64,000 nt of DNA from Capsaspora owczarzaki ATCC 30864 (lineage: Eukaryota; Opisthokonta; Filasterea), in NCBI RefSeq assembly GCF_000151315.2, contig NW_011887296.1:1312660-1376659 (forward strand). Reading direction: 5' to 3'. Positions 1 to 64,000 of this stretch are shown here, one piece after another; position 1 is the first letter of the stretch; every line of letters starts with the position of its first letter. Under the pieces are notes generated by a model. The model was not told the DNA's origin. It saw only the letters and a program-made list of their open reading frames with translations, and did no database searches. The position numbers and the translations under genes are program-made.

Positions 1-1374
1 TTTGAAGACTTTGTGTTGTTACTGCGGAAGCGCAAACCTGCCACACAGATCGATTTGCTCAAGTGTATTGCTGACGCCGCGGTCACCGGTTGTAGTACTG
101 CCATCGCCAACTTCCAAAGGGACGTTCTGGAGCCGCGAACCTCGACGGAACATCCGGAGCATCCTTGCTTGATACGCTTGCTTTTCGAGTACTTTATCCG
201 TGGCAACGTTGTCCGCCTTTCTCCCGAGATTCGCAACCGCTTGCGCGACTCGAGTTTGCTCTTCATGGTAGGCGTCATCAAAACACCTTCGCCTCCATCC
301 ATGGAGGACGATGGCTCGGTGGAGGACGATGGCTCTCTCCTCGGCTTTGACATTTTTAGTGCGGTGGCGAGCTCTACACCGGTCGCGCCCGGTGACACGA
401 TCGAAGTGCCACCCCTCGCCCCGCTTATCGATGGGTCCTCGCCGTCCATGAGTCACAGTCATGCCCAGTCGCAGACGTCGGTCGCTTCGTCCTACCAACT
501 ACACCGCGAGTACATTGTGTGCATTGCCCTCGAGCAACTTGTTTCCAGCATGCTGGGCAACGCCCGGGATCCGATCATGGCGCACGCCATTGAAAGCGCC
601 GAACTGCGCGCCTCTCGCTCGAATGCGGGAGATGAGTGTGAAGATGTGCTTGCCTGGGCCATGATACGTTCAGTGCTGCGCAGCCCAAATGGAACTGTCT
701 CTCTGAAAGACTGCTTGAAGCTTGCCCTCGTCTCGGACTTTGTCTGGCCCGCTTGCTTAGACGACGTGTTGGTTACTGGGCGATGTGCCAGGCTCGCCCA
801 TTCCGGCAAAGCCGCCTATCGTCTGGTGGACAAGTATCCAAACGCCATCATCCTGGGCGGCGTCAGCCGTATCGACCTGCACGTTCCTTTGGTGCGCAAC
901 GGTACTCGCGGGCAGCTGTCTATCCAGGTCAAGACGGGTTCCGGAAAACTGGATGACGCGCTGTGCTCCGTGTCGCCCGGCTGTCAGTTTGCGCCAAGAG
1001 CCACTCGGCTTATCAGAGCTGCATCGACGGATTCGACCATCAACCCAACGAATACCCTCACGGATGCCGACAAGAAGGCGATTTTGGAAACCGCTGAAAG
1101 TCGTAACGAGTATCGTGCATGGCTTGCGAAAACTTCGTTGGAATCTCTGTGGGTTCGTGCCATTTTTTCGACCTCTCCGTTCCCGAGTGATTTTGTCAAC
1201 GGCGTTAACGATCACAACCAACAACATACCCTCGAACCCATTCTGCTAATCGGTCCGTTTGCCGAGATGAGTGACACGTTGGCATTCAAGTCCAATCGAT
1301 CTAAGCCACTTACATGGAACGCGGCAGATGCCTGGGCACTGCGTTTGCAGAGTACAGGCCGCACGTTTGTATGA
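1..1374 (+). CDS. 3' part of an unrecognised protein gene, possible nuclease-like fold
   Basis: The frame is open from the first base of the window, so the 5' part lies outside; at least 457 residues are visible and the stop is at 1372-1374. I do not recognise the family. The middle is low-complexity and acidic, with a near-perfect short duplication around residues 98-110 (MEDDGS/VEDDGS). Towards the C-terminus an S-R-I-D stretch is followed about 18 residues later by Q-V-K. This weakly resembles the D...(D/E/Q)xK core of PD-(D/E)XK nucleases or the cores seen in Crinkler-type proteins. No introns are evident in the visible part. The nuclease idea is inference only; it could be an unrelated lineage-specific protein. 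Confidence 0.55.
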   Translation, partial: FEDFVLLLRKRKPATQIDLLKCIADAAVTGCSTAIANFQRDVLEPRTSTEHPEHPCLIRLLFEYFIRGNVVRLSPEIRNRLRDSSLLFMVGVIKTPSPPSMEDDGSVEDDGSLLGFDIFSAVASSTPVAPGDTIEVPPLAPLIDGSSPSMSHSHAQSQTSVASSYQLHREYIVCIALEQLVSSMLGNARDPIMAHAIESAELRASRSNAGDECEDVLAWAMIRSVLRSPNGTVSLKDCLKLALVSDFVWPACLDDVLVTGRCARLAHSGKAAYRLVDKYPNAIILGGVSRIDLHVPLVRNGTRGQLSIQVKTGSGKLDDALCSVSPGCQFAPRATRLIRAASTDSTINPTNTLTDADKKAILETAESRNEYRAWLAKTSLESLWVRAIFSTSPFPSDFVNGVNDHNQQHTLEPILLIGPFAEMSDTLAFKSNRSKPLTWNAADAWALRLQSTGRTFV

Positions 1375-2301
1375 AACTAGTCCTGCATGTTTGACTTTTG
1401 CTTTTGAGCTCAATTGTGAATGATTAATATTGAACACCCCTCAAACCATCCTGCTTCACAGTTGAATCACTCGTACTTTTTTCTTTTGTCTTTCTTCTTT
1501 TGGTCGGTAAATGATCTCGCTATGAAACCAACTTGCAAACAATTCAGTTCGATCATCGCCTGACGCTTCACTGCGGCAGCACGATGCACTGCCTTTTGTG
1601 TTTATGTTGTTGTGTGGTGACTCTGTGGCGTGTGAGTGTGTGTGTTGTGTGTGTGTGAGTGTGTGTGTGTGTGTGTGTGAGTGAGCGCGATGGCGATTAA
1701 CACGCTGCTCGACACTCAAAAACCAGTTTCCCCTTCTCCCTTTCATCCTCCGTTTCGCAAACATGCTGATGGGGTATGTCTGTCAACCCCCTTTTCCACA
1801 CTTTACAGCCTCAGCCCATCTTCTTGCAGCTCCAGAACGACGACAGAGGGGAAGGGAGGCCAGCGCGATCCATGAACTGAGCTGCAATACAAAACGCCAT
1901 GTGCCTTTTTCTTTTTTTTTTTTTTCTTTTTTTCCCTTTCGCTCCATTCTCCACACCCATGATCGATGCCGATGACTCGCTGGTATCCAAAGCTCACTTT
2001 GTTCGGCACTTCCTTGTCTGTGATCCCTTGCCAGCGTGTGATTTTGCACTCCCCTCGTTGCAAGAAGAAGAACAAGAAAGAAGCCTCCTGTCTCAGTCAA
2101 AACCTTCTGTTCGTTTCCCCGACTGCCAAGACATTGACAACTCTGCTGTGGACCCCATCGAGAGACCCTCAAAGGATCCCTACCAACGCAACCCAACCAA
2201 AGCAACAAAAACAAGCCAACTTGAACGCAAACAAGTCGCCTTGTTCAGACCCGAAACCCAATCACAAAGGAATCGAGCAAGATCAAAACCACACCACCAC
2301 T
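1375..2301. other. intergenic spacer upstream of CLU
   Basis: No gene is supported here. The stretch holds a GT microsatellite, a T-rich run near 1908-1935 and pyrimidine-rich sequence. The last 300 bases or so before 2302 are probably the promoter and 5' untranslated region of the CLU gene. Confidence 0.6.
1630..1684. repeat. (GT)n microsatellite
   Basis: Alternating GT with a few interruptions over about 55 bases in the spacer between the first gene and CLU. Confidence 0.9.
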
Positions 2302-3515
2302 ATGGCTGAAACCGCGATCGACCCGACGCTCGAAGTTGTGCAGTCGGATGAGCACGACCATGCCGTTGCGCACCCAGCCCCATTCGCCATCCACGTCACG
2401 CTGCTGTCTGGTCAGCGCATCACTCTGATGGTACGCCTTCGTTCGTTCCCACGTTCGATCGTTCGTTTCTTTGCTTTTTATGCACTGTGGATTGTGGATG
2501 GAATTGTTGTTTCAGCTCACTTTGCGTCTCTGTGAACTCTGGTTGATCACCGGTCTTTTGTAAAACTTGCAGGCGCTGCCGACGACCGTGCTGGACGACC
2601 TGATCATCCAACTGGTCAACGAGCCCATCTTTTTGATTGAGACGTGCGTCAAGTTCGAGCTTGCCAATGGCACCGTGCTCCCGCGTGGCATTCCTCTCGG
2701 CTCGATTGACGGCTTTGGTGCCGACGCGTCCATCCTTGTCAAGCCTGAGGTCTACACAGAGTTTGAGGTTCGCGCGCATCTCCAGATCATCCAGGACCAG
2801 ATTCTCGCCAACACGGCCGACACCACTGCCGCTCCCAGCTACCTCTTTGATCGCATCTCTGGCACTGCTCGTGCAACCGACAACAATGCTGGTATGGTGT
2901 TGTGGCATGGTTTTTTTTTTTTTGAGCTCCTGACCCTGGTTGGTTCTACATTCCTATTTGCACTCACTTCGACTCACAACTTTGACATTCCAGCTCCCCA
3001 TGCTGTCCCCCGCCATGCATTCGAGCCCGAGGCCGATAGCAGCACATCTCTGAAGCTCTTCTTCCCGGCTCACCACGTCACTCCGGCCGAGCGCTTCATC
3101 TCTTCCGTTTCCCTGTCGACCTGGAACCCCGTGCCTGCCCACCGCAAGCTTCTCGGTATGAGCTGTCTCTTTTTACGTTCTTTTGCTCTCTTCGTCTTTG
3201 ATGATGAACCTGTAATTGATCTGTCGCTGACTGTCGGCATTTCTCGATCAATTAGGTGACTTGGCCTACCTGACCGCTGTGACGCAAGAGGGCCTCACTC
3301 TGCACATTACTGCCACGGCAGCGGGCTTTTTCCGCAACCTCTCGACTGACGACCTGTTCGACCCCCTGCCGCACTCTCGCCCTTTCGCTTCGCACTCGCT
3401 CGCCAGTGTGCTCGGCCAAGCCAGCCCCGTCTTCAAGGCCAACTACCCGCTGTTCAAGAGGCTGTTGGTTGCCGCCGAGGCTGCCAACTTGCGTCAACAG
3501 CAGCTGCAGCAGCAC

Positions 3516-3561
<46 letters not shown>

Positions 3562-6500
3562 CAACGGAGGCCAACGCTTCCGAGACTGTGCCAGCAGCAG
3601 AGACGGCTCCCAAGACTAGCGAGGCGGCTGCTGATGCCGCCCCAGCACCCCAGCCCGTCAATGTGCTCGAGCTGCTCTCCAAGAGCAGCGTGACCGTGTA
3701 CGAGGCGGCGCCCATGGCTTTCCCGCGTCACACGTTCATCACTCCGACGTTTGCCCGTCACAAGTCGGACGCTCTCCGCGCTGAAAAGTTCAGCATGGGT
3801 GCACGCGCTGAGATGCCGAGCGCTCTCCCCGGCCAGCTGCGTGACTGGAATGAGGAATGGCAGGTCCAGGCCACCACCCCCGTCGAGACCGCCGACGAGC
3901 GCCTGGCCCGCGACGCGGCCTTGAACGACTTGTACAATGACTTTGTTGGCGCAGCCATCCGTGGTGCCCAGGAAATCGTCTCGGGCAACATTCCCGCCGT
4001 CAATCCCGGCGGCGCCCGCGAGCAGCAGCTGTACATTTACAACAACATCTTTTTCTGCTTCCCCGACAGCACGCGCGAGCTCTTCAACCAGAACAGCGCT
4101 GCCGTGCACGCCGCCGCAGCCTTGGACATCAAGTCCATCTCGGTGCTGCGCCACCTGCTCCCCGAGAAGCTGCACCAGCTGCTCGCTGTGGTGATTGATT
4201 TCCGCGGCTTCCGCGTCAGCGCGCAGGCTCTGCTCCCTGGCATCTTCCGCCGGGACGGCACTCCGTTCTTGCGCCAGGGCTTTGATCCCAACGGCACCAT
4301 GTACAACTACAACGAGGAGTACTCTGACCTGTTTGGCAAGGTTGCCGAACATCTGCGCCTCAAGCCGCACGCCATCCCGAGCGGCAAGATCCTCAAGCAG
4401 GTCGAGACTGCCATCGCTGCTGCCGACCCCGAGCACGCTGCTGCCGAGCCTGCTTCGGCTGAAAAGGAGAACGAAACCCATCAGACAGTGCTTGCGGCTG
4501 ATGTTCGTGGCGTGTTTGGTGCCGACAACCGCATGTACATGATCGAGACCCAGCGTCTGACTCCGGTTGATGTCAACTTTATGCCCGAGCTCACCCCGCT
4601 GCCTGCCCCCGGCTCGACCATCCCGAGCGATCCGACCGTGTACGTGCCCAAGAAGGAGCACGAGCTGTGTCTCCTCCGCCGTGAGCTGCTCGAGCGCCAC
4701 CTCAAGCAGCAGGCGAACGATGCATGGCGCGCCATGATGGCCGAAGAGATTGCCGCCAAGAAGGCCAAGACCGCAACCGAAGGCGAGGCCGCGGCTGCCG
4801 ATGCTGTTGCTGCTGCTGCCGAAAAGACACCCGAGGAGCAGGCAGAGGAAGCCGCCGCTGAAGCTGCTCGTGAAGCCAAATTCGCTGCGAACATGGAGGC
4901 GCTGGTTGAAACAGCCCGTGTCAACGTCGACACCTTTACGCGTTTCGGAGATCTTGCCACCGACGAGGAGAAGGCTCAAGTCCGCGCGTTGGGCGCCTTT
5001 GCCAACGCGTGCACTCTTCGTTTGGTGAGTCGGGGATTTTTTTTTTCGTGTCGAGTGCGTATTTGGATGGAGCAGGGCCCCGACTGTTCTCACTTTTTTT
5101 CTCTCTGCTTCTGATTTGGACAGGCCGACGAGTTTGTTCGCAGTGACAACCGCACTTCGTTCCCAGTCGATGGTGACGCGCTTACACAGCTGATGCACTC
5201 GAACGGTCTGAATATGCGCTACCTCGGCGCTGCGCTAAACCACATCATGACCATGCACCAGAAGGCGTCGGCGTCGCACTTTGCCAAGGTACAGACTTTT
5301 TATTTTTGCGTGAATGAACCCTTTTCTTGCAGTTTGTTGGAAAAACCAGCAACAAAAAAAAAAGTCTCTCACTCAACAACCTTCCTTGCTCGTCTTGATC
5401 AGAAACTGATTGCTTCCGAAATGATCGCTCGTGTGGCCAAGCGCATGCTGCGCCATCGTCTGTCCAACTCCCAAAACCACGCTGTTGCGGACGCTGTTGC
5501 ATCGTTTTTCAACGCGCTGTTCGACGCTCCAGTCGCCACTGCCGCTTCGTCGTGTGTCTTCCCTGACGCCACCGCTCTGATTCTGCAAGGCGAGGTATGG
5601 TGTTACTCGTGTTGATCCATGTTCGACGAAAGACCCGAAGCAGGTGTGTCTGACGAATGGTTTGTTTCTTCATGTTTTTTGTTTTTTTTTTTTTTTGTTT
5701 TCGTCGAAGGCCGCTCAGCAGCAAGACGGCAAGGCCAACGCCGGAAAGAAAAAGTCCAAGCCCAACAAGGCCAACAAGGCTGCGCTGGTCGTATCGCTTC
5801 CAGTCGCCACTGCCGAATTGCAGGCTCCCTCTGCCCTCTCCAACCTGTGGGCGGCCATTTTCGACGAGGTCAAGCAGCACTTCCGCTTTGACTTTGCGGC
5901 ACATCTTGCCAAAAACGCCGCTCCTTCGTTTGCCGCCGTCAGCGCTGCCTTTGGCATTGAGCTTGTGCCATTGCTGCGCGCAGTTTGCGTCAAGACTGGC
6001 ATCCAACTTTCAGCCCGTGACTACCTCATCGAGTCTGGAAAGCCTGTGCTGTCTGCCGCCGATGTTCGCGACGTCTATCCCCTGGTGAAGCGAATTGACA
6101 TGCAGGTAACGTTTTTGTTTTCTTTTTTTTTTTTTCTCGTGCCATGTCGAGATTGGTTGGATGGCAAACACGCGTGCTCACAATGGGTGGGGTGTGTTTG
6201 TGAACAGAACCCCGATGTGCGCCAATTGGTGTACGACGCGTCGCAGCAGTTGCACTCTGGTAAAGCAATTCAGTTCTGTTGTAGGCGGTGTGATGGTGGT
6301 GCACTTTTTGCTCATTGCATCGCCTTGAACCCCCCTCCCACATTCCCTGCAGACGACGGCGACATCAACACGGCCATTGAAATGTTCATGCAGGCGCTTT
6401 TGCACACGGAGCAAACGCAAGGCGTTGTGACTACGACCTCGATGACCATCCTCCAGTGAGTGTCCTGATTGTGCGTTGGCGTATCGTGCACAAACATGCC

Positions 6501-7655
6501 TCGTCACTGACGTTTTCGCTCTTCCACAGACACATCTCGGCATGCTACGAGCGTCTTGGCGAAGATGCCGCCACGCTTCAGTTTGCCAAGCACGCCGTGA
6601 TTGTCGCCGAGCGTGCCGCTGGCCTGGACTCTTCGTTGATTCTTGAGCAATATTTGCAGTTTGCCATGCTCTGCGAGGCAATGGAAGACAACGTCATGGC
6701 ACTCAAGTTCCTCCAGCGTGGACGCTACCTCGTTTTCGTCCTCTTTGGTCGCGACCACCCTGTTCTGAGCCGCATTGATGTAAGGTTTTTTTTTTGGGGG
6801 GGGGGAGCGGATGTGGCGTGTTTTTGGAGCGCTGAAAACCGCCCTCGGCGCAAAGACTCAATCCTGGTGTCTGTTTCTGTCGTTTCCTCGCTGTAGCTCG
6901 CCATCTACCGCTGCCTGGCTGCTCTTGGCGACGTCAATCGCGCTGCCCGATTTGCATGCTTTGCCGCACTTTGCCGCTGATTCCAACCGAGTGCTTGAGC
7001 TGTGAGTAGATTGACTTATTTTCTACCTTTACGTGTCTGTACTATGCATTTGGGCGCTCATCACATTTATCTTGCCCACCTTCACATTCGTCCTGTAGCC
7101 GCTCTCATCTGGCCTCTGCTCTGTTCTTGGCCGACAACCTCAAGAAGGCCATCGAGATGGAACGCGAAGTGCTCAAGATTTGCGAAACCAAGGTAGGTCA
7201 TGGTTTGTTGTGGCTGTGTCGCATTTGTTCCGAGTCGCTCGCGCTCAATTTTTGTGTCGATTTGTCTGATGGCAGTTTGGCAAGGATGCTGCCGATACTG
7301 TCTTCCATCGTGACCAGCTGGCGCAAATGCAGGCGCTTTCTGCTGCCAAGATTAGCGTTTCGGTGAGTGCCGATTGGTTGATGCCCATCCCTGGTTTTTT
7401 TGGTTGATGTGTACCAGTTCTGACGTGGTCGTCCCGTTTCTGTTTCCATTTTTTTGTGGCACCACTTTGTAGCAAATCCAAGCGCAGGCTCAAGCGCAGG
7501 CTCTCGCAGCTCGCACTGCACGAGCGGCCCCTGCAGTGGCAGCCACCCCGGCCCCAGCACGGGCATCAAGCAAGAAGCAGAATCTCAACATGGACGACAT
7601 TGACTCGCTCGTCCGCTTTATTGATGGCGGCAAGAAGTCCAATAAGAAGCATTAA
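2302..7655 (+). CDS. CLUH: CLU/CLUH-type clustered mitochondria protein
   Basis: This is a cytosolic RNA-associated protein needed for normal mitochondrial distribution and for expression of nuclear mitochondrial mRNAs. Exons read by hand: 2302-2430, 2573-2891, 2994-3155, 3256-5024, 5124-5288, 5403-5594, 5710-6105, 6208-6259, 6353-6455, 6530-6779, 6897-7001, 7099-7192, 7276-7362 and 7473-7655, giving about 1334 residues. The N-terminal CLU region is followed by a poly-Gln insert. The family hallmark R-D-W-N-E-E opens the central CLU domain, the L-N-M-R-Y-L-G motif lies in exon 5, and TPR repeats lie in exons 8-13. The C-terminus is basic and ends KKSNKKH. All exon phases agree except inside exon 11, where a UGA at 6978-6980 must be bypassed by a +1 shift to reach the frame demanded by exon 12 (see findings). 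Confidence 0.93.
3496..3560 (+). repeat. CAG repeat encoding poly-Gln in CLU
   Basis: Near-pure CAG triplets with a few CAC (His) and CTG (Leu) units sit between the N-terminal region and the CLU domain. They are translated as a Gln-rich linker and are likely length-polymorphic. Confidence 0.9.
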
Positions 7656-7804
7656 CGTTTTTGCTGCACTTTGTCTGTTTTGGGTTGACTCGATCCACAA
7701 AGCTTGATAATGGGTGATTGGTATTATTTACAATGAAGCAACAACAACACTTAACCTTCCTTAACATTCAACGACAACGGACAACTGACAACGAGTTCCT
7801 CTCT

Positions 7805-8632
7805 TCAGTCCATCCAATTGGTGTGCTTGAGAACATTCGAGGTCTTCTCCTGGTTTCGGAGCACTTCGTGCCAGTCCTTGAGATGCCGCGGCACGTGGTC
7901 GGGATGCTGCAGCTTGCCACGAGCAAACTCGCGACCGCCATACACAACAATCTCGTCGGCGACATGTCCACGGCCGGGACCGCGGCCGATGTGCACGCCA
8001 AGCGCAGTATTGCGATAGTGAGTTTGAACGTTAGGAACTGCCCTTCCCCATGGCTCAAAGGGGGCCGGAGCAACTGGTGTGGCTGCTTCTTGGATTTTGG
8101 CGCACTCCGACACGGGCACGGGAACCAAAAACCACTCGCCCTGTCGCTTGAAGGCAGTCTTGGGCTTGTTAACGAGCTGCTTGGGTCGGAGGAGCTGGTG
8201 AGCTTGGTGCACGGTGGAGACGACGTTTGGGAGCTCGCAGAAGAACAAGTGGCCCTCGTCAACGCCGACCAGGTGGCAATGCAGATTTCCGGTCGTCCAT
8301 TGCCGGTCGGTATGCTCGATATAGCGGCGCTCCATCATCATCCACTCGCGGCGAACCGTGACAATTTCGCGCACGGGCTCTTGCACGGTCAGCACAAGTT
8401 GGTGGAGTGCCGGATCGACGTTGGTAACCTGGAGGTCGGTGCCATCGCCCAGGTAGGCGACAAACTTTTGCTTGAACTCGTTCTTGCCGAGTCCCTTTGT
8501 GTTTCGGATGTCCATCAAGAAGGAGGTCGAATCGCGAGCGCCCCAAGCGAATTCGCGCGCAGTTGCGGTGATGGTGAGCGGCAGATTGGCCTGCTCGAAA
8601 GCCTTGTGCAGCAACTGGCCCTGAGACGGCAT
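7805..8632 (-). CDS. conserved hypothetical protein with RQGEWFLVPVP motif
   Basis: A single intronless frame of 275 residues starts with ATG at 8632. No signal peptide or membrane segment is visible. The centre contains a beta-rich stretch (HLFFCELPN) and, about 30 residues on, the motif RQGEWFLVPVP. From memory this combination occurs in uncharacterised bacterial and phage proteins; I could not search to confirm it. The absence of introns between intron-rich neighbours agrees with acquisition from bacteria, but intronless genes also occur elsewhere in this window. It lies tail-to-tail with CLU, separated by 149 bases. The function is unknown. Confidence 0.7.
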   Translation of the reverse strand: MPSQGQLLHKAFEQANLPLTITATAREFAWGARDSTSFLMDIRNTKGLGKNEFKQKFVAYLGDGTDLQVTNVDPALHQLVLTVQEPVREIVTVRREWMMMERRYIEHTDRQWTTGNLHCHLVGVDEGHLFFCELPNVVSTVHQAHQLLRPKQLVNKPKTAFKRQGEWFLVPVPVSECAKIQEAATPVAPAPFEPWGRAVPNVQTHYRNTALGVHIGRGPGRGHVADEIVVYGGREFARGKLQHPDHVPRHLKDWHEVLRNQEKTSNVLKHTNWMD

Positions 8633-9128
8633 TTTTGGTGCGTGGGGATATGCGATGTTTTGTTGTGAGATGCAGCTACCGTGTGTTGTAGCCGTGTTAG
8701 TTCAATCACAAAAAAGTGTGTGTTGATTGAATAAGAGGAAAGACTGGCGTCAGTTGCGCTTTTTGAACGGGAGCGAGAGTGGAGAATCGCGTTACGTAAA
8801 CAGGTCAAATCCAAAAATGCCAAAAACGGGCTATGACGTCTTTTCGAGATTTGTTTTGTTTTTGTTGTGTTTCTGCGATTCATCTCATTTCGCTTTGTGA
8901 CTTGGAGGTGACTCGCATGACACATCGACCATGTAGAGGGGAACGGTGGATGGTGAATGCCAAGTTCGCGCTGTCGGGTGCGGAGGCTTTAGTTACAAAG
9001 AGTGGGAGCAGCGTTCTTTTTGAGAACGTTCAGTTGTGACCATAGGATCACTCGCATCCCCGGCGTCACTCTCAGTGAGCATGTTGCTTACCTTTGTTTG
9101 CTACCTAGGCTTGCTGCCCTTGGGGGCG

Positions 9129-9164
<36 letters not shown>

Positions 9165-9356
9165 GTGATACGATTGAATTGTGATCCATCACCCCTCCCC
9201 TTTTGCTCCCTCGCTCGGTTTCGATGTACTAGAATTTCTGATCAGATAGTTTGAACGAGGAGGCGAAAAATCCGTGGGCAGAGATTGTTGAGTTTGGAAT
9301 TCTCTTGGCGATGCCACTTTTCTTTGTGCCCAAAAGCACACCACTTTCTTTTCACG
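8633..9356. other. intergenic spacer
   Basis: No gene is supported. The spacer should contain the promoter of the minus-strand gene ending at 7805. It also holds a GA microsatellite near 9130-9159. Confidence 0.55.
9130..9159. repeat. (GA)n microsatellite
   Basis: About 15 uninterrupted GA dinucleotides in a spacer. Confidence 0.9.
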
Positions 9357-9791
9357 ATGAACACCGCCAAGACATCGCAACTGGATGAGCGGGAGACGCT
9401 CAGCGGATGCCAGCGGATCTACTCGACGCTTTTAGAGTTCGGAAGAGTTCAAAGCAGCGGCACCAAAGTGTACCTGCGCGAACTCTTTGAAACCGCTCGC
9501 TGCGACCACGTGAAAGATCTGAGTGCTCGGCGCGATGCCTACGAGGACTATGTGAACACGTACAGCCCCGGTGGCATGGAGCGCATCCTGGACTATCGCG
9601 ATACCCATCGGGACGCCGAGGTGGCAAAGCAGGCGGTTTTACACATGTTTTTCAACGACCGTCAGGTGCTCTACAACGCGCTGACATTCCACAACCTGAT
9701 GCTCAACCTGTTCATCTTTGAGCGGCCAAGTCCTTGGCGGGTTGTCAACGAGCCCAGCGCACCGAGCGCCACAACTCCAGCAGATCGCTAG
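9357..9791 (+). CDS. small hypothetical protein
   Basis: An ATG at 9357 opens a 144-residue frame ending TTPADR. The composition is protein-like: charged helical segments, a hydrophobic stretch L-M-L-N-L-F-I-F and no low complexity. I do not recognise the family. No obvious splice partner was found. The other frames downstream run into a nine-base tandem repeat, so the real 3' end could differ through an intron I cannot define. It may be a lineage-specific gene or a gene remnant. Confidence 0.4.
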   Translation: MNTAKTSQLDERETLSGCQRIYSTLLEFGRVQSSGTKVYLRELFETARCDHVKDLSARRDAYEDYVNTYSPGGMERILDYRDTHRDAEVAKQAVLHMFFNDRQVLYNALTFHNLMLNLFIFERPSPWRVVNEPSAPSATTPADR

Positions 9792-9836
9792 ATACTACCA
9801 AGCAATTTTGCCAAGACGAGCGCTTCGTAGTCGGCA

Positions 9837-9883
9837 TCAAGCTCACCAAGCTCATCAAGCTCATCAAGCTCATCAAGCTCATC
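9837..9883 (+). repeat. nine-base tandem repeat (unit CTCATCAAG)
   Basis: About five copies of a nine-base unit with few changes lie just downstream of the small ORF. Because the unit is a multiple of three it keeps every frame open. Confidence 0.85.
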
Positions 9884-10046
9884 CAGAGATGCGACGTGTT
9901 CATACTGGAAATGACAAAGCGGAAATCTCGTCAATCACTGAATTTTCCGCATTACATGCACTCGACACCCGAATTAGCTCGTTTTCCATTAAACTTTGCA
10001 TTGCCCACTCTTACTTTCTTTTGATTCTTGCTCCTTAGTTTCTGAG

Positions 10047-11449
10047 ATGGCTTTCATTGCTGTGCTTCGCTTTATTGCACACTTTCTCAATGTGATTTGC
10101 GGCTGCATCGTTGCCGCCGCTGTCGGCGTGACTGTCCAAAACATGACCTTTGCTGGCAACCGTAATGAACACACAACCATCCAACAACAACGACACTCTC
10201 TGTGGCGCTGTGTGGCTCAGGTTTGGGCGAAATGCGCGAGGACCGTGTCACAGAACGCAAGTGGGCAAGCGTTACGTGCACTGCAACAAGCAAAGTCACA
10301 GTCATCACCATTGAATGGCTGTTCATTGGAGTGTGTCTAGACGGAGAGTGGAGAGAGGGAGAGTGGAGAGGTAGCTGAAGGAGGTAAGAGAGTAAGAAGG
10401 AACGATGATGGGAACGGCAGCAAGGGAGGGCAGCCGAGGACGAAGCCGAGAACGAAGGCGAGGGGGAGTGCAACGCGGTGGAGTACTGAGAGAGCGAAGA
10501 GAGGGGAGGGGGGGGAAGCGAGGGGTGGGAGCGACGAAGGGGGGTGGGAGTATCGGAGCTGGCGTGGCAGACGCGGGAAAAATACCAAAAAATACAATGC
10601 ATCAATGACAGCAATTTACAAATCCCTATCCACACTCATGAACTCGCTGTATGCGCATGCGTTTTAAAATGAATATTTTTTCGTTACGATTTTCAAAATA
10701 ACAAAACAAAAACATTGTATCTTTTTTTTTTTTTTTTATTCTCCCACTTTGTCTCAACACTCTGCCTTTGCTTTTGCTTTTGCTTTTTGCTTTGCTACTA
10801 TTAAATATTAGGATTCTGCATCTTGTTTTCGGACTGGAAGCACGCGGGCACCCTCGACGACATCATGGGCAGCATCACGTACTGCGACTTTCTCATCGCT
10901 GCCGGTAAGAACCGAAAAAAAAAAAACATCAAAAATGCTCAGAAATCTACAACAACAACAACAAAGTGACCTATGAACTAACTGTATCACTATTCTGGTC
11001 CTTTTTTTGTTGTGTCAACAGGCATCATCTGCCTCGCACCGGCCGCCGTTTTCGCCATTCTGACCATCGTCTCGATCTGCAGGAAGGACACGACCGCCTC
11101 CGGCTGGTCGCTGATTGAGCTGATTGTGGCTGCGATGGAAGTCGTCATTATGCTGGCCGCGGGCATTGTTGCCACCGCGGGCCTCAAGGCGACGTGCGAC
11201 TCTGTCTCGCCCCTGTCCTGCTCAACCCTGGCGGATAAGGTGCAGGAGGCCTTTGACTCTGGTTCGGCCGGCAACTTTTACAACAACCTGCTCGCTACGC
11301 AGGCGGGCGCATGGATTAGCACCGTGTCCTGGGCTGTTGTTGCCATCATCAACTTCTTCCGCTTCCGCCGCTACTCTCGCAGCGAGGATGTGGCCAAGCA
11401 AAGCCTGGTTGCCAGCGCCAACCTCAAGAACTCACCGAGCGAGAACTAA
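10047..11449 (+). CDS. MARVEL-like tetraspan membrane protein
   Basis: Three exons, 10047-10161, 10812-10904 and 11022-11449, join in compatible phases (1 and 1) to give 211 residues. Four hydrophobic segments are predicted: one near the N-terminus, two in the middle and one before the basic stretch FRFRR. A pair of cysteines (CDSVSPLSC) sits in the loop before the last helix. Topology, length and the cytosolic basic tail match MARVEL-domain proteins such as fungal Nce102 and the MAL/synaptogyrin group, which organise membrane microdomains and vesicle traffic. That assignment rests on topology and general resemblance. The first intron is unusually long (650 bases) and holds a purine-rich tract. 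Confidence 0.72.
10324..10560 (+). repeat. purine-rich low-complexity tract inside an intron
   Basis: About 240 bases dominated by GA, GGA and GGG runs lie within the first intron of the MARVEL-like gene. The mirror-like homopurine composition could form non-B DNA; no gene is seen in it. Confidence 0.7.
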
Positions 11450-11576
11450 CGTTGCATTCACTGCATTCCTTCCCCAACGGCCTCGACTTTTTGGTCCGGG
11501 GAGCGAGATTAAATGAATACAAATTTATAAATAATCAATGAGCATAGGTTTCAAAGTGAATGAGCAGAATCCATGG

Positions 11577-14500
11577 CTAGCGTTGGGACGACAAAGCCTC
11601 CCACGCTAAAAGAAATCCGGGGGAACGGCCAGGGACATCCTCGCGATCGGCCATGCATGCACTCGTGTTATCGAGGACGGAAATTTGGTGTTGCGGCGGA
11701 GCACTTTCGACCGTCTGCCGCGCAAACTCGACTTGCGCCTCTGATAAAACGGGGTGACCTGGATCAACTGGATGATCGTCTCCATCATCGTCTGGCGCGG
11801 TGGCGTCGACCAGTTTGGGCCGTTGTGCTTGGCGAACCGCTTGGAATTGCTCTTGCGGTATCACGCTCGGCGCGGCGTCGCTGTCATCGATAACATGACT
11901 GACGCTCACATCATCATCATCGCGAGCTCGACTCTGTCGCTCCGAGGGAAGGTGCAGAGGAGCTAGAGCTGACACCGACGGTGCAGGCGCACTGGAACCA
12001 TTTCCACCACCCGCTGCCCTTGCGTCGAGCAGGGACAAAATCTCTTGATACTCGAACTGCAAGACCCGTTTTCCGTTGAGGCGATGCCGATCGTAGTTGA
12101 CCGGACAGTCCAGCGAAACGCAGAGGTCGCCGGCTGCCGGACCATTGGCGCACGACCCGCAGAGCGCTTCCAACCGAGTCGAGCTCCCATCCCAGCGAGC
12201 CATGCGCGCAGACAACAAGAGCGCCGTCTGCTGTGAGTTTGTGCGGCACGATACACAAATTATCTGACCGTCAGAAATAATCCCAGCACACACGGGACAG
12301 TGCACTGAGGCGTAAAACTGCGAGATGGTCTTGTTGTTGACATCACGCAGTGCCGCGCTGGTTGTTTTGTTGCCGCGACCTCCTCGGCCGATGGCGGCTC
12401 GGCGATTGCCAAATCCGCCACCACCAAGCGTTATGCTTGAGGCATTTGGCATGTTGTTGTTGTTGTTGTTGTTGCTGCTGCTGCTGGTGCTGGTGGCCCA
12501 CGGGAAAGCCTCGCGGATACCTGCGGTTGCCGCCTCCGCGTCTCCATCGTGGCTTTCGCCGGTTGATATTTCGATTTGAAGCTGGCGGGCCTCTCGCTGG
12601 CGGTGCTGCAGCATCTCGGCCATGCGCTGCCGCATCTGGAGATGGCGACGCGACTGCGCGGTGAGTCGCACCGTCTTGGGCAGCTCGTCAAACCACGAGC
12701 GGACATCGACTCCGACCAACTGGAAGACGCGCTCCAGAGCCGGAATGATCTGGCGAGTAATGTAGTACGTCCCATGAATGCGCAGTGTCGGATCGTTCAG
12801 AAACTCCTCGGGCGCCCGCACACCGTCAATGAGGCGCGATCCAGGAGGCCCGTGCACCACGACATAGGGTACGCGCTCACCGTGCCGGGGCAATGCACGC
12901 GGATCGCGCTCGCGAGCTCGGATGGAGAGCAGCGCGACAGGCTGCATCAGCGGGTCCTTGTAGCCACCAATGTCGCGCAACTCTTTGGCAAACACAATGT
13001 CTGACAAGGCCACACGCTCTTCGAGTAACTTTCGAAACTGGCGTTGCACGTACGCCTTGACACGCGACAGATTTGCCGACCGAAACAGAATTTTGAGCGA
13101 CTTTTCGAGCGTCTTGGAAACGGCCTTGCATCCATCTCGTCGTACGGTTTCGATGCCCTGTACGTTCAAACAACAAAGGGGTGTGCAAGAGCATGCCATC
13201 ACAACAATCAGAAAAGTGCACATCAAAGCAAAAGGAGCGGCATTGTTTTCGAGTTGCTTTTTCTGTTTGTTTGTTTGTTGTTTGTTGTTGTTGTTGTTTT
13301 TGTTTTTGTTGCTTTTCGTTTTGCTTGCTTTACCTTGGCATCAAAAACAAACTCGCGCTGCTCGTCAAACTCATACGAAGCACCGACATAGCGCTTCTTG
13401 GCTTGTAGAACGCACGGATGGTAGACCTTTTCAAATTTCAGACGAACTGGACTTGGGTTCATGGCCGTCACACTTTCTGCAATTTCTCGACCAACCTGGA
13501 AGGCTCGCTCGCGCGTGGCACCAGGAAGAAGCACAAACATGCTATCCGTGTCGCCGTACACAACTCGAGCGCCCCACTTTGAAGTCTTGTTGACGAGATC
13601 AATTCCCCGCTCGAGCGTTTGGCGGGCCATGGCCACAATGCTGTCCGCAATCTCCACACATGGCATTCGACCGGAAAAGTTGGCAGACGTGTAGCCATAC
13701 GTCACATTCGCAATCATTTTCAGACCAAGCTGGCGTGCATTCAAGATGCGCCGCAATGCCCGGAGCTCGTTCAGTTCCGCCGACACGCTGTTCCGAGTGG
13801 AATGGCTCCCGGTTGTCGCGGACGGGTGGGACGGTGGATTTGTGTGGGATGATGTATTTCCCGCGTCCTCTGGTTTCTTCTGCGAGCGATGGGTGGTGGC
13901 AGCAGCAGCAGCAGCAGCATCGGCATTGACAGCAGACCGACCTGATGCTTTGACTCCCTTGGATCGCCAGACTCGAGCCAGCTGTCGGAGACGTGGTCCG
14001 TTGCCAAAGTCGGAGGCGGAAATCAACCCGTCAGTGTCAAACTCACTTCGATGAGACCCCGTGTCTTCCGAATCGCTGTCATCGTCGGAAGAAGTGTCGG
14101 AACCGGACGATAAACCGCCTTCTTCCCTGGACTGCTGCTGACCTGTCTTTGCATGCCCAGCAGCATTGCTTGCTTCTGTCTTTGGTGCTGCGCCCGGCAT
14201 TGACGCTGCATCTTGCTCTTGCAACTGGCGAATCTTCTTGTCGAGCCGTTTCATGGCGTCCTTGACCATCACGCGCGCTCTCAGAATCTCATCGAGCAAG
14301 CGGGGAAGCACTCCAACTCGCACAGTCTTTTTCACAAAAATGACGGAATTCGGGGTCAAGGTGGCGGAATCGGCAATGGATGCCGAGAGCGACTTGGGGA
14401 CTTGCAACGTCGAAATGCCAAAGGCACGTTCGAGCCCGCGCGACATTCGCCCCAGACAGGTGCTGTAGCAAATGTTGTACGCAATCATCACGGACGGATA

Positions 14501-17500
14501 CAGGGATTGAAAGTCCAAAACCAAGACTGGTGAGGTGTAAAAGCGAGACTCGGGCTCCAGAATGAGCGGAACACACTCTGGCGCGCGCATTTGGGCGACC
14601 TGTTGCTTGCTCGGCGAAATGGGAATAAAGTTCATCGGCTTGGCGAGCCGCAGCATCATGGACTCCACTCGAAATTGTGACCCGCGTGTAATCACAGACT
14701 CGAACAGGATTCCAAAGATGCGACCAAGTTCGCTTGTGCGACCAATAAAGTCCGTTTCATCAAGCAGGTCGATGCACAGGCGCGCCTTGGTCAGCAGATA
14801 CTGCACCGTGCGCCATCGACTCAAATTGGACGAGGTGCCGGCGAACGGCGAGCGCTGAAAGGCCAGGTCGGAGGCGACACCCTTGCGCACAAGCGACTGA
14901 CCGAGCCACCAATCGGACAATGTCCGAAACGTGTACTTGGGAATGCGCTGGTGCAGAATGTGGTAGACGACGTTCTCAAACGAGTAAATGTTGAGCGCAA
15001 TCTCCGACCGCATGAGCCGCCACACATTGAGCACCACACGTCCGCCGATCTGCAGTCCCGAGGAATGTGAGTAGTTGTACGCTTCAGCAGCGTCTGCCGC
15101 GTCTCCTCTTGTCGACTGGTCTGGAGGAGGGTGTTGCTGCTGAGGTTGTTGCTGCTGAGGCTGTTGATGCTGCTGCTGCTGTTGCTTGTCAGTGACGTTT
15201 GAGCGTTTCCAGACATTGGGTGGAGCCGCAGCAGCAGCAGCACTCGTGGAACCCGACTCGCTCTCCGTCACAGGTACCGTGGGGCATCGCGCTAATCGCG
15301 CGCACAAATCCAGCTGCAAGCGGCGGGCTCGATCAACCAGGTAGCCAAGCGAGAGCATCTGCAGCTCATACCCAACAAGAAAGTCGGGATCAAAGTGGGC
15401 CACGAGGTCGATGAACGACATGAACAGCGCCGTTTCGTCAGCAACACTTGTGACGCGACAGCCAGTGAGACCAGAGAATTGCAGCGGTGATCCAGCCGTC
15501 GATGCCCGGTCATACATGGTTGTTGTTGTTGTTGTAGCTGTCGGAAGGGACGGCGCAACCATAATGACACCTTGAATGTCGCGGCCACCTACGTGATGGA
15601 CGGCATCATGCCGAAGGAGATAAACAATGGCAGCAACGCGGTCGTGCTCGGGATCTGGACGAAAGTCACCCCGCGTATTGACATGAACCTCCAAGCTCAA
15701 GATGGTGACATGCTGCACGCCGTGCAGTGCCTGAGCCTCCTCTGCGATCGCCAGTGGGCTGGCCTTGAACTGGTGCTCGTTCCGCGGTGTCGGGCCTTCG
15801 ATCTGCGAGAGACTGGCATGGATCACAGAGGTATCGAGCGACTTTGGAGGCGGCCGTGCGACGGACCGAGCAGGCTTCTTGTCCGTGTGCAACCCCAACC
15901 AGTGCTTGACGTCGAGACACGAAGGTGGCAAGAGTCCAGGCACAAACGCGCGCTCGTCTGGCGATGCAACGAGCTGGTCGAGGACGGACGTGTCGCCCAG
16001 CAGCTGGCCCAGAGCACCGTACTTGGCCTTCCAGAACTCCAGGCCGCGGGGCGGAGGTGGCATGCGCGATGGAATGGCTGCACGCTCTTCCGGCAAGGAG
16101 TGTTGAGACATGCTCAAAATCACAAGGTCGCCGCCACTGCTGCTCGGCAGATCTTGCGAACGGCCTGGCATGGGCTGCTGCTCCAAAGCGTGATCATCGT
16201 GATGTGAGAGCGTCGAGACGCGACGAGCAAACGCGCTGGATTCTGCATTGTACAAGCTCCACTGCCGCCCCGTCTTGTGTCGCTGATGAAACTCTGGGAG
16301 ACATGCCACAACATTGGACTTGATTGGAAACTCTCGACCAGCAAAGACGGTTGGTGCTGGCGGCACGTCTTTCGGGTTGCCGAAAAAGGGTTCCGTGTAC
16401 GCCACACTCGGCAAGTGGTACTTTGGCTGCAGCGAGTCCTGCACAAGCTTGCGAGACGGCGGCTTGGCCGCAAAGGTGTACACATCTTGGATGGTCGCCG
16501 TCCCTCCGCAGTCCATTGCAGTAGTAGCACTGCTCTGACGGCGCTCGTTCGCTTCAACATCCATCACCATGATGACATCGTCCTCCGTGTCCTGGGCGAC
16601 GGGAGACGGATCGCGAGCTGAAGGTGACACGTGCATGGCAACATGACGAGCAGGTGTTGCAGAGCTTGGATGCATGCTTTCTTGAGAGGAAGCTGGAGCA
16701 TGGGTGGGCGAATCGCACCGCGGAGGCTGAAACAAGAAACAGACGCTGGCGACATGCTCGGGGTTGAATGGGTCAAACGTGTCGATTGCGTTGCGTCGCT
16801 CGGTGAACGCCTGTTGGAGAGGCGAGCCTGATCGGGAGGGCTCGGGTGACCAGAAGGACAGAATCGAACGTGCAAGTTCGTCAGGCCCGTGGGCAAAGCC
16901 TTGCCAGCCGTGCAGGGTAGGCGACCAGCCAGCGTCGTCATCATCATCATCATCACGGCAACAGTCACTGTGCAAAGATTGCAACGGTTTCCACAAGGTT
17001 GACTGGCATGTAGCCCACGTTGGGGGCACTGAGGTGACCGAGGAGCAGGTCGGTCCGGATGAAACAGCCGAGTCCATGGAAACCGCATGGTTGGTAGAGC
17101 GCGCTGCTTTGGACGAGGACGAGTCGCTGGCCGACACCCCTCCAGACGAGCTATGACCTGTGTGCCCGGTCCAGATGACTTGTTGCATTTCGTCGGTATC
17201 TGTTGCAGGCAGGGATTTGATGGCGGCTGATCTCGACGAGGACGTTTGCGGCTGAGCACCGGAAGGCGCAAATTCTGGTTGTTTGAGGTGTTTGGGAGCC
17301 TGGGACATTTGTGCGACTAGATTCTCGTCGGCAGCTGAATCTGAAAGGCTGGTGGGAAATTGACTGTGGTGGTGATGATGGTCACCAGCCGCGTTCGGGT
17401 TGTCGCGTCCATGTACCGCATTTCCATCAAGTTCGTCCTCTGCGGGCTCATCAGCAGCCAGATGCGCGTGCTCTTCGCGCTGCTGCTCCGTGAGACCCTG

Positions 17501-20062
17501 AGCCCGGTCTTCGAGCCATTCCAGCACAGACAGCATCTCATTCACTTCCGCTGGCTCCTCAAGGCGAGCCGTGTCAACAATTGGTTGCACATTGGTGGGA
17601 AGTGGAGGCTCGCTGTCGTCTTCGTGGACATTGGACGACTCTTGCATCGGCTCTGGAAACAAGGCTCGATGCATGCCCACTGAAGGCATTGGCTGGATGT
17701 GTTTCATCCGCGGTTCTGGGCCGTGCAACTGGAATTGACTTGAGGGAGTGGCGGCAACGCGCGGGTTGGGCTGCTGCGGTCGCGCTGGAGTGTGCAACGA
17801 GGTGGTGGACATGGCTGCCTGCGAGTCGGAAGCCGATCGTCCGTCTTGCCCCAAATCTTGCTGCAAAAGCTCGTAGGCCTCATTCATGGCGGCTTCCATC
17901 ATGGAGGTCTCGAATCGGTCTCGAGGCTGCGACTCTTCGGAATACGACGATGCTGCGAAAGGCGGAGCTGGCGCTCCAGCGACAACGCGCGAAAAGGCCG
18001 ACTCGCGAGGACCATTTCCCATTGCCATTCCAGGGATGGGCGACGCTGCTTCGCGAGGAAAGTCATGCACGAGACCCAGAGGCGACAAGGCGCCCTCGCG
18101 CCAATCCGAGTGAAAGGTCTCTGGCTCAAAAGCGTGGAACAGCACCTTGGCTGGCCCTCCTGGCGCGGCTTGCCCATGGCTTAACCTTGCCAAAACCACA
18201 GGCATGGCTCGATGCTGCTGTGAAGGGAACATGGTCGTGTCTACTACAGTTGAAGGGAGCGTTGGAGCGCGACCAACGCGCACATCATCCATGTCTCGCG
18301 CGTCGTCAGGCTGGAGCGTGACGAGATCATGCATGCGTTGGCGAAGTTGGACATCAAACGGGGCTGGGGCCGGCAGCTCCCGTTCTTGGGTTCCTGGCGG
18401 GGTGATTTGGGACGACATGCGGTCGCTGCGCCGCCGGGCTCGCTCGTCGTCCCAGAGGGAAGCAAGGGATTGGACCAGATTTTGCTCTTGCACGCTCCCG
18501 CGCCCGAATGCAGTGCCTGGCTGCGAAGCGGCAGTCAACCGCGCGATTTTAATGTCGTGGCGGTTGAGAATCTCTGAGCAGAGCGCATCAATCTCAATTT
18601 CACAGGTGCTTTGTCTTGCAATCATTCGCGTGGACAGCAGTTCTGTGGGGATTGTGTCGGCTGTCCAGACGGTGGGCGATGGCAGGCTTGATGCCGCCAA
18701 CAACGACGACGACGCAGCGTCACTTGCTGTTGTTGCGCCTGCCTTGGACGGAGAAAACTGGTGCGTTGCGTGAGGAGCAGCATCCTGAGACCCACCGCCG
18801 CTCGGACCATACACTCGTCGAGCGGCTGGGCTGTTCCAGAGCTTGAGCAAAGCGGGCGGAGGGGTGCTGGAAGTCTGCACTGGCGTGTGTGGGTGAGACA
18901 AAGAGTGCTGACTCGGAATCGGCTCGGCGGAAAATGCGGACGTGACACCAGCTGCGACAACAGACACGGGTCGCCAATAGTCGTGGATTCGCCCTGGATT
19001 GACGCCGCACTCTGGAGCGAGCGGCTGCCGGAAGCGAGCGAGCGACAGTTGCACGAAATTCATCCCGTACAAGTTAAAGTCGATGAGAAACTGGAGCAGG
19101 AACGGGATGTGAGCCTCGTACGGCTGAAACTCACGGCCCATCACAAAGCCACTCTGGAGCAAGTGCACCACCTTGCCAACCGTGGCAGGATTGAACAGGA
19201 AGATTTTGAGGAAGAGGCGATCCCTCGGCGCATATCCGTAAAATGGCGCGCCCTGAGCCAGGACAATCTTGAAGACATGTTGGCCTTTGCGACGCATGTT
19301 GGCAAACCCGCCAGCTTGCTGTGCGGCAGGTCGCCCAGGTCCCGACAGCCCCGGATTCTGCCTTGATGCGGCAACGCTTGCGGCGGTGGAATCTCCGCCA
19401 GCAGAGAATCCCGTGTTATTGAATGCGTCCACAGCGACGTCGATACTAACGGCCATCTGGCAGCAGTACTGTCGTACATCGCGGTCGGATGAAGTTGGTC
19501 CGTAGTAGGGAATGTAAATGTAAGGAAATACCTGTCAAAAACAAAAAAACAAAAAGTCAGAAGGACAAGAAATCTGAGATTGACTGCTTTGTGCAATTCT
19601 CCTCTGGTGTTTGTTTGTTTGTTGTTTGTTTGTTTGTTTGTTTGTTGTATCGTCTGGTACTCTGAGGAGCTGTGTGCTTACGCGATGTATGTGCAGGCAG
19701 GTACGCTGGCCGGCTGGCGTTGATCCGTAGAGCCGAATGACGGGAACGCGGTGGCACGATGATCCGTCGTGGTCTGTGCGCATCACATCGAGCGACGGCA
19801 CCGGGGCAGTCATGTATGAATCGGCATCCACAATGCGCATCGAGAAGAAGGCCGGGGTCTGGTTGGCAGTCGCTGACGCCGGCGGGGCAGGAGCTGAGCT
19901 TGCATGCGAGCTGTCATCATGATCATCATCATCATGGGCTGCATGAGCTTTGTCGTCGCCATCGTCGACCACGCGGTCGTGATTGCCGTGTGGAGACCAG
20001 TATGTGCGCTCTCTGCTTGAGGGCCGATCGGGCGGCTTTGAGCTCTGCGGCGGCCGTTGCAT
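11577..20062 (-). CDS. REV3: DNA polymerase zeta catalytic subunit REV3
   Basis: This B-family polymerase performs translesion synthesis in the nucleus. Three exons, 20062-19682, 19531-13334 and 13157-11577, join in phase 0 to give about 2719 residues. The N-terminal family signature (RIVDADSYM, TPAGQ, FPYIYIPYYG) is split by intron 1. Polymerase motif A is DFQSLYPS near residue 1800, the motif B region reads YGYTSANFSGR, and motif C is YGDTDS near 2119. The exonuclease-like region reads SLEVH, so the first catalytic acidic pair is altered, as in other REV3 proteins. The C-terminal cysteine modules are CPVC..CVSC (about 2480) and CGSC..CVSLDC (about 2526), the latter expected to hold a 4Fe-4S cluster. 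A tail of about 170 residues follows. ATG at 20062 gives a longer start; a second ATG (MRIVD) is a plausible alternative. Confidence 0.95.
19609..19647. repeat. (TTTG)n microsatellite in REV3 intron 1
   Basis: TTTG/TTG units lie in the first REV3 intron. A similar T/G-rich run occupies intron 2 near 13265-13325. Confidence 0.85.
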
Positions 20063-20312
20063 CCGTTTGCAAACGTTTGGTCTGAGTGAATGCGTCTCAG
20101 TCAAAGCGAAAAACAAACCAAGGATGACGACTGAGGCCGTTTTGTTTTTAAAAGAAAGATATTGGATGTAGCTATTGTGCAGTAGATCTACAGTGTTGCT
20201 TTGGGTTTGTTCAATCTGACTGATAGACCGCCTGGCGCTTTGACTGTACATTGGGGAGGTAACACGAACACAGCAGCTACAACAACAAACAAAAACACAC
20301 AAAACATAGATG

Positions 20313-21381
20313 TTACATGGTTGACTTGGAAACGGCAGCAAGGGTCGATCGCAGCGAGACTTTGCCGCGCTTGGCGACCTTGGTACTTGCGATTGCTCGC
20401 GCAATATCCACAAAGGGCTGACTGGCGTTTGCTCCCGTGCGAGCCGAGACTTCATAGAATGTCGCTACAAGTTCAAGCCAACGAGGGATGAGTGAGTCGG
20501 GCGAGAAACAACGAGAACAGCTCGCATCAATCCACAGCCACTTTGCCGCCCCTACCCCCTACCCCCTCAAACAAACGAATCATCTCGGCCAATACATTCA
20601 TACCTGACTGGGTCAATGCCCATGACCGAACCTCGTCGGCAAAGACCTGTCGCTTTATCCCTTCCAAGTCGAGCTTGTTTCCAACAACGTATATTGGCAC
20701 GGATCTCCCACGCGCCTCCTCGACCTCCTTGCGCAGCTTGATGACTGTGCGGAATGATTCCGAATCCGTGATGTCGTACACTAGAATAAATCCCTGCAGT
20801 GATCCAATCCAATGGAGATGAATGATGAGGATGCAGAAACACTCAGCGTTCGTTGCTTTGGTTTGCTCATCTCGCCGTTCCACCACGGTCTCGCGGCAAA
20901 TGCAAGCACAATGATGCTCATGCAATGCAACAAGTGTTGACCCTTTGTATACCTGCGCGCGGCGGATGTGAGCTTGGCGCAATGCTGGCTGAGCACCGCC
21001 GCCAATGTCCTCAATGTGCAGCGTTTCGACGCGTCCCGGGCTGATCTCGGTCGCGCACTCGTACATGTCTTCGACCGTCGGCGATATCTAATGTCGCGGA
21101 AGAGTGGAGTGGAACAAGCAGCGCGCGCGAGTTGAGCTCTTCAATGCAAGCTTTCAGCCAATTTTTTCCAATGTCGTTCCAGCCAAAACCTGCTGCTTCC
21201 ACTCGAGCCAAACCTGGATAGCGATACAAAACAAAAAGGGGGGGGGGTTGGAAAACCATGTTGCACTACTTACAGCAGTGGGATCGTGGCGGCCTTCGAC
21301 AAAGGTCTGAGCGAGGCTGCTCTTGCCGACGTCCTCCTTGCCCAGCAGCAGAACGGTGATGGCAAAGTCGGTTGCGACCAT
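20313..21381 (-). CDS. Ras-like small GTPase
   Basis: Exons 21381-21274, 21087-20953, 20793-20604 and 20464-20313 join in matching phases to give 194 residues. The P-loop is GKEDVGKSS, the switch I threonine region reads ISPTVEDMYE, G3 reads IEDIGG instead of the usual DTAGQ, G4 is NKLDLEG and G5 is EVSAR. These place it in the Ras/Rheb/Di-Ras neighbourhood of signalling GTPases. The C-terminus ends KSTM without a CaaX cysteine, so prenylation at the usual site is not expected. Two departures, the changed G3 box and the missing lipid anchor, suggest altered hydrolysis and localisation. It is divergent from REV3 only by position; the two minus-strand genes are about 250 bases apart. Confidence 0.9.
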
Positions 21382-21599
21382 TTGCGCTTTTTTTAAGGTG
21401 GACTGAGTTGTACTGTACTGTACTATATGTATGAAAAGAGGACTGTGGATATGCATGTTCAGTCAGTCCTCTTTCAGTCTATCAGCATTGAGCGGGCGAC
21501 GGCTCGCTCTGCCAACCAACCTCCACCGCTCTGACCAAACAGCTTGGCACTGAACGACTTTTTTCTTGTATTTGTGTTCTGCCCCTCCCCTTTTGTACA

Positions 21600-24500
21600 A
21601 TGTCAAAGCGGCTGACGCGCGCTGCGGCTGCGAGCCAGGAGACTGCCGCTCCAGAAAGCCCGCGCAAAGCGACTGCGACACGAGCGACGACTGTACCTGC
21701 GACTGCCCCGACGGCTGCTGCCGCTGCTGCTGCTGCTGCATCAAAGACTGCAGATGACAACGCGCAGGCGGATCGCGCGTCGCCTCGGCAGCGGAAGCAG
21801 CAGCTGCTCGCGACGTCGCCAGTGCACGCTCAGGCTCAAGCTCAGGCTCAACCGACAGCACCACCACTGCAGCCGTCGCCGGGCGCCACAGCGATCGAGG
21901 CGCAGCAGCAGGTGCCACCGCCGCGACGTGGAGCAGGCAGGCCGCCCAAGGCGCGGGCAGTCAGCCAAACACGAGATCGCAGCAATCTGCCAATGGACGT
22001 GGTCGGCGATGCGAGTGAGGACGACCTCGACGAAGAGCACGACCACGACCACGATGGACAAGAAGCACAAGACGATGATAACAATGGCGATGACGATGAC
22101 GATGACGATGATGATGGCGATGGCGACGACGAGGAGGCAAGTCCACGCGCAGGGCGACGACGGGCTGCTGCTGCTGTTGCTGCTAAACCGAATCGGACTC
22201 GAGCCAAGCCGACCCGGCGTGGTGGTCGTGTCAAGGTTGAGCACGATGAGGATGCCAACATCCAGAGCAATCCACACGCAAGCAACGAAGTGGATGCGAA
22301 CAGCGAAGCTCTCAGCGGAGGCCGAAGCAGTGGTGGTGTTGGCAAGAAACCAGCCCCTGCTGCTGCTGCTGCCTCTGCCCCTGCCCCTGCTGCTGCTGCT
22401 GCTGCGCGTCGAAGGAGCCGAACAACCTCAACAAGCTCGACAAAGAGCCCAACAGCCGGTAGCAAGTCATCGACAGGTACGGCAGTGGCAGACACACCTG
22501 ACACTGGCCCCAGCGATCAGCACGACGAAAAGGAGACAACCCGGCGGAAACGTCGCCGTTCGGGTGGAGGCGAGACCTCCCCAGCCAACAAACGCGTCGT
22601 TCTTTCATTATCAGACGCAGATGCATCTGGGAGCGAGGCAGCCCCGGTTCCAACGCCAGCAGTCTCGAGTGCGCAACGGGGACGCTCGTCCTCGACCCGT
22701 AAAAAGCGATCAACCAGCACTTCGAGCACCGGTGCACGGACCGACGACGACGACCCCAGTCGCAAAACCCCTCCGCGGAAGAAGGTCATTGAAGAGGCAG
22801 ACACGGATGAAGATATTGAGGTTGCAGATGATGATGATGTATTGCCGGTCGCGGCAGCAATCCGACCACCTGCTCCTGCTTCTGCTCCCGCTCCTGCCCC
22901 TGCCCCTGCCCCTGCCCCTGCCCCTGCCCCGGCTCCCGCGACCATTGTTGTCCCTGCGCCAATCTCAGCTGTCAGCCCTGAGATGACCACTGCTGTTGTC
23001 GACACCGCTGTTCAACCTCCTGCATCATCCGCTGCGCAACCAATGGACACCGCCCCGCTTGCTCCCGCTGAAGCCTCTGCTGCGACTGTGGCACACGAAA
23101 CTGCTGCATCCCCAGCGGGCTCTGCAGTCAGCGCCATTCCCACACCATCAACCACTCAACCAACCTTCCAATCTTCTTCTCAAGCTGCAGACTCCCACCC
23201 CGCTTACCGGATAGAGCACCCGTACACACGAAAACATCGCCTTTCGGAATCAGTGGACATTGCGGAATTGAGAGCAGACCTTGCCGGCATTTCATCGGAA
23301 CAGCAAGCAAAGAAGGCCAGGCCTGACGACATGGATGACCTTGAAAACGACAACCAAGATGGCGATCTTGACGACGACGACGACGATGACAACGGGGATG
23401 ATATTGGTGACGACGATATCGACGACTATGCGAGCTCGACCGACGACGAACACATGGAGATTGAAGAAGTCGCGTGGAAAGCCGTTCGTGCAGCGGCAGC
23501 GAAGGCCGGAGTCACAGACATGGACACCATCGCAACTGCTGCAGCCGCAGCTGCCGCTGCGGCCATTTCCACTGCTGTCAAAGAGGAGCAGCAGGCTGCT
23601 GCAGAAACGGCGGCCGCCGTCTCTGTCGCTGCGAATTCGCCGCGAGCTCCTGCTCGACCCTCCACGCCATTTTCTGCCGTCAAGCCGGAGGGTGTCGTCA
23701 AGCAGGAGGCTCCCATCGAGTCTGCTGTACCTGCGACCTCGTCTTTGAGTGCCTCACTCTCAGCTCCAGCCGTCGCCACAGGCACCTCAGCCCCTAGCGT
23801 TCCGCCAGCACCCGTACCTCCACCAGTATCGCATCCTCCTGTACGCAGAGCAGCGGCGCAGAAAAACATCAAAAACTCTTCTGGCGGCCACACCATTTGC
23901 CATGATCCGGAAGAGCAGCGCCGAAACGAGCTCCATCAACAAGAACTGCAATTACAACAATTCCAACAACAGCAGCAACAGCAACAGCAACAGCTCCAAC
24001 AACAGCAACAGCTGCAGCAGACACACCACCACCACCACTTACAGCAGCAACAGCAACAGGAAGCACAGCAAGATACACAGCCGGACGGGCATCGGGTCAT
24101 CAAGGCGGATACAAACGAGGATGCGCTGAATCACCATGGTCATCGTGGCAACGAGGGCGTGGACGACCAGCTTCCCGACGTGTGGCCAGAGATTACCATC
24201 GACCGCAACGCTGCTGGCGAGTTTGAAAAGCGCGCCAATCGCGAGTTCTTCCTGGGCCGCAAGGGCAAGACGGAAGAACGCTACCTGCACATTCGCAACT
24301 ACATTATCGACCTTTGGGAGCGCCGAAAACCAAACTATGTGACGCAAACGGCCGTGCGCCCTGGTCTGAAAAGCTGTGGCGACGTGAACGCCATCGGCCG
24401 CGTCCACTCGTTTTTGGAGCGAGCGCAGGTCATCAATGTTGGCGCGGTCCACGCTGTGCCAGTGCGCCAGAAACCAGGTGGTGGCATTGCCATCCCGTCC

Positions 24501-27040
24501 TTGGACGTGATTCGAGCAGGTTTGGAGGCAGCTGGAGGAGACGAGAATGCTGCGCCAAAGCCGCCAGCCGCCCCAAAACCCGCCAGCGCACCCAAACCCA
24601 AAGCCGCTCCAGCACACCACCAGTCCCACCAGCACGACCATTCCTCGCGACGAGACCGCGTGGTGATTGCTGAGATGGGAGGTGCAGCATCGGATTCCGA
24701 CTCTGACGACCGCCACCTGGTCTCGACTGCCCTCGATGTAGGCCTGGGCGCCGATGGATCAACAACGGCGGTTGTGCTTGCAGGCGCTCGTCGACGCCGC
24801 GTACGCGATCAGCGCGGCATCTGGGTGGATGAACGGGAGATGGAAGGCCGTACGATCGATGAGGAAGCTCGCCGACGCGAGCAGGATCTCAAGGAAGCGC
24901 AGCGGCTCCAACGCCAAGAAAAGACGGCAGCGTACCACGCGCAGGTTGCCCAGCAAAAGCTGCTCAAGAAGGCGCTGCGCCAACAGGGCACGGGTGCAGA
25001 GAACTACCCTCGGTATTCCATCTACTCGCCTCCTTCCTCAGGCTTTGGCGCCACGCCGTCTCTCGAGGACATGCAGTACGAAGGCTCGGATCCGTTCTTG
25101 TTGGTGCCGTGCCGTGAGTATTCGACGCCAGCTCCCGCCAGCCTCTCCCACCTGTTATCCGCATCCTTGCAGCATTCGCTCGAGTCGCTCTCTCCGCATG
25201 CCCCAGCACGCGCGCAAGTGGCGCCCCTACCACCCTTCCGTGTTCGCATCGAGTGCAACCCTCTTCTTGTGATGGACGTTCATTCGCACATTGCTCAGAC
25301 CGAGGTGATTGGCCTGCTTGGAGGCAACTTTGATGCGGATGCCGATACCCTCAGCATCACCACCGCTTTCCCCTGCCATAGCCAGCACAGCACCGGCATG
25401 CAGTGCGAAATGGTAGGATGGATGCATTGTTCTGAGTTGATGCGAGTGGTGGTTTTCGTTTCTAACGTTCTCGTTGCCTGTTTTTGCTTTTTTTGCTATT
25501 TTGCGGTTCAGAACCCGTCGTCCGAACTCGAGGCCCGCGATCACTTTGCTGCGCGCGGTTTGTCCGTCGTAGGCTGGTATCACTCCCATCCTACATTTGC
25601 GCCGCAGCCGTCCAAGCGCGACATCGAAACGCAGACCAACTATCAAGTAATGTATTCCGCGCAGCACCAGCGAGCGAAATGTTGCACGTTTTGGAGACAT
25701 TTTGGGCGGAAGCTAGTGCTCACTCAAACATCATCTTTTTATTGTTGCACAACAGACATTATTCGCGTCCAATGGGCGTGAGCCATTCATTGGAGTGATT
25801 GTGAGTCCGTACGAGCCTCGTGCGACCACAGATGTTTCGGGCCTGAATGTCATTTCCATTTCCAAAGAATGGGATGATCACCACGAATTCCGTAAGCTTG
25901 TTTTGAGTCCATCCGATTGAGTTCACGTGTTGGTGCATGCTGACTGACTCTTGCCTTCGGCTCTTGTTGTTGTGGATCTCTAGGACTGCCCTACGCATGT
26001 AGCTACATGATTGTGCCGTCGGTTGGCTCGCCCATGGAGGTTTTGCCCACCTTTGCCAACCTGATGGAACGTTACAAGGATTATTCCGAGTCAGTATTTC
26101 TGTTGAGTCATTTGTTTGCTTTTCTGTCACTCACTCTGTGCTTCTACCTTGTTTGGTTTTCGTGGTTTTTTGCTGCTTTTCTCCCTTGATGCTCCACTTT
26201 AGTCGCGTGGACATGTTCCGAGTCTATCGCGGAATCGAAAACAAGACTTGCCTGGACAAGCTACTCGGCTCGCTTTCAAACAGACTCCTGAGCTTGGTGG
26301 CTGATTCTGACCGCGAACTCTTCCTCAACCAAACTCGCGTCATGTTCGGAAAGGCGTCCCTCGCGCTCCATGCGGCCAAGCTCGGCTCTGTTGCGACACT
26401 CACAGCCGAATCGCTGTTGAGCGGTACCGCCCTTATTTCGTCGTCTCCTGCCGCGCCACGGCGTCTCGTCCCAACCTCCTCGTCGCACGTTGAGCTGCAA
26501 GACGAAGATTTGGATGATGAGGACTTTTTGGAAGACGACGAGGACGATGACGATGACCTTGGCGACGACGACGACGACGACGACGACCAGGACGACGACG
26601 ACGACGACGACGACGATGCTGCGGACGATCATGGTCGAAAGAACGGTCCAGCGAGCTCTGTTGGCGGCAACTTTCACTCATTGGGAGGCCTTGCTGGCTC
26701 ATCCAGCAGCTCGCACCACACCTTGTATCATCAGGCAATGTTGCACCAGCAGCAGCGCCATCAGGTGCTGATGGCGAGTGGCGACGCCGACATTGACGAT
26801 CTGGACGACATTACGCGATTGGAGCGGGAAGAAGACGAAGCCGCGACGGTCGCTGCTGCGGCAGCGGCCTTGGCCCGCGCGGCGGCTGCTGGCGAGCCTG
26901 GAGATGCCACCTCCGCCCTCGAGCACGACGAGACACTACTTCATTCAACTCTACCCCCTGCGTCCGCCATTGCCATGGCCATCGACGCGACCCACCCTGG
27001 AACCCACGACGACATTTCTCAGTTTTTGAATGGCGCTTGA
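21600..27040 (+). CDS. MYSM1: SWIRM-MPN histone deubiquitinase (MYSM1-like)
   Basis: Five exons, 21600-25412, 25512-25646, 25756-25891, 25984-26089 and 26203-27040, give about 1675 residues. The first 830 or so residues are disordered, rich in Ala, Pro, Gln and Asp, with basic patches that look like nuclear signals. A SWIRM domain (PEITIDR..REFFLGR..YLHIRNYII) spans roughly 857-950. The MPN+ domain begins near 1215 and carries the complete JAMM zinc site: Glu1235, His1295, His1297 and Asp1308 in HSHPTFAPQPSKRD. This predicts a zinc isopeptidase removing ubiquitin from histone H2A, as known for MYSM1. A Gln/His-rich block precedes SWIRM and a long Asp run sits in the C-terminal tail. The SANT domain of animal MYSM1 was not seen. 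Confidence 0.9.
23938..24070 (+). repeat. CAA/CAG repeat encoding Gln/His-rich block
   Basis: Triplet repeats translate as Gln-rich sequence interrupted by five His residues, just N-terminal to the SWIRM domain of the MYSM1-like protein. Confidence 0.85.
26555..26620 (+). repeat. GAC repeat encoding poly-Asp
   Basis: GAC/GAT triplets in the last exon of the MYSM1-like gene give an Asp tract with a single Gln interruption. Confidence 0.85.
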
Positions 27041-27869
27041 ACGCGTTTTTTGGTTTTGTTTGTTTGTTTCTTCTCGCTTTGATTTTTTTTCTTGTTCATA
27101 TGATGCTTTATTCTGATATTCCTGTATTATCATATGGTTATCCTGCTGGAAGAGGTTGCTTCAGAATGAGCTGACAATGGTTTCAAAAACGCAATGCAAA
27201 AGAAAGAGAAGATGGCATCAAGTGTATTTATACAGCGGGACTGCATGCAGCCAGCATCGAGGTGAAATGATGATTTGCAGGAAATAACAACAAATAAAAC
27301 TGAAAAAAGGAGGAAGAAAGAAATAAAGAAACAAAGGGGGGGGGGAAAAAAAAAGAAGCTCGCAACGTCAAACCGAAAGAGGGCGAATTCGCGGCAGCCG
27401 CAGCACGAGCAAAAGAACACGGATTGCACACTGCCCACTCACACCATGCACACACTGATGCAGTGGAGGAGCATGAAGCCGCGTATCGCAAAAAAATTCC
27501 ATGTCTGTCGTGCTGGGACTGCGGCAAACTCGCCAAATGTCTCGAACGTATGTGCTGCCATTGGCTGAAAGCACGCGAGAAGGTTGACTTCAATCAAGCA
27601 AGCGAGTTAGCAAGGCATGACAGGCAGGAAAGCAAGGTCACAGAACAGAACATGGTGTGGAAAACCCCTTTGGCAGAAAAGGCACTGCGAAAGTGGGAAC
27701 AAAGGACAACAAGTGGAGCAGGAAGGGACAGCCCGGATAATAAATGATTCGACATGACGAGAGGAAAAAACGAGGTCAAAAACGAAAGAGGGTAGACAAA
27801 AAGGAGAAGAAGGCGTGAAAGAAAGTTAAAGAGAAAAAAAAAAAAAAAAAAAAAAAGAGCTGAACGAGA
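27041..27869. other. intergenic spacer between convergent genes
   Basis: No gene is supported. The spacer separates the 3' ends of the MYSM1-like gene and ISCU, is rich in purines on the plus strand, and ends in a long A run near 27835-27856. Confidence 0.6.
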
Positions 27870-28816
27870 TTAGGCAGTGGCGACTTGTTTCTTTCGAATG
27901 TCCGAAATTGCAGCCTTGATTGCGTCTTCAGCAAGCACTGAAGGGACAAAGAGGTTCAGTGAGCGTTGATCAAAAAAAAAAAAAAGAGTTGCGAAATCAA
28001 CATGAACAAGCAGAGATGCTCCAATCCCCTCAAACAAACAACTAAAACAAGACAACCCTTCAACATGCAAAACAAAAAAGCAATGCTCTTACTGGAGCAG
28101 TGCAGCTTGACAGGAGGAAGGTGGAGCTGCTCGGCAATTTCAGAGTTCTTGACGAGTGCGGCCTCGTCCAACGTCTTTCCCTTGACCCACTCGGTGGCAA
28201 AAGACGAGCTAGCGATGGCCGATCCACATCCGAATGTCTTGAAAGCGGCGTTAATGATCTGACGAGAGAGAAGTGCAGCGCATGAGTATTTTGCAACGCG
28301 AAACAGGGCATGGAAGGAGCTAGACCAAGCATTCCTATAGTTTTGTTTGTTTTGCTTGAAGTGTGTACGGGTTGTTGTTGCTGGCTGCATGTCAGTTATG
28401 TCAGTGCGTTGTTCATACGCTTCTGACTGGGTCCACACACGCAAACGCCATTGCGCCGCCATTGCGCCATTGTAACAATGTGGCTTTTCCCTTCGCTTTC
28501 CCCTCCCCCCTTCCTCCTCTGCCTCCTCCATCCACTCATCCATCTCCACTCGCTTTGCAATCACGGTGTTGTTGTTGTTTTGCCTTCGCGGCCAGCTGCA
28601 TTCAAACAGTCAATGCATGAAGCAAGCAACACAAAATGCGCCGTTCCTCTCCTCTCTCCTCGCCTCCTCTCCTCCTCTCCTCCTCTCGCCTCACCCGGTT
28701 GTGAACTCGTAACGCACGCTCGTTCACTTTGCCCTTCAACACCCTCCAAACCCCAGCCCCTCCCCCCTTCAGCGAATTCAAACTCATACTGATAACAAAC
28801 AGCCGTGAGCTTTTTC

Positions 28817-28847
<31 letters not shown>

Positions 28848-29245
28848 TTTTTTTGTATTACCTTTCCATTGGCGTCTTCATGACATCGCCGCATGCAGGG
28901 GCGCCGACCAGGCCGGTGCCGACAAACTTGGAGTTCTTGTTGAGCGAGCCGACATTCCGCGGGCGCTCGTAGTGATCGATAACCTGAGCATCAGAAGGGG
29001 AAAGGGAAAAGGGGAGAACAGACAATGTGGATTTGCATTGAGCTTTTCATCGTTCGACTTTGCCGTTCTCTCTCTCTCTCTCCTGTGAGTGATGAGGGGG
29101 GGGGCACCTTCTCGTGATAGTGGCGAACTGCGATTGCTGCTGCTGTTGTTGCTGCTGTTGGTGCGGTGGCGGCGGTGCTCTTGGTGAGGAGCAACGACGA
29201 CGATGGCGAGCAGCGCACTGCAGCAAAACGAGCGGAAGCAAGCAT
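27870..29245 (-). CDS. ISCU: mitochondrial iron-sulfur cluster scaffold ISCU
   Basis: This is the scaffold on which NFS1-frataxin assembles 2Fe-2S clusters in the mitochondrial matrix. Exons 29245-29108, 28983-28862, 28258-28093 and 27937-27870 cover the protein. The first exon encodes an Ala/Ser/Arg-rich presequence ending HYHEK. Conserved blocks follow: [28 protein letters not shown] (first Cys), [11 protein letters not shown] (second Cys) and LPPVKLHCS (third Cys), then [10 protein letters not shown]. All three cluster-ligating cysteines are present. Exon 2 is out of frame: after DVMK the expected LQI-V-DE segment is missing and the next conserved residues (DANGK) lie in another frame, at about 28876. 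The rest of the gene is intact, so an assembly or sequencing deletion is more likely than a pseudogene. Confidence 0.9.
28811..28854. repeat. poly-T tract in ISCU intron 2
   Basis: About 44 bases of almost pure T (A on the coding strand) start six bases after the exon 2 donor. Such a tract could disturb sequencing of the adjacent exon. Confidence 0.85.
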
Positions 29246-29644
29246 GGTTTCAACAGAGGCAATATGAAGAGTGAGTGAATGAAGCAATTGAAGACAAAGA
29301 GGAAATAAGGATTGAAGGAGGGCATCGTGAGTTGCATGAGAGCAAGGGTTGATCACGAAACAAATAGAGGGGGAGGGGGAGGGAAGACGAGTGTGAAGAA
29401 GGCGCAACTCAATGCTCCAGCTCGAGCTGATCGGAAAAGTCATGCTGGTCTGTCGGGCCACGTTGAATACAGTAGTATGAAAGTGTGCTGTGTACTGTAT
29501 AAAAATTTACCAATCTGAGAAGCTAGCTCACTCCAATTTCATCCATGCCAAAACGCACACATTACTAAGCATCGTGTCTGAATCTGCGCAACAGCCTCCC
29601 AGGATCGTCATCATCACACAATCATCACCATCATCACCATCATC
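29246..29644. other. divergent promoter region
   Basis: About 400 bases separate ISCU (minus) and the GT-C-like gene (plus), so both promoters should lie here. An ATC/CAT-rich stretch ends directly at the ATG at 29645. No gene is seen. Confidence 0.5.
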
Positions 29645-32482
29645 ATGTCATCGCTCAGCATCCGGAGCGGCTTGATCTGCACGGCGGCCATTTCAGCGGC
29701 TGTGATGACAGCGTTTTGGCAGGCTGTGGACGGGAACGGGGCGTATCTCCTACATCCGACCGCTGTTCCGAACGGCGGCGACATGTACTCGCATGTTGAC
29801 GAGGCGCTGTTTGTCTATCACAAGCTCAAGCACTATCACCACCAGCACCAGCAGCCAGAGCACGACGCGTTCGCATCTGCAGCAGCGCAAGGAGGGTTTG
29901 GCTGGTGGTTCCCATACGTCTCAACCGGGTACCCAATGTTCCTGGCCTACCAGCCGCTGCCGATCGTGTTTGTCGCGGGCATGATGTACTTGCTCGACGG
30001 CGTCATGCCTCCGATGGCGGTCTTCCGGTGCTGTTTTGCGGGATTGTGGACGCTCGTTCCGTGGGCGTGGTTTGTTGGCGCGCGCTGGCTCGGACTGCTG
30101 CCGCTCGAATCGTCCGTTCTGGCAGCGCTCTCGATCGGACTCGCCAGCTGGAGGGCGTTCGGACTAGAATTTACAAGCATTTCGGCGTATGGCTTGTACA
30201 CGCAGGTCTACGCTGCCGTCCTGCTGCCGCTGGTCGTCGGAGCGCTGTTCCGCTTGATTTGTGCGTCGTCGCTGCCAATACCGCTTGCAACTCGAGCCAG
30301 TCAAGGTGTGCCAACGGAGCCCGCACGACCTGCGGCATGGTCGCCATCACGTTGGTGGCCATCGTCTCCCTTGCTCGCTTTCGAAGCCCCAAAACCCATC
30401 TCACCGGCCATGACCGTCGTCTGCTTTACGCTCACGTGCCTGTGCCACGTATTCTTCGGAATGTTTGCTGGTATTGCTAGCCTGACACTGGTGCTTGCTG
30501 CCTGCCTTGTCAATCTTGCCGAGTCCCAGCACCGGACCTTGACAACCTTTCGAGCGGCGCTGTTGGCCCGAGTTGTCCCTTTGGCGCAAGTCTACGCCAT
30601 CGCATTGGCGCTGCTCCTTTGGTGGCTTGTGCCCATGGTTCTTAAGATGCCTTATGTTGGAGGACTGCCGTGGAAGGGAGAGAGCGAAAACGGCTACCCA
30701 ATCTCAACGCTGATCGACAAATTTTGGAGCGGGCAAATGCTGGACTACAACACGCCTGTACCAGTGATAACCTACGCCAGTGTTGCAGGGGTGGTTGTAT
30801 TGTCGATCGAGACTGTTCAAGCCGTGCGCTCTGTCTTGAACCTGAAACTGGCGACAAGCGCGCAAACGGCCAGCAAACTGCAACTCGGCCTGTTCCTACT
30901 CTTCCAGCTTGCGATTACATGGGTGCTATTTACTGGCCGGACAACCTTGGGCTGGCTGTTTACGTTGCTACCATTCCATGCGGAACTCGAGGTGATTCGC
31001 TACTTGAGCGGCATTCAGTACCTCTGCGCCGTGCTTGCTGCAGTCTCGATTGCCGCCGGCATTCGACTTGTCAGCCAGTGTCTCGTGGCTACGTTTTCTT
31101 GGATTTTGTCTCTTGGTCGGAAGACGCAGCGGACGGGAGGAGATCCAACGGCAACGCAACGGACAGCTTCGTTTCGCGCCACCCACGCTATTCTACCTTT
31201 GGTCTTATTTGCGCTCGTTGCAATTCCTTTTGTCGGACTGCGACGCGAGGCTTTGCTGAGAGAACTAACCCTCGAGTACCCGGACTCGACCCTCTTGAAC
31301 GAGACCTGCGAACTCGTCCGGCAAGTTGCGCCGAATGGGAGAATGTTGCTGCACAAGCGCCTTGGCACCGACCAAACGTTCATGTACAACCACTTTCCTT
31401 TTCACTGCGACATTCCTGGCTTGTTCACGTACTCGCGCGGCTATCACGACTCGCTCTCGGTCTACCCGATCGAGTATTTGCAGCCAACACCGGACGACAT
31501 GCGGCTTTACAACATTCGAGCGCTGGTTGCACGCACCTATGCCAAGGATGGTGCAGATTTGTTTGCCCTGCTGGCTGGAATGGACGAGCTTCCCGAATCC
31601 AACCAGGCCTTCCACGTCTATGCGCCGCGCGCGTCCTACGGCCACTTTGAATCGGTTCGGACTGGCGGTTACGTGGCAGGGGATTTCAAAGCTGCTCGTC
31701 CTTTGATTGTCAACAGCATTGTTCCCATGTTCAAACATGGGGTGGTCTTGGAGTTTGCGAGAACGTCGGCTGTCGTGCAACAGGTGCCTGCTCGTTCTTC
31801 CGGCGCCTCTTCGCCTCGAACCAAGCCAGATGATGTGCTCGCTGCGATCGGCGCGGATGTGGCGTTTCCTCTGCAAGAGCAGCGGTTGCTCGCCGAACGG
31901 CCGTTCCTTGCAGCAAACGCTTCGTTCTGGACGGTGCTTTCCGCTGCTGCGGAAGGGCATGGCAGCACAGATGGATTGCTCCATCCCTTTGTAGCAGACC
32001 TGAGTGAGTTTTACAGCCAGCATCCTCCAGACGGGATGCGCGTCCTCGACGAGCATGTGCATCTGTTGGATGCGACGTACGCTGCCATCGTGGAAGTGAC
32101 AAGTGCTGCAGTGCGGCCCGTTTCATCGCTATTCCCTCCAGATCACGTTCGCCTGATGCTGAAAGTCACGTTTCACCCGTATTGGAGCTGTCGTCTGGTT
32201 GCGACGCAGCTGGACGCCTTCTCGTCGAGCACCAGGATTGCCGAGTTGCTACCAACCGATGCTTGGCTGCACGTGCCCGTAAAGCACACCACTCCCAACA
32301 TGATGGCGGTGGATGTGCCGGCGGGCCGGTACTTGGTCGTGTTCCAATACGAGAACCCGGCGTTTCAACAAGCTCTGGCAATTCTTGCGCTCTGCTTGGC
32401 ACTGCTCGGGCTACCAGCATGGATGATGTTGATTTGGATTGGTCACCGTCGCTCCGATGTGCTGACAAAGAAGATTCAATGA
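29645..32482 (+). CDS. multi-pass membrane protein, GT-C glycosyltransferase-like
   Basis: A single intronless frame of 945 residues. After a first hydrophobic segment comes a loop with GGDMYSHVDE, then GYPMFLAYQPLP, followed by many transmembrane helices up to about residue 540, a large soluble domain, and a final helix before a short cytosolic tail. An acidic first lumenal loop plus the G-Y-P..Y-Q-P-L-P pattern resembles YfhO-type and 6-pyruvoyl-tetrahydropterin-synthase-related bacterial membrane proteins of the GT-C fold. That would predict transfer of sugar from a lipid carrier, but the substrate cannot be read. The soluble C-terminal part contains repeated aromatic-rich beta segments. 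Confidence in the coding region is high and in the function low. Confidence 0.8.
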   Translation: MSSLSIRSGLICTAAISAAVMTAFWQAVDGNGAYLLHPTAVPNGGDMYSHVDEALFVYHKLKHYHHQHQQPEHDAFASAAAQGGFGWWFPYVSTGYPMFLAYQPLPIVFVAGMMYLLDGVMPPMAVFRCCFAGLWTLVPWAWFVGARWLGLLPLESSVLAALSIGLASWRAFGLEFTSISAYGLYTQVYAAVLLPLVVGALFRLICASSLPIPLATRASQGVPTEPARPAAWSPSRWWPSSPLLAFEAPKPISPAMTVVCFTLTCLCHVFFGMFAGIASLTLVLAACLVNLAESQHRTLTTFRAALLARVVPLAQVYAIALALLLWWLVPMVLKMPYVGGLPWKGESENGYPISTLIDKFWSGQMLDYNTPVPVITYASVAGVVVLSIETVQAVRSVLNLKLATSAQTASKLQLGLFLLFQLAITWVLFTGRTTLGWLFTLLPFHAELEVIRYLSGIQYLCAVLAAVSIAAGIRLVSQCLVATFSWILSLGRKTQRTGGDPTATQRTASFRATHAILPLVLFALVAIPFVGLRREALLRELTLEYPDSTLLNETCELVRQVAPNGRMLLHKRLGTDQTFMYNHFPFHCDIPGLFTYSRGYHDSLSVYPIEYLQPTPDDMRLYNIRALVARTYAKDGADLFALLAGMDELPESNQAFHVYAPRASYGHFESVRTGGYVAGDFKAARPLIVNSIVPMFKHGVVLEFARTSAVVQQVPARSSGASSPRTKPDDVLAAIGADVAFPLQEQRLLAERPFLAANASFWTVLSAAAEGHGSTDGLLHPFVADLSEFYSQHPPDGMRVLDEHVHLLDATYAAIVEVTSAAVRPVSSLFPPDHVRLMLKVTFHPYWSCRLVATQLDAFSSSTRIAELLPTDAWLHVPVKHTTPNMMAVDVPAGRYLVVFQYENPAFQQALAILALCLALLGLPAWMMLIWIGHRRSDVLTKKIQ

Positions 32483-32698
32483 TCGAGATGTTTGTAATAA
32501 TCAAACTTTGAATGGCAAACAAAAAAGTCAAGGCAAGTCAAAACGGACGGTCAAAACAGAACAGCTACATTTACACACAAAACGGTAGCCTGCACGTTGC
32601 AACCAAAACCCACATCCAAAATGACAACCATATGCAAAGCTGCAGATACAACTGAGAGGGAGCGGGGCGGAAAGAGAAACGGAAGAGGAGCCCTGTGT

Positions 32699-33415
32699 CT
32701 ACTGCCTTGCAACACCGACAGTCTCATAAGCCTCGGCCGTCGAATCCAGCGGCCTTGGTGCCACCGCAGTGTAGGAAGTGGCGTTCGGATCTGGTTGCTT
32801 TTGTACCAGTGTCGAGGTTGAATACGGACTGACGGTCGAGTCAATCGCTCGTGGAGCGACGCTGGTGTAGTTGGATGGCTGAATCGGCTGGAATGGCTGG
32901 TCGCGGGGCAGCGCGCCCTCCGCTGGCGGGACGACCTCTGCATAATCTACCGAGGGTTCATAGCTGACACTGCCAGATTGCGGCTGGAGCTCGACGTAGC
33001 TCAGCTCAGGTTCTGGCTGCTGCTGCTTCTTTGAACTGCTTGCATTGCTCTTCCCTGCGGTCGTCGTCGTCGCCGGCATGCCTGGCCGGTCGAGCGCGTT
33101 TGAAATGTCGTCCGCAGATGCCAGACGACTGTTCGGCCGCTGATCTGATTTTGCAATCTGCTGTTCGTCGTCTCCTTGCCGGCGTCTGCGACAAAGCCAG
33201 ACAACGATGCCCAGAACGACTAACAGAACGACGCCGCCAACGGACCCGCCGACGGCAGCACCCACCGTCGTGCTGTCCGCAGCCATGACTGGCGTCGGTG
33301 CGAATGCGACTGCGGCTACGACGGAGAGTCCAGCAGCAGCAGCAGCGGTGGTGACTGTTGCGATTCGCTTTGGTCGCATCTTGGTCTTCTTCTTCTTCTT
33401 GCTCCTTGTTTCCAA
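32699..33415 (-). CDS. single-pass membrane adaptor with tandem tyrosine motifs
   Basis: An intronless frame of 238 residues. A basic N-terminus precedes a hydrophobic signal-like segment (about 18-46), an extracellular part of only about 15 residues, and a transmembrane helix (about 52-74) followed by Cys75 and RRRR. The 160-residue tail has seven tyrosines (140, 152, 158, 183, 198, 215, 230). Three match the ITIM consensus [SIVL]xYxx[IVL]: LSYVEL, VDYAEV and SNYTSV; TSYTAV and EAYETV come close. A 14-residue motif is duplicated at 181-194 and 213-226. This layout resembles LAT/PAG/LIME-type transmembrane adaptors that dock SH2 proteins after tyrosine phosphorylation. That role is inferred from motifs, not homology. 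A start at Met13 is also possible. Confidence 0.75.
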   Translation of the reverse strand: METRSKKKKKTKMRPKRIATVTTAAAAAGLSVVAAVAFAPTPVMAADSTTVGAAVGGSVGGVVLLVVLGIVVWLCRRRRQGDDEQQIAKSDQRPNSRLASADDISNALDRPGMPATTTTAGKSNASSSKKQQQPEPELSYVELQPQSGSVSYEPSVDYAEVVPPAEGALPRDQPFQPIQPSNYTSVAPRAIDSTVSPYSTSTLVQKQPDPNATSYTAVAPRPLDSTAEAYETVGVARQ

Positions 33416-34576
33416 AATTTTACCACTGACGGTTTCGAAAAAATCTCGAGTTTATACAAGTGTGCGTTTCACACGAAGGCTGGATGGATGCCCTAAGTGA
33501 ACCAAAAAAAAAAAAAAAAAAGTTTGAATGGTCAACGAAGCGAAACAGCAGTCCAATGCAAAAGGCCAGCAAGGTTCAGCAAGGTGAGTGAATTGCAGCG
33601 CGATACAAGCACTGGAAAGCAACAACAACAACAGCGTGGTGTTAATGTTGAGTGGTGGTGAGGGAGAGTGGATGGAGAGCCAAGTGGGCTTGCTCACATT
33701 GGTGAGAAGGACTCCCTACTACAACTCAGTCTCACCTCGCACCCGTCTCACCTCGCTGACGAATCACCAACATTAGACGAGGGGTGATTGCAACAGCATT
33801 CGTACGGACGTTTTGAGCTTCACGGGTCAAAATGAACGGGACTCTCTCTCTCTCTCTGTTGTTGTTGTGGTAATGACCGATGGGGGGGTTCTCTCAATCT
33901 GCCGTCCTTGTCCTTGTTCTCACTCACTCACTCACTCACTCACTCACTCTGCTTTGAATCAAACGCCTTCTGTAACTCGCACTGAGCTTGTTCTCATTGA
34001 ATCACGGCTCTCTTTGTCCCTCAGTTGATCAACGACCTGCTCCTCGCTTGCGGTTGTTGCTGGTTTCGCTGTGCGTTGAGCACGACATGTCACACTCTCG
34101 CTCTCTTCCCGCTCTCTCGCTGTCTCTGGCTCGTTCTGCTAGTCACCGTTTTGATCATGACTCTCAACCGAAGTGGGGAGGGGTGAGTTGGTCATCCCTC
34201 CCTCGCTTCTGCTTCTCTTTGTCTGATCATCAACTTACAAAGACAAAACAAAAAAAAAAAAAAAAGTGAACCGCAGACAAATTTTGCTAGTGATTTTTTG
34301 ATTATGTCCGATTCAAAAGCACAGCTGTCATGCAATCAAGGTGGGAGCGATTGGAAAATCATGATGCGATAGTACAGCGAAATAAAGGGGGGGGGAGGCA
34401 AGGCAAAGCTTATTGGTCTGAAGAAAGTGAGCAACAGCAACCCGCCGACACTCAGAACTGAATGCCAGATCGCCTTGCAGCATGCGGATAGATGGGCCGT
34501 TTGAATGTGGATGAGACACTATTTCGAGTAGGTAGTTGAAACAATACACGTTGAACGACGCACAAGGAGAAAGGGG
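33416..34576. other. intergenic spacer
   Basis: No gene is supported. It contains an A run near 33503-33521, a CTCA tetranucleotide repeat near 33919-33949, CT-rich tracts and another A run near 34250-34265. The proximal part should include the promoter of the adaptor gene. Confidence 0.6.
33919..33949. repeat. (CTCA)n microsatellite
   Basis: About seven to eight tandem copies of a four-base unit in a spacer. Confidence 0.9.
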
Positions 34577-37500
34577 TTACACCAGAGCCGGAGGAGTTGG
34601 CACGTCGTCGTCTGCAAGCGCAACAATCTTCTGAACCTCAGTCAAAGTTGCCGTGGGTTTCTCAAGGAGTGACTGAAGGTGACGTTGATTGCGCAGGAAG
34701 TGACGCCGCTGAGCACGAGCCACAGCGTCGTCAGAGTCGTCCAGATGGACCCGCTGCTCCAGGACTCTTGTGCCACCGATTTCTAGCGACACAGCAAGCA
34801 AGCCTAGACTGAGAAAGTCGGCTTGCGGAGTGGCGACTCTGTCACTGCGCGCAATGTGGTAAAAGTGGCTTGGCCACACGCTCCACGAGTTGGCCTCGAC
34901 ATGTCTGAGCCACAGTTTGAGCTCCTGAGCAGCTGCGACCGTCACAGGCGCTGCCAAGAGTGCTGCCTGCACATGCTCGCGCGTCACAGCTGGAAGGAAG
35001 CAAGAAAGCCCAAAATCGACCAACGCAATCGAGAGATGTGGGGATTTGGGAGGCACGAGGGTCGAGGTCGGAGTCTCTTGCTGCTGAGGAATTGAGCTGG
35101 GCAATTGCGCCTCGGTGACGAGCAGGTTTCCACAATGAATGTCGCCGTGCACCACACCTTGCGCATGAATCCAGCGAAGCGTGTCGCAGACCTGAGACGC
35201 AAAGTTTGCCGCATACGGTTGATGCTGCATCCAGTCCACACTGTGACCAGAAATGAGGCCCGTGACCAACGCCAGGCCAGGGGTTCCGTCGAGATTGACA
35301 GTGCAGAACGATAGCAGCTCGGGAATGCCATGAGCAGCAGCTTCCTTTCGGTCACGGTTGAGAAGGGCTAGCGCCATGCCCTCTCGCGCCAGCTGTTCTG
35401 TGAGCGGCTTGCGATTTGCGGCTGCAACCTTGACCACCACGTTGGTGAATTCCTCGCTCGAGTTCAGGCGGAGCTTGCCGGTGAACATGAAATCGCGATG
35501 AAAGACCTGGGCATCGAGCAGAGGTTGCGGGCCGGTCGTCTGCACAAGGTCGAAGAACAAGAGCCAAAAGCGAAAAGTGAAGACAAAAGAGTTGCACAAG
35601 ATGCACATGATGCGGATGATACATCCAAACCAGACGAGACATTACCAAACTGAGAACAAGGGAATTGGTCGTGACGACATTCCCTCCAGCACCAGCGGGC
35701 GCGCCACCGCCGGCTGCATTGTCTGGCTGGCCTGGAGCTGCGGCGCCAGGATTTCCGGCGCGTGGGTCAGTACAACCAAAGTTGCATGTCCAAGAATTCG
35801 GGTCATCGCTGTTTGATGGTGCATTGGTTTTTGCAGCGGCGTGGTGCGCGAGGATGGATTGCCACACCACAAAAAGAACCGCTCGTTCTGGATCTCGTGT
35901 TTCGGCAAACGTAACCTTGGGCGCAATGAGCTTGCCATCCTGCTTTAAATCGACTCGAGTGACAGAGACCGTGTCGGCTTCGCACCAAACGAGACCGTAA
36001 AGAAAGTCTGGCCAGGATGTCACCGGCACGCCTGTTCTGAACAGAGAGCGAGCCACATAGCTGGCGACTTGCAAACGAGCATGTTGAACATCGGCAAAAA
36101 CCTTCTTGACTTCGACAAACAAACGGCTGTAATACAGGAGAACGTCCACTCGAGAACCAGCGGAGGTAGCACGAGACGCACGGGGAGAAACGCGATCAAC
36201 TGCCCAAGTGGTCGCAATTACATCAGCAGATTTTGTGCTACTGTTAGCGTGAAAGTTGAGTTGCGCGCCAACTTGTTCGCAGACGGCCTGGCAGTAGTTG
36301 GCAACAGCCCAATGCATGTCCGTTTCGTGACCAGTCCGGCTCGCATCGTTCCTGACGTCCTCCAACTTTTGATGAAGTGCATTTCTGTCCAGGGGTGGCA
36401 GTCGCAAGTCACTGAGGTTGGTCTGCAACGTGGGGTTAGGATCCTTTGTGACAAAACGCGCTACGAAGGTTGCGTTGGTGCTCGATCCGATCTCAGACAC
36501 TACCAAATATCGTGCCGTTCACACTGAGTTTCAACCAAGATTGCATATCAACGCGGGGGGGGGAGAGACATGAGCGCAAGCAACGGATGCGAAACTTACA
36601 AAAGCGAACTCGATCTACTTGCAGCTCCTGAACTTTATCACGTTCGTTCTCAAGCAGCTGCTGAGCTTGATCACGTTGGATCTCAAGCAGCTGCCGATCT
36701 TTCTCAAACAGCTGCTGATCATGAGCACGCAGCTGCTGAGCTTGATCACGTTGGTTCTCAAGCAGCTGCCGATCTTTATCAAACAGCTGCTGATCATGAG
36801 CACGCAGCTGCTGCAAATGAACCACTTTTGCGTTGGCTGAGAAAAATTCCAACACAAAGCTCGTCAGAAACAGGCACTCATTCGCACGCACAGATTATGA
36901 AAGCAGCCAACAGAAAGCTGCACCAAAGAAATGCTCGCTTTTCACCGCGTTCAACTCACCGTCAAGCTGGGAAAAAGTAGCGTCAAGATTTGGCGTGGAC
37001 AATGATGCTTGAGGGTTCGTGGATGGTCCAGCTTGAGGTTGTACCGCGTCATTGGTCTACAATCAAAAATTTTGAATTGCATTAGCCTTTTCGACTTGTG
37101 CGTGCGTACGTGTGCGTATGAGTGCGGTGGGTGGAAGGCGGCAGAAAGAGCCGAGACAATGACAACCAAGCCAAACCAGAACCCCTAACACACGGCCTGC
37201 TGACCGTCCACGGTGTCTATGGAGACGGCATGTGCGTGCGTGCCCAAGACCGCCCGTGGAAGCTCCGGCCAGAGCATCCAAGTGCGGGGGAAGAGCAATA
37301 CACAAACCAAAAAAAAAACCCGAACACAAACAAACAAACAAACAAAAACGCTTTACCACTGCCGGAGCAGTCTCGGCAGAGCTTGTGGTATGACTATTGG
37401 GCGGTGCTGAAGCTGCCAACTCAGTCGTTGTCATCATTGCTGTTGCTGGTGAGGTTGTGAGAGTGAGTGGAGCAGCGGCGGTCGATGCGGCTTGCAACGA

Positions 37501-37653
37501 GGTCGTTGTCCAGGGAGCAACGAGCACAGCTGTTGCTGCTGCTGCTACTGCTGCTGCTGGATCCTCCAACCGAGCGCGCTTGTTTGGATTTTTCTCCGAT
37601 AACCCTTCGTCGCTGTAACCAAGGGGGCGCTTTGCTGGATCGATCGTTGACAT
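34577..37653 (-). CDS. PD-(D/E)XK nuclease-like plus protein kinase-like fusion (Crinkler-type)
   Basis: Exons 37653-37357, 37056-36960, 36836-36600, 36499-35646 and 35539-34577 join in matching phases to give about 815 residues. The N-terminus has an NLS-like PNKRARLE and an Ala/Thr-rich linker. Exon 3 encodes a coiled coil built of 25-residue repeats. Residues about 230-430 look like a restriction-endonuclease fold: Asp329 in SRVDVLL, Glu340-Val-Lys342 and a downstream Q-V-A-S-Y. The C-terminal part is kinase-like, with VVKVA (Lys532), HGDIHCGN (Asp628) and VDFGLS, so the key catalytic residues are present. Nuclease-plus-kinase architecture is known in Crinkler-type proteins of oomycetes, chytrids and other eukaryotes. 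It is likely nuclear; the target is unknown. The acceptor of exon 4 is the second AG, chosen because the first leads to a stop. Confidence 0.8.
36664..36813 (-). repeat. 75-base tandem repeat encoding coiled coil
   Basis: Two nearly identical 75-base units, and a partial third below 36664, encode 25-residue repeats of the pattern QQLRAHDQQLF.KDRQLLE. The DNA copies differ at only a few positions, which points to recent duplication. Confidence 0.9.
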
Positions 37654-39053
37654 GCCAAAGGGGAAAAAAAAAAAAAAAACTGGTTCTACTTTGACGCAAG
37701 CTCTCATCGGATGTAGTCCTTGAATTTAGTGAAATGATGATCAACATCCGCTAACGCAGTCCATGGAGCTCAAAAACCGCGCGAAGTTCCAGCACGACTT
37801 GTTGCATGCCATTTGGCAAATTGGCGTTGATCTGCTTTCGCCCTCAAATCTCGTTCATCCGCATTGAAGAAATCAACGAGAATCAACGAGTCTTTTTCAG
37901 CATTGCTTGAACAACTACACGGGCTATCGGTCGTGTTCAACACCCTCGATGCGAACTCCCGGTGTTACCCGAGAGGGAGGAAAATGGGTCGATACGAAGT
38001 GACCATGTTCTTCTGCCCCCATTTCCTTCCTCAACTCTTTCCATTCATCCATCCATCGTTGACCGTCCAATAGAATCAAATGCAACATCCTCCATCATCC
38101 CACATGTCGCTGTTGTTGTCTGAGAGTTGTTCCCCTGCCTTGATTTTTTTTTTTTTTCAGATTTCCTTCCCCAACTCTTTCCATTCACTTATCCATCATC
38201 GTGGACCGTCCAATGCAACCTAATGTAACATTCTCCATTATTCTTGCATCCATCCACCTCGCTTTCTGTCTTTTCGATTCTCTTCCTTTTGTTCACTTTC
38301 CAATCCTTTTTTTTTTTTTTCTTTTTTTTTTTTTTTCCAATTCAAAACCGCTGCTTCGATTTTTCAAAAAAAAACAAAGCTTTGGTATTTTATTTCTTTT
38401 ATGATTGTTCTTATTTTTCAAACTCGCTGCCTTTTTTGCAAAGTGAACAAAAGCGCACGACTCGGAATGAAAAAAAAGCAAACAAAGCAGACGTTGGGTT
38501 TTGAGTGATGAGAGCGGGGCGAAAGCAGGAAGCGAAGCGAAGCAGCAGTGCAGCGTGAAGGAGTGCAGCCAAGCCAAGCAAAGCCAACACTCTCACTCTC
38601 ACTGAGGCTGAATACGGGGTTCGACTGACTCTTCCCCCCCCCCTCCCCCTTATCGTAGCAGCATTGCAAGACAAGAATGCAGATTTCACCAACGGACACG
38701 GGGAACTGCGATCGAGTGTGGCTGTTGCTGCATGGGGGGACCAACACGCTCATCCCAATGCTGCTCCATCTCATACTCATCCCCCCCCCTTTTGTCTGTT
38801 CCCCTCCACTTCCCCTTCCGTCTCACCGCTCATCATACAGACATCTCTAGCAGTACAAGCTTGTTCAACTCGCGGCTCTTCTTCAAACAACCTTTCTGGT
38901 CCTTGCACTTTGCATTTGCACTTTGGCTGCGAATCTATTTTCAAACCGCCTTCCGGCCAAGCTTGACCCCCCCTCCCCCTGGCCAACTGACCCCTGGGGC
39001 CGCTCCCTGTAAATTGAACCTCGCTCTCTCTCTCTCTCTCTCTTTCTCCAGGG
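37654..39053. other. intergenic spacer between divergent genes
   Basis: No gene is supported. It holds several T runs (38145-38158, 38310-38336) and a duplicated pyrimidine-rich phrase (near 38025-38070 and 38165-38210) that suggests a local tandem duplication. A CT microsatellite lies just before the ATG at 39054. Promoters of both flanking genes must lie here. Confidence 0.55.
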
Positions 39054-42000
39054 ATGGACAACTTCCGGCGGCCGTCGCTGTCGTCGCTGCTGATGGCTGC
39101 AAACAGCGAGCACAACATTGCGCTGCAGATGGCCGACGATGCGGATTTGCCACCGCCGCCGCCACCGCCCGTGCTTGCAGCGTCTGCACTCCCGTCTGCG
39201 TCGGGTGCGTCATTCGGGTCATTCCACGCGCTCTCCTCGCTGCAGCAGCAACAGCAGCACGCGTTGCCGCCGCGATTACCGGCTGCACTCTCGCTGCAGC
39301 ATCTTGCCATGCCAAGCCCACCACCGGGATTTCACGCCACATCGAGCTTGGAGGACTTTGGCTCGGCCTCCTCCATCAACAACATTCCCAGCTCGAGCAG
39401 CAGTGGGAATGGCAACAAGGTGGCCGAGTCGCCTGCCCCGGCTCCAACCCACTTTGACGACTCGGTCGCCCAGCAGCTCTTCCTGGTGCACGTCCGCCTG
39501 CCCACGGGTGAGTCGGTCGGTGTGCTTGCATTGCCATCGCAGACCTTGCGCCAGGGCTTTGGCCACATCACGGCCCTCGTCGGAGCCACCATGCACACGC
39601 ATAGCCTGTTTGTCGCAGAGTCTGGCGCCGCCAGTGGCCAAGCATGCAGTTGGGAGGACCGCGCATCGCTCTTGCGTGGCCGCACCGTGTCGCTTATTGT
39701 CACTCCCGAGGGCGGAGTCTCCCCCATCGTCTCCCGCACCATCCCCAAAAGCGTGAGCACAAACAGCCTCGCAACAGCCGCAATGGCCATCAATGCCGCG
39801 CGAGACCCGTCACCGATTCCAATCATCCACGACCACCATCACCACCCAGAGGAGCAGGCGGCCGCCAACGAGAGCATCACCATCGAACTTGATCCTCAAG
39901 CGCAGGCGGAAGCGCTCGCCTCCAAGCTACGGAAGCGCACAGCCATCGCCAAAGAAATCTTGTCCACCGAGCAAACCTACGTGCGTGCCTTGGAAACACT
40001 CATCACTTGCTACCTCAATCCAATGCGCCACAAAAAGGTGCTGCCTGCGGAAGACATTGCCATCATCTTTTCCAATGTCGAGTCCATCGTCGGCGTCAAC
40101 AACATGCTGGCGCTCGAGCTCGAAGAGGTCATCCAGTCGTGGGATCCGCTCCAGACCCGACTTGGCTCCATCTTCCGCAAGCTGGGCCCATTCATGAAGC
40201 TGTACGTCAACTACTGCAACAACCACTCGCACGCCATGGTCATGCTTCAGCGGTACTTGAAAAAGAGCGAGACGCTGCGAACCTTCCTCAAGCGACAGCA
40301 AGTGGAGGCCCAGACCATGTCCACGCCATCCAGCAACAAGTCTGGGTCGTCATCCGCTGCTGCCACTACTGCCGCATCCTCTGTCGTGTCTGCACCGGTG
40401 GCCGTCTCGGCCCATGCAGGCAATGCGTCCATCTCGGGCAACGGCATTTTGACTGTCGCCAACGCCACCAACACGGCCCTCGACTCGCTGCTGCTCATGC
40501 CCGTGCAGCGCATCCCACGCTACCAACTGCTGCTTGACGATCTCGTCGAAAATACGCCCGCAGACCACGAAGACTTTGCCGACCTCACCACCGCCGTCGC
40601 ATTGATCAAGACGCTGGGCTTTGAAATCAACGAAGCCATCCGTCGCATCGACAATGAAATCAAAATGGCCAACATTGAGAAAATGTTTGCGAGCGACAAC
40701 CTGGTGCTCATTGACTCGCAGTATCGCTTGCTGGATTTGAACACCACGAGCAGCGGCAGCGGTAGTAGCAACAGCGGCCGCTCGCGTGGTGGCAGCGATG
40801 GACCCGCCCCCGACTTGGAGGCCTCCGGTGGCTCCGGCTCTGCTGCCTCTTCTCCCGCGCCATCTCGAGGCGCCCACTCTGGCAGGCTGCTCGGCAAGCT
40901 GATGGGGCGGCAATCCTCGTCGGAACCACAGCTCGCGAACGCAAACTCGGGCACGAATGTTGCGGCCGCTGCTGGTGGTGATGGCGTGCTGACATTGTCC
41001 GCACCACCGCGCCAGTTTGTCCAGGAAGGCTTTTTCATTGTCACCGACTTTGGTCAACATGAGCGGTTTCTGCTGCTCTTTACCGACATGCTCATTGTGG
41101 CCAAAGTCGAAAAGAACACCACGTTCCGTGTCAAGGACAAGCTCATGTTGTCGCAAATGTGGGTGGCCAACTACGAGCAAGAGGATCCGTTTTCCTTCAT
41201 CATGGGCTGGCCCCAGTACAATTGCTCGCTCACGGCCGCCTCAGCCAAGGACAAGGACCTCTGGTTTGGCATGATGCAAAAGCAGATTGCCGACGAGAAG
41301 GCACGCGACACCACCTTGGCCCGAGGGCCTGTCAAGATTCACCTGGACGACAGCGTGAACGCGCTTGGTGTCCGCCAAGGCGCCCTGCTCTCGAAGAGCA
41401 TCCTCATGACCAATACAGACACGACGCGCGCCGCCATCGAGATGGCACTCCGAAAGTACGACCTCAAGGAGGATGCCAGCCAATTCCAACTGTGGGAGTA
41501 CCTGAACGGCGCAGAGCGTCTCGTCCACGCGTTCGAGTGCCCGTTGCTCGTGTTTGCCGGAATGGAGGCCAAGCCAAAGAAGGACGACGCGCCACCACCG
41601 CGCCTCGTTCTCAAGCGGCGCGATCCCAACTTTGAGTTGCCAATGTTCATGCGTCCGCCTCGGCAGCGCTCGCACACGGGCAATCGCAGCGTCAACTCTC
41701 TCGGGCCGGGCGATGACCTTTCGTTGAATTCGTCGACAGGCCAGCAGTCGCTGGGCGTCCCAGGGGCCAGCGCTGCCTTCTCGTCGCGCACTCAGCGTGC
41801 CCAACGTGCCGTCCAGCAGTCTACCACCGTCATCCCGCCATCCGGTGGCCTCCTGGACGTGTCAGCAGCTGGCAAGCAGCAAGCCGGCATCGGAAAGCTC
41901 TTTGCCGGTCGCTCTGTACGACGCCGCTCGAACAGCGGGGTTGTACTGGATGGAGATGGCTCGCTATCGCCACTGGATCTGTCCGAGGATGGGTCGTCGA

Positions 42001-44231
42001 CGACGGCAAGTAGCTCCTTGGCAAGCGCTCGCGCTGGGTCGTCATCGCCTTCCAACTCGAGCCCCGTCGCAAACGTGTCCCGCGACATCCCAACCAATCT
42101 GTTTGGCTTGCCTTTGTACGAGATTGTCGAACACGATCGTCTCCACCCGGTACTTGCCGAGATGCTTGGCTTGCTGTACGCGGGATGCGGAAGCCAGTCT
42201 GCCATTTTCAACCGCAATTACAACCTGGAGCTCGTACGCGATTTGCGGCGGACGATCGACGCAGAGATTGATGTTGACCTGCGCGTCTTGCCGTTCGGTG
42301 TGCTTGTGGGTCTCTTTCTCGAGTTTTTACAAGCCCTCCCCGATAGTGTCTACAGCGGCCTGCGCGCCAGCGATTTTGACGCGCTTCGCAAAGCGCCAGC
42401 TCCTCCGCTCCCAGGAAGTCCCGCCAGCCATGCCAACCATCAAGCCAAGCCAAGCTCAGGCACCACGACCACCGCAGCATCGTTTTTCAAATCCGGCGCG
42501 GGCGAGTTGCCCCCGGGCTTTAGCGCCGCCCTCGAGTCGGCGACTGCGTCCGCGGACAAGGTGGCCGTGCTCCAGCGCATTGTCAACCGGTTTCCGCACT
42601 GCAACTATGTCTTTTTGCAATGCACCATGTCGCTTCTCCACAAAATCTTTCTCATTTCGGCTGAGAACGCCAGCGACACTGTCAACATTGCGTTGCGCAT
42701 CGGCCCTCCGCTGAAAAAGGAAGGTTTGCACGAGTTTATTCGCGTGCTGATCGAGTATGCCCCCGACGTGTTTGGCCATGCTGGCGAGCTGGCCATGCAA
42801 GAGATGATGGTGCCTCAGAGCAGCATGCCCGGAATTGCGCTTCCCGGCATGACTGCTTTGCACGGCGGTGGTCTCCCGGCACCCAACGCGGGTCTGATCA
42901 CCATGGTTGCGCGGTCTTCTGCTGGCAGCGGTGGCGGCAAGGTGCCGTTTGCACGGCAATCCACGAAGCGCAGGCCGCTTCGTGTCAAGGTCATGCCTGA
43001 CGTGCCTTCGACGCCCAATAGCAGCACCAGCAGCGAAGTTTCATCCCCTGGCGTTCCTACTTCACCCTTCCGGCGAGGCTCCAAGTTTGCCAGCTTGACG
43101 GACTTGTACAACCAGCGCCGACACTCTCAGCTCGACCTTCTCCAAGGTGCCGGTGGCTCGACGCAAAGTCTGTCCACCTGGGCAAACGCGGCACCTCCCA
43201 CCGAGCACAAGGCTGTTCAAGTCAACCTGCTTTCGCGGGATGCCAGCCTCGCCAGCGTGGTGGACGAGGATGTGGTGCTACTGCCGCCTCCCCCTCCGCC
43301 GGTCGAACAAACCCCGAATGTTCACCACCACCACCACCACCACAAGAGTTCGATCGCGTCCATCCACACCAGCAGCAGCAGTGGCGGTCGCGGCATTGCC
43401 TCCTACAATTCGGCTGCGTTCGAAGAGGCCTTGGACGACTTGCCACCACCGCCTCCGCCGCCGGGACGCGGTAGCCACGCATTCCAGGATGCTCATGTCG
43501 GGTCCATGTCCAGCCTTGAAAGTGAGGACACCATGTCCTACGAGAGCGATAGCAACGAGTTGCCGGCGCCTCCACCGCCGCCGACAACGACGAACGGCAA
43601 CTTGCATCGCCGTACCTTGCTGCAGCTGGCCATTTCCGAGGAAGACTTGAGCAAGATTGCAGCAGAGATTGCCGCTGCCGACCCAGAACCGGAACCGGAA
43701 CCAGAAGAGCAAGATGTGGATAGCGATCACGTCTCCAGCGATGAAGAGGGCGAGACGCCTTCCTACCACCATCGCAACGATGACGACGAGCTCATGCTCT
43801 CGTTCAACAAGCGTGCCTACCACATGAGCTCAATGAAGGTGATGGAGTCTAGCACCCCCGATCAAGACGAGTTCAACTCGGTCGACGTACCGCACGCGCC
43901 GCAGTCCCAGGCGATTGATCATCGCCGTGGCTCCGTGGGCACCATGATGTATGCTGGTCACGCGGACGACGAAGGGCATGCGGCCTTTTTGAGTGCCCTG
44001 GGCGGACGGATTGAGGCTGAAAGCGCCAACCCCTTGTTCTCGGCTGCCCGGGCCGACGTTGCTGGCGACGCCTTGGACGACGACCTTGTCGACGAGAGCG
44101 AGTTGTCGGCGTTGACCGCCGTTGCGACTGCCGCTGCGACCGCCCCAGCACCCGTCCCAGCTCCAATCCAACCACCGGCAGAAGTCACGCCCGACCGCCG
44201 CAAGAGCCGCGCAATTGTGACTGAGCTGTAA
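39054..44231 (+). CDS. DH-PH-RA-RhoGAP multidomain Rho regulator
   Basis: A single intronless frame of 1725 residues. A Pro-rich N-terminus is followed by a DH (RhoGEF) domain at about 293-545 (EILSTEQTYV..MPVQRIPRYQLLL), interrupted by a Ser/Ala insert. A PH domain lies at about 655-750, a Ras-association domain at about 758-855 and a RhoGAP domain at about 1014-1242 (FGLPLYEIVEHD). A long disordered tail has several poly-Pro stretches (possible SH3 or EVH1 ligands) and a His run. DH-PH predicts activation of a Rho GTPase and RA predicts recruitment by a Ras-type GTPase. PH-RA-RhoGAP order recalls ARHGAP20. At the arginine-finger position the usual I-F-R reads I-F-N1053-R1054, so the arginine is displaced by one residue and GAP activity is doubtful. 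Confidence 0.92.
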   Translation: MDNFRRPSLSSLLMAANSEHNIALQMADDADLPPPPPPPVLAASALPSASGASFGSFHALSSLQQQQQHALPPRLPAALSLQHLAMPSPPPGFHATSSLEDFGSASSINNIPSSSSSGNGNKVAESPAPAPTHFDDSVAQQLFLVHVRLPTGESVGVLALPSQTLRQGFGHITALVGATMHTHSLFVAESGAASGQACSWEDRASLLRGRTVSLIVTPEGGVSPIVSRTIPKSVSTNSLATAAMAINAARDPSPIPIIHDHHHHPEEQAAANESITIELDPQAQAEALASKLRKRTAIAKEILSTEQTYVRALETLITCYLNPMRHKKVLPAEDIAIIFSNVESIVGVNNMLALELEEVIQSWDPLQTRLGSIFRKLGPFMKLYVNYCNNHSHAMVMLQRYLKKSETLRTFLKRQQVEAQTMSTPSSNKSGSSSAAATTAASSVVSAPVAVSAHAGNASISGNGILTVANATNTALDSLLLMPVQRIPRYQLLLDDLVENTPADHEDFADLTTAVALIKTLGFEINEAIRRIDNEIKMANIEKMFASDNLVLIDSQYRLLDLNTTSSGSGSSNSGRSRGGSDGPAPDLEASGGSGSAASSPAPSRGAHSGRLLGKLMGRQSSSEPQLANANSGTNVAAAAGGDGVLTLSAPPRQFVQEGFFIVTDFGQHERFLLLFTDMLIVAKVEKNTTFRVKDKLMLSQMWVANYEQEDPFSFIMGWPQYNCSLTAASAKDKDLWFGMMQKQIADEKARDTTLARGPVKIHLDDSVNALGVRQGALLSKSILMTNTDTTRAAIEMALRKYDLKEDASQFQLWEYLNGAERLVHAFECPLLVFAGMEAKPKKDDAPPPRLVLKRRDPNFELPMFMRPPRQRSHTGNRSVNSLGPGDDLSLNSSTGQQSLGVPGASAAFSSRTQRAQRAVQQSTTVIPPSGGLLDVSAAGKQQAGIGKLFAGRSVRRRSNSGVVLDGDGSLSPLDLSEDGSSTTASSSLASARAGSSSPSNSSPVANVSRDIPTNLFGLPLYEIVEHDRLHPVLAEMLGLLYAGCGSQSAIFNRNYNLELVRDLRRTIDAEIDVDLRVLPFGVLVGLFLEFLQALPDSVYSGLRASDFDALRKAPAPPLPGSPASHANHQAKPSSGTTTTAASFFKSGAGELPPGFSAALESATASADKVAVLQRIVNRFPHCNYVFLQCTMSLLHKIFLISAENASDTVNIALRIGPPLKKEGLHEFIRVLIEYAPDVFGHAGELAMQEMMVPQSSMPGIALPGMTALHGGGLPAPNAGLITMVARSSAGSGGGKVPFARQSTKRRPLRVKVMPDVPSTPNSSTSSEVSSPGVPTSPFRRGSKFASLTDLYNQRRHSQLDLLQGAGGSTQSLSTWANAAPPTEHKAVQVNLLSRDASLASVVDEDVVLLPPPPPPVEQTPNVHHHHHHHKSSIASIHTSSSSGGRGIASYNSAAFEEALDDLPPPPPPPGRGSHAFQDAHVGSMSSLESEDTMSYESDSNELPAPPPPPTTTNGNLHRRTLLQLAISEEDLSKIAAEIAAADPEPEPEPEEQDVDSDHVSSDEEGETPSYHHRNDDDELMLSFNKRAYHMSSMKVMESSTPDQDEFNSVDVPHAPQSQAIDHRRGSVGTMMYAGHADDEGHAAFLSALGGRIEAESANPLFSAARADVAGDALDDDLVDESELSALTAVATAAATAPAPVPAPIQPPAEVTPDRRKSRAIVTEL

Positions 44232-44500
44232 CTTGAGGATTGCTGAAGTGATTTTGATTTTGTTCTGTTCATTGTTGTTGTCGTTGTTGTTGTGATGTTG
44301 TTGCTGTTGCTGTAGTTGCTGCTGTTGTTGTTGTTGTGCACTTTGTTTCGGATTGCAAAATGTGTTGTCTCGATTTGAACCCAGCACAAGAAAAATAGAT
44401 TAAGATTGAGATCATTTTATTGTTGCTTTTTTTTTCACAGCTAAGACTTTGCATGGCTGAATTAGGACAGGCTCAGTTTTACTTTTTTTGGGGTTGACAA
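44232..44500. other. short intergenic spacer
   Basis: A TTG-rich repeat (about 44270-44340) and a T run precede the WLM-protease gene; no gene is seen. Confidence 0.5.
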
Positions 44501-46527
44501 ATGCGAATCCACTTTGACGTCACCTTCTCGCGACAGGTCGCGTCGTTCCATTACGAAGCAAGCTCGTCGTCTTCCGACAAGACTCCTGACGCTCGTCCTT
44601 CTGCAAGCAGCATCTCACTCGACGACGATCCGACGCTGCTGCGGCTGCAACTCGAGCTCGCGCGACTCTTCCACGTCGTTCCATCCATGCAGCGCCTGAT
44701 TCTGCGCGGCCGCCGCCTCGACACGAACCAGACAAGCTCTACTGCAGCGACCGTGACATCTGCATTGGCGACTGGAGGGACTCTGACTGGAGGGACTGGC
44801 TCGCGAAATGCTCCGTCAGCGCTTCGTTCGAGAACCGCCACGGAGAATTCTAATGATGACCGAACAATGAGGGGATCGGACTTGGACGAACGCAACGAGC
44901 ATCGTGATAATCATGATGATGGCAATGACATTGACGATGCTGATGGGCAGAGCGAAAAGCAGTCGCTCGACACGCTGGGCATTGTGAATGGCGACCGAAT
45001 CATGCTGCTCGGCTCCACCCTCACCGACGTAGAAGAGGTGCGGCAAGCTGAGGGAAGCGCACTCAAAGCGATTGAAGAGCGACGCCTGATGCGAACCAAG
45101 GCCCAGTCCAGCCAATCGCGCCGTCAAGCACCCGTGAAACCCTTCGCAGACCGTGATTCGTCCGGTTTGGGGCGCGAGTATGGGTTTGCCAGACTCGAGT
45201 CGTTGCCGTACTTTACGTATCCGTCCCCTAGCGACGCTCTGGAGCTGCTTCGGCGGCTGTCGACCGATCCAGGCATTGTGGCAGTCGTCAAGAAGCATCA
45301 TTGGCTGGTCGGAGCGCTTGTGGAGATGCCGCCGGAGGGCAAAGTCGGCATTGACGATGTCTGCGTGCTTGGCTACAACACCAACAAGGGCCAGTCCATT
45401 GCACTTCGTCTGAGGACTGACGATCTAACAGGCTTTCGACAGTACAACGTGATCAAGAAGACTCTTGTAAGCGATGGATGGATGATTTGTGCGACTTTTT
45501 TTTGTCTTAGCTGACTACCTCTTGTTTGGACTCTGCGTAGATCCACGAACTGGCGCACATGGTGCATAGCGATCACAATGCAGACTTTCATGCGCTCAAC
45601 AAGCAGCTCACACAGGAAACCGAGCAGCTGGACTGGACGCGAAATGGCGGTCACGCTCTCGGTGGCGCGCCCGTGTACATGCCGCCAGATGGCAATGCTG
45701 GAACAGACCCGTATGCGTGGGAGCGCGACGAGTTGACAGAGGAAGATGTCATGACAACCACTGCTCGCAGCTCTGGAGTTGCGCTTGGCGGTGGCAGCTT
45801 CCGCTCAAATTTGCCGAGAACGGAGCTGGCTGCCCTCGCGGCGTTATCTCGGTCGCAAGCTGCCCAGCCTCGCGAGCAGACCATTTCGTCTGGCAAGGGG
45901 CAAGCAGCGGCAGCACCAGCAGCACCAGCGTCAACGCGTGCACCCGATTTCGACGAGCACGCGATTGTCATTTCTCGTGTGATGGTGCCATCATCTCCGC
46001 CATCGCCCGTGGCACAACCTGTACACATGTCATTAGACGACACGCCGACTACTACGTTGCCGACCTCGTCTACCGCAAGCCCCATGTCCATCCACGGTCA
46101 GAACGACGATGCCGGCTTGATGGTTCTTGCAAACAACAGCCATGAACCAGACGCCGCGGATGCAACCTCGAATTCGGTAGACCCGTTAGGAATGGAGCTT
46201 GCATCGCAGTATGGATCGCTCAACAAACTGGAACGCGCGACCGCGGCTGCCAGGCAGATTGCCGTCTCTGCTGGTGCACAGGAATGTCTTCGTACGCTTC
46301 AAGTCTACCTGGGAAATGCTCTAAGGTACCCCAAGGACCCAAAGTACCACAGGATTCGTGCGACGAATCAAGCGTTTCAAGACCGTGTGGCGTCGGTTGA
46401 AGGCGGCACCGAGTTGCTGGAATTGGCTGGATTTGCACGAGAGCAGGATGCGTTTCGGCTGTCTGCGTACGATCCGGGTTTGATTTGGCTCATCAAGAAT
46501 GTGGTGGATGAGCAGCTCGCGCACTAG
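44501..46527 (+). CDS. UBL-WLM-PUB metalloprotease (Wss1/SPRTN-like)
   Basis: Two exons, 44501-45466 and 45541-46527, join in phase 0 to give 650 residues. An N-terminal ubiquitin-like fold is split by a Ser/Thr and acidic insert (about 85-150). The WLM domain has the zinc-protease site HELAH (residues 324-328) with a third His in HSDH. The intron falls exactly one codon before that active site. A PUB domain (YLGNALRYPKDPKYHRIR..) at about 545-640 predicts binding to the p97/Cdc48 C-terminus. This matches fungal and plant ubiquitin-and-WLM proteins of the Wss1 clade, which degrade DNA-protein crosslinks and SUMO/ubiquitin conjugates. Confidence 0.9.
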
Positions 46528-46714
46528 TTGCCTTGGGGTTGATAAAGCAAGGCCGACAAGCAACAAACACTCGGCTGAAAGCGGAGACGCGAAAAGCTGT
46601 GAAAACCCAGTGGCATGTGCTTTAATGACAGTCCACTCCTCCACAATTTCTTGTGAAAGCAATAAATAACAGAAACAAAAACAAGCAAAAAAAAAACAAA
46701 GACAACTCATCGAG

Positions 46715-49700
46715 TTATCGCTCAACACTCATCGCCAATTCGCGAATCTTGTCCAAAAACATGGGAACGCCTTGATGAATACGCTTGATGAGACTGCTCG
46801 ACACGTTGCCGCACAAATCCAACGCGAGCAGATACGTCAGCCAGCAGCGGCCATCGCCAATCGGCTCCACGACCCATCCGCTTGGCAAGACTTCTCCGCG
46901 GACCCGACCAGAAATCGGCGGGCAACTCGAATGCGTGGCGCTCGTCGACGCAACAACATATTTGCCATCCTGCCAAAAACCGAAAAGAAGAAATGGTCCA
47001 ACAGTGAGTCAGTCGCCTTGCGTTCAACGATCCTCTATTTGTTGTCTGTTTTTGTCTTCTCGCCATACCTTTTGAACTCGCTTGGTAACGCAGCAAAAAT
47101 CACGCGTGACCTTGTTAAAGTACAAGGCGCTCTCATCCATAAAGTACCAGACCGAGCAATGGTGGCCAACCTTCTCCACTTCTCGGATGCTGGTTGTAAA
47201 GTTGTCATATTCACGACGTCTGTGTTTCCCACACAGGCTTCAAACAGTGAGAGCGCTGCGCTTCCAGTACAACCACAACAAACGAAAAAAATGTCGCAAA
47301 GAACTCACCGTTGGAAATCACTAACAAGATCAACAACGCGCTCTGCGGACGCTTCAATCATGGTCTTGCACTTGACACGGACAACAGTGGTGGGTTCCTT
47401 GCTGCGCTGCGCAAAGGCCGTGACATCATCCGAACGAAGGAGCCGCCACTGTTGTTGATCGTGGCGATCAAGCGTGGCCATAAGCTCGGTGACGGCTTGG
47501 TCTGCTGCTTTTTCGGCCGCGGAAGGCGAAACAACCATGCTCTCTTCTCCGGTAATCACAGTATCGACCAGCCATGGATGCTGGAGAATGTCCGAGACTC
47601 CCATGCGTCGCTCTGGATCGACAACAATCGTGCGTCGCAGCAGCCGCTCTGCCTCCTTTGGGACGTACAGCGGCGCCCCAAACGCTTGCGATTGGATGTT
47701 CCGGTAGAGCTGCTGCATCGTCATGACGCTGGGCTCGTAGTCGTACGGCATTTCGCAAGTCAGTAGGTTGAAGAGGATGACTCCCAGCGCCCACACATCG
47801 ATAGCCGGGAAATTTCGAGTCTGATTGCAACAAAAAGCCGAACGAGCATCCACCAAAGGAGGAGGAGGAAGAGGAGGGGCAAGGGAGAAGAAAGTCAGAC
47901 CCTAGCACAAAACCTGTTTCAAAACCCTCATTCCCAACCCAACCCCCTATTCTACTCCCAAAACCTTACCGTGCCAATCATCAACTCGGGAGCGGCATAG
48001 ATTGGCGTGCCGCAGTTTTCGCGGACACTTTCATGCCTTGCCGCGGGATCGGCTTGGCTGGGCGCTCGAACAACCTTGGACAGGCCAAAGTCAACAAGAA
48101 CAGGGCGCATGTTGGCGCCAAGCAAGATGTTGTCTGGCTTCAAATCGCGATGCACAATGCCGTTGGCATGGAGATACTCGACGCCAAGCACAATTTGCTT
48201 GAACAGCACGGCAGACTCGGTGCACCCAAACTCAACCGACCAGTGCTTGTTGAGAAACTCGAGCAGGCTGCCGTTGGGCACGTACTGCAGAGCCATGCAA
48301 AAGTGATGCTCAGTCTCCAGAATCGAGTACACGGTGACAATGCTGGGATGGTGCAAGCCCTGCAGAATTGCCAGCTCCTGCTGCACCATCTGCTCGCCCT
48401 GACTGTGGTCCTTGGCAAAGAACTTGAGGGCCACCTTCTCCTGGCGCAGCCTGTGCATGCCCAAGCGCACAATCGAAAAGGAACCTGCGCCGAGATGCTT
48501 ATTTTCAATGTCGTATGGCCCAATCGAGCGATACCGGTCAATCAGCATTCGCGCAAAGTTGGGATTGGGGGTCTGGTACGGCCGGAGTTGCTCAAAGAGC
48601 TCGATCAGTGCCTGCTCCGTCACGCGCGTTGCAACAGGGGCTGCATGATGGCCCACCGCCAGTTGCAGTTGCGGGGAAAGCGGTGGTGACAGCTCGACCG
48701 AGCCGGATGGTTCAATGGGCTGGCTGGGACGCGTGCTGCGCAGAACTGGCTTGCCAGCGACGAAAGGTGCGTCACTGAGCTCTGTCGAGGTGCTGGAGCG
48801 CCGACGAAAGAAGGAAAATGCACCCAATGACTTGTTGCTGCCAGTGCTGGCTCGACTCGACTGGCCCGTGGTCGTGGTCGTGGTGGCGCTGTCGCCAAAT
48901 GAACCGCATGCATAAATAGTCTCGTCGGAAGTGGTGTGCCGTGCTGCCGACGGGCGAGCGTCCGCAAGAGTGGGTATTGGTATGGGGATTGACATGGAAA
49001 CGGGCGAATAAGGCGGAGTGGCAGAAGCCGAAGACGAGCTGGCCCGGCTGCGTTTGCCGCGACTGGGCGCGCGCCGCCGCTCATCCGCCGCCGAATCAAT
49101 GGAAATGTCAAAATCAAAGCCGTCTCTTTCCTCGGGCGAGGATGCCCCCACGGTATGAATGAACAGATTGTTGACGGGCTCTGGCTTTCTGTGGTGGCGT
49201 CGGTCGGCGGGATCGGGAATGGCGAGCCGCGACATTCTCGGATCGTCGAGCAGCATGCGGATGGCGGGTTCCGTCTGCGCCAGTACATCTTCTTGGCTTG
49301 AGGAACGGAAGCGACTTTGAGAGTTGGATCGCAAGCGTGGTGCGACTGGAACAAGTTCGCGGCGAAGGTTGATCGTCCCCGCCAACCGCGACATGCTTGT
49401 GCGGATGAACTCGTAGTCGGACAGGAGCTCCTCCATGGTAGAGGCCGCGGCAATAACCAGGCTTCTGTATTGGGTGTTAGCCATCATCCGCACACGACGA
49501 TGCAAGCATTGTTAGGTAAAAGTGTCGAGTGCGGGTTTGCACCAAAACGGTTTGGTTTGGTTACCTTGCGCTCATGTCTTCGAGCACCAGTCGGAAGACG
49601 TGTCGCTGCCCATCAGCACCCAGCGTCGGGGTGGACGACGAGAGGAAATTAGAAGCGGCGCCGGCAGTACCGGTCGTTGCCGTCGGCTGCAAAGTTGTGG

Positions 49701-50609
49701 GAAGCGCGAACGGGAACAGAGCCGCCCAGCGTTTCAGAGAGTACACTGCGAGCGATGCCACAATCAAATCCGTGTCTGAGAGCAGCTCCAGAGCAGGTGT
49801 GCTACCTTCATTCTTTGACGTTAATGTGGGTGATGGCTGTGCAGACGAGGGTGTGGACAGCAGCGACGTCGTTGAGGTTTCCGCGTCCCTTTCGATTGTC
49901 TGTGTTGAGTGAATGTCGTCGACGAGCTCTAAACCTATCAACAAGCAATACAGTAAACCATGTCATGACAATAATCGTGACGAACGATGAGCCAATGCAG
50001 TTGCAAAACGACGATATTCTGGTTTCCTTTTTTTTTTTTCTTTTTTTTTTTTCAATGTCGTGATTATCATCCGCTTCTGTTCAGATCTAAATTCTCACCA
50101 CCATCATCACTGAACATCACCAACCACCAACCACCACCAACGGCCGCGCACCTCCATCCAATGCAGGTAAACTTTTGCAGTTGATGTGGTTCACTCTCTT
50201 GCCGCTTTTCCTTTCTTTTGTCCCCCTTCTCTCTCCTTCCCCCTGCCATCCTGCCTACTCCTTGCTGTACTGCGCAAAAGTGCGAGCAAAGTAGTCAAAA
50301 GCGCAACTTGTGCGCGGACGGAGGGTTTTGTCGATTTTTACACTTTGCGGGCGCGGGGTTGGGTTCACGTTGGCTTCCAAAACGAGCGGATCTGTTTGCT
50401 CAGAAGCCGGATAACACCCAATGGAAACAGAGGCGGAGGATGGGGAGGGGAGGGGAGGTCGACTCGTTGCAGATCACACACAAGACACGCGTCGACACAG
50501 GGTATCAGAGGTAGTAAAGCGAAGGGGGGAGGGGGCAAGAGAGAGAGAGAGAGCGAGAGAGAAAGTGGAAGAGTTCTCACCATTCACCGCAACCGCGATC
50601 GCTTGACGC

Positions 50610-50641
<32 letters not shown>

Positions 50642-51235
50642 TTCGTCGCAACCATCGCCAGCACCCTCTGCAGGCGTTCCCGCGTAGATGATGGACTGCT
50701 GCGATGCGTGCGCTGACTTGGATGGCGACGGACGGCCCAGCAGCATTGTCGATGGGGTGGTGCAAGTAGCGGCAGGAGCGGCAGACGGCCCGAACGGAAT
50801 TGGCTCATCGCCGAACGAGCAACTCCGACGGTGGTGCGGGCGACCCGCCGCTGCGGGACCGTGCCTGGCCTGCAGCTGAGTGTGATGCGTCGGAGGATGA
50901 GGATGGTGGTGACTGAGTTGGTGCTGTTGTGCAGGCTGCGGCTTGGACGCTGGCTGGCGACGGGATGCACGCGGCTGCGGCTGTTGTTGGGGCGTCGGGT
51001 GATACGGGGGTCGGTTGAGCGCATCTGCCGAGCGACGTCCAACACTCCCGCGCTCGGACAGCGTGTCCCCTGCATCAGCCAGGGACGTCGATGATGCGGA
51101 CGAAGGAGGGAAGGCGGACGACGCAGCACTGGGACTGTCCGGGGCGTCGCTCCCGCCGCCGCCGACGAGCGAGGACAGTGACTGGCGCTTCCACCCCGTC
51201 GTTGTCACGAACGGCAACGGCGACACGAGCACCAT
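46715..51235 (-). CDS. Ser/Thr protein kinase fused to a START lipid-binding domain
   Basis: Exons 51235-50581, 49934-49565, 49464-47970, 47820-47309, 47237-47069 and 46969-46715 join in matching phases to give 1151 residues. The N-terminal 600 or so residues are disordered (Ser, Pro, His-rich, with an Asp run from a CAT repeat near 50607-50640). The kinase domain runs from about 660, with GAGSFSIV, VALKFF, HRDLKPDN, VDFGLSK, GTPIYAAPE and DVWALGVILF. These are CAMK-like and catalytically complete. After about 950 comes a START domain: RRREYDNFTTSIREVEKVG, YFMDESALYFNKV, and a C-terminal SGWVVEPIGDGRC..TYLLALDLCG..SSSLIKR. The combination predicts a kinase controlled by, or acting on, a bound lipid. 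I know the same pairing only from the wheat WKS1 (Yr36) family. Confidence 0.88.
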
Positions 51236-51932
51236 TGCAGCGGAGCAACAGGTTGAAGCAAGAAAGTTGAAAAATAAAAAAATGAAAAATAAAATCGAGA
51301 TAAAGGAGTGCGTTCAAGAACAACAACAAGAAACACACACAAACACACGCACAAAATCGTTTGAAACGAACGCTTCTCGCCGGGAAAGCATCAGAGCTGA
51401 TCTGCATGTGGAAGGGGCGATAGGGAGGACGTAACATGATGAAGATTATCTTGATCGAATCCAGAATCAAGCTCAAGGAAAGCTTTGATTGCTGCTTCGA
51501 ACATTTCCTCCAAGTTTCATAGCCTTGTTTGTCTGTCGGTCAGTCACCCACCGCGTTCCGCGCTCAGATGTATGCCTTCAGAGCGACTAAGAATTCCACA
51601 TCACATCCACTCACTTTTGTTCGCCCATATTTTGAAAGTGGGCCTGGGAAGCAAAGACAAACACGAAAGTTCGGCGCTCGACCATGCAACGCCCAGTCTT
51701 TCGAGGTCGCTTCAAGCGTGGCTGACGAGATCGAGCGCCGATGAGTTGAGAACGGGACGAGAGGACTGTAGCAACATCTTTTTTATTGACCGAATCAACA
51801 CGTGATGAAGCAAGGATATCAGAGAAAGGAAAAGGCAGCATGTGTCGAAAGCAAACAGGTGTACCGAAGAGCAACACCAACCAGTACAATCAAGCATGTA
51901 ACACAAATGAATGCCTCCAACGTCAAAGCGAG
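51236..51932. other. intergenic spacer
   Basis: No gene is supported. It separates the kinase-START promoter from the 3' end of the LRAT-like gene and is A-rich near 51265-51350 on the plus strand. Confidence 0.5.
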
Positions 51933-52667
51933 TCAAAGCAGGTAGACGGCTCGCTCAATGAACCAAATGATGACTGTCACAGCAAGTACAATGCCGAGAA
52001 ACGCCACCCATGAACCGCGATTTCGCCATCCCACGGCGGTGACAGTGACTCCGATAATGATGGCTTGCAAACCTTGGATGACACCGTGTGACTCCGATCT
52101 GCCAGTCACAACCCACGATGCAAAATGCTGACAGTTCGCAGTGACAAATCCGTAATTGAAGCCAGGACACTGGCGAGCCGTTAAAACGCGGTCTTCGAAT
52201 TGCCTGTACTGTTCAGTACCAGGGCTTGGCGCAACTCCCTGAAAGCGATATTGTTGGCGAGCAAAGTGCTGCAATGGAATAAGGTGCACGCCATTGGGGT
52301 CACCCTCCAGAAGAGCTGTCCCATCCGCTTCAGATGGATCGACCTGGATCACAGCTAATTCGAACGGTTGACCAGGGTACGCAATCACGACGCCGACGTG
52401 CTCATACACTCCTCCCATACGCAGTGATTCGATGATTTGACCCGGCCGAGGAAGTGCCTGAGTCGCTTCTTGCAACAAATTCTGAACAGCTCGGCGGGCG
52501 CGCTCCAAGTTTGGAGGTCCGGTGCTCAATTGATCGCGCAAGCGATCAGCACGTCCTTGGAATTGAGAGCGCTCAGCATCCGGAAGAAGGCGGATTGGAT
52601 TCGCGTCTGCTTCGGGCTCCAGGTCCCTGAGGAGCTGACGTAAGAGCTCGGCGGCTTCTTGATCGAG
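51933..52667 (-). CDS. LRAT/NlpC-P60-like membrane-anchored acyltransferase or hydrolase, 5' end unresolved
   Basis: The frame is open from 52667 down to the stop at 51933, about 244 codons, but has no ATG before the domain. A first exon is therefore missing from this model; an ATG-containing stretch near 52880 with a possible donor at about 52735 did not give a compatible phase. The domain begins PRPGQIIE and contains the LRAT-type histidine in VYEHVGVVI and the catalytic-type cysteine in TANCQHFASWV. LRAT-like enzymes (HRASLS/PLAAT, LRAT) transfer or remove acyl chains through a His-Cys pair. Two hydrophobic segments at the C-terminus suggest a tail anchor, as in PLAAT proteins. Confidence 0.7.
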   Translation of the reverse strand, partial: LDQEAAELLRQLLRDLEPEADANPIRLLPDAERSQFQGRADRLRDQLSTGPPNLERARRAVQNLLQEATQALPRPGQIIESLRMGGVYEHVGVVIAYPGQPFELAVIQVDPSEADGTALLEGDPNGVHLIPLQHFARQQYRFQGVAPSPGTEQYRQFEDRVLTARQCPGFNYGFVTANCQHFASWVVTGRSESHGVIQGLQAIIIGVTVTAVGWRNRGSWVAFLGIVLAVTVIIWFIERAVYLL

Positions 52668-53656
52668 TCACGCTTCAGTTTGTCAGTCTTCGTCTGTGCT
52701 TGCAACAACGCTTTTTTCTAGCCCTACCGTTGGTATTCCTGAGTGGAGGCCGAGGACGCAGGCGAAGCTGTGCAGGTTCGTGGGGGTGTGCAGCTCGCAC
52801 CGTCGTGGTGCGAGTCGTGGCGCGAGACCGCGACGCTTTCTTGGTCTGTGCTCTGCCAAGGGCCCCACGACGTGAGCATCATTCAATCTTGTGACGAGCT
52901 ACAGTACAATTGCTTCTTGGTCAGACGAAAAGCACGGTTACCGATGCATGAGGGCTGTTGTTGAAAGTAGAAGACTGAGCGTCAAATTTTCCCGCCAAAA
53001 CTTGTCTTTTCAATGACGCGAGTCCTGCGCGCGTCGCACCCGCTCTTGTCGCGTGCGTGGTTGAGATCAAGCGCATCGATGGTCAGATGAGTGTCCGAGC
53101 TCAAACAATGGCTCTTTCGCGTGTCGAGCTTGGTCCTTGAACCGAATTCAATTCAAGTGCTGGTGGTCATCAGATTTTCAGCTCCCTGGGGACCCCACAC
53201 CGCCACAACAGCATAACCGGGTATGGCTGAATGCTGGTGAACTTATAATCTGAAACCAAGATCACCTTCAGTGTTTGGTTTTTCTGCATGGTAAATGGCT
53301 GATCAACACCGCCCCAATTGCCACTGCACTCCTTGCAACCCGGCAAACAATGGAAACCAATCTCAACAAAGACCCTCATTTGCTGCTGTTGGAGCACGAC
53401 AACGACGACATGAACTCGCCGTGGAGCAGTCCGATAGGCTCGCGTCATACCTCGACATGCTTAGGGACATGGGCGCGAACCTTCCGTGGGAAGCTAAGGG
53501 CCTTCTACGACCCCACAATCGAGACTAGAATCGCAATCGAAGATCTGGAATACGAGAAATGGTTTCGTTCATTGCCTCCTGCCAAGTAGAAATGCACTTG
53601 TTTGAAAAGCTTTACAACACGACCGCCCAAAAGTCAAGCCTCCGGCAGTTTTTGGC
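52668..53656. other. region without a well-supported gene
   Basis: Apart from a small doubtful ORF at 53295-53528, I see nothing firm here. The missing 5' exon of the LRAT-like gene is likely to lie in the first few hundred bases. Confidence 0.4.
53295..53528 (+). CDS. doubtful small Cys-containing ORF
   Basis: An ATG opens 77 codons, with CHCTPC near the start followed by a Gln-rich and then a helical segment. There is no family recognition and no splice partner; it may be chance or a gene remnant. Confidence 0.22.
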   Translation: MADQHRPNCHCTPCNPANNGNQSQQRPSFAAVGARQRRHELAVEQSDRLASYLDMLRDMGANLPWEAKGLLRPHNRD

Positions 53657-54799
53657 TCATCGAGCCATGCCTTGAATCGTCACAACAAGATTGCGCGCTC
53701 CTGTTTGACCAGTTTCAGAAAACGCAGGCATTTGATTAGGGATATCTTTCAAACCAAAAACCAAAAGCATCACACAGGGGTTTCCATACCTCCATCATTT
53801 CGATGCTCGCACAGCCAAATGCCCTGCTCACGTTCAATAAAATCCCGATGAGCTCAAAACACTCCATCTGATTCCAGACATCACTCTTTCACACGCTACC
53901 TGCCAAGTGCCAAAATTCAAACGGCCGTTGGTGATTGGGACGGTTACAGAAACGCCAAACAGACTGCTTTTGACGTGGGCAGGCTGTCAACACAGATTTG
54001 GGCAATGTTAGCAGAACACAAAAACTAGCAATAGAGAGAGCGAACTTGCTCCAAAAAGGATGCGCACCATGTCATCGGGACCTACGAGAACATCAGACAT
54101 TGCAAAAGTTAACATTTGAGCGATTGCAAAGCCAACTGCTCATCATCTGATTTACCTTCTGCGTCATGCACGTAGCTATCTCCCTGCATGTTGCAACAAA
54201 CCACGCGTGAGTTCATTGGCGAGCGGCAAAACACAACGCAACCTTCCCCAAAATTGTGCCAAACCTCAGGAACCAGGCGATTGAGAACAGTCTCCATGTC
54301 CTTGCGCACATCCGGATCTGCGTTCTGTCAGCACGCAACAATATAGTTGTAAAGTGAGTACCATCCAATCGCTTCAAAAAAAAAAGCAACACAACAAAAC
54401 TTCACGTCAATCTGAGAAAACGCAATCGTTTGGCTGGGTTTTTCCGCGTTTACCGTTTACCTCGTTGATGGAGATGCTCGCCGAGCTGTGCTGGACTGGT
54501 ACCAAAAAGTGCACACAGAGAGTCAAGACCTGGAGATCAGCTGACAACACTCGTGCCAAATCGGAGTGCTGCGCGCAAACAAAAACTCACGGAACAGGTG
54601 GCAGAGGCCAATTTCAATGCGCGCGACCGCCTCCTGCACATGCGGCAGCACTTCGCTCGTAATCAGATGGCAGCCACGTCGTCGAGCCTAAATGCATGCG
54701 AGAAAAGGCGGGCTTTCCAATGAGGGATGGGGATGCGACTTGAGAAAGGCAGCAGTAACAACAAACCTTCAGCGAAACGGTCTTCTGAAACCAACTCAT
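53657..54799 (-). CDS. YjbQ/UPF0047 family protein assembled from nine small exons
   Basis: Exons 54799-54767, 54687-54591, 54495-54461, 54324-54265, 54183-54156, 54081-54068, 53983-53900, 53823-53790 and 53700-53657 join in consistent phases to a 142-residue protein, the usual length for the family. Family blocks are all present: [84 protein letters not shown] and a final VVTIQG. One exon is 14 bases and another 28 bases. E. coli YjbQ has been reported to have weak thiamin-phosphate-synthase-like activity; the cellular role in eukaryotes is unclear. It is a compact cytosolic beta fold with no targeting signal seen. Confidence 0.9.
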
Positions 54800-55048
54800 T
54801 CTGAGAAAGAAAAAAAAAAAAAGAGTGAAAAATACTAGGATAAAAAGGTTGGGTTAAGAAATCTCTCTCTTTTCACCAATCAAGCACAAACATGCAGCAA
54901 CATGAAGCAATCACAAGAATCAAAAGAACAAACAAGCAAAAAAATAAAAAGGAAATGCAAGAACACACAGCTCGATTTTCGGGTGAGAAGGAAATAGAAT
55001 AACAATGGATTGGGGAAAAAAAAAAGTGGATTAACTCGAGGGTGTTTG

Positions 55049-57861
55049 TTACTCGGCTTTCAGATTGGGAAGCTTGAGCAGCAGCTTCGGGAAGGCTTGG
55101 TGAATGTCCTCGGCGGCCGGCAGCATGCCCTGACTCACGCGCTCGCGAATCCATTTAATGTTCTCGGCTTGGCAGTCAATGTACTCTTTCAGGGCGCGAG
55201 CAATGTCGCCGAGCTTGCAGCCGGCCAAGCCACAGTGTGCGTCCAAATTCTTGCTGGTCGAACCAGAATCCTGGTAGGAAAAGTTCTCGAGCTCAAAGTC
55301 AAGCGCAAACACTGGTGGTCGCAACAGTGGGGCTCCGAAAGCCAGGGCGACTGCAGCCGGTGACACTGCCCCGGGAGTGACAGCTGTGGCCGCGGCAGGG
55401 TTGTTTTGGGCGTGCTGGGCTTGGAGAGCCGAACGGGCCAACGTCACCAGCACCGTGTAGCGGGCACGAATGCACATGACCGACTCGTGCATTTTGCGAG
55501 CAATCGCACTAGCAAGGTGGGAAAAGGAGTTCAGGTCAGAGATCGGAGAGATGGAAGGAGAGCAGGAGAAAACAAGCACACAAAAAACACTCGAAGAGGA
55601 AGTCTTACACATCGTGATCAGGCATCGGGTTGGCTTGGCACCAGTTGCTAAATGCACCAGGGAATTGCTCGGGGCCAGTTGCTGCAAAAAAAAAACAATC
55701 AACCCCAAACTTCAAGTGAGCCTCGCCATCCTTGGCTCGAATCGCAACAACCATCAAACAAAAAAAAAAAATTGACGAAACTCACCTTCAACAGAAATGA
55801 AATCCTCAATGCTCTTCAACTGGCTGAAAGGCATCATGCGGTAAAGAAGAATGTGGTAGAAAAACCATCGGACAGAACCTTGCCAGTGCAAGAAGAACTT
55901 GAAAAAGAAGCGCGAGGTGAGCATGGTGGTAAGATCTTGCCTGCAGGCCTCGCTGAAGACGTGCATGTGCCGGTAGAGGAAGGACAGCGTGGCCATCAGC
56001 ACGACATAGTGCTGCGACTCGAAAAGCACCGAAATGGCCTTGAGGAAGTAGTCAGAGTCAAACTCGGTCGGCAGCGGGCGCATTTGGAGGTGGCAATAGT
56101 GCGACACGAGGTCGTGGATGAAGGACATGGTGCATGTGACTGCGCGAATGTTAATCACGCTGGTTCGGCGCAAAAACACCTTTGTCACAATGTTGATGAC
56201 ATGCGGGTTTTCAAAGACAACCATCAACTCGGGGGTAAAGAAGGAGGTCAGCGTTGAAGGGGCGGGCGCTGCAGCGGGTTTGGCGGGCTTTTTGTCTGCA
56301 TGAGAGGCGCCAGTCGTGGCGGCCGCAGCAGCAGCAGCGGCAGGACCGACTCCAGAGTGTGCCAAATGCGGCTGCGAGTAGGTTGGAACCATTGGCGGTG
56401 GGGGCTGCATGGATTCCCGCACATCGGCAGGGAAATAGTTGGAAAGCGCCAGCGCGACAAAGCTCTTCAGAAAAGTCGAATACCCGCGGACGGCAAACCA
56501 GTCAATCTCAACGTTCTTGTCGTCCCGCCCGAGCGAGAGGCGACGCGAAGTGTCCACGCCTGGTGGGAGCAGATTGCCGTCGTCGGATGGCTCCGACTTG
56601 AGCGCCAGTCCGTTGGACGGTGAGGTGGAGAGATAGTTGGCGTTGGATGGCGAGGTTGACAGCAGGCTGCTCGCATTGCCCGGCGAGGTGGAAAGCATGC
56701 TCTCGCTACCGCTCATGGGAGTCGGGATGGACAGACCGGGCGACATGGGGCCCAGTCCACCAATGCCAACGCCGCCGCCTCCCGCCTGCAAGGCAATACC
56801 TGACGGCGAGCCGTGCGCTGTCGGGAGGTTGATTTCGCCAATGCGGCGACACAGGGTTTTCAAAAACATGAGGAAAAACTCGGGCTCTTTGCGAATGCTA
56901 AACTTGTCGAGCCACGGGCCCTTCACCACAGGCTTGGTGTCGAGCGTCTTGCCTGCCATGGCGGCATGCAGGCTCAGGAGGGACGAGGTGGACGCGGACT
57001 TCACCACAGAGTCGGTCTTCCCCGCGGCCAGATTGGCAGCAATCGTTGCCGCCGCAGTCGTGGTCGGATGGGGCGCAGAGGTCGGAGACTCAGGCGGCGA
57101 ACCGGCATCCGAGTGCACCTCCAGCAGAGGAGCCAGACCCTCGAATGTAGAAGGCAGCGTGGTGCTCATGCCGGACACGCTGGAAGTGCGGCGGCGAGGA
57201 TGACGCGGGAAGGTGTTGTTGGCCGCGTCCTTGTGGCGAATTTCCGCCACAAGCTCATTCACCTCTGCATCCAGTTCTGGCTCGGCATCCTGGTAGGATT
57301 GCTCAACCACCTGGACAATGTGCGAAGCCAGGGTAGGCATCAAAAAGTAATTGATGGCCAGAACTTCAAGGCTGAATCCAAGGAGTGACACGAACGCGAG
57401 CTTGCGCGTCAGCCGCTCAATCACGTACGAGTGGGTGTCCCAAACGAGCCGCGAGTACTCCGAGTACAGGTCGGGCAGTAATGACTCCGCGTCATCCGTG
57501 ATCTCGTGCAGGCGAAGCTCGTGGCGCTTCATGATGAGCACGATGGCGCGAAAGTAAAAGGCACGAGCCTCGTAGCTGGATCCGCTCACGTTCTTTAACA
57601 AAAACTTCCAACTAAGGCGTCCGACGAACAAGCGGCCAAGTGTGAAAGTGAGCAACAAAAGGTCGGGGGGGGGGCAAAAACAAAACAATCACTCCCACGC
57701 TCACTTACCACTCCAAAAGCGATCCGGCAACAACGAGGCGTGGCCACTGAGCTGTGCCAAAATCAAACGAACGGACTCGCAGCACGGGAATGAGTTCTTG
57801 GATGATGGCCAGTTTTTCGGATTGCTTGGCGCCCTTCTTGAACAATCTGTGAAACGAGCCC

Positions 57862-57894
<33 letters not shown>

Positions 57895-58769
57895 GAGACA
57901 CCTGATGGATCGTTCCAAGGATTGCAACAAACAAGACAAAAACCAACGTACGCTTTCAACTTGGTGTCGAAAAATCGAATATCCGGATTATCTGCACCAG
58001 CAATGCTGGCGAGGGATGCGTGACTCAAACTACCAAGCGACGCAATGGAAGAGGAAGACAGTCGTCGCTCGCGCTTGCGCGGGCTACCGTCGGGGTTTTT
58101 GCCGTCGTCCTTATCCTTCTCCTTCTCCTTCTCCTTCTCCTTCTCCTTGTCGGACAGTCGCGTGAAGGAAAATCGCCGAGCAAAGGTTTTGCGCAACGAC
58201 CCTGCACGCTCCTTGCGCTCAGCGTCGGAACCGGGGACGGGCGAAGATGCTCCAGACGTGGGCGTGGATGACGCTGCCGAAAGCGCCTGGTTGGGCGTGT
58301 CGGCGCCGCTCGATGGCTGCATCGATGGGGACGGCGGCGGCTTGTCGTCGTCACCCGACGGTCCCTCCTCGTCCTCCTCGGCAATATGGTTGATATCTTC
58401 GGCGTCCGGCGGAGGAGCTGCCACCGCAGGAATGCTCATTTCAATCGAGTATCGCTTGAGCGAGCGACGCAGCGACTTTTTGAACGATGCAAAGCGAGAT
58501 TCGGGTTTGGGCGCCGGCATGGGGTGGACGGTTGTACGAGCAGCGTTCGACGCATTGGAGGACTCTTCTATGCGCTCGTGCAACAGGGATACGTCGACAT
58601 TATTAGATTTGACGGCCAATGCGCGCGGTTGGTTTTCAGGATCCACCGCGGCGAGTCCTGCTGCGGCCGGTGCAATGATGGCAGACGCAACATCCGGGAT
58701 TGCAATGTCAGAGGTGGCGGTGGCGGTGGCCGCAGTTGCTGAATCTGCTGCTGGAAGCACCGCCGACAT
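55049..58769 (-). CDS. large alpha-helical conserved protein, possibly DUF1765/UPF0592
   Basis: Exons 58769-57952, 57846-57709, 57611-55786, 55681-55609 and 55508-55049 join in matching phases to give about 1104 residues. The first 270 are disordered, acidic then Ser-rich, with a KE dipeptide run (from a CTTCTC repeat, 58113-58148). The rest is largely helical with hydrophobic repeats, interrupted by Ser/Pro/Gly-rich inserts (about 470-580 and 690-740). A conserved-looking block (NIRAVTCTMSFIHDLVSHYC, then FFLHWQGSVRWFFYHILLYR) resembles, from memory, the fungal and amoebozoan DUF1765 proteins; I could not verify this. HID1 and ARMH3 were considered and fit less well. The function is unknown. 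Confidence 0.75.
57862..57888. repeat. poly-A tract next to a 3' splice site
   Basis: A run of 27 A on the plus strand is a T run on the coding strand and forms the polypyrimidine tract of intron 1 of the DUF1765-like gene. Confidence 0.85.
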
Positions 58770-59508
58770 GATGATGTTTGGTTCGTTTGGCGGGGGCCTG
58801 TCCTCTCAGTAAATAGAAACGTCAAAAAGCGTACTCGATGCGACTTGTATGCACTTTGTTGTGATGCTTGCGCAGTGTTGGTTGTTTTGTCCTGCACACT
58901 AAAAGGTCTGAAATGTCTGTTGTTTTTCGAGTGAGGGAGACAAAGTGAGTGAGTATGGTTTATGAAAATGCAAAGTTCCTCCTCCCTCCCCTCCCCCAAA
59001 GTCTTGATGAATGTGCATGAGCATTTTTGTTCTATGAGCCACTGATGAGTGGTCATGACGAATCAACCCCGCTCCTTTTGCCTTTGCCTCACGAGCGCTT
59101 ATCGAACAACAAACAAACCGAAGCCAAAACCATTGACTCTGTCTGTCCCATGTTCCAGCAATCATGACAAACCCCAAAAATGCTCCCCTCCCCCTCTCTC
59201 GACTCGAATCGAATCCCATGCGCAACGAAGGTTGGAACTCTTGCATGGTGTGAAGCCGAGAGTGAAAGCCGAGCTCGGTTTTGTGTGGGGTTTTTTTGGT
59301 TTTTATTTTTTTTTATTGATTTTTTTTTTATTTTCAAAAGTTTTTTTTTTTTTGGTCTTCTACTTGCTGCTGGTCGCTCAAATCCTCCGAGTGTGTGTTC
59401 GCTCATCCAAAGTGCGACTTGGCGTGAACCAACCACGCTCAATGCAGCGGGTGCATCGAACTGCAAGGGGGGTGCCACAACGGAGACGCTCAGCTGTCAA
59501 CCGGATCA

Positions 59509-59539
<31 letters not shown>

Positions 59540-60152
59540 GAGCGGCATTCGACGATTATTCTCTTGTTATTTCGATCAGACAATCAGCAAAAGTCTCCAT
59601 CTCGTAGAGTCGCGCCGAGTGTTGGGCTGTGATATCACTACTCGTCGCACTCTGTACAAGTGCGCAGTGTTGATGCACAAACAGAGACACCCCACCCTCC
59701 TCCTCTCTAAAGCTGGCAAAGCTCGTCTCTCTCACACAACAAAGTCCATAATAAATACAAAAAAAAAAAAATCGAATCCTGCTTCTTTCCATTCAGCCAA
59801 GGCTAGGCTGTGCTGCCTTTGTGCTGCGCGTCTGCTTGTCTCACTTTGACATGCACATTCAACCGGTGTCACTTGACTCAACGAGCGCCAGTGCCCAGCG
59901 CCGCACGGCAGGGCTGGACTTTGGAGCTCAAGGCGAATGCACAATTTCAACGGTGTCTCTGGCCTTGCCCTCTCTCTCGCGCGCTCTCTCTCTCGTCCCG
60001 TCTCTCTAGTCCCAAGCCCAGACAACGCAGTCTTTCACTCCAATTGCAGTCCGAATGGAGATGTACTCGCGGAAGTCGCGAGCTTCGATACCCGTTGCAC
60101 AGGCTAACTCAATCAAAACAAAAGCCTTCGTTTTTTTTTTTTTTTTTTCGTT

Positions 60153-60201
<49 letters not shown>

Positions 60202-60531
60202 ACCTAAACTCACTCACTTTTTGGCAGAGGGAACAAAACGACTGAATCACGGTCTGGTTACTTGAATGGACAGGACGGTGTGAGGTCTCTGCGATCTCTT
60301 TCTACCCGGACGTAGACTGCACACCCTATCGAGGGAGATTTTCAACCGGCTGTGTGTTGCCAATGCTTGTTTTTACTTCCCTCCAACACGAGATTTCCCT
60401 TCAACCAGCAGCAATGCGATTCAAAAAAAAAACCTGTAGATATTCAATGCGCAGATGTCGTTCGGGATCCACACATCCACCGACGACTCTTCAAGTGCGG
60501 GGACGCAAGTCAAACATCTCCAACATCGTGT
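58770..60531. other. longest intergenic spacer of the window
   Basis: About 1.76 kb without a supported gene. It holds T runs at 59332-59354, 59512-59539 and 60131-60200, plus CT-rich microsatellites near 59970-60005. The minus-strand promoter of the DUF1765-like gene lies at its left end and the 3' end of the receptor kinase gene at its right. No non-coding RNA could be recognised. Confidence 0.55.
60131..60200. repeat. long poly-T tract
   Basis: About 70 bases of T with a short CGTTG interruption near 60149-60153, the longest homopolymer of the window. Confidence 0.9.
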
Positions 60532-63500
60532 TCACAGCAGAGCCCCGATCTCGCGGATCGCTGTTCCATCCTCAAAGTTTCTCAGAGCTTTGACGAGCTG
60601 CGTAAAGCTTGGTCGTAGCTCTGGGATGGAGTTCCAGCAACTAAACATCAAGCTAAACAGGTCAGTTGAGCAGTGCTCCGGCATGGGTAGTCGACCACCA
60701 GCCTCCAGATGAGCCAGTGCCTCAGCGCCATTCATCTTGCCGTACGGCATTGCGCCGTAACTAGAGCATTCCCCTACCAGCATGCGCCAATAAAAAGTCA
60801 AATCTCGACGCAAGAGCAAGTATCAGCGGAAAATGACGCGACTTACAGGCTGTGACACCAAACGACCAAACATCGGACATGGACGAGAACTTGCGGAAGG
60901 TCATTGTTTCCGGTGCCATCCACTACAATCACCAACACAATTAGAATCACATACGACCAGCAGTGGAGCCATCTGACTCAACCCACCTTCACGGGAAGTT
61001 TGCCTCGCGTTTGCATGCGATAGTAATCTTGCTCATCCGACAATTCGCGGGAAAGCCCGAAATCGGCAATCTTGACCACCATTCCTGGCCCCACGAGACA
61101 ATTGCGCGCGGCAAGATCTCGGTGCACAAAGTTAAGCGTGCCCAGATACTCCATGCCGAGAGCAATCTGACGAATGGCATGCACCTGCTCGTTGTGCGTC
61201 CACCAAAGCGAATACAGCTTGGACTTTTGCAGCAGGGTGCGCAAGTCGCCGTACTGCACAAACTCTAGCAGAACGAGATGGGGCTCTGACTCGACCAGAG
61301 CCGCAAGCAGACGCACGACATTCGGATGTACAAACGGAGCCATCAATTTCGCCTCAGCCTCAAAGTCTTGGCGAGATTTCTCGTCAGCGTCGGCCTTGGA
61401 AGACTTGACTGCAACCATCACGGTTGGAGACGCTGTAGGTCCGAGCAAGGTTTGAGCTCTTGTGGGCAACACGTTGAAAGGCACTTGACCCAGTGACACA
61501 TCGCCAAATTCACCACTGGCAAGGTGCTTCCCAATGGTCAAGCCTTCGCGAACGCGACGAGAATTGCTGCCGGCAACATACGCGCTCGCATCATCGTCAA
61601 CCACCTCCTCTGGCGGGGCGGTCGGGACAGCTTGATACGACTGTGGTTGACCGACCGCCGCATGGGGAATGTCCGCTTTGTCGTGTGCTCCAGCCGAATG
61701 GTTTTGAAGGGAAGTTGTCACTTCATCAGCCTCCTGGTAGATGGGATCGGCAGAATCCTGCGATTCTGGCTGCTGCTTCTGGTCGGAGGTTGAACCGTCA
61801 TCCTCGTTGTGAGATGCGATCGAATCGGGAATTTGGGAGATTGTCACTTCTTCAGCCTCCTGATACATGGGATCGGCAGCGTTCTGCGATTCTGGCTGCT
61901 TTTGGCTGAGCTTGGCGGAGGTTGAGCCGTCATCCTCGATGCGAGATTCAATCGAATGGGCCAGAGGAGACATTGTCATTTCAATAGTCGTCTGATCGAT
62001 GACGGGACTGGCAGAGTCCTTCGGTCGCATGACAGAGCGTTGCGAGCGCCGGCGCCGCAACACGATGAAGACCACCACAATGAGCGCAATGACTGTCACG
62101 GACGCAACGACAGCAGCGATGACAGCCGCCGACGAGGATGAGTCTTGGGATCCAGCGCCGAACTGTGCAATGGAAGATGCAACGGATGCAGCAGATGCTG
62201 ATGCGGTTGAAGCAACAGAAGCGGAGAGGGCAGAAGCAGCAGAAACAGCAGAGGCTACAGATGCGGACGCCCGAGAGGCTGAAGATGCAGCAGCAACGAC
62301 GGAAGCCAACGATGCCGAGAGCGCCGAGGTCGTGGAAACATCAGCTGCAATGGATGCTGATGACGCGCTTGCAGCAGATGCAATAGACGCTGACGATGCA
62401 GCTTGTGTAGACGCGACTGAAGCGGCGGAGGCTTTGGATGCTTGTGTCGCTGCTGACGCTACTGAAGCGACGGAGGCTTTGGACGCTTGTGTCGCAGCTG
62501 ACGCAGCTGACGCAACAGATGCAACAGAGGCAGATTGCGTCGACGCAACAGAGGCGGCGGAGGCTTTGGACGCTTGTGTTGCAGCTGACGCGGCAGATGC
62601 GATCGAGGCTGACGATGCAGCTTGTGTAGACGCAACCGAAGCGGCGGAGGCTTTGGATGCTTGTGTCGCTGCTGACGCAGCTGATGCAATCGAGGCAGAC
62701 GATGCAGTAGCGACGGACGCAAACGATGCCGAGATCGCCGAGGTCGCGGAAACATCAGATGCGATAGATGCTGATGACGCGCTTGCAGCAGATGCAATAG
62801 ACGCTGACGATGCAGCTTGTGTAGACGCGACTGAAGCGGCGGAGGCTTTGGATGCTTGTGTCGCTGCTGACGCTACTGAAGCGGCGGAGGCTTTGGACGC
62901 TTGTGTTGCAGCTGACGCAGCTGACGCAACAGATGCAACAGAGGCAGATTGCGTCGACGCAACAGAGGCGGCGGAGGCTTTGGATGCTTGTGTCGCTGCT
63001 GACGCAGCTGATGCAATCGAGGCAGACGATGCAGTAGCGACGGACGCAAACGATGCCGAGATCGCCGAAGTCGCAGAAACATCAGACGCAATGGATGCTG
63101 ATGACGCGCTTGCAACGGATTGCATGGACGCGTCAGAAACGACAGAGGCGATAGATGCGTTGGTCGCAGCTGATGCAAAGCAGAAGCTGCCCATCATAAG
63201 ATAACCTTCATAGCACTGAGTGCAGGGATTAGATGAAGTGCACGTCAGACAATCGGTCCCGCAACACGCACTGGACCCAGCGGCGTAGCAAGTGGCACAG
63301 GCTGTATCGCACTCTGCAGCTCAAATGTCAGTGAAACGATCACGTGAGATTATACAGCAGTCAGCTCGAACGCTTACTGTAAGGCGTGAATACCCAGCCG
63401 TATGTGCTAGGCGGAGCAACAGTGTTTCCACCAAATGTAAAATTGTTGGGGCTCAGATATTGCAAAAAATTAGACGAACCCAACGACAAATACATGAGAT

Positions 63501-64000
63501 TTGGCAAGCCTTTGAACAGACCAGGCGGCAAAGTGGTGGCAGGATTGGCATTCAAAGCCCTGCAAGTAGGACAAAGTAAGAAGCAAATCGAATGCGTGCA
63601 ACAGCGTTCGTACTTACAAGCGAGACAACGCAGTCAGGCCTGCAAATGCGCTTGCAGAAAAAGTGGTGATCTGGTTGTTGTTCAGATACCTTCAGATAGT
63701 GTTACAAAATGTGAGTCGTTCGCGTGGGATTCTTTGTGTCCTTGATAGCTTACAAGAATCGCAGCGCAGCCAGGCCTGAGAATGCATTTGCAGAAATTGT
63801 GGTGATCTGGTTGTTGTACAGATTTCTATCGACCGTGTCAGAAAAAGTGAGCAGATTACATGCAATTCTTCGTGTCTCTGCTTACTTACAAATGTGTTAG
63901 CGCTGTAAGGCCTGTGAATGCAGAGGACGGAATAGCGCTCAACCAGTTGCTGCCCAGACTCCTACAGGTGGTGTCGCAAAGGAGTTAGCCATTTGTGTTT
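60532..64000 (-). CDS. receptor tyrosine kinase with LRR ectodomain, 5' end outside the window
   Basis: Visible exons: 63961-63890, 63825-63754, 63689-63618 (one 24-residue LRR each), 63559-63378 (LRR cap), 63313-60987, 60922-60847 and 60773-60532. The ectodomain continues as a Cys-rich furin-like segment (CDTACATCYAAG..CTQCYEG), then about 320 residues of Ser/Ala-rich repeats. A transmembrane helix (VIAAVVASVTVIALIVVVF) is followed by RRRR. The juxtamembrane part carries two copies of YQEA(E/D)EV. The kinase has GEFGDV, VAVKSS, HRDLAARN (tyrosine-kinase type), ADFGLS, an activation loop with tandem tyrosines (QDYYRM), LPVKWMAPE and SDVWSFGVTAWE, so it appears active. It should signal from the plasma membrane. 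LRR and Cys-rich receptor kinases of this kind are known from filastereans. The upstream signal peptide is not visible. Confidence 0.92.
61731..61982 (-). repeat. 126-base tandem duplication in the receptor juxtamembrane region
   Basis: Two copies, period about 126 bases (42 codons), each encode QPESQ-x-ADP-x-YQEA(E/D)EVT. The duplication doubles a candidate phosphotyrosine docking site. Confidence 0.75.
62180..63180 (-). repeat. Ser/Ala tandem repeat stalk of the receptor kinase
   Basis: About 1 kb of imperfect repeats encodes mixed Ser/Ala heptad-like units such as ATQASKASAASVAS, some repeated almost identically over 80-300 bases. Between the Cys-rich segment and the membrane they would form an extended, probably glycosylated or helical stalk. 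The opposite strand shows a long spurious open frame as a result. Confidence 0.85.

Follow-up and report, generated by a model that had tools for sequence, protein, structure and literature searches.

A 226-residue open reading frame in the genome of the unicellular holozoan Capsaspora owczarzaki probably encodes a membrane docking adaptor with a single pass and hardly any ectodomain, acting in a unicellular holozoan phosphotyrosine system, to judge from its sequence and from that of the genome around it. The frame lies in a stretch of 64,000 nucleotides that was analysed as a whole and is referred to below as the window. The larger result appears to be the class in which this protein is found: dozens of kinase-free, tyrosine-tailed receptors that seem to obey a strict grammar, some of them carrying ectodomains shared with receptor tyrosine kinases (RTKs). 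Such a class may have carried phosphotyrosine signals before animals, and it bears on an open question, namely the route that leads from the receptor kinases of unicellular holozoans to downstream pathways.

The open reading frame and its tail

The frame is read on the minus strand, from an ATG at 33379 to a stop at 32699-32701 (Table 1), the plus-strand frame at the same coordinates being interrupted by stops. An initial sequence-only reading had placed the feature at 32699 to 33415 with its strand unstated; the first of these borders stands, and the second is upstream of the ATG, so that its tyrosine numbers were 12 too high and the residues that it called Y140, Y158, Y183, Y215 and Y230 are in fact Y128, Y146, Y171, Y203 and Y218. 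Its description of a stub ectodomain, a single helix and a juxtamembrane cysteine is accurate: the putative cleavage site would leave approximately ten external residues, the helix ends in VVWLC followed by RRRR, and the sole cysteine of the protein, C63, closes the helix on its inner side, directly before the arginines. A low-complexity linker then leads into a 100-residue tail with seven tyrosines, and the stop lies 159 residues past RRRR. No kinase domain was recognized in the protein by Pfam, and no cysteine-rich or repeat ectodomain is present inside the frame.

Table 1. Features of the open reading frame, of its protein product and of a kinase exon, in window coordinates
Feature	Position	Strand	Basis or remark
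ORF, ATG to stop, 226 aa	32699..33379	minus	in-frame stop 5' at 33452-33454
Predicted signal peptide, residues 1-34 (MRPKR, hydrophobic Ala/Val stretch, PVMAA before and DST after the putative cut)	33278..33379	minus	by eye; cleavage site putative
Extracellular stub, ~10 residues (35-44), leading into the Gly-rich helix start	33248..33277	minus	length hinges on the putative cleavage site
Transmembrane helix core, residues 45-63, Gly-rich start, Cys63 at end	33191..33247	minus	sequence and helix profile
RRRR stop-transfer, residues 64-67	33179..33190	minus	sequence
Y128, LSYVEL, exact ITIM	32996..32998	minus	sequence
Y140, VSYEPS, no ITIM	32960..32962	minus	sequence
Y146, VDYAEV, exact ITIM	32942..32944	minus	sequence
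Y171, SNYTSV, exact ITIM (Ser at -2)	32867..32869	minus	sequence
Duplicated 14-mer, first copy, NYTSVAPRAIDSTV, around Y171	32831..32872	minus	9/14 identities
Y186, SPYSTS, no ITIM	32822..32824	minus	sequence
Duplicated 14-mer, second copy, SYTAVAPRPLDSTA, around Y203	32735..32776	minus	9/14 identities
Y203, TSYTAV, TxYxxV (Thr at -2; near-ITIM)	32771..32773	minus	sequence
Y218, EAYETV, YxxV only (near-ITIM)	32726..32728	minus	sequence
Possible 3' splice site 5' of the ATG (T-tract, then ..CACTTAG)	33492..33530	minus	by eye
Receptor tyrosine kinase exon, candidate upstream kinase	60978..63320	minus	PK_Tyr_Ser-Thr 4.6e-44

The ITIM consensus is [IVLS]xYxx[IVL], preferably in two or more copies within a tail, and the earlier count of seven tail tyrosines, three in exact consensus (Y128, Y146, Y171) and two near it (Y203, Y218), was correct; the TxYxxV of Y203 is presumably ITSM-like. 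Five of the seven tyrosines are followed at +3 by a hydrophobic residue (I, L, V, M or F), which is Val in four cases. When the tail was shuffled 20,000 times with tyrosine positions kept, this count was reached in 0.09% of shuffles (P = 0.0009), and the four occurrences of the broader motif [IVLST]xYxx[IVL] gave P = 0.0001. Two strong features of the class described below, YxxP and a hydrophobic residue at -1, are each found at 0/7 tyrosines. The 14-residue duplication also reported from the sequence is real, none of 5000 shuffles matching the identities of the two copies. It is either old or convergent, since a search for direct repeats at the DNA level gave none; codon positions 1 and 2 agree at 20/28 sites and position 3 at 6/14, as would be expected if the peptide is conserved.

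These patterns make it extremely unlikely that the frame is untranslated and its features the product of chance. Codon usage does not set it apart from its other frames or from its antisense (a score of 0.019, as compared to -0.081 to 0.065 for its other frames, -0.112 to -0.047 for a non-coding stretch and 0.035 to 0.131 for seven long ORFs of the window), but the tail pattern, the 14-mer and the order of residues in the helix, which ranks first of 1000 (see below), all argue against such an origin. It is also very unlikely that the frame is the last exon of an incomplete gene model whose upstream exons encode an ectodomain. Such a model would accommodate the plausible splice acceptor 5' of the ATG, as well as the fact that in 0/7 short-ORF members of the class that were checked does the helix-bearing frame start with Met and a signal peptide, for which reason upstream exons are proposed for those seven, and no other ectodomain-poor member was found among them. 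However, an in-frame stop separates the acceptor from the ATG, so that an intron ending near 33492 would be a 5'-UTR intron, and the ATG directly precedes what by eye is a good signal peptide. Furthermore, a tblastn search of window positions 32001-36600 with the cysteine-rich domain of the window RTK found no such ectodomain (best E = 0.17), and the next long same-strand ORF on the 5' side ends at 34577, a gap of 1.1 kb.

On the 3' side, a convergent ORF (29645-32482, plus strand) ends 216 bases from the stop; it encodes a 945-residue membrane protein matching no Pfam family at E 0.001. A kinase exon 3' of the frame was judged implausible due to the proximity of this neighbor. The 5' neighbor (34577-35641, minus strand) is a divergent kinase-like ORF, with Pkinase at 5.4e-6 (under cut-off) and ABC1 and PK_Tyr_Ser-Thr at 3e-5 and 3.4e-5 (both just over). 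Elsewhere in the window, one long plus-strand ORF (39018-44231) combines RhoGEF, PH, RA and RhoGAP domains, and a minus-strand frame of 2103 residues (13223-19534) encodes a family B DNA polymerase whose N-terminal domain is followed by a very long spacer.

A class of kinase-free receptors with tyrosine-rich tails

The protein is not a lone adaptor in a unicellular genome: 49 kinase-free tails rich in tyrosine, its own included, were found in the 27.5 Mb (29 contigs) of the same genome. These tails come from a census in which a single 41-residue helix, that of locus L015, served as query and collected 88 places; since only helices resembling this one query were gathered, the census is a lower bound and is biased to one receptor type. 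At 17/88 places the kinase matches listed include one within 4 kb downstream of the helix, and at the remaining 71 they include none. Tails were read for all 71 (the protein under study plus 7, 20 and 43 loci), and four or more tyrosines were counted in 55 of them with L024 left uncounted (54 of the 68 with an arginine cluster recognized by script, plus L079). Before statistics, tails with an SH3 domain (L031, L035, L043 and L053; recognized by Pfam in L035 and by eye in the rest), two that looked kinase-like by eye (L093, L024) and a near copy (L074, of L073) were removed; L078 and L082 had been listed for exclusion too but, with two tyrosines each, fall below the threshold in any case. The final 49/71 tails have 4-17 tyrosines each and neither SH3 nor kinase. 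Absence of a kinase was judged from 133 listed kinase places (134 of 545 candidates scored) and from stops in the tails, a stop occurring within the fetched DNA in 47/49 tails, with L054 and L056 still open at its end. Searching with the kinase of the window RTK by tblastn matched 5 of the 40 loci L011-L050, all of them kinases (L017, L020, L026, L027, L028), and none in L031-L050 within 2.6 kb past the helix; this search overlooked the divergent kinase-like L024. A DNA pattern of hydrophobic codons followed by CGN CGN CGN was dropped as a finder, with 269 matches as opposed to 426 in a reversed control.

The members resemble the protein under study in having a glycine-rich helix, an arginine cluster and a tyrosine-rich tail that runs to a stop, among them kinase-free L015, L022, L023, L032-L034 and L036-L038, together with L040, L041, L044-L050, L055, L057-L060 and others. 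The protein itself has the glycine-rich helix with its arginine cluster and, with seven tyrosines and five hydrophobic residues at +3, exceeds the four tyrosines with hydrophobic or proline +3 residues that characterize the class, but lacks the cysteine-rich or repeat ectodomain of many members. It thus appears to be an ectodomain-poor class member by format, its descent being unproven.

Some loci stand apart. L031, L035, L043 and L053 (4/71) carry an SH3 domain as cytoplasmic tail behind the same type of helix, paired in L035 with an M60-peptidase-like ectodomain. L015 and L016 (G000:C13) are neighboring paralogues with helices that are 85% identical, the L015 tail having four YxxPhi motifs and the L016 tail being tyrosine-free before its stop. 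The tails of L073/L074 and of L077/L078 are near-identical pairs, one copy of the first being on a 10-kb contig, and either duplicated recently or were copied in the assembly.

Common descent with the class is suggested by the helix and by no other part, the tail scoring no better than its shuffles on a profile. The helix matches that of L015 at E = 4.8e-4, and the order of its glycine and hydrophobic residues matches other receptors of the genome: on a profile of ten other helices, whose alignment columns were built with the protein present and thus carry a small bias, it ranks 1 of 1000 (itself and 999 order-shuffles), with 51.7 bits, the next scoring 39.4. On a profile of 12 tails from the largest tail family, the tail falls outside the eight best of itself and 999 shuffles. 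Its best phmmer match to other class tails has E = 0.025, and a blastp match to L047 (2.2e-4), made without composition correction, was not relied upon. Searched against its own genome, the tail finds itself and one match at E = 0.44 only; the whole protein finds ten other places, weakly and mostly through the helix, several of which are kinase-free receptors with tyrosine-rich tails. A scan of prokaryote genomes found no relative.

The lack of profile similarity to the largest tail family could also be expected of a relic, that is, a receptor, with or without a kinase, that was stripped of its ectodomain and persists as a remnant or decoy under weak constraint. The cysteine-rich and Ser/Ala-repeat ectodomains of many class members, missing here, point in the same direction, as does L016, possibly a degenerate paralogue unless its tail hides an unrecognized intron. 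Decay is nevertheless quite unlikely in light of the signal peptide, helix, stop-transfer and five +3-hydrophobic tyrosines that remain intact in one open frame, and of the better agreement of the two 14-mer copies at codon positions 1 and 2 than at position 3.

The tails of the class share a non-random tyrosine context. For the 411 tyrosines of the 49 tails, the +3 residue is hydrophobic in 53% of cases (background 16%) and Pro in 24% (10%), the +1 residue is Asp, Glu or Ala in 71% (26%), the -1 residue is hydrophobic in 31% (16%) and the -3 residue is acidic in 25% (12%); Lys and Arg are at 0% at -1 and show no enrichment at +2 (6% vs 7%). The requirement for four tyrosines selects tyrosine-rich tails, the +1 and +3 contexts not being selected for. 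In a set of 40 non-redundant tails from which the protein under study was left out, 0/1000 shuffles reached the observed values for +3 hydrophobic, +3 Pro and +1 Asp/Glu/Ala, and Asn at +2 and hydrophobic residues at -1 were also beyond 1000/1000 shuffles. Nine other proteins of the window (159 tyrosines) served as control and gave 26% vs 25% for +3 hydrophobic, 9% vs 7% for +3 Pro and 18% vs 22% for +1 Asp/Glu/Ala. Summed up as a motif, the class context reads Y-[DEA]-x-[hydrophobic or Pro]. At -2 there is no enrichment in the class either of I/L/V (14.0% vs 13.9% in shuffles, 490/1000 of which reach the observed value) or of I/L/V/S/T (338/1000), so the label 'ITIM' fits the protein under study more than it does the class. 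Src- and Abl-type substrates share I/V/L at -1, an acidic residue or Ala at +1, and a hydrophobic residue or Pro at +3. The tails of L054, L056 and L087 are rich in LYAxP and VYAxP motifs, which we take to resemble Abl substrate and Crk docking sites.

This context bears on the possibility that the YxxPhi motifs serve in endocytic or lysosomal sorting, as signals recognized by the mu subunits of AP complexes, with the protein as a trafficking cargo or cargo adaptor. Considered alone, the protein fits such a role, with YxxPhi at 5/7 tyrosines and YxxP at 0/7, and transmembrane proteins with cytosolic NPXY endocytosis motifs were noted in Capsaspora in 2026 (PMC13171883). For the class, however, the frequent proline at +3, the acidic residue or Ala at +1 and the scarcity of basic residues (0% at -1) argue against AP sorting, and up to 17 tyrosines per tail seem, in our judgement, beyond the need of a sorting signal. 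The argument is weaker for this protein alone, as it has no YxxP and no hydrophobic -1 residue; on balance we regard a sorting role as unlikely and favor that of docking adaptor.

Kinases, SH2 readers and a possible mechanism

The window also encodes an RTK, as the sequence-only reading had stated, in an exon that spans positions 1-169 of the 258 of the kinase profile. The cysteine-rich domain of this RTK is found at kinase-free loci, with identities of 83% over 52 residues in L033, 81% over 53 in L018 and 79% over 48 in L048, and at least 13 of the 20 loci L031-L050 match it at E < 1e-3 in the 1.2 kb 5' of the helix; so one and the same ectodomain type occurs with kinase and with non-kinase tails. 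By eye, the Ser/Ala-repeat stalk of the window RTK is also common to kinase-free receptors elsewhere in the genome.

Potential readers and writers of the tails are present as well. The genome contains 34 SH2 pieces, 16 PTP pieces and, counting tyrosine kinases and others together, at least 176 kinase pieces. One locus (L011, G000:C13:291500-296500) is SHP2-like, with two SH2 pieces and one PTP piece that share a strand and fit within 1.8 kb, read as separate pieces with exons left unjoined; its first SH2 exon, of 151 residues, matches human PTPN11 at E = 8.4e-89, and the PTP piece lies approximately 0.8 kb further on. Residues I54, L65, Y66, Y81, L88 and I96, which we take to line the peptide pocket of the N-terminal SH2 domain of SHP2, are all kept in L011 with the exception of V for I54. 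L012 is a PLC-gamma (5.6e-233) and L028 an Abl (9e-81), L026 and L027 have the SH3-SH2-kinase order of Src, and the SH2 domain of L030 has Nck1 and Nck2 among its single-domain matches, with Grb2 best over the whole protein. The presence of L011 parallels ITIM-bearing receptors, which are accompanied by a tandem-SH2, SHP-type phosphatase in the same organism. Together, the adaptor-like format of the protein and the matching kinases and SH2 readers of the genome support the adaptor reading.

If the frame is expressed and the protein oriented as its segments predict, the signal peptide would place a stub of approximately ten residues outside the cell, and the glycine-rich helix and RRRR would anchor the protein in the membrane. 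Src-type, Abl and receptor-type kinases could then phosphorylate up to seven tail tyrosines, on which SH2 proteins with a preference for hydrophobic +3 residues, such as the SHP2-like phosphatase, PLC-gamma and Src-type kinases, might gather at the membrane as candidate partners; this preference is known for SHP2, PLC-gamma and Src-type SH2 domains from the animal counterparts. For the two 14-residue modules, at a spacing of 32 residues, a tandem-SH2 reader such as the SHP2-like protein would be a good match. A broader scheme, which we regard as possible but doubtful, is that the genome runs tail-swapping receptors reminiscent of the paired receptors of vertebrate immunity, in which similar cysteine-rich ectodomains would be combined with either a kinase or a docking tail (with related helices and SH3 tails), to be read by SHP2-like, PLC-gamma, Abl and Src-type proteins, the protein described here being an ectodomain-less hub of LAT type. 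If this were so, the immune-style division of labor between kinase, docking tail and phosphatase would predate animals.

Comparison with pre-metazoan and immune systems

The general idea of a pre-metazoan docking scaffold has precedents. Choanoflagellate transmembrane proteins with YxxP repeats (PTSG_05573, 12435 and 12436; A9VAL3 and A9V449) have been described, phosphotyrosine peptides from one of which are bound by the Monosiga Crk SH2 domain, and further hits are said to include Capsaspora (PMC5043372). The suggestion from the sequence of a premetazoan SH2-docking scaffold can be kept, but as regards the general idea 'undescribed' goes too far, since that report covers the choanoflagellate YxxP proteins and mentions the Capsaspora hits. 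Like the protein described here, these are transmembrane proteins of unicellular holozoans with repeated cytoplasmic tyrosine motifs; however, their motif is YxxP, three have C-terminal SH2-like domains and the named ones have ectodomains, whereas ours has no YxxP, no recognized tail domain and almost no ectodomain. YxxP motifs do occur, unlike in this protein, in many members of the kinase-free class, and an overlap between that class and the published Capsaspora hits is possible. A literature search, mostly of titles and abstract openings, met no description of the Capsaspora class beyond PMC5043372, and its absence from print is not claimed.

A second precedent, which lends support to the docking reading, is the RM2 module in the tail of Monosiga RTKB, which is disordered, bears tyrosine and, once phosphorylated, is bound by a Src SH2 domain (PMC3584944). 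Its repeated, disordered tyrosine modules share the format described here but act in cis behind a kinase domain, whereas a protein with no kinase of its own must act in trans. The substrates of FAK, SRC and ABL before metazoans are described as still unknown (PMC5043372), and unicellular holozoans apparently lack the FGFR docking proteins Dof and Frs2 (PMC7260276). Kinase-free tyrosine tails, one of them near to LAT in form, and an SHP2-like phosphatase in one genome make the question of the downstream route directly testable with peptides, and transfection of Capsaspora has been published (PMC6001378).

The closest likeness in format is to the immune transmembrane adaptors (LAT, PAG, LIME, NTAL, SIT, LAX and TRIM), although the present protein belongs to a unicellular organism. 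None of its seven tyrosines lies in a YxN motif, the Grb2-type motif, such as these adaptors have. The adaptors are described as having a short ectodomain, one helix and a long tail in which as many as ten tyrosine motifs occur, and a juxtamembrane CxxC palmitoylation motif defines LAT, PAG, LIME and NTAL (PMC2803307). The protein has this format, with no enzyme domain and with its short ectodomain depending on the putative cleavage site, and to this extent the earlier comparison to a LAT/PAG/LIME blueprint stands; its lone cysteine at the helix end, however, is not the CxxC of LAT, PAG, LIME and NTAL, which makes SIT, LAX and TRIM the closer format. SIT, which is SHP2-interacting, is nearest by name and purpose, and is also the only adaptor family among the 13 Pfam families matched by the protein at E ≤ 10, all of which stayed under their own cut-offs. 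Its alignment covers the helix and tail (residues 49-141) and scores E = 0.072, with 14.0 of the 27.6 bits required; the best matches, equally under cut-off, are DUF6232 (E = 0.0006) and the ErbB1 membrane segment (0.004). These values agree with the earlier statement that no sequence homology to immune adaptors is apparent. We thus consider it reasonably likely that the protein is a LAT/SIT-like docking adaptor that is analogous, rather than homologous, to those of the immune system. If so, membrane docking adaptors had more than one origin, and a logic used in immune signaling predates animals.
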